From assembly GCA_037042915.1 (NCBI GenBank), contig CM073195.1, positions 2,976,001 to 3,040,000 on the forward strand: a stretch of DNA of 64,000 bases, in the 5' to 3' direction. The stretch is from Auricularia sp. M13 (lineage: Eukaryota > Basidiomycota > Agaricomycetes > Auriculariales > Auriculariaceae). A program made the position numbers and the translations under genes. This document shows, in pieces, positions 1 through 64,000 of the stretch (position 1 is the first letter of the stretch; every line of letters starts with the position of its first letter). The notes beneath the pieces are model-generated. The model had not been told where the DNA came from. It was given only the letters and a program-made list of their open reading frames with translations, and did not search any database.

Positions 1-532
1 CAGTGTTGCCCGACAGCCGCGTATCGGAGTGCGGCCCGTGGCACACTTCGCCAACCAGTTCGAGTGACGGGACTCGATGGCTCTGCTGTCTCAGGGTGCG
101 ATGACAGGCACCTAGAAGCAATGCGAGGGTCCCATCCGTACGGGTCAAGTGTTCAGTTGGTGAAATGCACAGACGCCCCGAATCCAAAAGAAAGCCATCC
201 ATGGGACCAGAACAGTCAACTTGCCCAGAGACCGAACTGAGCACATCCAAACGAGGCCTACGCAAGCTATGCAAACTTCTGGACCAGCATCCTCAACTGA
301 GTTGATGGAACGGCGCAACTGAATGGAGGCAGTACTGGGGCCCGATGAGACCGCTGATCAGGAACTCCCGTCGACAGGTCGGCAGTGTACACGCTCGTCG
401 CTCGAGGCACACAGCAAAACATACAGAATCCGTCCATTGTGCCATGTGCAAATACGTAGATGTGATAAATAATACAGTGCGCGCTGCGTTGTCCGTGTGA
501 GTGAGAGTGTAGCAGCATCACGCGAAGACTCG

Positions 533-1071
533 TCAGGCGGCAGGCTGGAGAACGAGGTCGTGCGGGGAGCTCGCGTGCGTTGCAGGCATCTCGTCGGGCG
601 CGATGGAGGTGGCGCGGAGCAGGCGGTCGAGCGCGCTGTCGATGCTGTCTGCGAACGGCGCGCCGTGCGAGCCGAGGGCGTCGTGCACCGCGACGGTCAT
701 ATCCTGTGCGGCACACGCGAACTAAGCAAGGACAAGCCTGGTCAAAGCGCTAACCTGTACGTACATCTATGAACGAGGTCAGAGCGCCAGTAAGACCCTG
801 CGCGTCGTTGACGATATCCGAAGCGGCCTGTTCGAGGACCGTAACGAGCGCTGCGGCCGTGGGCAGCTGGGCGGACGGGTTGTCTAGAGAATGATAGGCA
901 ACGCGACTCAGCCTTGCGGGCAAGCAGCTCACCAGATCGCAGGGCAGGCAAAAGCGAGGCGATCTCGCGCTCCAGAGTCGCGAGTGTGGCCTGCGCGCCA
1001 AGTGGCGTAGGCGCGGCCACGGCGGCGCCAACGAGGACGGCGACGGAAAGGACAGACGACAAAAAGCGCAT
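533..1071 (-). CDS. Small secreted protein, function unknown
   Basis: Three exons (1071-933, 883-765, 703-533) with introns of 49 and 61 bp at GT-AG sites keep one frame. The product begins MRFLSSVLSVAVLVGAAVAA, a typical cleavable signal peptide. The mature part is about 115 residues, mostly helical in character, with no cysteines. It contains repeated A/L/D-rich helices (QLPTAAALVTVLEQAASDIV around the middle) and ends in a short polar tail. Size and helix pattern resemble the hydrophobic-surface-binding (HsbA-like) secreted proteins of fungi, but no diagnostic motif was recognised, so that is only a suggestion. The start is the first ATG before the hydrophobic segment. Confidence 0.65.
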
Positions 1072-1326
1072 TGTGAGTGGGAAAGAAGAGGTCCTGACAG
1101 AAGAAGACAACAAGAAGAGGGCGCTGGGTGGCGCTGAGAAGAGGATCTGCAAACAAAAGGTGGGGCCGCGAAAGAAGAAGGCAACAAGACAACAGCGGAG
1201 TCCGATTTGCGCGACAACGACCAAGCGCTCAGGGCCTCGGGCAGGATAATTTTGGAGGGAAGCATGCATTTGTAGCAAGAATAGAAAATGTGCAATATCC
1301 TAAGTCTAATGTTCAAGCTAATTACT

Positions 1327-2632
1327 CTATACAAGCCACTGATCCTTCCAAATTCCTCGCACAAAGCTGAATCCGACCACCTTTTCGGAGGGGGCCCAAA
1401 GGCCACGGCGCACCCACACATCACTCCAGTACCGTCCCGTGAAGAGCAGACATCCCCACGCCCAGAAGCACGTGGGTACAGTCTGCCAACGCGCAGGCAG
1501 GAGACGTCGCGAAAGCGGTGCGATGGCCAGCCACTCGATGACGAGGCAGAGTGGTTGAAGGAGGAAGAATTTGAGGATGGATCTATCCCACAAATATGGG
1601 TGTGCGAAGTCCTCGTTGGTTTCTAGACGATGCATGAGCAAGACATGCAATCCGGCAGACAACCAGAAGATGGTCAGCATGCGGGCGACGCGGCGCGCTC
1701 CGCGTCCAGCGTTCTCGGGAAATATCCACAGGACGAGGAGCGAGAGTCTGTCGAACGAGCGCCGGAATATGGAGTGCCACCTGTTGGTCCACAGGTCTGC
1801 TAGCGATGTCGAGGAAAATGGCGAATTGAACATCGGCGGCCAGCCTTCGACCGGCGCGCCGCATGCGACGCAAAGGGCGGAGACGAGGCTGAACTCTACC
1901 ACGATGGCGGTTATCGTTCCCACGCACACCGAAAAGGTAAATGGCATCTGTTCGTACCAGGGCAGCGAGGTAACGGGGTGCATGAGCCGCGTGTCCCAGG
2001 GCCGCGACTTGTTGAGCGTATCGAAGGCGTCGATGACAAAGTACTGCAGCACGAAGCTCGCCAGCATTTGGCGTACGTAGCGCCAGCGCGAGCGGTCCAT
2101 GGCTTGCTGCTGCTTCAGTGTCGTGGGCGCTATCCAGTCCCAGTTCGTGTCGGGAAGCCAAGACGTGCCGCGGAGAGATGTCGATAGGTCTACAGCGTAG
2201 ACCGCGCGCCACAGTAGGCTCGTTGGCATGGGTATCTCCTTTCCTGAACGAATTGAGACCCAGCGCGGAGGAGCACTGTCTCGCAATCCGACCAGGGCGC
2301 ATTGGACTGTTTGCATGATTCCGTACAAGCCAACCTGCGCCACCGGGAGTTAGTTTCTCGTGGATGCAAACGTCAAAAGCACGTACCACGCACATGCCCA
2401 CGTTCGTCAGTCTTCCAGGCGCAGAGTAGTCGCCATACGCAAAATCGTAGAAGAAGTACAGCGCCGGCGGGGCTAGCAGCAGACGAATGAGACGACCGCT
2501 GGTGGCGGTCGCTGAAGACAGCGTCCAGGTTGCATTGGCAAGGCAAAGGAGGGCGATGGCAATGACGACGGACGGAAACGAGGCCACTGGGATGCGAAGG
2601 CCGCCAATAAAATCTGCTGGCTGGATCGCCAT
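1327..2632 (-). CDS. Wax-synthase-like membrane-bound O-acyltransferase (MBOAT)
   Basis: Two exons (2632-2387 and 2334-1327) are joined by a 52-bp intron with a CTAAC branch site. The protein of about 417 residues has several hydrophobic segments, the first beginning RIPVASFPSVVIAIALL. Near residue 280 it carries SLADLWTNRWHSIFRRSF, which matches the D-x-W-x-x-R-W-H motif of wax synthase-domain acyltransferases. A histidine in a hydrophobic stretch (WLSAGLHVLLMH) follows, as expected for the catalytic His of MBOATs. Such proteins transfer acyl groups in the ER membrane; in basidiomycetes related genes sometimes act in terpenoid or lipid modification. The substrate cannot be told from sequence, and no terpene synthase lies nearby. 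Its promoter and first exon are partly duplicated at 28.5 kb. Confidence 0.85.
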
Positions 2633-2860
2633 GAAGAACGTGTCCAAGGCCAAGGCTGTGAGTAGTGCAGCTCGCCGCCCGCCCTGAGCTATACTAGCGC
2701 AAACAGTGGCCCGGGCTCAGTCGCGTAAACGCCGTGCGTCGTGCATTCTGACAGTCTCTTCTGAGGTTCGCGGCGAGGGGCGGCGGAGGTAGCGGGAACT
2801 GCCGCAGTCTAAACGCTGCAGGGCTGCTGGTCCTGTGCCCAGATGCTCTGGAAAAGGCAA
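2537..2860 (-). repeat. Source copy of circularly permuted inverted duplication (order X-Y)
   Basis: Read on the minus strand, this stretch has block X (2860 to about 2801, starting TTGCCTTTTCCAGAG and ending GACTGCGGCAG) followed by block Y (about 2800 to 2537, starting TTCCCGCTACC and ending CTTTGCCTTGCC). Y contains the wax-synthase promoter and the start of its exon 1. Both blocks recur at 28481-28812 on the plus strand, but there Y precedes X. By eye about five base differences separate the copies. Confidence 0.9.
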
Positions 2861-3225
2861 CACCGGCGGCCGCACTCGCACCTGGGAATGAAAAGGGAAG
2901 ACACTGTCCCACCACCGGAGAGTCTAGACAACACAGACCCTTCCCTTCCTCCGGCGCCGAGCATCGAACGGAACGACGAAGGTTCGACGCTCAACCAAGC
3001 TATTCTCAGTCTGAAACCGAGGTGGTGAACGTGGAACCTACAGTATAGTAACAGTAACACAGCGACAGGCTTTGCTTGCAGTTGCAATTGCAGTAGCAGT
3101 TGTACATTTGCACAGTACAGCAGTGAAAGACTCGGTTCTCGCCACCAAGAGCGACTCGTACTCGGACAGCATTGTATCTGCAAGTTGCCACCCAGTGTTA
3201 CCAGCCTCCTCGACTGAGGTCCCAG
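2861..3225. other. Intergenic, no gene seen
   Basis: This stretch separates the wax-synthase upstream region from the PP2C stop codon. It holds a CAGTTGCA/TTGCAGT-rich low-complexity patch around 3060-3115. No coding frame with splice support was found. Confidence 0.6.
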
Positions 3226-5030
3226 TCAAGAAATCATGCTGGACGAGACGATCTGCGGCGGCGCCCTGAGGAGTATGCCCGCGCCGCTCGGCGCGCGACC
3301 CGTCTTGACGTCCTCCCAGTGCACCTTGGCCTCGGCGAGCGCCTCGGGCGCAAAGAACGTCGGGAGGTCCTCCGGCGTCGGGTGCCCGTCCTGCGCGTCC
3401 ACACGCTTCTTAATCTCCGCCGCCCAGCTCTCGTACGACCGTCCGTGCAAGAGCGCAATCACGATTACCGTCCTAGGGAGAGACATTAGAGTGACGAGAG
3501 CAGAGGGGAGGGTCGCACGCACATGTTGTCGCACCCAATTCCACCGTATTGCGGCGCAAGACACGCCTCGATCAGGCGTTCGCAGCACTCCTGTAGCGAC
3601 GCGCCAGACGCGACCTGTCTGCGCACGGAATCGATGACCTGCTGACTGGACAGCACGTCCCAAATACCTGCAAGATAGCGGCCGTCAGCGCTGCGATGAG
3701 GTCATCGAGCTACAAGCCGCAACGGTCAGCTAGCCACGATCAGCCAGGTAGAAGCCCGCGAGTCGCTTGTACTGCGGCTTGTAGCTCCAAACAAATTGCA
3801 CTGACCATCGCATGCGAGCACGACGAACTCGTCGTCGTCGGTGACGCGGTGCGATTTGACCTCGGGAAAGGCGGTCACGATCTGATCCACCGGCGACAGG
3901 TCGCGGCGCTGCTTGTAGAAGAAATCGCCCATCGCGCGGGCAGGCGCTACCCAGAGTTGTGAGACATTCTTGCAATAAAGAGGACGATTGCGAACGTACC
4001 CAAGAGACCTACCGAGAAAGGTCAGCTTGACAGCAGAGGGAGGAACGCGTCGGGTACACACCGTTTACTCTGTTGTCCTCGGTGACGAAGCCGCCCGCGT
4101 TTATAATGCGGGCTTTCTCCGCTGCAAAAACGCGTCATGGGCTTCTGAACGCGTCGTCAAAAAGCTCAGCATACCCTCCAAGTCCGGTCTATGGTCGATG
4201 CTGAGCGGTTCGGCGCGTCCCTTCGCGCTGAGCACGCATCGACTGTCGCCCGCATTCGCCTAATCGGACGCGGCAATAAAGAAGGGGAAAGAAAAGAGTC
4301 CTTGCATCAATGATTCAAGCCGCGCGCCACCGAGGGACGGGGAGGCCCGTACCACATGCAGCTCGTTGTCCGTCGTGTATAATATCGCAATGGCCGTCGC
4401 ACCGCCCGAGTCCTGTCCCAGATTATTCGCTGTCATGACGCGGTCAGAGGTGACTAGCGCCGACGTCTAGGCCCGAGTATGACGCACCGCGGATGTCGGC
4501 GTCGGTGTCGAGGAAGGCGACCTCGAGTGCGCGCGCGTATTCCTTGCGCTTGTACGAGTCGTATTCTTTCAGTTTCCGCCAGACATGCTCGGCGGCGAAG
4601 GACGAGATCGTGCCCTCGTCTGCTCGCGTGCTCAGCACCACCAGGAAATGCGCCAGGCGGCATACACACCGGCATGGCCGTCGAACACGCCAAAGAACGT
4701 GTTCTCGTCGCCCTCGCCCATGCGGAGCACGGTCACGTGCGCGTCCTCCATTCCTGCGGTCGCTCGCCAGTCAGCGCGAGGAAAGGGGCCTCGCCAACGC
4801 CCAGCGCTCACCGTCGCGCCAGCCCTGCATGCTGCCGACTGCATAGGCCACGCGTTTGTTCTGGCCCGTGTCGCAGCGTTTCTCGGTCTCTGAGACCTGC
4901 GCTGAGCTGCGCCACACTTGCACCATTACGGGCTCACGCTACCTGGTGCTGACGGTGCTTGGCCCTGCGCAAGTCGCTCGTCAGCGGCTTATACGACGGC
5001 GGACTGGGAGCAGCAGCGCAGGCTCACCAT
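3226..5030 (-). CDS. Protein phosphatase 2C (PPM family, Ptc2/Ptc3-like)
   Basis: This is a multi-exon Ser/Thr phosphatase that depends on Mn/Mg. Motifs appear in the canonical order: [27 protein letters not shown] (metal Asp), [62 protein letters not shown] (split by an intron) and GIGCDNMTVIVIAL. All metal-ligand Asp positions are therefore present. The inferred N-terminus is [10 protein letters not shown]; Gly2 makes N-myristoylation possible. The start Met is alone in its exon (ATG followed directly by GTGAGC), and a 27-nt exon (4964-4938) follows. The C-terminal extension after the core ends at 3226. The short exon around 4030, between DNRVN and ARAMGD, was not resolved. Likely roles are stress or cell-cycle dephosphorylation in nucleus or cytosol, by family. 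Confidence 0.9.
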
Positions 5031-5284
5031 GGCTGGGCGGGGCAAAGTCGGGGGGAAGGGATGGAAGTGGTAAGAGCTCAAGGAGCCTTGACAGCGCACA
5101 CGCGTCATAGCTGCCGGTGGCGCATCATCCTCAACTTCTGCTCCCAGCTCAGCTTGTCTCGCCCGCCCGTCGCTTGCAAGTCCAGAGCATGTACGTGTAA
5201 GATAGAACAGAACAGGCGTGACGGGGTCATTACATGCGAGATGGCGGGGCTACGGACAGACAGGTCCTTTCTCAGACTCAGAGC

Positions 5285-7152
5285 TCAGACATCAATTAGG
5301 TTCTCCTCCTTGGCCGTGTTCTCCGTCGTCGTCGCCGTCTTCGTCCGCGTCGGCTTGCGCTGGTAGAACTCGGCGATGATCTTGGGGCTGATGCGGTTGA
5401 GCTGCTCCTTGGGGAAGATACGCAGCAGGCTCCATGCGAGGTCGAGCGACTCGAAGATCGTGCGGTTCTCGTACGGGCCCTGGCCCACGAACTCCTTCTC
5501 GAACCGCTCCAGGAACTCGAGCGCGAGCTTGTCCTCGGGCGACAACGCCTCCTCGCCCACCACGGCCTTCATTGACGCCGCGTCGCGCCCGATCGCGTAC
5601 TTGGCGTACAGCTGGTTCGACACGTCGCCGTGGTCCTTGCGCGTCAGCTTCTCGCCGATCGCGCTCTTCATCAGCCGCGAGAGCGAGGGCAGCACGTTAA
5701 TGGGCGGGTAAATCTGCCTGTTGTGCAGCTGTCGGTCGACGGTAATCTGGCCCTCCGTAATGTACCCCGTCAAGTCCGGAATGGGATGCGTGATGTCTGC
5801 CACTGAATTAGCCAAATCGACAGCAAAAGGCGGCAGACATGCGCGCTCACCATCGTTGGGCATGGTCAGGATGGGAATCTGCGTGATGGACCCGTTGCGG
5901 CCCTCCACACGCCCAGCGCGCTCGTAGATGGTCGACAAGTCCGTGTACATGTAACCGGGGTACCCACGCCGGCCGGGCACCTCCTCGCGCGCGGCCGACA
6001 CCTCGCGCAGCGCGTCGGCGTACGAGGACATGTCCGTCATGATGACCAGGACGTGCTTCTCGAGCTGGTACGCGTAGTACTCGGCCGTCGTGAGCGCGAG
6101 ACGCGGCGTGATGATGCGCTCGATGGTCGGGTCGCTCGCCAAGTTGATGAAGAGCGTGACGCGGTCCAAGCTGCCGTTCTCCTCGAAATCGCGCGTGAAG
6201 AAGCCGGCCGTCTCGCGGTTGACACCCATTGCGGCGAAGACGATGGAGAAGTTGTCCTCGTGCCCGTCGTGCACGCCCTTGGTGGGCCCCTTGACCAGAC
6301 CTGCCTGTCTGCAGATTTGTGCTGCAATCTGGATCGCAAATAAGTTGCTGAGGAGTCTCTGGAGTTCATGAAACACATACTTCGTTGTGCGGCAGACCCG
6401 CCGCCGAGAAAATAGGGATCTTCTGGCCACGGGCAATGGAGTTCATGGCGTCGATGGTCGAGATACCAGTCTGAATCATTTCCTCGGGGTAGATGCGCGA
6501 GTACGGGTTGATCGGCGAGCCTTAATTCGTTCATGAGCACTCGTCGGTGCTAGCGCTAGCCGCCAGGACACACCGTTGATGTCGAGGTAGTCCTCAGCAA
6601 AGACCTTGGGGCCCTGGTCAATGGGGTTACCGGAGCCGTTGAAGATGCGGCCCAGCATGTCCTCCGCGACGGGCAGCTTCATGCTGCTGCCGGTGAACTC
6701 AACGTGGGTCGCCTTGACGTCGACGCCGGTCGTGCCCTCGAAGACCTGCACGATGGCCTTCTTGCCCGACACCTCCAGCACCTGCCCGCTGCGCTTCTCG
6801 CCGTCGGGCAGCGTCAGCTGTACAATCTCGTTGTACGACGCGAACTACGGCCCAAGTCGTCAGCCCGAGTCGCGGCGGTGTCCAGCAGCTATACCTTGAC
6901 ATTATCAAGCACGACGAGCGGGCTGAAGCGCAGTTAGAAAGAGCCCTATGCCAACGTAGTTTTAGAACTGACCCGTTCACAGCAGATACTGTTCTATAGT
7001 CTGCAATCGCGTCAGTGGCTGTATGACGACGGGGACCCGTAACGAGAGCAGCAGCGCTCACCGATCCGGGGCTTGACTTTGTACTGCTGCGTTACGGCCG
7101 CAGCATTAATGGCTGCAAGCTCGGCGTCGCTGATGCGTGGGCTTCCAGGCAT
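5285..7152 (-). CDS. VMA2: V-type proton ATPase subunit B (V1 sector)
   Basis: This encodes the non-catalytic nucleotide-binding subunit of the V1 ring, which pairs with subunit A to drive acidification of vacuoles and endosomes. The N-terminus [20 protein letters not shown] is the family start. Next come [86 protein letters not shown] and [17 protein letters not shown], then the tail ENLIDV. Introns interrupt it near 7060-6840, 6580-6520, 6390-6300 and 5850-5800. The sequence looks intact at about 510 residues, the family's usual length. The 5' flank faces the 3' end of an F-box gene in the same orientation. Confidence 0.97.
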
Positions 7153-7261
7153 GACGGCGCGCGGTAGGAGATACTGAAAACGGAGAAGCGGTACGGATAT
7201 GTTTACTTCCGGCGTCGGCACTTCGAGTACAAGTGGAATGTGTCGAAGTTGGCATTGATTC

Positions 7262-9480
7262 GTTGTAGGCCCGTGTATACTCCTAATGTTACAGAAATAA
7301 GGCGAAAGCAGCACATACAGCAAATAAAGCATATGGATGTCGACAGAAATGAAAGCAGCAGGATCGGAAAGTGTAGACAGCATCGTAAGCTTGAAACCAG
7401 CGCGATAGGCGAAAGCGTGAACACGAATGGGATCATGAGGATGGCGAACAGATAGGAGGCAAAGAACAATCAAGGGGACAGGTGGCTAAGAGTTCGTGGA
7501 GGAGAATGTGGGTGGGAAATAGACGCGTGTAGAGGAGAAAGGAACAGGGATCCATCATATATACCACAGAGATACCAAAGTCAGTGTAGAGATGTCGTAA
7601 GCAGGGTCGTTCGTGAATGGATGCCAGATGGCGGATTGGAGCGAAGGCGCAGGTCGCACGTCGTGATCGTAAGGCAGCTCAGGCGACGAGCCATGTGGCT
7701 CAGTAGAGGTCGTGGTCCTCGACGAACCGGGCCCGCCAGACACCGTCATCGTAGTTCTCCCAGATCGCAAACTCGCCGAGGCGGAAACGAACGAATTCAG
7801 GGCAGAAGAGCGACCACTCCGCCAGAGATTCGTGCACCCAGCACTCATACTGGCGGAGGGAATCTGCGGCGGGGACTTCGTGTTGTGTAAATGAACCAAG
7901 GACGAACGTCTGCAGCTTCGGCATTGCGGTACCGTGCCGACGATAAAGGCTGTTAAACTGCCAGGGCTATAACGAGGAGTAAATGAGATGTGCCGAGAAT
8001 AGTCTGAGAGGAGTGGATGTGGCGAGACGTACGCAGGTGCAGTGCATATCTGGGATTTTGATCTCGAGGATCTCCACATTGCCAATAACCGGGCTGATGA
8101 GGTCCAGCAATTCCAACGGCTCCATGTCCTCGTAGCTCGCCATGTACGTGAAGATGGGCGGGAGCGCGAGCTGGCGCTTCTCCATCCAATTCACCAGCGA
8201 GCCCATCTCGCGCTTAGCACGCGCTGGGCTGCGCTGATCGTACGGGTAGACCTCCAGGGTGGTTAGAAGCTTGTTCCTCAGCACGCTTCGAGCGCAACCT
8301 GTTGCGCAATAGAAACTATGCAGGAGTGGACAGCATTCATCCAGCGAGTCCAGCACTTTAACCCACGGCGAGACGCGCAGCCGCAGTGCGCGCGGACAGA
8401 GCCGCATGAGCCGGTTCATCCAATTGAGCATCTCCTCGCGAGTGTAGTTGCCCGAGTTGCAAGTTTCGTAGATAGAGAACGAGCGCGTGTCATTCGTCAG
8501 GCACAAGTCGACGAACGGGAGCATGACGCCGTGCCGCTCGGCGTACTCGACGATGTGCTGCATGAGCTCGGTGCTGTTCGTATTGAACGTCCTGACACGC
8601 CGCACGTCGACTAGAGGGAAGCAGCGCAGAGTGCTCTCCCAGTTTAGATCCCGAATCGACAGCTACAGAGGATCGAATTAGCCTGCAGTTCGAGCACAGT
8701 AGACAAAGGCATACCTTCGAAGGCGATAACAGTGGAACAGCATCCACGTCCACGTAGTCCACATTGATAGAGCAGTTATGCAGGTGCAGAATGTCCAAAT
8801 TATCAAGACTCCGAATCATGTAGTACGCGAAGTTGTCCAAGCGCGCCTCGTGAATGCGGAGTGAATGAAGGCGAGTCATGTCAGGCAGCATCCTCATCAC
8901 CTCGTCGATGAGGAAATGATGATATGTATGATGTCCGTACGGATCGTGCGCCGGGCAGGCCCACTCGGTGAGCGAGAGTTCGGAAACCGCACGGCGGAGA
9001 TGGACATTATGGAGCAACTTGGCCGCGCGGGTGATCGTCAGCTGCTTGTCCCACATCATTTCCTGGTCGATGCGTATGTGGATGTGCGGGCCTTGAAGCT
9101 CAAGCCTTCTGTACAAAAATATTTCGAAAAGTTGGAACAGGTGGCTGCAGGTCGACATGACCGCGACCAAGGTCTTGTAACCCAGTTGTTCATCATCTCG
9201 CAGATGATCCACGACGCACTCCCAGACATCGAACGGCAGCTTGGTCACAGGGGGGGTTCGCGGGGGCTTGACCACAGTATACGAGGGCTTCAAGACGGCA
9301 CAGTCAGACTTCTCGGCCGAGTGGGGAAGAGCTACGGTAGCAACCATGGCGCGGAGGAGGATCGGAAGATATCGGAGGAGAGGCGGGCGCGCAGAGGGGC
9401 TAGCAGGCTCCTGAGCGAGAGGGGGCGAGGACAAGAAAGCAAGTCGGGGTTCGGAACCAGTCCGGAACCTTCCTATCCAT
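7262..9480. repeat. Segment shared with 34128-35165 (F-box gene duplication, complete copy)
   Basis: From the shared string GTGTATA(C/G)TCCTAATGTTACA near 7267 through the F-box gene and its 5' leader (GGGGCTAGCAGGCTCCTGAGCG near 9400), the sequence matches 34128-35165 in the same orientation with many substitutions. The second copy has an internal deletion of about 1.2 kb. The shared region extends about 430 bp past the F-box stop codon. Confidence 0.8.
7700..9347 (-). CDS. F-box-like protein with divergent LRR region
   Basis: The inferred protein starts MVATVALPHSAEKSD. Near residue 35 it has an F-box-like segment (TKLPFDVWECVVDHL ... GYKTLVAVMSTCSHLF) of the kind common in Agaricomycete F-box families. 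The rest contains irregular LRR-like units (LHSLRIHEARLDNFAYYMI, LDILHLHNCSINVDYVDV) and ends with ARFVEDHDLY. Introns lie at about 8714-8662 and 8035-7930. F-box proteins recruit substrates to SCF ubiquitin ligases; the substrate is unknown. The family is large and turns over quickly in mushrooms, and a decayed paralogue is present at 34.1-35.2 kb. Confidence 0.8.
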
Positions 9481-9675
9481 CTCACGGAAGCAGCCGCGCA
9501 AACCGCGCACCTCGCGTCTCTGAAGTTTCTTCCATCCAAAGCACATGTGTCATCGTTATTTACATTCTCAGAACTTCAACAGTAGGTCTACCACCTGATT
9601 CACCTCCGAGGATACGTCGGCCGTCCTAAAATGTGGTCCAAGTCATCAACGAGCCCAGAGGATAAGCACGTACAC
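9348..9675. other. Intergenic, F-box leader and TBCD 3' end
   Basis: Short spacer between two minus-strand genes. The part up to about 9480 is shared with the duplicated F-box leader. No other feature is seen. Confidence 0.6.
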
Positions 9676-12600
9676 TTACCACTCCGTCTCGAGTAATAGA
9701 TCTTCAACTTCGGGCACTTCAATGTCGCTCGTCTGCGTCACCAAATACAGCGTTTCAGCAGTCTCAGCCCGAATCTTGTAATGACACATTAGTGGACTTC
9801 TTGGCTAAGGGAGTTACAGCTACCTTTGGGAACCTATGCCCCAGAAAAACTGGTAGCGTCTTGACAGCGGCCTGTGACACCGAGCGCACAGGCACAAGCG
9901 CAGTAGTTCTGCAAGAGTTTTAGTGATCGTACGTTGCAAAAGCAACTCAGACGCACAGCTTCATCGCAGCAAGGATGCGCTGAACATTCTTGAACTTGTC
10001 CGCATTCTTCGCCGCAAGCTGTTGGACGGCTGAAAGACTGCAACGCGTCAAGGTGATGCAATGTGATGGAGGGGCTTGATACTAACACTTGCTTTCCTTC
10101 CGCAGATGCTTCCAGTTGGCTAACCGCATTCGACTCGAGCAAGACACTCAACGTCTGATACACCGGTATCGCGATATGATTCGAGGGGAAGTTGCGCTTT
10201 CCTATATCCAACACCTCCTGCACAAGGCGAGCAGCGGTAAGGGCAGAGCTGTCATCTGAGGTCGGCGGCAGAGATGCCGCGAAGTCCGCCAGGGCTTTCG
10301 AGGCGGGTCGTTGCTAGTGGCTGAATAAGGTCTCTGGAGTTAAGGCACTGGTCAAGGCATACCGTGCTATCGGTCTTACTCCCAATGCTGAGGACAAAGC
10401 CGTAAGCGAGAGTGGCGCGATACTGCTGAACGGCAAGCAGCCGAACGGCCTTCGGAAAGAGATGCGCCGCGTCTGCCCAGCTCGTTCGTTCTTCGCCCCT
10501 CCTGAGTGAAGGTGAGCAGATGAAATCTCAATCAAATATCAAACGAACTGGAGGAACAAGCTGCGGAAGAGCGCTTCGTCCGCCAGAGACCAACCCTCCG
10601 GATGAGGATGTTCGACCAACGAAATGATCTGTTCACCAGCATGCGCGCGTACATTGTCCAAGCGCTCGACGCCCTGCTTCAGCAAGCCGCCCAGTGCCTC
10701 GTGATACTCGTCTTGCGCCAGATAGTCGGCAAGCTCGATGTGCCCGCCTCCCGCGAGATCGAACAGCAACTTCGACACAGAGACGAGGCCGGATATGCAA
10801 GCGATGCGGATCCAAGACCCAACATCACCACGCTCATCGGACGTGTAATCTTCGAGGCCAGTGATGAGGCTGCGATAGATCTTCCGGACGAGCGGGGCGC
10901 CGCAATCTACGTGCTAATTGAAATCAGTCGGGTTTTCAACGAGATTCTACATACCAGAAGAAATTCGAGGACCCAAAGTAGTGAGAATCGCAGGCAGCGC
11001 TTCGTAAGACTTCTGTCTTGATTCAACAAACTGAGCGAAGGATTTGCTCTACTCATTGTTTAGCCCCGAAGCTGATTGTGGTGAAATAGATATACCTTGG
11101 AGTCGACAGCGTTTAACAGGCATTGTATGACGTCCAAGACGCCATGCTGGTATCGATCGTAGGCAAGCGCGCCCAGGATCCTCGCAACACCTTGTTGTAA
11201 CACTGGAAGGCCGCCAGTAAAGTCGCGGATGAATGTAGAAGCCCACACGATATCAGGATTTTGGAGCTACATAGACAGGCAAGACTCATCTTTTAACGTC
11301 CGCGGAGCAGTCTTTCAGTTCACTGGCTCGACGCATGGCCAATGCGGCGGAGTCTTGAACCGACGCAGTCCTGCTACGCAACGTCTGCTCAATCACGGAC
11401 CTCCATTGCGGCATTGCGTTCGATTTATGGGAAGTTTGTGCTAGATCCAGAGCTTTTGCGGTGATGCTGTTCGATAGCACGAGACAGTAGCCCTCGAGCA
11501 CAAGGTCGTTCTGTCTGGAACGGAACATATGGTCCGGAATTCTTGCCAACGTAGAGTATATCTGTAACATGATGAGAGCACAAACGTTTACTGTAAGGAT
11601 GGACGTACCTCATAAAGCTTATTATCCGCGACATCTTTCGACGTTTCCAGTCCCGCAAACATGGCCGCCAGTTCGGACAGCCCGAGTAAAGCGCCATTGA
11701 CAGTGTAGATATCGTGGGATGTCAGGGACTTTGCCTGTGAGCACGTAAGAGTGGATCATATGGCTGCAAGGCAGTTTAACCCACTAATCGGCCTAAAGCC
11801 TCATTCCCGGCTGTTGTGTGGTCTACAGAGCAGACTGCACGGAGAGATAAAGCGCCCACTTGCCGCATATCTGGATCCCAGTGTCTGAGAACGACGTCGA
11901 TCACATGGTCCAGTAATGCTTGGCGATAGACAGGGAATCTTCAAATTGTGAGTCGAGTAAAGTCCTGGCATCGCATGCGCTTACCTGGCTACATCGGCAG
12001 CAGCAACAGTGAAGGCATTGCGCCGAATGCCCACCGCAAAGAAGTCTATCTTCGCAAGAACAGCAATGCCGTCAGGAAAGAGTCCCTAATTTGTGTCAGT
12101 TCGCGAAGAGATTGAAGCAGAGCTTGGTCTGACCATTCTTCCTACGCTTTCTTGGAAGGCTGCGCTGGCTGCTCTTCGAATGTGAACTTCCCGATCGTAG
12201 ATAGACGTGACTACGAGCTCGCGAGCCAGCTGGTTGGCAAACGGCTTGATCGCATCGACGTCGGGCGAGCGAGCGAGAGACCAGAGGACATATGACGCCG
12301 CGTCGCGAACGCTAGATCCAACAGAGTGGGTACCTTTGCGAATGTCGAAATGCAAGGCCTAGTGATCCGCTCATAAGTCAAACGGCCAATAACGTCTTGG
12401 AGGCGCACCTTAATGACCCATGGGATCATGTCCTTGAGTCGGGAGGGCGGTACCAGGTCGCGACGCGTGAACTCTGCACACGCCAGACATGCCCCATGCC
12501 ATGAATACTCAGCCGACGCGGGTAAATCCAGCATCTCGTCGCTGGACTTCCATGAGTGGTCCGCAAAAATCCCAAGAACCTGCTCAAAAACCTGGTCAGA

Positions 12601-14081
12601 AAACTCCCGTGGGAGCCTCTCTGCCAGGCATGCGAGGGCTTTTGCGGCGGAGCAGCGCAAAGGGGTATCCTGCAGGGACAGTTTCTAGCACATTAAAAAT
12701 GCGCAGTGTGGATAATGACCTTATCCTCCAAGCTCATCAAGACGTCCGCGACAGTGGACTCGACCTCTTCCGGAACGTCCTGTTCGTCAACAGTATGATC
12801 TGCTTCCGCATGTAACGTTTCGTCGGCGGTCATGAGTCCACGCCCTGGAACTTCTTCAGAGGGACGATCGACATGTAGAGAAACTCGCCACCTTTGCGTC
12901 TCCGCGGCTTTGGTGGCGGAAGGAGTTTCATAGCGATACGCGATATCAATTTCGTCCTCAGTTTCCGGATTGTGGTGTTATTTCCCAGCACTTGCGACCG
13001 TTCTGCGACGTCCCGTATTGCGGCGAGGTTCACCTCAAGTTGTTCGGACGACTGATAGTTGCAGCTATCACAGAGAACGCGTAAGATGCCCAAAGCCTTT
13101 TGCGTGGCTTAGCGGTCAAAGAATCGATTGTATTAGTCCTGCGCACCGTGAACAGATGTTGGGGGTCGGAAACGTGCTCCTTAGCATACTCGAGAAACTC
13201 TCGGTATGCTGCAGCGGTGTCCTTCCTGTCGATATGCGGGTCAGTTACTGGAATTCGAATCCGTCAGGTCCCAGTCTCATACCTCGCATAGAGTCGTGCC
13301 AGCATCGTGGCCGCAATGTCCCTCTCGATGCCTGCGAAAGTAATATAGTTCCTCCCAAAGTCTTGGATCATCTGAAGCGTCCGTCCGGGGGTGCTGGGAT
13401 CGTCGAAACGATGGAGATCGAAGGGAATCATGCAAATAAGCGACAGCCACAGCAGCATGACATAGCGCAGATTCCACCAGCCGTTCCGCGCGACGGGCCC
13501 CTCTGCAAGAGACATATACGCAATCACGATGGGGAGGTCCGCGACTTCATGCGGGAAGAACCTGACTGAGCACAGGACGCGTCAACCGTTGCCCCGATTC
13601 AAAATGTGGCAGACGACGCACCGATGGTCTTGTGGCCACGCACGCGGCAGAACGAGTATATGAGCTCGGCGAGGTTGCTCAGCCTGCTCGAGGACCATTT
13701 GGCGCCGTCGTTGACCACGGCGTTCACGTGTTGGCGCAGCGCGTTCACCGGTGGCGCAACCATCCGCTCCAAATACGGGTCGAGCAGGAAGGCCTGCTCT
13801 TGGTACTCGACCAGCTGCACCGATCATAAGCAAAGGATTATCATAGTGATACGCGGTTTGCGCACAATGAGCTGCAGCTTCATCCCAGCCAGCCATTCTT
13901 GCTGCTGCTGCTCCGGCGTCGCGGGCTCTTCGCTCAGATCAAGCGCGAGGAACGCGTCGAGACGCTCAAAGAACTCATCCGCCTTCTCGAACGACGAGTA
14001 GACGCTGTCGGGATCGCCTGTGGGCTCGGGCAGCTCAGACTTGGGCACTTCGCGGTCGGTTCCGCCGAGGTTGGCGCTCAT
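9676..14081 (-). CDS. Tubulin-folding cofactor D (TBCD)
   Basis: This is a large HEAT/ARM-repeat chaperone that captures beta-tubulin, acts in assembly of the alpha/beta heterodimer with cofactors C and E, and interacts with Arl2-type GTPases. The N-terminal part has SRLSNLAELIYSFCRVRGHK and then PVARNGWWNLRYVMLLWLSL. The hallmark HFDIRKGTHSVGSSVRDAAS follows near the middle, then REVHIRRAASAAFQESVGR. The C-terminus is PEVEDLLLETEW. More than ten short introns separate the exons. The chosen start gives MSANLGGTDREVP; an in-frame ATG lies 12 bp upstream. The length of about 1,100 residues fits the family. No break was noticed, but not every junction was solved. Confidence 0.92.
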
Positions 14082-14366
14082 GGTCAGAGTCAAGGGTGCC
14101 AGCGGACATCATGTTTTCTGTAACTTACCCAAGGTTCGTACAGTCGCACACATAGGTCAGTGCGTACCGAAGAAAGGCAGCTGTATTCATCCTGCGGGAT
14201 GCCTAATACCAGCAAGAGTCAGAAGAAACATTAAGCTAAGTAACTATAAGAGGCAGTATCCCTCAATAAAAACAATGCTGCAATATAGTCCGAAAAGCAG
14301 GGAGAAAGTGATGATGATGATAGCTGCGTTGAGGCATGCGAAGGGACTCAGACTGGGCGTGATCTA

Positions 14367-17300
14367 TCATGAAAGGCGAGGACGTTTATGCCGCGGTGTT
14401 CTCGTCCCGCTCGGCACAAACTCGTCGTCGTCTGTATCAGCAAAGGTAGCGGGGCATGGCGCCGATGAGTGGGCAGCACTTCCGGGTCGCGGACTGACGA
14501 GGTCGCGCAGCGTTCGCAAGCGCCATCCAAGCGTCTTCAAAAACTCGCTCTGCGCACGACGCATTTAGCGCCCGCGTTCCGGGTAAAGCAAGCGTCCAAA
14601 GCGCACCTTTTCCACGCGCTGCTTCGGTCGGCCACTCTCGTCGTGCTCTACCGCACGCCGTTGTTCTTTCCACTACACCAAAGAATAAGCATCACACTAA
14701 GACTCACACGCGCACACGGACCTTCGCATCCTCCTCCCGATGAAGCAGCGTAAGATGATGCACCCATTTCTGCAATTCGACACTGGGAGCATAACTCGCG
14801 GCAGCCTGCGCGCCCGAGCTCGACGGCCCCGCCATCGTCTCCATCTCGTCATCCGAGTCAAGCTCGGCATACGAAGGCGCTACGCGCCCGACCCCGCGAG
14901 TCAATCTCCTCCTCTTCACGGGGATAGTAACAGTGTCACTCTGCACGAGCGTGTGTTTCCTCGACTCAGGGCGCAGGTAGTCGTCCGCGGTGAAGTAGAA
15001 CGGCGCGGGGTCTTTCTCGAGCAGGCGGTACCACACATCCGCGCACTGACGATGACGATCAGCATGACAAGCCCAACATACAGTGACGATTTTGCAAAGA
15101 CTCACGGGTGCCCGCCCGAGTCTCGCCATAATGCGGAAATGCTCCAGGGTGATGGGTACCGCGCAGTCCCACACATATTTCGCAACAAGGCAGTTGTTGC
15201 CGTTGATAAGCGCATGCGTCAGGCAGACGGCCGTCGTCTCGTGCAGCGGCCCGAACTGGTCGCGCACCCACAGGCCCACGGCCAGAGCATCTGCGGCGTA
15301 GCGTGCCATTTAGCAACGATAAATGCAAGATAAACATGGATCGCAGCGAGCGACGCACCGCTGGGATACGGCAGCCTATTGCCCGAGATGTCGATCGAGA
15401 ACACCGACGCGTGCCACCGCCGTCTATTGCGCGGCGCCCCGGCAGACGCCTCGTCTGCCTGGATGCGCGCCGACAGCGTGTCCTGGGTGATCTCGCCCTG
15501 GAACAGCAGGTGAGCGCCTCTTAGCCTTGCTGAATGTAGGGCAACAAATAAGCACGCCTCACGTACCAGGTCGTCATCTGGCGCCGCCGCGCCAGAAGGT
15601 GTGCAGCGCGGAGTGCCGTCCGACGGATGCGATGACGGCGAGCCACAGGCCACAGTAGAGACGTCTTCTGCTTCGCACTCGGCCTCCATCTTGACTGTCT
15701 CTCCCGAACTGGCACCCCGGTGCTCTGGTGCCCATGCAGGCTCCGCGTCCCCGTCCTCCGCCGCAGCCTCTGCCTCGTCTGGGGACGGAGACTGGGCGGA
15801 CGACGGGAAGAGGCCGTACACGTCCACCTCAAGGCGATTCGTGCCGAATCCGCCACACAGGGGAGCAGTGAAGGCTTTGGCCCGTGCGCCACCGTCCTCG
15901 TCGTACCACGACGGCACATCGTCCGGCGTGATCTTCATGGCCAGGATAGCCGGCGCAACGATGGTCCGCGCGTCCGCAAACGCGTCGTACAACCTCCTCA
16001 ACAATCTTCCCTGCGTGCGAGAATTCGGGGCATTAAAGAGGCGTTTATCGAGGAAACTGAAAAAAAGGCGCGGGCACGGACAAGGAGACTCACCTTGCAG
16101 CTGGTAATGAGACTTGTTTGTACGACCTCCTTTATGACCTCCGGTTCCTCCTTCTGGAAACCGGCAACCACTGCTCGGGCAAACTGAAGCAGCGCCATCG
16201 GCTTCTCCAGAAACGGGCTGGATAGCACCCGAACGACGTCGGAACGGGTGAGCGGAAGGAGGTCAAACGAGGCGAGCTTCGCTCGCATGGCGGGCACGGT
16301 CATCGTGTCAGCGCCTATGGGCGGGCAGAATATAGTGAGGAGCATGACCAAGCGGACGGCGGGATGTTTCGGGGCCGGAAAGTCCTTGTAGAGGACGTGC
16401 AGGGTTTGAATGGTGCTGCTTTGGGTGACGGAACGCGTCTTGAGGAAGAGCTGAAAGACAGGTCAGATAAGGCTGCTGACAGCTGTGCACTGTTTACGCG
16501 CCGACAAGAGGCCCACAACCAGATCGCTGAAGCAGGGTGAGCGGATATGGACACAATCGGGCGGAAGCGGGCGCACCCCAAGTCAAATCGAAGGTCGTCG
16601 GATTGGTCGAGCTTCTTGAGAGCCCTGTACGCCTCTGGGTTTGTGCAGGCTTCCATGCAAACCTCGGCGGCGACGGTCCGCGTCAGGAACATGCTGCACG
16701 ACCGCGTCAATTGGCGGCCGGTCGACGGGAAGACGGGTGTACGTACTTTGCATCCAGTCGCGTCAGCTCGCGAACCTTGTCCACGATCTCTTGTGCACGG
16801 GCCTGGCGATCGCTGTACGGCTTCTCAAACATTTTGCGGAAGATAAAGTCTCGGTACTGCGCGTGGGTTCGGTGTCGTGCACACAGGTAACCGGTATGAA
16901 AATGTCCAACCTTTGAATCCATTTCGAAGCCATTTGCAACGGCCAATGGCAGCAGCCGCGGCTCGAGCGCCAGGGCCAGAGGCAGCTGGAGGTAGACCGG
17001 ATCCTTGTGATGTCAGGCGTAGTAGGCTCGCGGCGGCGGACTGATGATATCACACCTTTGGGCAGAATGCCATGAAGCGGCCGTGCTGAAACATGTCGAG
17101 CACGGTGTCGGTCGCGACGGGCGGCTTGCCGTTGTGTGTGCCGCGCTGCTGCTGCACCCAGCGCAGGAAGAGCGTGCCGTCGTCCTCGCCCTTGCTGATG
17201 TCGATGGCGGGGTACAGCGCTGCGGCGCGGGCGAGAAAATGCGCAAAGACGGGGAACGGCAGCGCCTTTGCCCACGGGCCTTTGACAAAGTGGATGGGCT

Positions 17301-17683
17301 TGCGGCAGACGTGCTGGACGACGGCCTGGACGAGGTAGCGGGGCACGCGCGCGCCGCTGGAGACCATGATCTGGGCGGCGGCGGCGGGGGGTCAGCCAGT
17401 GTCAGGGGCGCTCGTCGCTGCACGCACGTCTATCACGCGCTCTGTGAGCAGGCGGCCGCGGGCCAGGGCGTAGTACAGCGCGTGCAGGCGGCCGTGGCGT
17501 GCGAGAAAGTAGGTGGCCTTGGAGTATGGGTCGAGCGCCAGGGCGAGATGGCGGCGCGAGACGGCGGCGAAAGGCGCGGGGTCGTCGAGCTGGCAGAAGA
17601 CGAGCAGCAGGACCTCGTCTGGGACGGCGGGGTCAGCGACGGCGGCGGGGCTCGCTGGGCGGCGCACCTGAGAGGCGGTCCAT
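14367..17683 (-). CDS. Large F-box-domain protein of a basidiomycete-specific family
   Basis: The start is MDRLS joined across a 48-bp intron to DEVLLLVFCQLDDPAPFAAV, giving an F-box at the very N-terminus. It continues with YFLARHGRLHALYYALARGR, VPRYLVQAVVQHVCRKP, FRKMFEKPYSDR, TVAAEVCMEACTNPEAYRAL and LLPLTRSDVVRVLSSPF. These are the helical repeats of a conserved but uncharacterised Agaricomycete F-box family. A low-complexity acidic/Ser region near 15.6-15.9 kb is followed by a cysteine-containing stretch (VTVCWACHADRHRQC). At the C-terminus two further introns (about 14704-14660 and a 57-bp one ending near 14549) lead to a tail DTDDDEFVPSGTRTPRHKRP with a basic, possibly nuclear-targeting, end. 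Function beyond SCF adaptor activity is unknown. Confidence 0.82.
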
Positions 17684-18871
17684 GGCGGTAGTAAACGAGC
17701 AGTGGGACAATCCGGCCGAGGGCGTGACATTATGGGTGTGCCCTACGGGATCACTGTGGCGGGGTGATCAAGGTGGCTGAGTCTGTTCCCATTCCGGAAA
17801 GTCTCTTGCGCCCGTACAAACCTTAATCAACTACAGTTACTCTCTCTCTCACAACCACAATATCCTTGTGCTGGCCTTGTACTAGTCGCCCACTGATCGG
17901 TTGCTGCCCCCAGTGCCTCTCCCCCCCGCCGGACCCGTCGCAACGACGACCCTCAGCCTCGAATATTGCATCCCGTCTCGTGGCCGTCGTCATATTCCAG
18001 CATACACTCTCGCAGTACATTTTTCTCCCATGCTCGTCAAGTGCCAGGAACGCGTGCTAGTCTCGTGCGGCGCGGAGGCTACCCGAGGCGTCTGGTCGCC
18101 CCCCTTGGCGACACCGGACTTTCAGGCCTCCCCCGGCCCAGTAGGCGCTCTCTGCTGTGGCCCGCATCCTAGCCCGGCCAGCCGCATACACAGCGCGCTT
18201 CACATCTGCCCGCCCGAGACGCATCTGGATACGACTGGCCGTCTGCCAGAGCATGCGCACAGCAGCCCAATCTCTGGCGCGCGCGCGACTCCACCTGCGG
18301 CCTGCGCAATATTACCGGCCCTCACATGACCCCTGCCCAACATCGGGCGACGCAGCCGTGGATATCGTATTGGTTGTCCAGCCCAAGCCCAGCTATAACA
18401 AACCCACATTCAGCACGTCACTGTCTCGCCTTGTGGCCGCCTGTCCACCCTCAAGTGACTTACGAAACCGAACAGAGACTACTCACTAGAGGCTGCCGTA
18501 AATTTTCTCGGTTCTTTTCAACACGTCGCGGTGGCATCGCGGCGCAGTGTTCGGCTGTCTGCAGGCTTGGTTTCCTTCGCGACAGTGATTGGGAGCACGC
18601 TACTTCATCTTTTTCACTGTTCACCAGATATCTTGGAAGTTGGAAGCAGCGATGCTTCAAATGAGTTAGTATTGGTCGTCATTCAACAACAGCAAAGTGC
18701 TGAACCTGGGCCCATCAACTTTCACGGCCAGTCAGCGCCTTTCAGAACCTTCAAAGCCATAGGCTTGTAGATGCATGGACCTTACAGTTTCACGATGATC
18801 AGAATGATAAACGAACCACTGGCCGTCAAGCTTTTTTTATATGAAACATAAAAAAAGCCTGCAAAACGATG
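17684..18871. other. Intergenic, no convincing gene
   Basis: The stretch between the divergent F-box gene and the tRNA contains a pyrimidine- and proline-codon-rich open stretch (about 17.9-18.3 kb, plus). That stretch has no recognisable domain and no splice partners, so it was not called. The A-run at 18850-18856 is the Pol III terminator of the tRNA on the minus strand. Confidence 0.5.
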
Positions 18872-18944
18872 TGGACGAATCCGGATTTGAACCGGAGACC
18901 TCCTGTATGCTAAACAGGCGCGCTACCAACTGCGCTATACGCCC
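18872..18944 (-). tRNA. tRNA-Ala (anticodon AGC), no intron
   Basis: The minus strand folds as a 73-nt cloverleaf: GGGCGTA acceptor, D arm GCGC-AGTTGGTA-GCGC, anticodon arm CCTGT-TTAGCAT-ACAGG with anticodon AGC, variable AGGTC, T arm TCCGG-TTCAAAT-CCGGA, acceptor TTCGTCC and discriminator A. A box (TAGCGCAGTTGGTAG) and B box (GGTTCAAATCC) are present. An A-run on the plus strand at 18850-18856 gives an oligo-T terminator. The acceptor stem has one T-T mismatch at pair 6-67. Confidence 0.95.
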
Positions 18945-19542
18945 CATGACTAAGTTCCTCAAAAGAAACTATACAATAAGTCATACTTACCACCTTCGCC
19001 AATCAATCGGTCATCGGAACCACTCGCAACCGTGGTAAGCCTTTTTATCGGAGGGCACGAAGGGATACAATGTTCCACGGGAACCTCTCGGAAGTGTTAT
19101 ATTGTCAATAGGTACTGACCAGATTGACAGAGGCATGCAAACCGGATTAGAGTTCGTCGATGTTCGGGAACTTCGAGGTTGTAAACTTCAAAGAGTGTTT
19201 AACTCTATTATAGTAACGAAGTCTTGGACAGTACACCGTCCACAGCGATTGGATACCCTAGCTCAAGACCTGTTATCACATTGGTTCTATGGGAGTTTGG
19301 TCTATTAAGTGGACATGTCCATGTCAAGGTGATCATTCGATGTTCAGGTTGGCATTATGCCGTGCCCTTCGGCGCAGTCTCATCGGCAAATTCAAATCCT
19401 GGAGTCATTCGCCACGTGCTGTGAATTCTCCACATATTGTAAGTGAGCCCAGCTGTGGGTAGACCTAGTCTCCTTCGCAGACTTTGATGTTCGAAGATAA
19501 TCGTTCGAAGTAAAGTCTGCATCAATACGCGCCCCCCTGATA

Positions 19543-19785
19543 GAGAGCCCCCAATTCGGAGGCAATCGCTGATCCGCCCTGATCCGTGACCAGCGCTTAG
19601 TTCTTTGGGACGGTCGTGTGCTTCGTAGAGAAGTCCCAATCCTGCAGGCGGACAGCACAACCTGAGATGAGTTGCAATTCCCCTCGAATTCCCATTTGAA
19701 ATATAGGAGAGATTTTATTTTGGCGACTTGGACACGACGCGTCTGGATCACGTGCATCACGGCCCCAGCCGAATTGGGGGCTCTC
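19543..19785. mobile_element. MITE-like element with 17-20 bp terminal inverted repeats
   Basis: ATAGAGAGCCCCCAATTCGG at 19540-19559 is perfectly inverted at 19769-19788. If the flanking TA on each side is the target duplication, the element is 243 bp with 17-bp TIRs starting GAGAGCCCCC, as expected for a non-autonomous Tc1/mariner-type element. There is no transposase frame inside. Family assignment rests only on the TIR and TA pattern. Confidence 0.65.
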
Positions 19786-20290
19786 TATTAGGCAGGTGTG
19801 ATTTGATACAGACTAGGGTAGACCCTGTGAAGAGAACAGCGCCTTGCCAAGGCGGGCTCACGCTCGTTGTTCATTGTCATCGGTCTCACGGTAAGGGTTC
19901 ACCGTGCCAAGAGTGAGTTTTTTGCACGCTGTCGAGATCAATTTCCAGTGAGTCCGGTGCATCCGTCTTCGACCGTCGGCGAAGAATGTCCCGATGGCAC
20001 TGCCCTTCGCTTCCCGTCAAGCGATTTACCTCGATGTGCAGGTATAGAAACTATCACATACTATGCTACCTGAGCGGGGTATCAAACAGATGGGTCATCA
20101 AACAGAGTGTATCGACCGACTGACCTATCATTCTTTCTTGGTATGTATCCTGACCAGTGAGGTCGAGTCCAACAGCACCGCAGGCACTCGCTTCAACACG
20201 CCGGCCACCTGCCAAGAATCTCGGTTGATCGTCCTCTCAGCGGAGGTTCTGCCATTCCCAAGGGGCCGTCAGAATTATATTTTAGTATAT

Positions 20291-20629
20291 ACCGTCAGAA
20301 TTTTCCGCAAGCCTGAGCTCGCTGGACTAACTAACTATATGACGTCACTATTACCCAAAGCGGTAACTCCGCTGTCACCGAGTTGGTTCCGAGCTGCCAA
20401 ACTGCCAGCCTCAGTGTCATCCGACTGTCAAAAGACCTGACATCCCACTCCCACTGGCAAAGACTACCCAGTACTCTACCTTGAATACACAGGAACTATG
20501 TCATCAGTCAGAGCTCACTTCTTCTGTGTCTGCCAGGGCATCTCAGGACTGTCCCAGGGGCAGAAGTAGTATCAAGCAGAATTTTTCGTAACGGCCTGAC
20601 GGCCGGACTAACTAACCAACGGCATATCA
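20291..20629 (+). repeat. Imperfect direct repeat pair around GGACTAACTAAC
   Basis: Two stretches of about 50 bp (20291-20342 and 20577-20629) share CAGAATTTT(T)C, a CCTGA core and GGACTAACTAAC in the same order. The nature of the repeat is unknown. Confidence 0.4.
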
Positions 20630-20741
20630 CGGGATCAATTGCTGACCGCCCCTTGGCCATTCCAGCCCGAAACGCCGGATACTCTGCGTGATGAGCGGTC
20701 TACGACTGAGCGCCCACTCTGAACCAACAGCCTGCAGGGCC

Positions 20742-20748
20742 ATAAAAG
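20742..20748 (+). promoter_or_regulatory. TATA-like box of the CVNH gene
   Basis: ATAAAAG lies about 55 bp upstream of the ATG at 20803, a usual distance for a strongly expressed secreted fungal protein. Confidence 0.5.
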
Positions 20749-20802
20749 CCAGCCCAACCTCGCCTTGGGGATACTCATCTTCTTCAGCAGTTCACAACCG
20801 CA

Positions 20803-21286
20803 ATGCAGCTCTCTCTCACCTTCTTCCTCGCCCTCGCCGCGATCCCCACCGCCGTCCTCGCCAGCTCCGGCTTTGCGGGCTCGTGCTGGAACATCCACAT
20901 CGAGGGCAGCGGCTCGGACACCAAGCTCGGCGCCACCTGCCGCAACATCGGCGGCGGCGACAACGGCCCGCGCATCATCCCCCTCAACTCCTGCCTCGGG
21001 AACAACAACGGCGCGCTCGAGTGCAAGGTCTTGTGCGTCCTCCTCCTACTACGCACCAGTCGGCTTCGGGATACTGACTGTGATGCAGCGGCGACGCTAT
21101 GAAGTCCTGCCGCGACTGCACGCTTGCGGGGACGTTCCTCACGTGCACCTGCACGCGCATCAACGGCGGTACCAACATCGGCAACATCAACCTCAGTGAG
21201 TCTTTCTGCACTGCGCCTGTGTAACAAATCGCTGACTCTAACCAGACAACTGCGTCGGCAACAACGACGGCCGCCTGGAGTGCTGA
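20803..21286 (+). CDS. Secreted cyanovirin-N homology (CVNH) domain protein
   Basis: Three exons (20803-21032, 21089-21195, 21246-21286) encode 125 residues with correct phase throughout. A signal peptide MQLSLTFFLALAAIPTAVLA precedes a compact CVNH fold with its internal pseudo-repeat. Repeat one contains FAGSCWNIHI, LGATCRNIGGGDNGPRIIPL and NSCLGNNNGALEC. Repeat two contains SCRDCTLAGTFLTCTCTRIN and NNCVGNNDGRLEC. CVNH proteins bind mannose-type glycans; fungal members are lectins of unclear role, possibly defence or wall interaction. The first intron uses GTGCGT, the second GTGAGT. The gene stands alone in a gene-poor stretch. Confidence 0.93.
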
Positions 21287-22455
21287 GAGCAGCCCATCAT
21301 CCGCGGGCTTTCCTCATGGGCTCTTTGAGCATTGCCACGTGAACTCGATATCCTTGATTCTAGACTTGTTCATGTTGTCTAGTCAGTCTTCTAATTATTA
21401 ATTCACGATGGGCTTGACATACGAAATTTGCTACTAAAAACTTCTGAGCATTTGCGTTATGCGGAAGGGATCCCATCGACATACTTCGGAGTTGGCCGGA
21501 GTGCCGCGCTGGCAGTGGCCATCCTCGGATTTAGTCATCGTGTTGTTCATGAGCCAGGAGAACTTTAATACAGATTATAGTAGTACGCTGAGAAGAGCCA
21601 GGGACTCTGCGGATGGGCAACGGAAGTCAGCATTCAATTGCATAGAGAAGGCATGCCCTACATAGCCGTAGCCGGACAGCTCCTCCCGCCGTTGCATCGG
21701 ACCTGTTAGGCTAAGCATTTTCAGGCATAGAGCACTCCCGTCGTAACATCGGTTAGTTCAGGCAATGTGTTTTTAGTTCAAGTCGAAGAAGAGCGACCCG
21801 CCAGAATCGTGACCAAAAACTCCCTTCGCAGCACGCGAGTGGACTCGTTGAATGTCTTATATATTGTGGTAGCATTCTCTGCAGCACATGACCTCTGGCA
21901 CTGTCAAGTGATGTGTCCAGCCAACCGAGACCGGGTATGTACCTGTGGCTGGCCTGCCTGACCGTCGGCGCGGAAGAATTACTGACCCTCCCCCGCCGAG
22001 GAAGAAGGTGTCGTGGCAGATCTACGATGTGTGGCAAGAAGATTTGCGGCTGCGGAGACTGGCCCGGGCATGTCGTCTAAAACTCCCATGTCAACAGAGC
22101 AACTGTAACATTATATGCTTGACGATGTGGTGACGTACCCTGAGGAAGAATAGCTGCAATGCCCCCGCCGCGGAGACACGTGTAGGCAGGCTGGGCGTTG
22201 AGCTTTGAGCTAAAGTTGGAAGCTCCTCAAACGAAGCACTGCGTCCGGCGGTCACGCGAGCTCAGAGATCTGAGATTCAGAGATGAATCGCGGGTCCAAT
22301 TAGGTAGGGAGAATGAAGACAACAAGCCTGGAATTACAGATCCTGCGAGAAATGAGTCAAGTACATCGGAGAGCAGAACATACAAGAAAAAGAGATCGTC
22401 AAACCCTCGAATCTAAACACGTGTAAATCGTAGTACCAACAGCTCGTCAAGTAGA
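21287..22455. other. Intergenic, nothing recognised
   Basis: About 1.2 kb downstream of the CVNH gene and of the convergent RhoGAP stop. No coding frame, RNA or clear repeat was seen. Confidence 0.55.
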
Positions 22456-24962
22456 TCATTCGAAAACCTCGCTCAGCTCGCGCGGTCTTCCTGCGCGTAC
22501 CGAGCCCGTGTTGTCAGCCGCAGCCGGCGAGGACTGTGCACTCGGAGGAGTGAAGAAGCCCGAGGCGGTGACGCTGACCGCCTCGACGGCCGCACCGGTC
22601 GCCTTGCGCAGCGTGCCCACGGTCTTGCCAATGGTGATCGACCCGCGCCCGCCATTCGCATTGACGGCCCGCTCGATGCTGAGCATAGAACGGCTCTTGC
22701 CCCGGATGGTACCCGACAAGGTACCAGAGCCATTCGCTTCACCACCGTACAGCGAGCGCGTGCCAGCGATGCCACCACTGGGCGACGCGAATGCCGATGA
22801 TATGGGCATTGCGCTAGGCGGCGTGGACATCACGCGATAGCGCCCCTTGCCGCCGGCGCCCTGCGCAGCCGCCCACGACGAGGGCGGCGGCGACGCAGGC
22901 TTACTCGGGCCGACCTGCATGACGAGCATAGACGCATCCGAGGACACATCGGACAGAGCCTCCTCGGCGGGCGGGACCTCCATGGAGTTGCTCGCCGTGA
23001 GGCCGACAGCCTCTGCGCGGTCGGGAATATCGTCGAAAATCTCGAAATACCGCTCGATGCAGACCTTGATGACGCCCGCAAGCGTCATCTTGCCCTCCGA
23101 ACCGCTGCTGCTCGGTATTTGAACCTGGCCAGGGAAGAGCGCGGGGCCGGCCATAAAGCACATCGCGACGTCGCGCGCGGGATTTGAACCGGCTACGAGG
23201 TTCGGCGCCAGGACGATGGCAAGATTGTGTGCGTCCATCTTGTTCACCGCTGACCGCAACGACACGTCGTGCATTAGGTCTAGGTTGATGTTAGATCATA
23301 CGGCTAGGGTATGAAAATGGTGATGGCTCACGCAAGACATAGCTCAGCAGGACGACGGCGGCATGCGAGTGCAAGGCTGGTAATATGTATTCGCGAATGT
23401 ACTCGACGGCCGCCAGGTCTGACGGATCGTCCGAAGGAATTGGACATCGCCTGATGATTCCGTAGCTTTCCTCTGGTACGATGGGTTCTGGTAGATCTTT
23501 GAGGAATTTCTTGAGGAGTACCGCGGCTAAATGTGGGTCACGATACGACTCCAAGGACACGGGATGCCCTGCATCAGGGTCAATCTCTGTGAATTCCCCA
23601 CGGGGAGTATTTACCTCTGTCGTACGCTTGCTTCGCCTGATTCAACATAACAGTGTTAGGTGACCTTCGAAAGAGGCCCTCGTCGGTCATGCCTGGGCAG
23701 CATAAGGAAGGATGCATTGCAGCATAGAAAGCACCAACCTGTTTGCCGCAAGAATTGTACGCAGTCCTTGACAACGCGAGGAATGCCGCCCTTCTCGCCG
23801 TCTACGCCCATCAAATCCTCTATCGGCACGCCGAAGAGATTGGAGCGGTTGGCCACAGGCAGGGTCACTTGCTTTTCATATTTCAAGTTTTCCCTGTCAA
23901 TCGTTAGATGTTGCTCTAGAAAGTTTTGCAATGCGCGTACTGGTAAACGGCGGGCGGGATATCGATCTGGGTCAGCGGCACATGCTGTGCCAGAGCGCTG
24001 AGGGTGTTGAGATACTGAATCTTGCGGAAGAACTTCGGGCTGGGTGCTCGTGTTAGTCCACTCACACTGACGCTGTTTGGCATGGTCGAACCTGACAACA
24101 GCGCCAGCAAGCGATATAAGCACTGCGACCGCATAAGCAATGCGGTATAGACGCGACGCAGGGGATGCCGACTTTTAGAGAACCATGTCGAATGGACGAT
24201 ATACTAAATAAACCACAGCTATCAGCATGCGCACCTTGGTCGTCATCTTGGAAAGCTCACCAGTTTCTTCAGATGCTTTCTATACTTTCTGCTGAGGCTG
24301 CGGTAGGCCTTCCATATCCAGTTCCAGCCGGGCGTGTGCTTGTTGCCGGCGGCGAGGAAGACGACTGTATAGTCGGACTCGACTGCACGACGAGGAGTCG
24401 CGACTTCAGCCGGGCTTACATAGGACTTTCAGCAAGAGATGTTCGAGCGCACCGTATAAGTCGAGATAGGAAAGAATGCGACTGGGCAGTTGGTCAATGC
24501 GTGCAGTTAAAGCGGCTCGCAGGCGCATTGACGCACGTCAAAAGCAGGTCATATGACACCTCGCGAGGGTCTGGGAGGGCGCAGGCAGATATGACGACCC
24601 TAGACGAGCTCAGCACCTGTCTTCCGGAGAGCCCAATGCTCTAACGCACATAGGTCTTGTCCTGCCGCCCGCAACTGCGTCAGCCAGCACACACAGCCGC
24701 GGCAGCGACGCACGCACTCAAAGTCGACGCCAGCCTGGAAGATAAGCTTCGAGATGACCTCCTGGAGCTTCTCCTGCGAGCCATCAAGCTCTTCGGACTG
24801 CGAGCGGCCGCGCTTGGGTCCCCACGTCGGAAAGTAGCTCTTCCGCGGTGAATTGGAGCCCCCGGGCGGCGACAACGGCGTCGAGGGCGTCGACGCAGAC
24901 GTAGCAAGTTGGCCTAGCCGCTGCTTCAGCGACAGCGACACGGCGGGCCCACGCGGAGCCAT
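22456..24962 (-). CDS. Rho GTPase-activating protein with Sec14/BCH-like domain
   Basis: The N-terminal part is low-complexity and Ser/Pro-rich (SLKQRLGQLATSASTPSTPL). It is followed by a Sec14/BCH-type segment (PGWNWIWKAYRSLSRKY and SPKFFRKIQYLNTLSALAQH), as in p50RhoGAP. The RhoGAP domain has FGVPIEDL, DEGLFRRSPNTVMLNQAK (arginine finger in LFRRS), YRDPHLAAVLLKKFLKDLPE and KMDAHNLAIVLAPNLV, all expected catalytic-fold signatures. The long Ser-rich C-terminus ends GRPRELSEVFE. It would switch off Rho/Cdc42 GTPases at membranes during polar growth. Another in-frame ATG lies 36 bp upstream of the chosen start. About seven short introns interrupt it. Confidence 0.9.
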
Positions 24963-25184
24963 GGAGGTCAAGGGTCGGTGGAACGAAGGCAAGTGCAACG
25001 CACAGCCACATGCGGCTGTTGCCAGCTATGTCCGTCAAACTTTTCCTGACCGAAGCCTGTGAACTTTCGTGCAGAGTTGATCAGTCTGGCATTATGTGGT
25101 CATGAAACAGATACATGAAGCAGAGCGGTTATGTGGCAAAAATGAGTATCGTGTGCGTGTACAATGTAGGCGCGAACTCGGCGC

Positions 25185-28100
25185 TTATGCGGTAACCACC
25201 GACTGCACGACAATCATGCCCGCATGCAGATCAGACGCGACGAGGGCGGTGGCTACGTCTCCCAGCGTCTTCCGGACGTCAGAGTTAATAGCAGCGCCTC
25301 CACTCTTGACGCGCTCGTGCATGAGGGTCGTCAATTCGGCCTGGTGCGATTCCGTGGCTAAGCGCCTTGAGCGGCCGAGAAGGACCAGGAATCGCTGGTC
25401 GTGGGCGTGGGCCTCCTTCTGCTTGTTGTGTGCAGCCTCCGCTACGCTCTGGAGCGGGTGAGGGGTCCTTATAGTCGTGAGTTCGATGCGGGAGAGTGAC
25501 GCCACGACATTCGGAGGGTGGCTGTCGGATGGGTTCGAGTACTTCTCCCACATCATGTTGTCCGCCGTCTCAGACTGAAGGCGTGTCTGGGTCGTAACGT
25601 TTCCATACATGGTGTCGGCCACACCTGCAGTCTGAAGGCGCTCATATGAACACTAAACGTCAATCGCTGGGATCGATTTCACTCACCGAGATGACAGTAT
25701 CGCGGATGGGCGCCTTCTCGATCGTCACGTCGCTATTCACCGGCGTCAACCCCTCGGTCTTGACGACGCGCACCACGTTAGCGCTGACATCCGGGTTCGC
25801 GCACAGCTGCAGTACAAGCGAGAGCGCGAGCCGATCATCGGGACCTCCAAAGAACGGCAAGAACAGATGCTTCTTCCCGTGACGCCCAAACGCTCCCTGC
25901 GACGTCGCCGCGGAGCCAGGGTCGACGAACAGCGCGACATCAACAGACGAGGTCGCAAAAAGATTCCGGATGAAGTGCGAGTGGACAGCGGCAGACGCGA
26001 GATCAGAGCCACCACTCTTGAACATGCCTTCCAGCGGGTTCCCAGCTGGTCCACTGACACCAGGCTCGGACGGCGCAAGCAACCATGACGTGAGGAGCAT
26101 CTGCGAATGTACCTCGCGGACGTGTTCGTCCACAGACGTGGCAAACGAGTCGTACGGTACGACTGCGAGCGAACTGGAGACCGGGAAATCGTTGATGCCA
26201 CCGAACGTGCGGAAGACGGTGATGAGGGGATCAGTGTGCAGGAGCGTGTCTGCGGTCGCGCTCTTCATGACGGCAGAAGTACGGTCTGATAGTTCAATGA
26301 GACGAAGAGCATCGACACGGGAACGCTGGATCTCTTTGCGCTTGGCGTCGATAGGCAGTGGCTTCTGCTCAGGTTGGAAGAGTTGTGTCAGAGACATCCT
26401 GCGAAAGAATTAGTCGAGTTGTTTAGTCCGACGTTGAGAAACTCACACAGCGGGGAGGTGTTCGATCTTGTCAAGAACAACAGTGAGCTTGAGCTTCCAA
26501 GAATCCTCGCCATCCTCAGTCCAGTCGCTGGACCTCTTGATGGGTGTGCCAGTAGACTCAGACGGCTCCTCAAGATTGATCCTGCCGCCATTGACCTTGG
26601 TGTGATACTTCGGAGGGTAGATGGCCTGCACGAGAGGGCTCGTGCAGAACGTCAGCGTCAGCGCCTCAATGACAAACATGGAGAACAGGCGCTGATGAGA
26701 ACAATCAGCCTAGGAGCAGTGACGCATTGAGGGAAAAGCATACCGTGTCGAGAATCCCAGCCGTAAGGCCAACATTCAGGACAATAAGCTCAACCAAGCT
26801 TCGAAAACGTGAGAACGACATCGAGTCGGTGGCAAAAGTATGCATACCCCTTGCAACTCATCAGAGTACCAACAGCGAAGGCCTCACGCTTCTTGAAACC
26901 GGCGAGACGGGCAGCGGTAGAGCACCCAGTGAACTTGCCGGTGAAATCGCACACGCAGATAGTGACAATGAATCCCCACGTGATACCTGGTAGCATGTCA
27001 ATGGTGGAGGACAATGGGTAAACCGCAACGGACCAGAGTTGAGAGTCCCAAGATCGGTGTTGAGTCCACTGAGAGCAAAGTACTGGTGACGTGAGAAACA
27101 TTCAAGCATGTCTCAGGCAAATGCTTACGAGCGGCAGCATGAGGAGCATCACAAAATCTTCAAGCTTCTCAGTAATGTGGATGTTGAGGTTGCCCTGCCT
27201 CGGCACGCTAATGCCGACGAGGAAACCGCCAAAGATGGGATGGACGCCGCTAACATCAAGGTAAGCGCGCTGTAACGTATCAAGGCGTGGGAATACTTGC
27301 ATGATATCGGTGAAGAATGCACTTGCAAACATGAACAGGAGGACGGTCGTGACGAAGAAGGGCGTGGGACCATTCTCCGTTGAACCGGTCTTGCGTGCCA
27401 GCCAGCGGATGGTCAGGCGGCCAGGGAAGAGGACAAGGAGCGCCCACGCCACTGTCGCCATCAAGATCCAGAGCGCGGTCAGGCCGCTTTCAGCATTAAC
27501 CAAAGCGACCGCGAGAGCGAGGAGGATCCAGCCCACGATATCTATATCGGGTGAGATTTGCATGTCTGGAAAGGAGTAAATAAATGTACGCACCGTTGCC
27601 AACACCGGCGGACAAAACCACCACGCCCACAGTGGTGTCGAGGAGTTGAAGCTCGGTAAGAATGCGACACAAGACAGGGAACGCCGTAATTGCGAAGCAT
27701 ACGCCCATGAACAGGAGGAAATGCGGATAGGAGGTGTCCTTGTCGACGAAGTGGTGGTAGATCGCCCGAGACAGCGCAGCTCCAATCCCGAACGGCAGTA
27801 TCATGCCTCCCATCCTACAGCGGATAAGCGTGAGGAGCTGCTGTCTTGGCAGTTGCGCAAACGCACCCGATGATGACGGAAAGCCTGATATTACGTCTGA
27901 GGAAGGTGGTGTCCAGTTCGAGGCCGACGATGAACAAGAAGAGCACAAGGCCGACGTTCGCGACAAGCGCCAGGTACGGGCGAGAGTCTTTGGGGAAGAC
28001 ATGCTGCGTGAAGCCTGGGATGTGGCCACAGACGGACGGGCCAAGGAGAATTCCGCCAATGACCTCGGCGATGACCTTGGGCTGGCGGATGCGGCGCAGG

Positions 28101-28379
28101 AAGAGGCTGAGCACCTGGGTGAACACGAGGATCACGCCGAGCTGGATAATGAACAGGCGAATCGGGTTCTTTGGGTCGTACACGGTCGGGTCTGCGCCGC
28201 TGATGAGGCCGCCCTGGAGCCAAGTTGAAGTCGGTAAGTACGGGCATGCAGAAGCGCGCGTCGGGGCGCACCTGGTCTGGGGCCTTGGCCTTGGTGTCAT
28301 TGGCGGCATCTGCGCGGGCGACAAGCAGATTGTAGGCGCCGGCGACGACCTCCAGGCTCGTCCGCGAGAACTCCTTCAT
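25185..28379 (-). CDS. K+/H+ antiporter, CPA2 family (Kha1-like)
   Basis: Exon 1 (MKEFSRTSLEVVAGAYNLLV ... KAKAPDQ) is spliced to GGLISGADPTVYDPKNPIRL, the conserved start of fungal Kha1 antiporters. The membrane part follows with VIAEVIGGILLGPSVCGH, LVLFLFIVGLELDTTFLRRN and GIGAALSRAIYHHF, then about a dozen hydrophobic segments. The long cytosolic domain includes FLPFFGGPDDRLALSLVLQL (a universal-stress-protein-like nucleotide fold in this family). It ends with FLVLLGRSRRLATESHQAE and GDVATALVASDLHAGMIVVQ. Kha1 proteins exchange K+ for H+ in Golgi or endosomal membranes. About nine introns are inferred; the total is near 900 residues. Its start lies about 100 bp from the inserted wax-synthase fragment at 28481-28812. 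Confidence 0.92.
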
Positions 28380-28480
28380 GACAACGGAGGAGACGGGGAC
28401 AAGAGCAAGCTGCCAGGAGCGGACTTGGGAATCATCCTCTTGGTTTAGTATGACAAGCCGGCGCTAAGCGGTACAGGCGC

Positions 28481-28812
28481 CAGTTCCCGCTACCTCCGCC
28501 GCCCCTCGCCGCGAACCTCAGAAGAGACTGTCAGAATGCACGACGCACGGCGTTTACGCCACTGAGCCCGGACCACTGTTTGCGCTAGTATAGCTCAGGG
28601 CGGGCGGCGAGCTGCACTACTCACAGCCTTGGCCTTGGACACGTTCTTCATGGCGATCCAGCCAGCAGATTTTATTGGCGGCCTTCGCATCCCAGTGGCC
28701 TCGTTTCCGTCCGTCGTCATTGCCATAGCCCTCCTTTGCCTTGCCTTTTCCAGAGAATTTGGGCACAGGACCAGCAGCCCTGCAGCGTTTAGACTGCGGC
28801 AGAAGGGCATAT
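28481..28812 (+). repeat. Derived copy of the wax-synthase promoter and exon 1, order swapped (Y-X)
   Basis: Block Y (CAGTTCCCGCTACC ... CTTTGCCTTGCC, 28481-28745) is immediately followed by block X (TTGCCTTTTCCAGAG ... GACTGCGGCAG, 28741-28812). They overlap in TTGCC. At 2537-2860 on the minus strand the order is X then Y. The left edge GCGCCAG and right edge GCGGCAG differ by one base and resemble the X/Y junction in the source copy. Confidence 0.9.
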
Positions 28813-29150
28813 ATTATTGTCGGCGCACTGCAATAGGCTATTTCTGTGCTCACGTAAGCCGCACAGGAGATCGCGAAGATCGACGTTTGTGCCCAGTTTG
28901 TGGGTTCGCGTACGACATGCTGTCCTTGTGTCGCGGTGAGCGCGGGGCCAGACATACGTATCTCAGATTGCCATTCAGTGAGCATGTGTGTGCGACGTCA
29001 GCCACGCTGTGCCGGGGGACACGGTATTGGTTGCAGTGGCATTTTGGCACTGGCAGCTCGGACAATGTGAGGAGGGAGAAGTCAGTCGCGGGTTCTCACT
29101 CGCGTCAAACATCACATGATACGCGTGGATTGGCTGGGGGTGCTGAATAG
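28650..29150 (+). other. Chimeric open frame seeded by the duplicated exon
   Basis: The copied start codon opens a frame that begins MAIQPADFIGGLRIPVASFP, identical to the wax-synthase N-terminus including its first hydrophobic segment. It then runs into unrelated sequence and stays open to 29150, about 166 codons in all. The copied block also brings the upstream region of the source gene. Whether it is transcribed is unknown; the downstream half has no recognisable domain and several Arg/Cys-rich stretches typical of non-coding DNA. Confidence 0.3.
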
Positions 29151-29151
29151 C

Positions 29152-29159
29152 TATATATA
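29152..29159 (+). promoter_or_regulatory. TATA box of the secreted-protein gene
   Basis: TATATATA lies about 75 bp upstream of the ATG at 29232, with an ATTGG (CCAAT-complement) motif about 20 bp further upstream. Confidence 0.5.
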
Positions 29160-29231
29160 CTGGCCGCGAGACGCAGTGGAGCTGCACCCCAGCCCTTCCC
29201 ATACGACTTAGTAGTAATCCCTCACCGAATA

Positions 29232-30032
29232 ATGTTCGCTCAAGCCCTCCTCGTCCTCTTGCCCCTTGCCGCCGCGGCGCCAACGACGCCGTCAGGGTGG
29301 AGCTTTGCGTTGCGCTCGGTGGCGCGCAAGGAGCAGGTGTGGACGCGCCGGCAGGCGGGGGAGACGGTGTTCAACATTGGGTGCACGGCGTTCGGGCCCG
29401 CGCAGGACCCCGTGTTCGTCGACGCCCCGAGTGCGGTGACCACGTTCTTCAATGGCTCTCAGGCTGGGGGGTCGTGCGCGGCCAGTGTGCAGAGCAAGTT
29501 CACGTGTGTGCCGGCGACTCAGCCGCAGCAGACGGCGTGCTCGTTCGACGGCGCGCTGGCCGTCTGGGATGCTGGTACGTCCGCGCCGCTGTGTCCTTTA
29601 TTGTTGATTGATAGCTTATTCATGCATGCAGAGTCGATGGACTGCTTTGCGCGCGATGCGCTCGTGGAGGCCGTCCAGAGCACGTGCGCGGCGGGCGGCG
29701 TCACCGATTGCGGATGCGGCGTGTACGTCGCGTTGCCGCTGAGTCGTAGCTTGTGAGACTTATTCGCTGTGCACAGGTACAAGGACCTCGGGGAGAGCCA
29801 GTGCCTCGTGGCCTCGTTCACGTACCACCTCTCGGGCCTGGCGGTGGTCAACGACGCCGGGTTCGTCGGCGAGCCCGTGCCGTCGAACGTAACCGTCAAC
29901 GCCGCGCCGACGGAGAGCAGGAAGCGCGACGTGCTTGGGCCGTCGTATAACGACCTCACCGTGTGCGCGTTCAACAACAACGGAGACGTTACGGGATGGT
30001 GCGAGGGTGCCGAGACCCATGTATGCCAGTGA
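29232..30032 (+). CDS. Secreted cysteine-containing protein, function unknown
   Basis: Three exons (29232-29574, 29632-29722, 29777-30032) give 229 residues with consistent phases. The signal peptide MFAQALLVLLPLAAAAP is followed by a dibasic-containing region (RRQAGETVFN) that could be a propeptide site. The mature part has about ten cysteines, in GGSCAASVQSKFTC, SMDCFARDALV, GVTDCGCGVYKDLG and the end GWCEGAETHVCQ. A second dibasic-type site, SRKRDV, is near residue 195. No family was recognised. Size, signal peptide and cysteines suit a small secreted or effector-like protein. It lies downstream of the duplicated promoter fragment. Confidence 0.8.
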
Positions 30033-30282
30033 TCATGAACTGGTAGTCGACTGGGGAAAATGACAGTCACGGACTGACGGACTTGCTTACGGACTACATA
30101 ATGATATGATAGGACACTTACGCACGATACCACATGAATGTACTTAGCAAGTATCGTAGTATGCTTTCTCGCGACAACAGATATCTCCGCGGCATTTGTT
30201 CCGGATACGGAGATAGAAACTAGATCCGACGAAAGCACATCTTGCACCCGAACGTCAACGTCCACAGCGCGAGTCACGCGCC

Positions 30283-33095
30283 ATGGTGCGTCTGTCTACC
30301 GCGCGCGTCGCACAGCGCGTTTTCTGAGCTCTGCAACCCGCTGTTATGTTAGGCACGATGCAAAGCGTGTTCGAGCTCGCACATCGAGTCAGACGGCGCG
30401 ACGGGCACCTCGTACTGCCAGGACTGCGGCGTCGTCTTCGAGGAGAATGCTATTGTCGCAGAAATTACCTTTGGCGAGACTGGCTCTGGCGCGGCCATGG
30501 TCCAGGGCTCCTACGTCGGCGCTGGCTCTGGTGCGTTTACAGTGCCCGCTGGCTGCTCGGATAGCAGTCTTGGCTGACTTGCGTGCAATGCAGCGCGCGC
30601 GCGAATGTCCGGAATACATGGCCGGAATATGGGCGGCGAGTCGCAAGAGCAGACTATGGAGAACGGTGCGACTGCCGTGGCTTCGTCGTCGCTGCACGAT
30701 GTCTGACTCAGGTTCCAGGACGGCGCAGAATTCTGCAAGTCGCGTCGGCCATGCATCTGCCAGAAACCATAGCAGAACGCGCTCAACGCTATTTCAAACT
30801 TGCGCTCGGCACTGGGTTCGTCAAGGGCCGCAAGAGCCTTTACGTCGTCGCGACATGTCTCTATGTCGCCTGCCGCCAACGCAAGACCAGCCATATGCTT
30901 ATTGACTTCTCCGACATGCTCCAGGCAAGTACTATTCTTTGCTATACTATTCAGCATCATTAATGGCTTCGCAAAGGTCAACGTCTTCTCCCTCGGCCGC
31001 ACCTATCTGGACTTCATAAACGAATGCCACATCAGCAAGGCCGACCTCGAGCTCATCGACCCGGCGACCTACATCCACCGTTTCGCCTCGCTACTCGAGT
31101 TCGGGGACGAGACGTCGCGCGTAGCGTCAGACGCCGTGCGGCTCGTGCGCCGCTTCTCGAGCGACTGGATGGTCTTCGGCCGGCGGCCGTCGGGCATCTG
31201 CGGCGCGGCGCTGTTGCTCGCCGCGCGCATGAACAACTTCCGGCGCAGCGTGCAGGAGATCATCCAGGTCGTCAAGATCGCCGACACCACCATCCAGAAG
31301 CGACTCGAGGAGTTCAAGCAGACGCCGTCCGCCGCGCTGACCGTCCATGACTTCCGCAATATCGACTTGCAGGACCAGATGGACCCGCCTGCGTTTTACC
31401 AGGCTAAGCTGCGCGAGGAGAAGCTGGCGAAGAAGCGCCGGCGCGAAGAGGATGGCGACAGTGGGAGCGAGTCGGAGGATGCTAGCGACGACGAACAGCG
31501 GCCGAGGAAGAAGGCCAAGAAGAAGAAGGGCCGCCGCGCGAAGAGTAAACGCAAGGGCAAGGAACGGGATGACAGCGAGCAAGATGCTAGCGGTTCGGAC
31601 GAGGAGGAGGCGGACGACGGCGACAAGTCGTCCACAAAGAAGAAGAAAAAGAAGAAAGACAAGGTGAAGAAGCGCAAGAGCAAGAGGAAAAAGGACGCAG
31701 AAGCGGACGACAATGCTCGCAAATCCGTCGAACCCCCTGCCCCCGCGCCTCCTGCCCCGGACGCGCCTGCTGCCGATACTACTGTTGCTCAGGACAAGAC
31801 GGATGAGCATGATAGCGATCTCGATGCGCCTGGTTCGCCCGTGCTCGAGATCGACCCGGAATTGCTACAGCAGGATGCCACTCGCTTCACAGCGGCGGCC
31901 ACGGCGCCAAGTGCTACAACCGCTGTTGCTTCATCTTCAACAGCGACTGCACCTCCTGCCACTCAGTCGCCCCTTACCGCCCCTACAGATACGCAGGCCA
32001 CAGCCGTTGACACCCCTCCGCTCGTCCCCGCTGCTTCGTCTTCCACCCGCTTCTCTCCATCTGCCGCGCCGCCTCCTCGTTTTTCCCCGCCAGCTTCGTC
32101 GCCTGCACCCAAGTCGCCGGCTGCGCAAACTCCTCTGTTTCTTCCCGGCACACCTGAACGCGACGTTGTCGAGCAGGTCAGCATGCCGGGCCATCTGCGC
32201 GACGCCGTGCGCGACAGCTCGCCCGATGCTACGCTTCAGGTCCCCAACACCGCAGAAGACGATGAGCTGGACAAAATGCTTGCGGAGCAGGTCAACGACG
32301 TCCTCAGCACGGAGAAGAGCGCTGCGGAACTGTCGATAGCCTTGGACGAGGCTGAGGCCGGACGCTCCATCGCTGTGGATGACGAGCTGCTCGGGCTGGA
32401 CGAGGAAGAGCTTGACGCGCTTATTCTAACGCCGGAGGAGGTGCATCTGAAGGAACGCATCTGGGTCGAGATTAATCGCGATTATTTGATCAACCTCGCC
32501 GGTATGTGGTCCTCATTTTCTCGGAGCTTTTTATTGGTGCGGTTTTGCTGAGTGGCATGTAGCGAAGATGGCGGTGGAGAGCGGAAGCGCGGAGGCGACC
32601 AAGCGCAAGGTTCGTATCCTGCACGGGACACAACTTTTGTTTATTCATAACTCGCGATTCGTGATGCAGCCGCGGAAGAAAGGCCAAGGCAATAAGCCGC
32701 GCGACTCGACGAACCCCATGGGCACCAGCCCGGCCGACGCGGCGCACAAGCTCGCGCAGAAGAAGGTCAGCAAGAAGATCAACTATAACGCGTGGTCCAC
32801 GCTGTTCGCGCGCGCACCTAGCGAGGGCAAGAAGTTCAACCCGGGCGGAAAGCAGATGTACACCATGGACGGGGACAAGACGGACGAGATGATGGAGATT
32901 GAGGAGGACGCCGCGGGGATGGGCGTCGGTAGCGGGCGGCGGCTTGTGGCCGACGATGACAAGGACGACGGCGACAAGGACGACGAAGATTATTATCAGG
33001 ACCCGAGCATGACCATGGATGCGGGCCTGCCTAACCGCGCGAACGACGACAAGGACGACGACAATTTCGGGTACGAGGAGGATATGTGGGGATAG
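30283..33095 (+). CDS. BRF1: TFIIIB subunit BRF1 (TFIIB-related factor)
   Basis: Seven exons (30283-30285, 30353-30530, 30594-30665, 30719-30924, 30977-32501, 32563-32609, 32670-33095) sum to 818 codons in frame. BRF1 positions RNA polymerase III on tRNA and 5S genes. The N-terminal zinc ribbon has CKAC and CQDCG. The two cyclin folds include RRRILQVASAMHLPETIAER, SLYVVATCLYVACRQRK, LGRTYLDFINECHISKADL and GRRPSGICGAALLLAARMNN. A long Lys-rich then Pro/Ala/Ser-rich linker follows. The C-terminal BRF homology block has PRDSTNPMGTSPADAAHKLA and NYNAWSTLFA, and the tail is acidic. The start ATG stands alone in exon 1, and intron 4 (30925-30976) has a GC donor, CAG/GCAAGT. Confidence 0.95.
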
Positions 33096-33265
33096 CCTTG
33101 TCCTCCGCGTCGACGTTTTTGCAGCAGTAACTTATGTATCATCCACTAACTTTTGCTTTTCGTTCTTCAGAGGGTTTTATCTAGGCAGTTGTAGGATAGG
33201 GCGTCGGTGTGCCGTGAAATAAAAAGGACTTGTATACTGCAATAATGTGTAGACCAGTAAAGAGG

Positions 33266-33988
33266 CTATTTCTTTTTGACGCTCTTTATTCGGACAACCT
33301 CGTTGCCCACGAAGACTCCCTATGAGACCCGTAAACAGGTGGACATGAAGGCTAGGATGAAAACGCGTACCTTGCCCTTGTACGGCTCAGGTTTTCTCCA
33401 GCGTCGAATTTCGGAGCAAAACTGGCCGAGCTTCTGCTTGTCGTCGCAGCTGACCATAATGCGCGTCGGGAACGGGCACTCGACCTTGATGTGCTGGGGG
33501 ACGGGGACGAAGACGGAGTGCGAGTAGCCGAGCTTCATCTGCAGGCGGACGGCGCCGGGGTACCTACCCTGCGGGTCGGGCTCGACGGCGGCGCGGAAGC
33601 CGACGCCGACGAGGTGGACGGGCGTGGTGAAGCCAACGGTCATGCCGGTGACGGCGTTGGCGACGAGCGTGCGGGTGAGGCCCCACATCTCGCGCTGCTT
33701 GCGCTCGCTCGGGTCGGCGACGGTGACCTTGAGCAGGCCCGGCGCGGGGTAGTCGAGCTTGACGAAGCGCTCGACGGGCAGCGCCGTCGTGCCGCGCGGC
33801 CCGGCGACGGTCAGCGTGCAGGGCGAGCGCGGGCCGCTGCCCTTGGCCGGCGGCGCGTGCGAGACGGTCACGCCGGCGGGCAGGGGGATGGCCATCTTGC
33901 CGATGTGCGACACGTATTTGCGCGTCGCGCTCATCACGCGCCCGGCCGCTATCGACGCGGCAGCCAGCGACGCCGCGGGACTCGCCAT
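33266..33988 (-). CDS. Mitochondrial ribosomal protein uL6 (L6, MRPL6-like)
   Basis: Two exons (33988-33371, 33319-33266) give 223 residues. The protein has the bacterial L6 layout: IPLPAGVTVSH, LTVAGPRGTTALPV, TRTLVANAVTGMTVGFTTPV, VGVGFRAAVEPDPQGRY, LKLGYSHSVF-type strand (MKLGYSHSVFVPVPQHI), and the C-terminal EIRRWRKPEPYKGKG-VFVGNEVVRIK-KKK. This last is the mitochondrial/bacterial rRNA-binding signature. An N-terminal Ala/Ser-rich extension of about 30 residues would serve as the mitochondrial targeting signal. It joins the large subunit near the sarcin-ricin region, by family. Confidence 0.95.
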
Positions 33989-34127
33989 GGCGCGCTGGGG
34001 GCTGGTGTTGTGTGGGAGGTCGGGACGGAGTTGAGCGGAAATTTGCACCGCGAAAGCAGCCGTTGCAACGCTCAAGAACAAAATTCTGCATAAAACTCTA
34101 CAAAGAGAATGCAAATTTTCATTGTGC

Positions 34128-35165
34128 GTGCGTGTATAGTCCTAATGTTACAATTTTAAGAACGCGAAAGCAACAGACAGAGCAATTAGAGCGTAGATAG
34201 ATGTCGACAGAAGAGAAAGCTGGATCAGTACTCAATGCAACACGCATTTCATGCGACAGGTTGCATTGCAGGGCACAAAACAAAATAAGAAAGAAAGCAG
34301 GGTCAGAACATGTGGAGAGCGTCGTAACCTTGGAAAGCAGCGCGATCGGAGGACGAATGAGATCGCCAATGTGGAGGAGGGTGGTGTACAGATAGGAAAC
34401 GGCATGGTAAAGAGCACAAGGCTGTCGTGGAGAATGAGGTGGGCGAGGCAGGAATCTGCAGAGGAGATAAAAAATGGAATCGTTATCATATATGCCACAG
34501 AGAGATTGCAGAAGGTTGTGGGTCGCATGTGGGCGACGAACCAACATAACTTCGAATGGGCCAGGTGGTATGCGAAATCATCCGGACGCGCTTCATGGAT
34601 GCGGAGAGAACGTAGACGGGTCATTTCAGGCAGGATTTTCATCGTGGCGTCGATGAGAAAGTCGCGATAGTCGTGATAGCCATACCGATCTTCGGCCGAG
34701 CAAGCCCACTTGGTGAGCGAGAGGATGGACACTGCGCGGCATTATGGAACAACTTCGCCGTGCGAGCGACCGTTCGCTGTCTGTCCCACAGCATCTCCTA
34801 GTCTATGTGGATGCGAATGTGCGGGCTCTGAAGCTCAATCCTCCTGTACAGATGGATTTCGAAAGGAAGGAACAAGTGCTTGCAGGTCGAGATGACGGCG
34901 ACCAACGTCTTGTAGCCCAGTTCCTCGTCGTCTCCCAGATAACCCACGACGCACGCCCAGACATCGAATGGTAGCTTGGTCACAGGGAAGTTTCGTGGGG
35001 GGGGGGAGGTTTGGACAACAGCATTCGCAACACAGTCAGGCTCTTCGGCCGAAGCAACCCTGGCGCGGGGATGATCGGGTATGAGAGGGGGCTAGCAGGC
35101 TCCTGAGCGGGATGAGGACGAGGACAAGTTGAAAGCAAAGCGTCGGAGCCCGGAAGCTATCCTCC
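34128..35165 (-). pseudogene. Decayed, internally deleted paralogue of the 7.7-9.3 kb F-box gene
   Basis: The F-box segment survives (TKLPFDVWACVVGYLGDDEE, then GYKTLVAVISTCKHLFLPFE), as does part of the LRR region (MTRLRSLRIHEARPDDFAYH). They are in different frames, and sequence equal to about 7580-8790 of the intact copy is missing. The ATG region is disrupted by a run of about 11 G near 34998. The homology also covers the 3' flank of the intact gene (from 34128) and its 5' leader (to about 35165). The relic sits in the promoter interval between the uL6m gene and SDH1. Confidence 0.8.
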
Positions 35166-35211
35166 CAAATTCCTTCCCGCTCCGTCTGCCGCGAGCATCC
35201 CGCCGAAAGCA

Positions 35212-37709
<2,498 letters not shown>

Positions 37710-38395
37710 ATAATAACGGGCACGTTGTTCCTTCTGTGTTCTGTATATTGCCTTTTAGTCGCATCGAATCCAAGCTTTCTTTCTATTCCTTCTTAAGTGC
37801 TTGGCATGCTCCTTAAATGGACACAAGACTCAGCCTCGCGACGCTTCGGCACAATGAGGGGAAGGCTGAAAATACGATGATTAGACAGCGTTGGAGTATG
37901 AGGGAACGGCAGAGCACAGCTTATTCAAGCGTGGCGGCGGTGGGAAATACTATCGTCTCGGGCGCGTAGAGCAGAGGTAGAGACTTGGTCAACTGACAGC
38001 TATCAGATACGTCGAGGACACCACTGCGGCAGCAGTATTTATCTCAGTTACTGCAGCTGTGAGACACCGGAGACGGACGGACCTACGATACCGCTTGGGC
38101 CGCGGACGGTCATGGGTCAGAGCTTGGACCAGCTGGGTCAGTTGTGTATATAAGACAGCGGCAGTGAGAGCGGCCCACCGTCGGTCCTAGAGCAGACTAA
38201 GCATACATCGCCATTCCTAATGTTCGTCATATGGTTAATATAAGGGTTATTGCGGTTGTGCCAGTTGCTTTCGGACTGTCGCAGTCTGTCAGTGACCGGC
38301 TCCGTCCACCGCCTGTTCTGTCACTCCCGGTTCCAGTCTCAGACCTGCTGTGCGGAAACGACATTGACAGATGTCTCTCCTCTCTGGTCTACGCA
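37710..38395. other. Intergenic, F-box gene promoter
   Basis: It holds TATATAAG at 38147-38154, about 245 bp upstream of the assigned F-box ATG. No other gene was seen. Confidence 0.55.
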
Positions 38396-39789
38396 ATGAC
38401 TGCGTCGCTCAACGAAGATATCCTGGCGCACTTGGTTGACCTGCTGTATTATGACGAGCAGCAAGGGCGACCGGACCACCGCACTCTTGCAAGGCTCTGC
38501 CTCGTCAACCGTACCGTCCGCCATATAGCCCAAAAGCTGCTCTACATGTGGATCTATCTGCCTACAGACCGCGCAGCGCGGGTATTTCTGACTAGTTGTG
38601 CTCGGCGTCCACTGCTTGGACAAGCAGTCCATGTCGTCCAGCTGGATCTGCTCACAAAACCGAACTATGGTCTTCAGATGACAGGCGTTCTGCCAAAACG
38701 CTTTCCCAGCGTGCTCTACTGCTGCCCCAATGTGCGTCTGCTGATCGTCAACGCCCCCGCAATGTTGCCCGCAGTGGTGATGTACGACGTCGCGGCGACA
38801 CCCGCGGCGCGTCAGTTGCGCGCTCTGCACCTGTCGTCGTATAGGAACGATGTCGTTCACCAGCTTCTCGGGGCGTTTCCGCTGGTTGATAGACTGAACC
38901 TGGAGCTGGAGCATGTCGACACGGAGTACAGGATGCTGCCCAGCGGATGGCCTTTCCGCGAGGTCTGCGTGACAATCCATTGGGGAACGCCCCCGTACGT
39001 CTGCGCGGCGTTCATGCTGCCCGCGTGGGAGCCGCCCGCGCTCACCGAGGTGTTCTCCCTGCGGCACGGCTTTCAATATTGGGTGCTCAACGGGTACCCC
39101 GGGCCGTCTGCGACTCTGCGGTCTCTGGGCTTGGACGCATGGGACAACGCCGTGGCGGCTTTCGCGGCGTCGTGTCCGAACCTCGTCGAGCTCAAGTTGT
39201 GGCATCCGTTGGGCATAGCGCGCGAGACTGGACGCTTGATCCACACGCTCCCCGAGACTCTCGAACATCTTGTCTATCCTGCGCGCGGCGAGGTCGACCC
39301 GTCCGTCACGCAGGGCGCGCCATATGATGTCCGCGAGCTGGCGGCCCTTGCGCTGCGCTTGCCCCGTCTCAGCGTCATATCCGCCTACGACGTCCCCGGA
39401 AGAGAGGAAAACCCGTACGGCTCGCCACACTCTAGTGCGTGGGCGGAGGCTCTTCCTAGGTATGCGCGTGGGGCGGGTCTGCGCTTCAGGCATTTTGATA
39501 GCGTGCACAAAGCCATCAACGTAAGTTGTCAGTTTTGCCTGCTGTCCAGTGACTTCGTGACTGAAGCCTACTTATTGCTCAGTCGGGTCTTACTCTCGAG
39601 TACGACGTTTTCCCGCCTCGTACTATCCGCGAGCAACTGGTCGCCCTTCCTACACCTACATTCACAGAATCGGAGGATGTTGGCGCAGATTCTCGTGCTT
39701 CAAACTCGCGTATGGGCCTATTTCGCCCGTTGCTTCGGATAGTCGACTCGGTCTGCAGTAGACTGGCAAGGGCTCACCCGCCTGAGTGA
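38396..39789 (+). CDS. F-box/LRR-like protein
   Basis: Two exons (38396-39520, 39583-39789) encode 443 residues. The N-terminus MTASLNEDILAHLVDLLYYD, then TLARLCLVNRTVRHIAQKLL, is a divergent F-box of the basidiomycete type. The body has LRR-like strands (QLRALHLSSYRNDVVHQLL, LVDRLNLELEHVDTEYRML, NLVELKLWHPLGI) without strict repeats. The open frame extends upstream to 38231, but the ATG at 38396 matches where F-box proteins begin. The substrate is unknown. It is not a close copy of the 7.7-kb F-box gene. Confidence 0.8.
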
Positions 39790-40614
39790 GCGTACATATT
39801 CTCAGCATATGTTGCAATTCAGTCAGAGGCAAGGGCGCGCGCTGCGTGCAGACAGCTGATCGTTCACTGTACCTGCGAGTTCTGAATAGGTTGCGGATAT
39901 CTCAAGAGGAGTAGGGATTTAGATCGCCGTCTGTGGTAATCTTGGAAAACACCTACAATACTTGCTCATGTAAAGATATTTGCACCATTTTCCATCCCAA
40001 AAATCGAGTTCGAAGAACGCAAATCAAGACGCCTGCCGGCGACGTCCGACCGGCCGTCGCTAACTCTTACCTTGACCACATCGACTCGCCATGGTCCGAC
40101 GTCCTCATCTGGGCTCAGTACCTTGTGCGGTAATGTCACAGGGATTACGGCCGGGGATCTTGGAGCTCTGTGCCACAACATACGGATCGGTCGCCGTTGA
40201 GCTCCGTTGAGAGATAATTGAGCGCCTGTCCTTGGTCCTTGAATCGACATGCGCCGCTTACTGTATGCGCCACCTATAACACATGGACATTTCTGCCTCA
40301 TGGAGCCTTGCAGCTGATTCTTTCGATTTGTTCGTCCTGTCGTCAATGTGGACATGTGTAGGCGGGTCCTAGTCTTTGACCATTTTCACCATGGCCCGGG
40401 AGCCTCAGAAAACTCGTTGCCTCGCAGCATCCCGCGTCATACATGTGTTGACGTGCAAGGCTGTCGATGAAGCTGTGGCGCACTCCCCTCGGCGTTTCCA
40501 ACCATCTACACAATGCACAGCGTCAGGGTGTGGTTCGCCGCCCAGGCAAGCTATCCATTGAACTGGTCTGTATCGCAAATCCAGGTACCAGCTCCTCAGT
40601 GTACCTGGGTGCAC
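39790..40614. other. Intergenic, nothing recognised
   Basis: About 0.8 kb between two plus-strand genes. No supported coding sequence or RNA. Confidence 0.55.
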
Positions 40615-42450
40615 ATGCTATCCCTCGTGGTCATCGCTCTGTCCACTACGCTGCCAGTGCTCTGTGCTGCGGCTTCGAGCTCGTATGACTTCGCGCGTAG
40701 CCATTGGCCTTCCGTACGGCACGTCCTCTTATGCACTACTCAGATCATTATTGGAGGAGGGACAGCAGGCGTCGCACTGTCCGTACGACTCTCCGAACTG
40801 CTTCCTAGGCACACGATCCTCGTTCTGGAGGCTGGATCTGCTGCGCCCAACGAACCTGGCATCAACGTCCCCGGTCTGAAAGGCTCGACGTTCGGCACAC
40901 GATACGATTGGAACTTCACCACGGTGGCCCAGCCATTCGCCGACAACCGCCTTATTCCACATTTCCGCGGCAAGGTGCTCGGTGGTAGCAGTGCGCTCAA
41001 TTCCATGGCGTGGAACCATGGGTCGGTTCCGGAGTACGACGCCTGGAGTGACCCGGAATTCGGTGGTCATGACTCTGGTTGGGACTTCCAGCACTTCTAC
41101 CCTTCGATGCAACGCGCGGAGAACTACACGCGCTCTACCAACCCAGGCATCTACGGTGGGGATGGAGATGGGCACGGTGGACCCATTCAAACCATTGTCA
41201 ACCCCACCTACCCCCCTCAGGAGGCTGCAATCATTCCGACGCTTGTCAATCTTGGGCTGCCCAGGAATATCAACTCCTTGAATGGGAAGCCAATAGGCGC
41301 GGCCCGCCAGCCCAACAATGTCAGAGCGAGCAACTGGACGAGGAGCTACAGCACATCATACCTCCCACTCCGAGGCCCGAACTTGCACGTTTCGACGAAC
41401 GCCCGTGTGTCCAAGATCAACTTCAAGCCGGGAAGTTTGTTGGTGGCCACTGGCGTCACATTGGAGGATGGCACAGTGCTCGCGGCCAAGAAGGAAGTTA
41501 TCCTGTGTGCGGGATCATTCCAGTCACCGCAGGTGCTGGAATGGTCCGGCATTGGCAACAAGACTGTCCTCAGCGCCGCTGGCATCGAGACGCTGCTCGA
41601 CCTTCCCGGCGTTGGCGAGCATTTGCAGGACCACATTCGCGTCATGAATGTGTACCAACTCAAGCCCAACTTCACGTCTCTGGACCAGCTGATCTACAAT
41701 GCGACTTTTGCTGCACAGCAACTCTCGTTGTATCATGCTGGTGTGCGGGGCGGCGCTTACGACTTCCTTAGCGGCACTTTCGCATTCCTCAAGTGGTCGC
41801 AGGCCGGTGTCGATATCGGCTCCCCCGCGGCGTCGGCGATAGATTCGCCCATCGACCAGAAGAAGCTTGCATATCTCGAAGACCCCCTAGTCCCCGACCT
41901 CGAGCTGTACTACAACGACGGCTACGCTGGCGGAAACACGTACCCACCGCCGGGCAGCCCGCGCTTCGGCCAGAACTTCATCACGCTGAACGCCGCGATC
42001 ATGCACTCGTTCGCATTGGGCAGCGTGCACGTCGACCCCTCCAACCCGCGCGGCGCCCCGCTGATCGACCCTCGCTACCTCAGCAACTCGCACGACCTCG
42101 CAGCCGTCGGCGCTGCGCTGCAGTATCTGCGCAAGGTCTCGCAGACGGCGCCGATGAAGGATCTCTTGGTCGAAGAGCTCGAGCCGGGCGACTCTGTGCA
42201 GACCCCGGAGCAGTGGAGGGCATATGCGCGGTCTGTCGTTGGCAGCGTGCAGCACCCGACGAGCACGTGCGCAATGATGGCTCGCGCAAAGGGCGGCGTT
42301 GTGGACTCAAGCCTCGTAGTGCACGGGACGAAGAACCTGCGCGTCGTAGACGCCAGCATCATCCCAGTACAAATTTCGGCACACATCCAAACTGCCGTGT
42401 ATGGTATTGCAGAAATGGCCGCAGTCCGTATTGCGCGAAGTTATGCATGA
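40615..42450 (+). CDS. Secreted GMC (glucose-methanol-choline) flavin oxidoreductase
   Basis: The start is followed by a signal peptide (MLSLVVIALSTTLPVLCAAA). The ADP-binding motif is IIIGGGTAGVALSVRLSE, then VLEAGS; the GMC signature is GKVLGGSSALNSMAWNHG and the second is ILCAGSFQSPQVLEWSGIG. The C-terminal catalytic part has GSVQHPTSTCAM and VPVQ-type ISAHIQTAVYGIAE, carrying the two conserved catalytic histidines. This architecture is that of aryl-alcohol oxidase and related H2O2-producing oxidases of wood-decay fungi; the alcohol substrate cannot be read from sequence. A 51-bp in-frame segment (40693-40743) between SSSYDF and IIIGGG looks like a GC-AG intron. With it removed the protein is 594 residues, normal for the family. 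Confidence 0.93.
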   Translation: MLSLVVIALSTTLPVLCAAASSSYDFARSHWPSVRHVLLCTTQIIIGGGTAGVALSVRLSELLPRHTILVLEAGSAAPNEPGINVPGLKGSTFGTRYDWNFTTVAQPFADNRLIPHFRGKVLGGSSALNSMAWNHGSVPEYDAWSDPEFGGHDSGWDFQHFYPSMQRAENYTRSTNPGIYGGDGDGHGGPIQTIVNPTYPPQEAAIIPTLVNLGLPRNINSLNGKPIGAARQPNNVRASNWTRSYSTSYLPLRGPNLHVSTNARVSKINFKPGSLLVATGVTLEDGTVLAAKKEVILCAGSFQSPQVLEWSGIGNKTVLSAAGIETLLDLPGVGEHLQDHIRVMNVYQLKPNFTSLDQLIYNATFAAQQLSLYHAGVRGGAYDFLSGTFAFLKWSQAGVDIGSPAASAIDSPIDQKKLAYLEDPLVPDLELYYNDGYAGGNTYPPPGSPRFGQNFITLNAAIMHSFALGSVHVDPSNPRGAPLIDPRYLSNSHDLAAVGAALQYLRKVSQTAPMKDLLVEELEPGDSVQTPEQWRAYARSVVGSVQHPTSTCAMMARAKGGVVDSSLVVHGTKNLRVVDASIIPVQISAHIQTAVYGIAEMAAVRIARSYA

Positions 42451-42811
42451 TTTTGAGACATATCCAAGAGTCTATTACCTACACAGGCGGCGTAGAAGCA
42501 ACGCTCGTACTCGAAAGAATCAGGGGATTGTTGTGCAACCGAGTGGATAGGAAACCCTGGCCTGAGCCTGCGGCGAGCATCTGACAAGTTGAACATCGGT
42601 ACCCACATTCGCCAACATCAAGTATATTGGGGAACCAGCGACTCGCACACCGTGCGAGAGGAGTGTGTATACGATACAACCAGGAAGATCAACAAATCGC
42701 GCGAAATAGCAGTTCAACTGTCCCAAATCGCATGACACGCACATCGTCAAGACATGATATCGAGCGGGTATCCGAGCACGCTCTTCATGAATAAGAAGCC
42801 TAACCACTAAA

Positions 42812-42854
42812 AGTAAGACAGAGAGGAGAGAGGAGAGGAGAGGAGAGTGGGGGG
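42812..42854. repeat. Purine (GA) microsatellite-like tract
   Basis: GAGAGGAGAGAGGAGAGGAG-type repeats followed by a run of G lie between the convergent GMC and GH17 genes. Confidence 0.7.
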
Positions 42855-42968
42855 TAACGGATGGAGGAGGCATCCCGGCAGGGGGGAGGCTGCCAGGTTC
42901 AACGTAACAACGCGTGATCCAGAATAATGAAGCCCAAAAAGAAAGACACTGGTGATAGCGCATGCTTT

Positions 42969-44446
42969 TTAGCAGTGCGACCGCGCGTTGAAGTTGAACT
43001 TGGGCTTTCCGCCCTTGACGATACCCCAGCCGGGCAGGCCCTGGTCTTCCCAGACTGCAAGGGGCAAACAAGTGTCAGAGGAGGCGCCGAACAAGACATA
43101 AGCAAGACCATACCGTGAGCGAACCAAGCAACGCCGCCCTTAGCACCCTTTTTGAAGGTGGAGCACTGGTCATCGAGCAGGTCGAAGTACGCCTTCTCGG
43201 ACGACTGGCTGGCGACGGCGCTCTTGGCGTTGGCCTTCCAGACGGCGTCAGTGGACGGCCAGCCAGTCTGGGTCATGATGAGCTTCTTGCTGGTCTTCTT
43301 CGCCAGGGTGTTCAAGTCGCCGTGAACGCGGTTAGCCGCGTTGGAACCGAACGAGGCATCACCCGCGAAGAAGGGCAGAACATCTGAATAGTTCGGGTGT
43401 CAGAAACCGTCGCCATTTGGTCCAGAAGCCACGCACTGAGCTCGACATGGTCAACAGCCTTGAGAACCTCAGGGTTCGAGGTGTACTGCTGGGCCATCTC
43501 GGAGGTGGACACCTCGATGCCGAACTTCTTGACCTGACCCTTGACCGAATTGATGGTCGAGACAAGGTTCGAGGCGGAGATGGCGTGGTCGTACAGCGGC
43601 TCGGAGCCGATCTGCGTTGTGGGCGAAAGATCAGCACTGTCATCTGGTGGCGATGCGAGGCGCCAAAGACATACCGCGATGTTGCGGATCACGTACGGCG
43701 CGAGCTTGTTGGACTAGACAGTCACGAGTGAGCACAAGATCGTCACAAGGGCGTAGACCCAAACTAACCTTGACCGTGTTGAGGAGACGGCTCATGCGGC
43801 CCTTGTAGCTGGAGTCGCCGTTGAAGCTGTGGTGATTATACGTGATCAGAGTGCTGCGTGTGGAAGGTGGAGCTGATGGACAGCGCATGCTCACCCGAAC
43901 CTAGAAAGAACGAGAAGACAAGTGAGTTTTCCGAACTCGACGCCAAGATCAGGCCTGGCCGACGCACCAGACAAGAGCGTAGATGCCGAGACCGGCATCG
44001 TACGCAGCCTCGACAAGGTCGTCGTTGAAGCTGGCCTTGTCGCAGGTGGCGTAGATGCGAACGTAACGGGCGCCGTAGTTGTTCTTCATCTGCTTGAAGG
44101 TCGAGGTCATGGCCGACTTGGACGGGCACGAGTCGACGGCGTAGGAGAAGCCCAGGAACGCGTACTCGGAGGAGCGCGAGCACCACCAGTCATCAAGGTC
44201 AAAGGAGGTGGGGGAATCCGGGGTCTTGAAGTCGGCGGAGGGGAAGCAGCCGCTGGGCTTGGGCTTGGAGGGGGCAGGTGCGGGGGTGGTATTGGGGGTC
44301 GGGACCGGGGCCACGTTGGCGGCGGGTTTGAGGCCCTTTGCGGCACACCGAGCGCGCTTCAAGCCAGCTGGGCGCGCTTGGTTTGCGGGGGCGGCAACGG
44401 CCAAGGCGGCAACGGCGAGAGCGACAAGGGACTTGGTGAACAGCAT
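42969..44446 (-). CDS. Secreted GH17-like glucanase-fold protein (copy 1)
   Basis: A signal peptide (MLFTKSLVALAVAALAVAAP) and a Pro/Lys-rich linker precede a TIM-barrel protein. Motifs: WWCSRSSEYAFLGFSYAVD, YGARYVRIYATCD, DAGLGIYALVW, FNGDSSYKGRM, IAIGSEPLYDHA (acid/base Glu in GSEP), VSTSEMAQQY, LIMTQTGWPSTDAVWK and LPGWGIVKGGKPKFNFNARS. This corresponds to GH17 beta-1,3-glucan-active enzymes of the fungal wall. The family's nucleophile motif E-[STA]-G-W-P here reads Q-T-G-W-P. About nine exons are inferred, ending at the TAA at 42969. It is a paralogue of the gene at 52969-54266. Confidence 0.88.
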
Positions 44447-45297
44447 CGTTAGAGAGTGGACGGGGCTGGGACGAATGAGTGGACGTGAGAGAGGGAGTGA
44501 GTGGACACCAGAGGTGGGCCCTGCGGCTGGTTGACGGAGAGAGGGAACAAGGGGTCGAACGCGTCCGGCCGTTGCCGCCCGTCCTTTTGTGTGGTCGGCA
44601 TTTGCTCATCTTGGCACCTGCCAGGGATTCCTCCGGTGAACACTCGGCGCCAGCCCACCGCCTCGCCGAACGGTGCGCAGCGCTCCAGCGCAGGGCGGTC
44701 GCCGCCTCGCTCGCACGTGCCAACCATGCTCAGACCGCACTGCAATCTGTCAGAAGTCCTCTCGCGCCTTCATCGAAGCGTTGCATACGCACTTTAGAAG
44801 ATAGGTACTAGGGTCCGTCCAAGTTGAGCTTGACAACGTTGATGACGAAGATCATCTCGGATCCGCGACAGTCTGTAGATCCCACTTGCCGCGTGGCGGG
44901 CGCCAGAAACGGCGAAGGCGGCTGCGCACGCGGAGAATGCCCTGAAAACAAAATCGATGAAGAAATTCGGACTGGGGCATCCAGATAGGCGACAAGGCAA
45001 AACCTGAACAAATGGTGCCGCAAACGGTCATCATAGTGAGCCCGTCGAAGAAAAGCCCAGGGACAGGAAGTAGCATTGTACGGCAGGCCAGCATCAAGCG
45101 CAGCTCAGTCATCCCCAATGGATATGCCGTATAAAAATTGTGCAGGGCCGTGGTGCCAGCAATGATGCGTTCGTGTCAACGACTCAACACGCCTCCATGA
45201 CGCAGAATCTGCTTGCTGCTCCATAATGAGGAATATTCCGAGCGAACTGAACGAATTGACCTATCCGAATGAAGCGCTTGTAGTGCCTGGAAGGGTT
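44447..45297. other. Intergenic with unresolved minus-strand fragments
   Basis: It contains GH17 upstream sequence and, at about 45180-44852 (minus), a readable stretch TTALHNFYTAYPLGMTELRL followed by a hydrophobic segment. No start, splice partners or domain were established. It may be part of an unrecognised membrane-protein gene or chance. Confidence 0.3.
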
Positions 45298-45819
45298 TTA
45301 CCAGGCGTCAATGTCAGAGCGTCGACGATACTTGAGTTGACGGCCAGTCCGCGAATGGCCTAAACCAAGCTGAGACTCAGGCGCTCTAGTAAACAAGAGG
45401 GCAAAGCTGCTGTCATTCCCGCGCATACATAAAAGTCGGTCGTGATGGGCCTGTGACCACTTGAAGTGACTTCCAGAGAGATCCAAAGTCGCGCCCCTGG
45501 CAAAACAACATGGTGCATGACCATCCCATGAAGCTCGGAAGCACAGATATTCCAGAGGTGGTCGAGTCACAGAGATAGACCACGACCCAAGTTGACCCTG
45601 GATGTCGACCAGACGTATGCAAATCGAATGGCCGTCCGTGTGATCCAGTTGGAGTTTCGAGTTATGAATATTAAGACCAACACACAGTGAAATGTAGTCC
45701 ATCGCTGCCAGAGCACAAGCCTCAGCATTTATTGATATGCGGGAAGGAGGATGACTGAAGCCGACGACGGTCAGAGAGAGCAAGCGAGGTCTGTCGGAGC
45801 TCGAATCCGCGTCGCTCAT
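45298..45819 (-). CDS. Hypothetical protein, start codon overlapping that of ELP5
   Basis: An intronless frame of 173 codons begins MSDADSSSDRPRLLSLTVVG and ends RRRSDIDAW. No domain was recognised; the sequence has five cysteines and mixed hydrophobic/polar strands. Its ATG is on the opposite strand of the same CATG palindrome that holds the ELP5 start. The frame stays open a further 320 bp upstream across ELP5 exon 1, so part of its openness may come from antisense bias. It should be treated as tentative. Confidence 0.35.
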   Translation of the reverse strand: MSDADSSSDRPRLLSLTVVGFSHPPSRISINAEACALAAMDYISLCVGLNIHNSKLQLDHTDGHSICIRLVDIQGQLGSWSISVTRPPLEYLCFRASWDGHAPCCFARGATLDLSGSHFKWSQAHHDRLLCMRGNDSSFALLFTRAPESQLGLGHSRTGRQLKYRRRSDIDAW

Positions 45820-46937
45820 GACGCTCCTTCTTCCCACGACTCTTAGCGGCACAGACGCGCTAAAGTGCCCTCTGCTCCTCATACAACACGATCTGTCCCA
45901 ATCGCCTTTCCCTCTATTAAGGCATATAATTCGCGATTCTGCTGGCGCTGTGGTCCTCGTTAGGGCATTGTACCCAGCATCTGCTTTCGTAGACTCGGCC
46001 AATGACCGCGTCGTAGACATTAGCAGCTTGGAATGCACGTCTGACTGGATGGAAAACTCGCACGTCGATGTGCACAAGCGATGTATAGACGCGATTACTA
46101 CAGGTGCGACGTTTTCCATCGACTCGGGCGTGTTGCGCAATGCTCATAATGCCAGGTCCGACTGGACCCCTGACTGTGGTAATTGACTCAATCGACACCA
46201 TATCTGAGGACTTGGGCTCTCCTGCACGTGCTACTCAATTCGTGCGCGACATTTTGGCGACCTTGAAGTCACGTCCGAGCCCAACACGCCTTGTCCTGCT
46301 ACTCCTTGCGCCATCTCGCATGGCCCCCCACCTTGCCTCATTTCACCCCCGAATAGAGCTGCGCTTGCACATTCCAGCACTCCTTGGCCACATTGAACGC
46401 GAGCTTTTGACGCCTCCGAGTAATCCCCGGTTTTGGACACTTATCTCTCCTCTCGCTGCTCGACGCGAAGGGGAAAAACTGGCGCTCGGGAAACCGAACG
46501 TGCACGGAGAAGTTGTAGTAGAGGTCGTCTGCCCCTCAAGGCGCGGAGTCTTGCGTACGGTTGAATTATGGCACGACGGGCGCGCGCGGCAGGTCGAGAC
46601 GGTCGACAAAGTAGTAGTCGCAAAGGTATTTGACTAGGCTGACTACTTGGCGCCCCTCTCTGACTCTTTCTCAAGGAAGCTCAGGATTCTCAGATCGTCG
46701 GCGGGTTATCGTTTAATCTGTCCCTAACTGAGGAGCAGCAGTCCGCGCGGTCGCGAGTCAATTTGCCCTACGCTCACACCTGTACGCCTGGTTGATCACT
46801 TGCATGATTGATGGACTAACGGCGCTGCAATGGATGCAGCTCAATCTCCGTCCACTCATGTCGGGGAAATTATCTACGACCCTGACTCGGCTGACGACTT
46901 CGACGAAGAGGACCCCGATGATGACCTGGATCTCTGA
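45818..46937 (+). CDS. ELP5: Elongator complex subunit 5
   Basis: Four exons (45818-46103, 46156-46625, 46676-46781, 46840-46937) give 319 residues with all phases consistent. ELP5 belongs to the Elp4-5-6 RecA-like ring of Elongator, which is needed for wobble-uridine modification of tRNA. Visible family features are an N-terminal CPLLLIQHDLSQSPFPLLRH, the RecA-fold strand PTGPLTVVIDSIDTISEDL, and DIAL-type helices. The most diagnostic is the C-terminal GGLSFNLSLTEEQQSARSRV followed by IIYDPDSADDFDEEDPDDD. The acidic tail and YDPDSADD motif are the best-conserved signature of the family. Confidence 0.93.
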
Positions 46938-47448
46938 ACGCGAAGGTATCATATTCTAGGTCCTTTGCGATTCTGTTATGACTTTTATTTTTTACTCATC
47001 CTCCGGTTTAGCACGCCCGGTCAAGCTCTTGATGCCCGAGTCGCCCGCTTCCAGATTATCCTTCCACACCTTAGTCCTTCAAATTTCTAGCGATGTCCTG
47101 CGTACCATTTGACTCTCCCGCGATACGCCTGGTGGACATCTCCGACGTGTCTCTCTAGTATCGCGGGGCGCATTGTCGATTCAGCAGCCTCGAGGAGGTG
47201 AGGTGGAGCTGATTTTCCGCCGAGCATTGTGCAGACTGCCGTACGATCACTTTGCGGTGGGATTCAAAATAGCATGCAAGTCTGATCGTGCGCGATTCGT
47301 TGTGAGAGGAGCAGCGCCGGATGCAGCACATCCGCACTCTCTTGCCGCTATCTCGATCGAGCTCCCTCCCCCCGCCGAACTGTTAAACGATCATGTCCTC
47401 GTCGTCCCACCCGCTCCGCTTTCGCCCACCCCCCACCACACCGTTACG
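46938..47448. other. Intergenic, DUF6533 gene upstream region
   Basis: About 0.5 kb with a pyrimidine-rich stretch just before the ATG at 47449. No other feature seen. Confidence 0.5.
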
Positions 47449-48982
47449 ATGTCCCTCGACCCTACGTCTCTCGACCCGGCGCAGTTAGAACACTTTCGGT
47501 CCGTTGTGACAAGTGCGGTTTATATGATGTGAGTCTCGCGTTTGGCTGTGTATCTTTGAAGCAGGCTGGATATTTACAACTTTGGTAGTTCCGTCTGGAA
47601 ACGATATTATCTCGCTGGCATGACCCTCCTGTTCTTCGACTGGAGTGTGTACCTACTCCTGCCTGCGATCCGCGCCGCTGACACGTTTGGGCGCAGTCAT
47701 AACGCTCAATCTTGAAATCGAGCGGATATGGAAGTCTCGTTCATGGTCTCTCTGGGCCATGTGGCTCGCGGTATGTCGGCTTCGCTTACTAGATGGCGCT
47801 GAACGAAATGCACTCTAGATTAGATACTTTCCGCTCATATCAGGGCCCCTCGTTGGATTGTGTGCGCCTCTCACTTTGCGTCGCACTAGTCGGTTGCTCA
47901 CAGCGTCTCCAGACGTTTTCGGGGAGTGGTCAGAAGAAGTGAGTGTGTGCCATTTTTATAATTTGACGTTACTGACGTTCCATAAGACGTGCGTTCCGGC
48001 GTGGGGTACGCTCATTATGCTGATAGATCTCCAGCTGCCGGCGATACTCTTCGTTTCCGAGCGCTGTCATCCTTGTCTATGTCTGCATCACGCACATAGC
48101 CTTCACAGCGCGAACCTACGCGCTGTACGCCCGGGACCGTCGGGTCTTGGCTGCACTCGTTTCCCTCCTCACCGTTGAAATCTCCATATTCACATGGGGG
48201 CTGGCCACCGAGAACTACACCGGCGACATTGGACTGTTGTCCACGTTCCCTGGATGCACCCCATCCGTCATTGTGGGCAAGAGCGGCCTCGGCGTCTGGG
48301 CTATGGCGTTCGGATTTGACGTAGCAGTAATGGGCCTCACCCTGTACAAGAGTATCCGATATTGGCTCCAGCATGAGAGAAGTAACGTATTAAATGTCCT
48401 CCTACGAGATGGTTCGTCTACATTTCTTAATTGGTCGCAAATACTAACGCGCCGCTCAGGTGTTGCCTACTTTGCGTGCGTGTCTACGAGCCTTGCGAAC
48501 CCAAACGCTCAAATCCGTTTAAAGTGTCATATTTACTTTCTACATCATCAACCTCGTTTACTACTTGGTGGGTCTACTCAACTATCCTTATTCTCCAATA
48601 CTGACATTGAGCTGTGAAGACGCAAGACTACCTGTGGAAACTGTTGCACACGACATTCGGCGGATTGTATGAGTTTATTCAATCGCCACAGATTGATGCT
48701 GACGTGCCTAGGTTGAGTGTCATATTTACGTCGCGCCTCATCATCAACCTCCGCGGCGTGTCATCTTCGCGAGCGCCGATTCCGTTGGATTCGAATTACA
48801 ACGGACGAGCCAACGGCCAACTACCACAAGGTCAAGCGTTTACTGCTTATGAATCCGTAATGGAAGACTTTATGAGCGCATTCCTCCAAGCGCGAGATGA
48901 GGAAGCATTTGCTACGCGTGGCACGAGAGACACTGTTACTTTTACGAAGGACGACGACGAGGTAGTGACGTTGGATGGTTAA
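47449..48982 (+). CDS. DUF6533-domain integral membrane protein
   Basis: The N-terminal DUF6533 motif is assembled over four small exons: SVWKRYYLAGMTLLFFDW, VITLNLEIERIWKSRSWSLW and IRYFPLISGP. This is the Y-Y-x-x-A...L-x-x-D...T-L-x-x-E-x-x-x-I-W pattern common in Basidiomycota. Further membrane segments follow (VEISIFTWGLA, WAMAFGFDVAVMGLTLY), then RSNVLNVLLRDGVAYFA, typical of the family's last loop. A cytosolic tail (MEDFMSAFLQARDEEAFATR) ends at 48982. Exon 1 is 80 nt; about eight introns are inferred. The molecular function of the family is unknown. It is one of many paralogues expected per genome. Confidence 0.85.
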
Positions 48983-49094
48983 TGTATATTACCGTGTTCC
49001 TCGAGTGGAATTTATCACGTAAACCGTATGCACGTGCCGTTTGTGAAAATTCTCTCAATCAAGCATGTCGCTCAAGCTTTGAGCAAGTCTTGAG

Positions 49095-52000
49095 ATGATT
49101 TCGCGATGGCGAGGGGACAATATATATTCAGACTCAGTCGTGAACGCGGAAATGTTCCGTGTGGCGTTGGCCGCAAGCGGCATTCGTCGTGGGTTCTGCA
49201 GCCTGATCATGCCCGAGTACGTTGACCACGTCCCGAAATACAGCATACGATGGCTGCGGCCTGCGTACTCCACGGCGCTGCTTGACTTGCCCACGGCGCC
49301 AGTCACGCAGACGACCTCCGACGCGTGGCGGGCGTTCAGCGAGGAGGAGAGCGCAGCATGCGAGGAGGCCTGGCAACGCCTGCCCAAGGACCAGCGACAC
49401 GACTCCGGCGAGGGTCTGGCCACTGCCGAGGCCGATGACGGGCTCGAGAACGACAATGTCGGCGTGGCCATCATGCGCGATCGGCTATTCGAGGTCGACG
49501 TGCGCACGATGCAGGTGCGGCCGTGCATATAATCAGCCAACTAGGATCTCGTCTCATACCCTTGTTTCAGCTAAAGCCCGTATACTGGAAACTGACTGGG
49601 AATCCGATACCGGTCATGCGGGCCCACTGGATGTTCGACGAGGCGCGTCATCTGCGGTCGCTGTCTGCGTGTTGTATTCACGCGTCAGCCAGACGCACCC
49701 GGTGCCCAAGCCGCTCAACGACCAACTAGAGAAGGCCTACCGGTGAGCCAACTGTCCTCACGTATTTCACCAAAGGCTTATCGAAAATTTCTGCCAGGAA
49801 AACGAAACCATGGTTGGCCATGTATGCCGAGGAGCTTCGCGCTGCGCTCAGCGCTGGCACCGGCGAAGCTCACAATAAGCTCAAACGCGAGCTACCGGGT
49901 AACGACCAGGGGCAGAGCGTCGTCTTCCAAGACGGCGAATCGGGTCGTATCATCTCGGACAACCTTGCGTTTCGCGTGCAACAGTCTCTATATTCGTCGT
50001 TCATGAGCACGGCCCACCCGATCGCATTCCCCGGCGCAACGCCCGTGTACCGCGGCTATGAGGCAGCGCAGAAGGCCTCGTCGTCCGGGACACCTGCCAA
50101 GTCTGGCTCGCGATCTGCGACCCCCACTCATGGACGTCAAAGCAGTACGAGCTCGGAAAAGAAAGGTTCAGATAAGAAAGCACCAGTCAAGGAGGAGGAA
50201 CGCGAGCTCGTGCATACGGACGCGGCAACGAAGACGGGCGAAGAGGACGATGGCGACGTCACCGACCTGGTGCTCATCGTCCATGGCATCGGTCAAGGTC
50301 TCGCCGCGCAGTACGAAGGACTGAACTTCGTCTATGCCACAAACCTCTTCCGCCAGGTTGCACGGTTCGTTGATTCACATGCGCCTGATTATTTGAGACT
50401 GACATGCGGGATAGTAAGCAGAGTGCGATGCCCGCGTTGTCCACCATAATGCGGTCCCGGCGTGTGCAATTCCTTCCCTTAATGTGGCGAACCGGCTTTG
50501 GCATATCCGTCGATGAAATGCGCATGCGCGAGGAGGAGGGTCTTGACAATAGATTCACGCTGGAAGGTCGCTATCCAGAAGTCCATTCCGTTGCCGTCGC
50601 CTTTGACCGGTTTTCAGACATTACTCTCAAAGGGAGCATCCCTTTTGTGCGCGAACTCGCCAACAACGTGATTTTGGACGTACCGTACTTCATGAGGTAA
50701 ATATCCCGGCTTTCTTGTAGAGCACGCACTTAACTCCTAGCACAGCAACCACAGGGAAGCTATGATACAATCTGTGAGTCAATATCTCTGGTTTAACACC
50801 GCAGTTATTAACGCAAAATCCCAGGTCTGCACTGAAGCGTGTGTCCCCTTCATACGACGTTGATATATTCCAGATGTTGACGAACTTATAGCAACGTCGT
50901 CTACCGCAAGTGGTGCAAGCGCAATCCTGAGTTTGACAAGGGTGGTCGCGTAGTACGTCGGAAGTCGTTGCGCCAACTTCACATCTGACCGAGCTCAGCA
51001 CATCATCGCGCACTCGCTTGGAAGCGCGCTCGTCACCCACGTCCTTTCTTCGCAACCAACGCACGTTCCAGCTTTGAGAGAGCGCTCGGAAGAAGAGCTT
51101 CTGCAAGTGCCTAAAAATCAATTCTTGTTTGACACTAGGTCAGCACCTATCGGCCTTATATTCGCGTGTCTTACTCACCACTCCCATTCGCAGCGCTTTG
51201 TTTCTGGCCGGCAGCCCACTCTCGATGTTCATGTTGTTGGACCAGCGACAACTGATCGCGCGCAGTGGTCGGGAGAGGACGAAGGACTGTCCGCCCGATG
51301 AAGCCGTGCGTGTCTGTGAGGCCCCTGCGGTGCTGTTCTGACGATGTGCGCAGATTGATCGCGTAGGGCTCTTTGGCTGCCTTGCTGTCGACACAATCTA
51401 TAACGTATTCTACCCGTCCGACCCCATCGCGTGCGCATTTTTACTTCGCGTCTCGTGCGCTGCTGACAGGCCAGTGGCGCAGTTACCGCCTCAACCCTGT
51501 TGTAGACTCCAAACTCGCCGCCGACCTGCCGCCATCTGCTATCACGACCATAACGAATTCTTTCTTCGACAGATTGACCAAGATGTTCGCGCTGCCTGCG
51601 CTTCCGGCGATGCCGCAGCTCCCAGCCATGCCGCAACTCCCTCAGCTACCGGCGTGGAAGTTGCCATTCACCAGCCGCACGCCGTCGCGGCCTTCTACGC
51701 CCGAAGATAAAGACAAAGACAAGGGCAAGGAACGGCGCGGTAGCGAACGCGGCGCTCGACCGCTTAAGCCGATGGCCAAAAATACGGACGACCTGGAGCT
51801 GCCGACGAAGGGCTCGGGTAGCGGGCACGCGCGCTCGGCGTCCGACGCAGACCCGAAGTTGACGCGCGCGCAGAGGCGGTTTGCGGCGCTCAACCCGCAC
51901 GGGACGCTCGATTTCTACCTCCCCGCTGAAGGCGCTATCAGCGAGTATATCGGTGCGCTGTCCCTACTCCATCTGCTGCTATATCTATGCTAACACCGGA

Positions 52001-52176
52001 CGTCTTTGACCGAAATAGATATGGTGACGGCGCACCTGTCGTATTGGAGCGATTCGACGTTCGCTTCGTTCGTCCTCGCGGAGATTTTTGCGAAGCATGA
52101 AGACAGATTGCGCACGGGCGTTGGCGTCGACTCGGAGCGCCAATTGAAACAGACCGAACGGACTCGCGGCTCGTAG
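49095..52176 (+). CDS. DDHD-domain phospholipase (PA-PLA1-like)
   Basis: An N-terminal region (VPKYSIRWL, AWRAFSEEESAACEEAWQRL, LFEVDVRTMQ/LKPVYWKLTG) is followed by DLVLIVHGIGQGL, RSRRVQFLPLMWRTGF and NVILDVPYFM. The lipase serine motif AHSLGSALVTHVLSSQ comes next, then ALFLAGSPLSMFMLL and RVGLFGC...VFYPSDPIAY. The DDHD end is GAISEYIDMVTAHLSYWSDS, FASFVLAEIFAKHE. This is the intracellular phospholipase A1 family, acting on phosphatidic acid and related lipids at ER-Golgi or mitochondria. A variable Pro/Met-rich and charged insertion separates the last parts. About twelve exons are inferred. The first exon is uncertain because only 112 bp separate it from the previous gene. Confidence 0.9.
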
Positions 52177-52968
52177 AGCGGGCACACGCCTGAGAAGGGA
52201 GGGCATACTATCATACTCATACACGGTATAGGCTGACTGTAGATCTACCATTTTGGCATCCCATACACGCATCATCAACTCTTGTAGAGAGCGGATAGCG
52301 CTCATATAATGTACACTATACCAATGTATTTGCGTACGCAATCCAACTTCACAACTCTCTACTCAACTGTCGATAGCAGGATAGCGGAGCGCAGGTCAGC
52401 TGGTCAACAACTGGTCAAATACGGATCGGGTCGATGGAAGGCCGGAAGCCGCCGTCGCCAGCTTTCCGCTTCTCAATTTGTTGTCTTTGCGTTCACTGCT
52501 ACCCAGAACAGTCTGCTGGTCTCGTCATGCGCCCGAAGACCATACGGCGTTCTCTCAACGGCCCCGCCACGCCGGTGCTGCCATGACCTCACATTCTCGC
52601 GGCGATAGTTCACACATCTGTGCGGCGACACTGGTTACGTGGCAGCCGCGCTCAACTAGAGGCACTTCATGTTAGATTCATGTGCTCGAACGCTGTCTGT
52701 GGCTGGGTTCCCACCCTTGCGTGTATATCGTCTCGTGCATCATCTTCGCGTGTCGCGTGGTCTGCTCGCAAGCCGCGGGCCCGGTCTTCCATCGCTCGTC
52801 TGCTGGCTCCTCTTCCCTCTGCGCTCGTCCACCGGGAAGCTCTGATGTTAACACTATCTGGAGGAACTGAGAGCAATCCGCTTCTGGTCGCCTTGCCACG
52901 CATTGTATAAGATGAGGCGTGTCTAAATCCTCGAGTCCCTGTCCTATTTGCGACCCCCCGGGACGGTC
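52177..52968. other. Intergenic, GH17 copy 2 promoter
   Basis: No gene recognised between the DDHD stop and the GH17-like start. Confidence 0.5.
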
Positions 52969-54266
52969 ATGATGCGCTCCTTCAGCCTGCTTGCCCTACT
53001 CGCTGTCGCCCCCATCGTGTCCGCGCAGGGTCCCGCTGCGGCATGCGCTACCGCGTGCTTCCCGTCGCTCGCCTTCACGCCGCCGAAGGTGGCTGATGGC
53101 AAGGCCCCGAACGCATCAGTGAGCTCTTGGTGGTGCTCGCGGTCTTCGGAATACGGCTTCATGGGATTTTCATACGAGTGCGACCTACCTGCGTTCCGTG
53201 ACGCTGCGGTATATTGACTGTTTCTCCAGCGTCAATGGCTGCCCGACTTTCGATGATATGGTCCGCCACTTCGCCAACCAGCGCAGCGCGTTTGGCGCAC
53301 GCTACGTCCGCCTGTATGCATCCTGCGACATCGATGGTCACACGGACAACATCGTCAAAGCAGCATACCAAACGGGCCTGGGAATCTTTGCCTTGGTGTG
53401 GTTTGGCTTCGACGGAGACGATTCCTACAAGGGTCGCCTCGCTGCCTGGCTGAAGACCATCAACGTAAGTTTCACCCTGATGGTCGAGCATTTCATCTCA
53501 AAGGGTATCAAATAGACAAATCCCCTAGCGCCTTATGTCGTGCGGAATATAGCAGTATGCCATTGACGATTCTCTTCGCATACGCTCATACTACGATTCC
53601 AGATTGGCTCTGAGCCTTTGTACGACCGAGCCACGACTCCGGCGGCGTTGAGCCAGCTCATCGACTCAACTAAGACCAATGTGTCTTCAAAGGGCATTCA
53701 GGTCAGCACGTCGGAGATGGTATATGGCTACAGCGTCCAGAGTGGCGGGCCAGCCGTGCTTCAGCACGTCGACCATGTGGAAGTCAGTGAGTACCATAAT
53801 CGTGTCGACTAGGGAGCACATCTGATTTGACCCAATCTATTGCAGACGAGTTGCCGTTCTTTTCTCAAACTGCCACGCTAGGCAGCGCTGCGTGGTCTGA
53901 CGTGCAGACAGATTTGAACTGGTTGTTGAACCAGACCTCCAGCTCGAAGAAGATATTCTTGACGCAGACCGGCTGGCCGAGCAACACCGCTGTATGGAAA
54001 CCGAACTCGCCCAAGGCCGACCCGAGCCTCGATAGCGAGCAGCAGTACTATGAGCTTTTGGAGAGCAAGTGCTCGTATTTCAAGACCTTGCCCGGCGGCG
54101 GCCTTGGCTGGTTTGCCCATATCTACGCAGATAACACGCTTCCCGGTGAGTGTGTGGCAGATCCTCAAAGCAGGTCGATCTAATATTACATTCAGGTTGG
54201 GGAATTGTGAACGGGACGACAAACAGTACGATCAAATTCTCATTTGGAGCGAGGTCGGCTTGCTAG
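52969..54266 (+). CDS. Secreted GH17-like glucanase-fold protein (copy 2)
   Basis: A signal peptide (MMRSFSLLALLAVAPIVSAQ) is followed directly by the barrel without the Pro-rich linker of copy 1. Motifs: WWCSRSSEYGFMGFSYEC, FGARYVRLYASCDIDG, TGLGIFALVWFGFDGDDSYK, IGSEPLYDRA, VSTSEMVYGY, IFLTQTGWPSNTAVWK, GGLGWFAHIYADNTLPGWGI and the end FSFGARSAC. As in copy 1, the family's nucleophile Glu position is Gln (TQTGWPS) while the acid/base GSEP Glu is kept. Likely extracellular, wall-associated. It lies convergent to the P450 gene with 287 bp between stops. Confidence 0.9.
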
Positions 54267-54553
54267 GCGGCCTGCATCCACTTTTGTTCGTCGCTGATTT
54301 TGGGGATTTGGATTGTATTGCACGACAGGATCATGTATCGGTAACGCATCTTCACGAGAATTTTTGACGTTGGCATTGCGAGCATTTGGTTCCATAGTAG
54401 AGTTTCGCGACAGGTACCTGCCCGTCGAGTTCATTTGCAGAGAGATGATCATAACGTTAACCAGAACCCATCGCGTCAGCCGTCGGTGTAAAGCGGATGT
54501 TCAGTTGCTCTGGGACCGGAGGCCAGGTAGGCTACAATTGATTAGAATGCGGT

Positions 54554-56543
54554 TTAGGAAACGTTTGGCAGGCTTACTAGCTGATTCGGGGAGAATATGG
54601 CCGACCTGCCTTCTGCATCAAGGTCGAAATTAACCACAATTGCAGCAACTGCATTCTACGGCGGGAAATGAGTAGTCTCTCTGTGTGAATTTTGGCGATT
54701 ACCTTCAATGCCATCATAGCGAAGCTGGGGAAGGACGGTGAGGCGAAGGAAGCCAGGTCATCGAAACATGCTTACTGCTTCCCGACACAATCTCTGGCGC
54801 CCAGTCCGAACGGCATGAAGCTTCCCTGCAAATGCGATGGCCGAGGTTAGACATCGTTGGCCTTCCTTCAGTTTCTTTGAGCGGGCCTCACATTTTCAGC
54901 CGATGTTGGAGCCAGCCATCTCTCCGGGATGAACGCTCCTGGGTCGGGGAAGATTCGACCATCGCAATGAGCGGACCAAGCCTGCACTCCCACAGCAGTA
55001 CCCGGTGGTATATAATGACCAGATAGCTTGAAGTCTTGAACTTTGGGCGGTATGATACGTAGAAGAGGCCCGGGTGCAGACGCGTGGAAACGAAGAGCTG
55101 ATATGCCTTTGCTCAGATAGACGCTACTGTCCGAATTTATGCATTACTCACCTTCCTTCACCATCGCAGTGAGGTAGGGAGCACTCTCTAGAAGGTCTGG
55201 ACTGGTAACAAGTAGTTCTGATCTCAAGTGCTGCACAATGTCTGGGCGGTTTCCGAGCTGCTGGAGCGTCAAGGCGAGAATAGATGAAAGGAAGTCGGCG
55301 CCAGCGATACTGCAAATCTCAACTGCGGCTGCGCTGTCCACAGGTTGTTTGACGTACAAGTGATCAGCACACTCTGCGATGAGTTCTTCTTCGGTTATAG
55401 GCTCTGCGCTGCGGCTCGATGTCGTGATAAGATGGCTCATGAGAGACTCCCTCTGTTCGTCAAGAACAGCTACTTTGCGTTGACGAATACTGTTCGCAAC
55501 GAACTGGAATCGTTGACGTCATTCAGAGAAGAGCTGCGAGGAGACAAAATATCACGTACGTCCCATACGAGATCACCAGCCCCGCAAAACCTCTTCCATC
55601 GCGATACTGGTACACGTCGGAGGAGATTCCATACAAATCTTGGAACTAGGTTCCTCTGAAAGGCTCTGTAAGTAGTCACATGTGTCAGAAACAGAGCATA
55701 CCATTGTGCACGCGGGTAAAAAATCCCGAGTAGGCTCGCGCATTTGGTGTTCACGACCTCCCACCAAGTCATCCATGCCTCCGACCTGTTCACCGAGGAC
55801 GGTCAACGCCACAACATCGATCTGTGCATTGTTGTCAAGAAATATCATGCATCCGTCGTTATACACTCACCATGAGGTGGTGCGAAAGGTGCAATGCGTC
55901 TAACGGTGCTTTGCCGCCGCAACAGATGATGAAACCAACCAATTTAGTAATCGCCGACTGCATGCCTTCACGATATTGACCTAGGGAGTGAGTGCGTCAA
56001 CGGTCTCGTCATTCAAGTCAACGAATGTCACGGACCAAGATTTGCAGGCAGCCAGAACGTGTGAACCCGTCGCCGACGAAGGAGATGTCCTTTGCTATCT
56101 CTGTCGCGGAGAGCATTAGAAGAATAAAGTAGTTATTTCAATAGGTAGCCTACACTGTGGTGAATCTACAATGATATCAGCCGCTAATTTTGGGGAGAGC
56201 GAAGCACGTACACGGATGGGACGTTGTGCATTCTGAAGGATATGGGGGATGCGTCCTTCGAAAAGCTGCCATAAACGGCCTTGGCCACTCTGCCATCTTC
56301 TCTGACAGTGAAAAGCACGGCACCCGGAGCGATGCAGATCACTGGTCCATAGCGTGCGAACAGGGAATCGATGATCTGGCAGTGGAGTCCTCGCATTTCT
56401 TGAATGGCCATGTAGAGCCCAGAGACCTTTGTGTACCAGGGACCTGGAATAGACGATGTAGATGAGAAGAAGAGCCTCTGAATAGCTAGAGCAACGCAGG
56501 CGGCCAGCGAGACGATGATCAGTGCACCAATTGTGGCAGGCAT
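54554..56543 (-). CDS. Cytochrome P450 monooxygenase
   Basis: The N-terminal membrane anchor [20 protein letters not shown] is followed by the Pro hinge [16 protein letters not shown]. Later landmarks are the I-helix [19 protein letters not shown], the K-helix [20 protein letters not shown] (E-x-x-R formed across an intron), [29 protein letters not shown], the heme-binding loop [14 protein letters not shown] with the Cys ligand, and a C-terminal tail ending [12 protein letters not shown]. It is a microsomal fungal P450 of about 500 residues with many short introns. The usual Thr after the I-helix acid is Phe here. The substrate cannot be assigned. No intact secondary-metabolite backbone gene is nearby. 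Confidence 0.9.
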
Positions 56544-57033
56544 TGCGATGTCAATGGACAGGACGAAGCAAGCGTATCGTCACAAGGACCGGTTGCTGTT
56601 ATATGCAGGCGATAGATAGCAGGGAGCAATCACTATCTGAATGCTGGGCACCGGCCTGCTCTCGAAGACCAGAACCGCCAACTGTTTGCGTGACCGAGCG
56701 CCGCCAAGCGCGCGCGTCGGACGCACATCGTTGCAGCCAGAAAACTTAGATTTGCATTTCCATTCCTGCGTTGTGCGACGAAGCTGTCGCGTCCCAGTCG
56801 GCGTGCGGCGTCAGGGGCTGAGTCCAAAGAGATAGAGCGGAGCGGAGTTCGACCCTGCTGCCGTCTTCTTCGACCCGACCCGCGCTCACTGCACATAATA
56901 AATCTAATTATGCCATAATGTAGTTACGAAAGGTGTTATGGTAAGTCAAAATGAGTCCATCTCATCGTCCACTGCAAGCATATGGTCTCGTTCTAACGAT
57001 GGCACCCGGTCTAAAGGCTCGAAGGTTAAATTT
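56544..57033. other. Intergenic, P450 promoter side
   Basis: No gene recognised; includes a short A+T-rich stretch near 56890-56940. Confidence 0.5.
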
Positions 57034-57740
57034 TTAGCAAGCATGAGCATCTGCAACGGCATCGACACGATTTTCGAGGATGTAGACGTTGTACAGGGCG
57101 ATAATGTCGAGTAGCGCCGGGCAGCCCAAATGAGCCAAGCTCCGAGAGCATATCGGGCGCGAGAGTATTTTTGTCCGTCGAGCTCAGATGCAGTTCGGAC
57201 AGCCGCTCACACTCGGTTGCGTGAGACGTTTGGGCGCGGCTCATGAGAAATGGAGAATCGGCTCACCACTCGTGGTAATCGCTGTGATCCACGTGAACAA
57301 CACATCCGGGAGGCCCGACCTGATGGATGCTTGCGGCGCGCTGAATACCCGTATGCGCTGGTGTGCATCCTCAAATCCAAACTCCATCATCTTCGAGTTT
57401 CCCTGGTAGTGGGTGGAATTGAGATTCGCAAAGTAGGCATGGCTAAGTCACTGAAGAGGGTTTCCTCGGCTGGATGCGGAAAGGGCTGCCTGACATCCTT
57501 TGAGCGCTTTTTATGAGGCACCACGATGTAGTCAATTGCCGGTATGGCAACATGGTCGAGCAACTCCAAGATCTCGAATGAAAGGGTGCGCCAACAGCTG
57601 CACTGGAGCATGAGGGCGTAAAACCTGGCCAGGGCCGTTGTGGGCCCGGGGCGTGACCCGGCTCGTAACGGTCGGCAATGAGCTTCAGCACTTCGCAACA
57701 GGGAAAAGCTGCTAGAAGGCGGAACATATGATCTGGAAGG
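57034..57740 (-). pseudogene. F-box/LRR-type gene remnant
   Basis: Readable pieces on the minus strand include MFRLLAAFPCCEVLKLIADR, LSFEILELLDHVAIPAIDYI, RLSELHLSSTDKNTLAPDML and the end ALLDIIALYNVYILENRVDA. They fall in different frames; for example one extra base near 57119 separates SELGSFGLP from ALLDIIAL. The pieces look like the C-terminal part of an Agaricomycete F-box/LRR protein. No F-box was found. The remnant directly follows the truncated sirtuin sequence. Confidence 0.5.
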
Positions 57741-57779
57741 CAAACGGTAGGATCGGAGAACGAGACTGAGTTTTGCCAG

Positions 57780-58977
57780 GCATTGCGTCGTACAGTCTGT
57801 GCAGACCGAGGGCAACGAATGCGGGAAAACGCTCGTGGAAGAGGTCTGGGGATGTGTAGTCTAGACCGGTGGCCGCACTAAGGCCTGCGCCTGCAGAGAG
57901 GACGAGGTAGTGGGCATTCAACAACCACTGGCGGGCTAGATATTTGCCGGTGGGTATTGGGCGGGAGTTATGTACTCCTGCTGGTGGAGGGAGATGATGC
58001 CGCTCGCGCAAGCGATGCTGAGGGCTCGGCAGTAATGCTGTTCGTCTGCCGAAGAAAAAACATCGAAGATGATGTCCGTCACTGGCATCGCGGGATGAGG
58101 CTTGGCCCAGGAGGCCACTGAATCGACAGTGATCTTTGCCGCAAGTCCGGTGGGAAAGGAGAACAAGCCAGTCGAGACTCGAGATGCAGGGGAAGGCAAT
58201 GACCAGTCGACCATCCGCAAGCGGTGGCATGTTCTTCACAGCGTCGAGGCAGTATGTATAGCAGTCCGCCAAATCCCGCACGTCCTGCTCGCTGGGTTGT
58301 TGCCCGGGTTGTAATTGCGGGCCGACTGTATGTATGATCCATGCGGGAAGCCCGGCGTGGCTTTTGCGCGGCCATTCGGCTCATTATGACCTTGTACGTG
58401 CGTCCAGCCTTGCACGCATCGCGCAGGCGGGGTCCGGCCGCGGCGTGGATGACATTGTCGATACGGCGGTGATTCGGCCTGAAGCAGCCAAGAAGCGCGG
58501 CATTGCCTGCGTTTACGATGGGTGTCACATCCTGAAGGGCTGTTATATCTCAGCGCCAGAGAGAAATGCGCACTGGCGAAGATGGTACGCGGTATAGAGG
58601 CTGCATCGAGGCGGTTGACACCAGTAGACGCTGATGCTGCTGGTGCTACAAATGCGCTCTGCAGCTGCTGTGATGTCTTATGGTAAAGATTGCGGGGCCG
58701 CGCGCTGACATAGGAGAGATCGAAGTGCCAGTAGCTGGATTCAGACGTTGCTGTTGGCAATAAACTCAGCTGCCAGTGGGTCATTGGCGACGCCTGCTTC
58801 GTCGAACAGGAAGGCTATAGCTTGCGCAATGCTACTCTTCAGCGTTTTGTCGCTCATCAGGGGTGTGCTACGATGGAGGTTGCGGAGATGTAAATCAAGG
58901 CCAGGGTTGAGTCGTTCATGCTGCTGACGGAGACGGAAGCAACTGCGCGGCCCCAAACTCGCTGTCTCGCACAACAT
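57780..58977 (-). pseudogene. Broken macrodomain-sirtuin fusion (SirTM-like), truncated
   Basis: Reading down the minus strand: an N-terminal helix-rich stretch (SSIAQAIAFLFDEAGVANDP), then RISLWR-stop-DITALQDVTPIVNAGNAA. The macrodomain core follows (LLGCFRPNHRRIDNVIHAAA, AWIIHTVGPQLQPGQQPSEQ, TGLFSFPTGLAAKITVDSVA, VTDIIFDVFSSADEQHYCRA). Then comes the sirtuin NAD-binding start YLVLSAGAGLSAATGLDYTS. This order is that of fungal macrodomain-class M sirtuin fusions, linked to reversible protein ADP-ribosylation. Damage: TGA at 58552-58550 where Gly is expected in W-R-G-D-I-T, a 7-bp near-tandem insertion near 58172-58180, and at least two more frame changes (near 58350 and 57950-58010). Everything after LGLHRLYDAMPG of the sirtuin is lost. 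Confidence 0.8.
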
Positions 58978-59093
58978 CTACTGTAATAGGACAGGCTCTA
59001 GTTGGATATAATGACAATCTACGGTACAAGAGCCCTCGAAACCCCTCCACTCGACATAATATCCATGAAATATGCGTACTACAGTAGCTACAA

Positions 59094-59651
59094 TTAGACC
59101 GACCCAGCATTGTCACCGTTCTTGAGTTGGATAACCAACTGGTACACATTCGCATTGCGAGATTGATGATAACCCGCTACATTCAATAACCTCTCGCAGG
59201 CTCGTTGGATGTCGATGTCGTCTATCGGGGCATGCATTACAACTGTTTTTACAACCTGGAAACCGTCAAATGGTTCAGCAAGCGAGCCATGGAAAGCCAA
59301 TGCTCACCTCCCCCACAAGAGCGCTTATGTCCACATCTCCGGTCTCTCTGTCTCTACTCGCAAAAAGCTCCAGATCGTTCGCGGCCTGGTCGAGCACACC
59401 GGACAATTGGGCGAGGATCTCTTGATTAGGAAGCCCGATTCGACGTTCTGTGCGTGTGAAAATGGTCGCATTGAATCCCAGTGGTAGCTAGAAATGCTTT
59501 CCAATACGCAGGACGTACCGAGCGTCACTGCCAGGGACATGACCTGGCGCTGCAATGCTTCTAGTGTCTGGTCGAGGGTCTGCGCGCTGGACTGTGCGTG
59601 CCGCGGCGCGAAAAGAGTGAGAGAGCACAATAACATCGACCAGATCCGCAT
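59094..59651 (-). CDS. Hypothetical protein, possibly secreted, boundaries uncertain
   Basis: Three joinable pieces were found: MRIWSMLLCSLTLFAPRHAQ ... TLEALQRQ, then LPLGFNATIFTRTERRIGLP ... ISALVGE, then (after GAG/GTGAGC) VVKTVVMHAPIDDIDIQRAC ... NGDNAGSV. The last junction is a clear phase-0 intron; the first uses a weaker donor (CAG/GTCATG). The N-terminus has a short hydrophobic stretch that could be a signal peptide. No domain was recognised. The gene follows the macrodomain-sirtuin relic and may itself be a fragment. Confidence 0.4.
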
Positions 59652-61712
59652 CCGGTGGGAAAGCAGCGCAAGAGCGAAGTGGAGAGTCGGAGCTCCAGCC
59701 GTTTACGTCGCGCCGGCGCCGGATATGAACTAGCGTTCAAGCGCTCCTCGGACTTCCGCCGCCGTGATCGCATCGTTTGTGGACCACAACCGTATCCGGT
59801 CAGGGTGGAAAGATGTTTTACTTTTAGTCAGGATACGCATAAACCAATGCAGAAAAAATGGTTTCGGAATCTAGGACTTGCTGCAACCAGAGAAGGAGCT
59901 GAGTGGACTTTCTCCTCGTCCGATGAATGCCTTGAAGACAAAGGGTCATGAACCAGCGTCAGGCGCCAGACTGCGTATACAGTGCCTCCATTGAATCTGC
60001 ACCATGTGACATGGCTGCCACACGGCCCACCCTGACGGGAGTCAATGTCAACTCCTGTTCCCGCCGCTTTCGTTCTTCTTCTCAGCGTCCATGTCGGTCT
60101 CCGAAGCAGTCCGCGATCAAGACTCGACACGCTCTGTTGCTGTGCTTACTGTAGACCGGACCAGGAATGCGTTGCGAGAGCTGCGGAGGTCACGGAAACG
60201 AGGGCTTTGACGAATGTGCGACGAAAGTGGCGACCAACGAGGATAGCTAGCTCGTAAAGTTTGTGTCAGGACTCAGGGGAGCTTCATATCGTAATGCTGA
60301 GAGGAGGATAGGAGAGGGCGAGCGAGCCCTGCGTGCTGCCGCAATACAGAGTAAAGCGCTGCTCAAGCAAGGAACGGGTTGCGAGAGAGCGCAGAGGGAA
60401 GTTCCTGAATAAGCGGTATGTACGAGAACAGGGGCAAAAAGTCAAAAGCTCCGGATCAACGGACTCGGAAATGGATCGCTCTTCCTTGTACTGGCAGCAG
60501 CTGGCAGCACTACCTCAACTTCGCTCACAACCACTCGTGGCTCGCGCATCTGAATGCACTGAACTTCTGCTCGAGGGGGAACTGCCCTCTACCCTGTGCG
60601 TTTCTGACCTCGGGCTCCGGAGCTTTGCAGTCATACGGGATCTGGCTGATACCTGAGGCGGATACTCGTAATACCTCCTTTACGATTGGCTACTCTTCTG
60701 TTCGCTGCTCTCTTACTGCCCCCACCTCTATCTCACTTGGACATGCACTCCAAGTTAGCGCTCAAAGTCTGGTTTAGGGCCCAGGCCATACTGAAATTAC
60801 GACAATACCATCTTGTGCCGCCCATACAAGATCCCACAGGCTGGTGGACCCTGCGTATATGTCCTGGCATACAATAATTACTGCACATTATTATTCGACG
60901 TTGTCGTGGATATGCGTTGCCTACCCGCCGGAATAATACAACGCCTGCTCGTTTTCTCCTTGCTCAACGAATGCGCGCTTTGTCCGGCTCTGCATTGCGG
61001 GTATAGTAGCTACCGCGCAATCATGACATGTCCCAATCGCATCTCGCATCGCCCCGCACGGGCAGGTTTAGGGATTTGGTCACGGTAGGATTTGACGGTG
61101 CTTCACCGTCTTGGCACCTTACCGAGCTGTATCCCGCATCCTGGCGCTACGCGTCGTGACAAATATCTGCTTGCACATTGGGTACGACCGAGTGGTATCT
61201 CCCGAATGGTATTCGTTCCCGCGGTCTTCTGTGGGGATAGCATTTCCCGACCGCACCCGCCGTCTGCGTCCGCGCTCCTGAACCACCGAGGCAGAGGGCA
61301 ACAAATCGGCGTCCATACAAGGCCGAGGGTCCGGCGTCCTTTCCACACCTGCTCCCCTTTCCAACCCATTCCATTCGTTGAGTATACTCGGGTCTGTTTT
61401 ATGTTTGTTCCGAGCCGGGGGAGGTGTCAACAATTCTGCACGGTTCGTAGGCGGTACCTGAGCTCACTAGGTCTTGGCTGCTCAGGGCCCAACGAGAAAG
61501 CGCTGTATCAAATTTCACGTCTCGCAAACTCGTAATGCTGCGCGCCGCATTGGTCCTGCGCTCTTGGGATATTTTTACATTCTTCATACCCGTCCGCCTA
61601 CTGCGTACCGGCAGCGACAGGCAGCTGGTATAAAACCTGCATCTTTGTTGTGGATATCTTCAGCACTCTCGTAGTTGCCACCCGGAACTCGACCCTCGAA
61701 GCAGTCCAGGCA
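59652..61712. other. Intergenic, no gene supported
   Basis: About 2 kb with several short open stretches lacking domains or splice structure. The peroxidase promoter occupies its right end. Confidence 0.45.
61629..61635 (+). promoter_or_regulatory. TATA box of the class II peroxidase gene
   Basis: TATAAAA lies 78 bp upstream of the peroxidase ATG, as usual for secreted fungal peroxidase genes. Confidence 0.6.
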
Positions 61713-63351
<1,639 letters not shown>

Positions 63352-64000
63352 GATCCGGCATGAAAGACTCCGAGTCGGAGTTGACACGCTGTCATCACGT
63401 GCTTGCAGTCAGGGTTGGGCATTATTCAGTAAGTAGGCTTCGCAGGCTGTTGAATTTCATTCCGCTTGCAATTGCTTGTTGTTCCGCCAGAGATTTTCGT
63501 AGATCTCCGTCGTACGGATTGGGGAGGCCATGTCACTATTAGAGCGCCTTATTCTGGTTCTCGCTAATCCGTGCCAGTTGCGCGAACCGCGCGGCTGCTC
63601 AACACCCGATAAAGGTACAATAATGACAGGAAGCGAGGGTTACCGTCTGCTGCTGTTACGGATGCACGCCGTAATCGGTCAGCCGCACTCTCAAGGTAGA
63701 GTCAGACACAAGGAAACTGGGGAGTTGAGTAGTTGAAATTTATGCAACACGCGTTCCTTGCTTCAGATGACACCGGCTGTCACAAATGACAGCTTGCCTT
63801 CTAGACGCCCTCAACCCTGTTCCCCTGTCGAGCAGCACCCTTCCGCTAATCCGGCATGCGATCGAGTGGACATCGCCGCCTCAGGGTGACCGGGTCTGTC
63901 ATTTCCACAACTGTCGCTACTCAATTCGCAAACATGCACGTCGCACATTGGTCCCTCGCTTCCTCCCCTCTCCCGCTCGCCCTCTCTATGCCGCGCCACA
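63352..64000. other. Intergenic to window end, nothing recognised
   Basis: No gene with support was seen. The last 200 bp have a minus-strand open stretch without recognisable features. Confidence 0.45.

Follow-up and report, generated by a model that had tools for sequence, protein, structure and literature searches.

A 319-bp duplication with swapped blocks in an Auricularia genome, consistent with re-insertion of a microDNA-sized circle

Introduction

In Auricularia sp. M13, the 5' end of a gene resembling wax synthases recurs in part about 26 kb away, in opposite orientation and with its two blocks in swapped order. What event could move so short a piece of DNA and permute it at the same time? 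The original prediction for this locus was that a DNA circle of ~324 bp had re-integrated. We investigated this in a window of 64 kb (contig 3, 2976001-3040000, of a 52.1-Mb genome in 14 contigs), asking how the copy is built, where else it occurs, and which routes of duplication its joints would fit.

Results

Geometry of the two loci

Pairwise BLASTN of the two loci returned two ungapped matches. Block Y, which comprises the 5' region and the first 32 codons of the wax-synthase-like gene (2537-2805, minus strand), matched 28745-28477 over 269 bp with 4 mismatches (E = 3e-138), and block X, the part upstream of it (2799-2860, minus strand), matched 28802-28741 over 62 bp with 2 mismatches (E = 2e-26). 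On the minus strand the source reads X then Y. On the plus strand the copy reads Y first (28477-28745) and X second (28741-28802), and the two blocks keep the same relative direction in both places. A second repeat finder gave the identical two inverted pairs, so the swapped order first noted was confirmed by two methods. With both loci as queries, BLASTN at E 1e-3 found no further match within the window.

The joints were then read base by base. In the source, X and Y abut with no bases lost or extra and overlap by the border heptamer GCGGCAG (2799-2805, minus strand), the presumed opening point of a circle. X begins with TTGCC (2860-2856) and Y ends with TTGCC (2541-2537); in the copy, Y and X overlap by this pentamer (28741-28745, plus strand). 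The new Y-X junction, presumably the point of circle closure, therefore lies on bases common to both ends of the source, as had been proposed. The outer edges of the copy correspond to the old X/Y border, with one mismatch. The right edge (28796-28802, plus strand; presumed circle-derived) reads GCGGCAG as in the source. The left edge (28477-28483, plus strand; presumed target-derived) reads GCGCCAG instead of the GCGGCAG expected at both ends, and because of this mismatch only CAG is unambiguously common there. The copy spans 28477-28802, or 28481-28802 when just the CAG of the left heptamer is included; of the limits first given, 28481 agrees with the second count and 28812 lies 10 bp too far to the right. 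Source and copy differ at six positions (one in the left-edge heptamer, three elsewhere in Y and two in X), one more than the about five first reported. Counting TTGCC once, the source corresponds to a circle of 319 bp; counting the heptamer once, the copy is also 319 bp, and it holds the sequence of the hypothetical circle exactly once around.

Two separate insertions, or a duplication followed by an inversion or deletions, could have given Y-X by accident, but the pieces would have had to meet with single-base precision at each border and no leftovers were found; we regard such an origin as highly improbable. We give even less credence to an assembly artefact. The joints are known here from assembled sequence alone, which speaks for keeping it in view, but the two copies carry six differences and the assembly places 52 Mb in 14 contigs.

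Occurrence in the genome

The genome was searched at the DNA level with the copy plus its flanks, and with the source plus its flanks (E up to 10); each search returned just these two loci. Since the search skips very common words, this is to be read as no repeat family seen rather than as proof of exactly two copies. Read in this way, the result led us to reject a transposon or dispersed repeat family, a possibility that had been named as refuting the original prediction; it also places the match beyond chance, these being the only two places found in 52.1 Mb. The flanks of the copy matched themselves only, and hence the assembly showed no second haplotype with an empty site.

A tandem array would be a further source of permuted pieces. 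According to this explanation, a transient X-Y-X-Y tandem at the source gave a Y-X piece, which was copied to 28.5 kb by any route of dispersed duplication, and the tandem was later lost. Backward slippage at TTGCC could make such a tandem, and a study of human duplications names this pattern as the standard false positive (PMC7188851). However, the piece would have needed excision at precisely the length of one unit, and no leftover block copies were found near either locus: no 12-mer of the source occurred outside the block in 1-8000, and in 24000-33000 there was one 13-base match, at 28282, which we took as chance. A surviving tandem array was therefore rejected for these stretches of this genome, and we consider the transient one improbable.

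A search for other permuted short duplications, suggested earlier for the whole genome, was run on 264 contiguous kb (~0.5% of the genome) by self-BLASTN with word size 16, a low-complexity filter and at least 75% identity. It gave 28 pairs of at least 40 bp. By position these were local tandem or neighbouring gene-family pairs, palindromes, a diverged pair 26 kb apart, an LTR pair and the present blocks, base-by-base examination being confined to the last two; no second permuted case was found among the 28. Of the 64 kb of the window, 60 kb were also searched against the genome, scoring the best 39 of 87, 39 of 41 and 7 of 8 candidates from the first look. Matches of at least 95% listed for those 60 kb comprised, besides the present blocks, three repeat families and one tRNA, and no second permuted case was among the matches listed.

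The 272-bp pair at 3110152 and 3120901 of contig 3 (99.6%) was considered as a comparable case and rejected, being the LTRs of an element that has relatives elsewhere and is flanked by a 5-bp target duplication. It belongs to an LTR retrotransposon (3110152-3121172) whose 272-bp LTRs are 99.6% identical and whose target duplication is GGCGG; a matching LTR and inner sequence lie on contig 1 at 145-152 kb. Also on contig 3, at 2899918-2900724, is an almost perfect palindrome of ~810 bp (96.5%) with repeats every 42 bp in both arms. Several dispersed repeats lie within the window itself. An element of ~354 bp (19465-19818) with 46-bp inverted arms (19514-19559 and 19769-19814, 83% complementary) occurs in at least nine other places at 95-99% identity, and in more below that; it is MITE-like and probably recently active. 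A repeat of ~400 bp (20259-20657) is matched along its length with 91-93% identity in at least five other places. A third, of ~430 bp (37823-38250), has several other copies that are ~0.1 to 1 kb longer at a single internal point near 37992, and the copy in the window may be an internal-deletion form. The stretches 7259-9456 and 34118-35155, ~26 kb apart on the same strand, are diverged paralogues (70-76% identity), and the frame tried in them had no Pfam match.

Source gene and direction of transfer

The presumed donor is a wax-synthase-like gene of the MBOAT_2 family (1327-2632, minus strand). Its product of 417 aa, with one predicted intron removed, matched PF13813 (E = 7.9e-13) and its reading looks intact. 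Such a protein, along with genes that have several short introns, suits a fungal and probably basidiomycete genome. The source segment lies at the 5' end of this gene and has a GC content of 61.4%, against 56.8% in the window. Because the relation between the two loci is symmetric, the permutation by itself cannot tell the donor; the outcome would look alike had a circle formed at 28.5 kb and entered the wax-synthase locus at TTGCC.

Three lines of evidence lean slightly towards the 2.8-kb locus as donor. The donor frame continues through 417 aa, and the copy leaves this frame after 32 codons. Of the differences between GC and AT, all four have AT on the side of the copy (a chance of 1 in 16 without bias). 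At the single coding difference the source has ATC where the copy has ATA; among 115 isoleucine codons sampled from six stretches, some with frames of uncertain status, 69 were ATC and 16 ATA. Paralogues gave no polarity: the alignment to the only one that the protein search yielded starts at residue 165, and a family search and the translations of its loci added nothing on the first 32 codons. Mutation of the RIP type was rejected, none of the six changes being CpA to TpA or its complement. A retrocopy of a circular RNA was likewise rejected, since the closure is not flanked by AG/GT.

Microhomology at the joints

Random joints were simulated on the 264 kb, with 200,000 segments of 200-400 bp for closure and 100,000 joints for insertion. 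Closure microhomology of at least 5 bp, the length of TTGCC in the source, was present in 0.63% of the segments. At the insertion joint, the observed match of six in seven bases was reached by 0.84% of random joints, a criterion that was set after the site had been seen, and at least three exact common bases by 5.6%.

We propose, as the probable explanation, that a microDNA-sized circle closed and then inserted next to a cation/H+ antiporter gene, both steps by microhomology. A stretch of 319 bp at the 5' end of the wax-synthase-like gene would have been copied and closed through its terminal TTGCC repeats by alternative end joining, yielding an extrachromosomal circular DNA (eccDNA) of microDNA size. 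The circle would have opened at GCGGCAG and inserted ~26 kb off in reversed orientation, with the target supplying GCGCCAG or, at a minimum, CAG for the match. The ancestral empty target would read TACAGGCGCCAGAAGGGC, or the same without CAG. Campbell-type insertion of a circle at a target match of 3-7 bp is expected to leave a border repeat on either side. The donor ends carry a short direct repeat of 5 bp, and at 319 bp the circle would have been of microDNA size (<400 bp). Circles have been reported in animals, fungi and plants, and for those <400 bp a route based on microhomology has been proposed (PMC11879418). Against a circle stands the mismatch in the left-edge heptamer, and the case is a single one. 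The eccDNA-mediated duplication first suggested is thus supported in part: the arrangement of the blocks, the 5 bp of microhomology at closure, the agreement in content at 319 bp and the finding of no third copy all fit it; the circle itself we infer.

Replicative template switching of the MMBIR/FoSTeS type would dispense with a free circle. Synthesis at 28.5 kb would jump at GCGCCAG to GCGGCAG of the source, copy Y as far as TTGCC, slip back 319 bp to the other TTGCC, copy X to GCGGCAG and return to the target. Common bases are present at every joint, as suits this route, and the target heptamer could guide both leaving and return, giving the exact 319-bp content. This route involves three switches, including one that must return to the landing base, whereas a circle takes one closure and one insertion, and no sequence feature positively favours it over the circle. 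Switching round such a loop, like copying from a transient tandem, would leave identical sequence. Since sequence alone cannot separate the circle from template switching, we hold the former as probable and the latter as a tentative second possibility.

Surroundings of the copy

The copy is intergenic. On one side lies the 5' part of the cation/H+ antiporter gene (27105-28379, minus strand), recognised by PF00999 on two frames, with its putative ATG 97 bp from the copy. The other neighbour is a plus-strand frame with its ATG at 29232 and no Pfam match. From the copied ATG, a chimeric open frame of 166 codons plus stop (28650-29150, plus strand) runs through X into the flank. A Pfam search with it gave no match, and 4.9% of the 2041 ATGs on both strands of the window open for at least 166 codons. 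An opening of this length is consequently not evidence of a gene, and a functional chimeric protein was rejected on these two grounds.

The copy is probably neutral debris, and a promoter effect is a possibility only. One could go further and suppose that re-insertion of microDNA circles is heritable in fungi and can carry a promoter along with its start codon, in which case the second wax-synthase 5' region here would drive the 166-codon chimeric frame or alter antiporter expression; we think this doubtful.

Discussion

Cattle colour-sidedness reportedly involved a segment moved via a circular intermediate (Durkin et al. 2012); that mammalian case is reported to be larger than the present one and accompanied by a phenotype. 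Three circle-mediated duplications have been described in humans, of about 20, 23 and 130 kb, in a data set whose blocks measured at least 500 bp (PMC7188851). Like these, the Auricularia copy consists of two blocks in the same direction and in swapped order, with no gap or overlap, and in both studies overlap with a coding gene served as an argument for the donor (PMC7188851). Unlike them, it measures 319 bp and has common bases at the closure and probably also at the insertion, whereas no evidence for local homology at insertion was seen in the human cases (PMC7188851). Takahashi and Innan expected that cases shorter than 500 bp had escaped detection (PMC7188851). Among titles and abstract openings, we found no earlier permuted duplication of <500 bp in the literature.

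A fungal parallel is region B of wine yeasts, likewise inserted into chromosomes with circular permutation (Galeote et al. 2011; PMC3053389). Region B is 17 kb long, horizontally acquired, carries a working replication origin and was inserted several times (PMC3053389), in contrast to Auricularia, where a single small piece of native DNA was inserted. Two to three common bases were noted at four of its six insertions, which were read as insertions of a circle; the authors favoured NHEJ and thought microhomology-mediated end joining unlikely (PMC3053389).

MicroDNAs (Shibata et al. 2012) are described as circles of 200-400 bp with genic and 5'UTR sources (PMC9694575, PMC10948907). They are free circles sequenced from cells, whereas the present locus would hold a chromosomal imprint only, and their source preferences are reported to vary by species (PMC9694575, PMC10948907). 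Microhomology accompanied ~7% of 200-400 bp circles in rice against 37% in mammals (PMC10948907), and in Magnaporthe, a fungus whose circularome has been measured, microDNAs were slightly enriched in genic sequence, with no enrichment in 5'UTRs or in GC (PMC9694575). These features of rice and Magnaporthe circles count against a close fit to mammalian microDNA.

Together, our results place the locus within a known kind of event, documented at 17-130 kb, and what is new is its size and the structure of its joints. It offers a base-resolved fungal candidate of less than 500 bp in which both joints can be read. Its signature, consisting of abutting swapped blocks, common bases at the new joint and the old border at the outer edges, could be used in any assembly to measure the heritable fate of microDNA.
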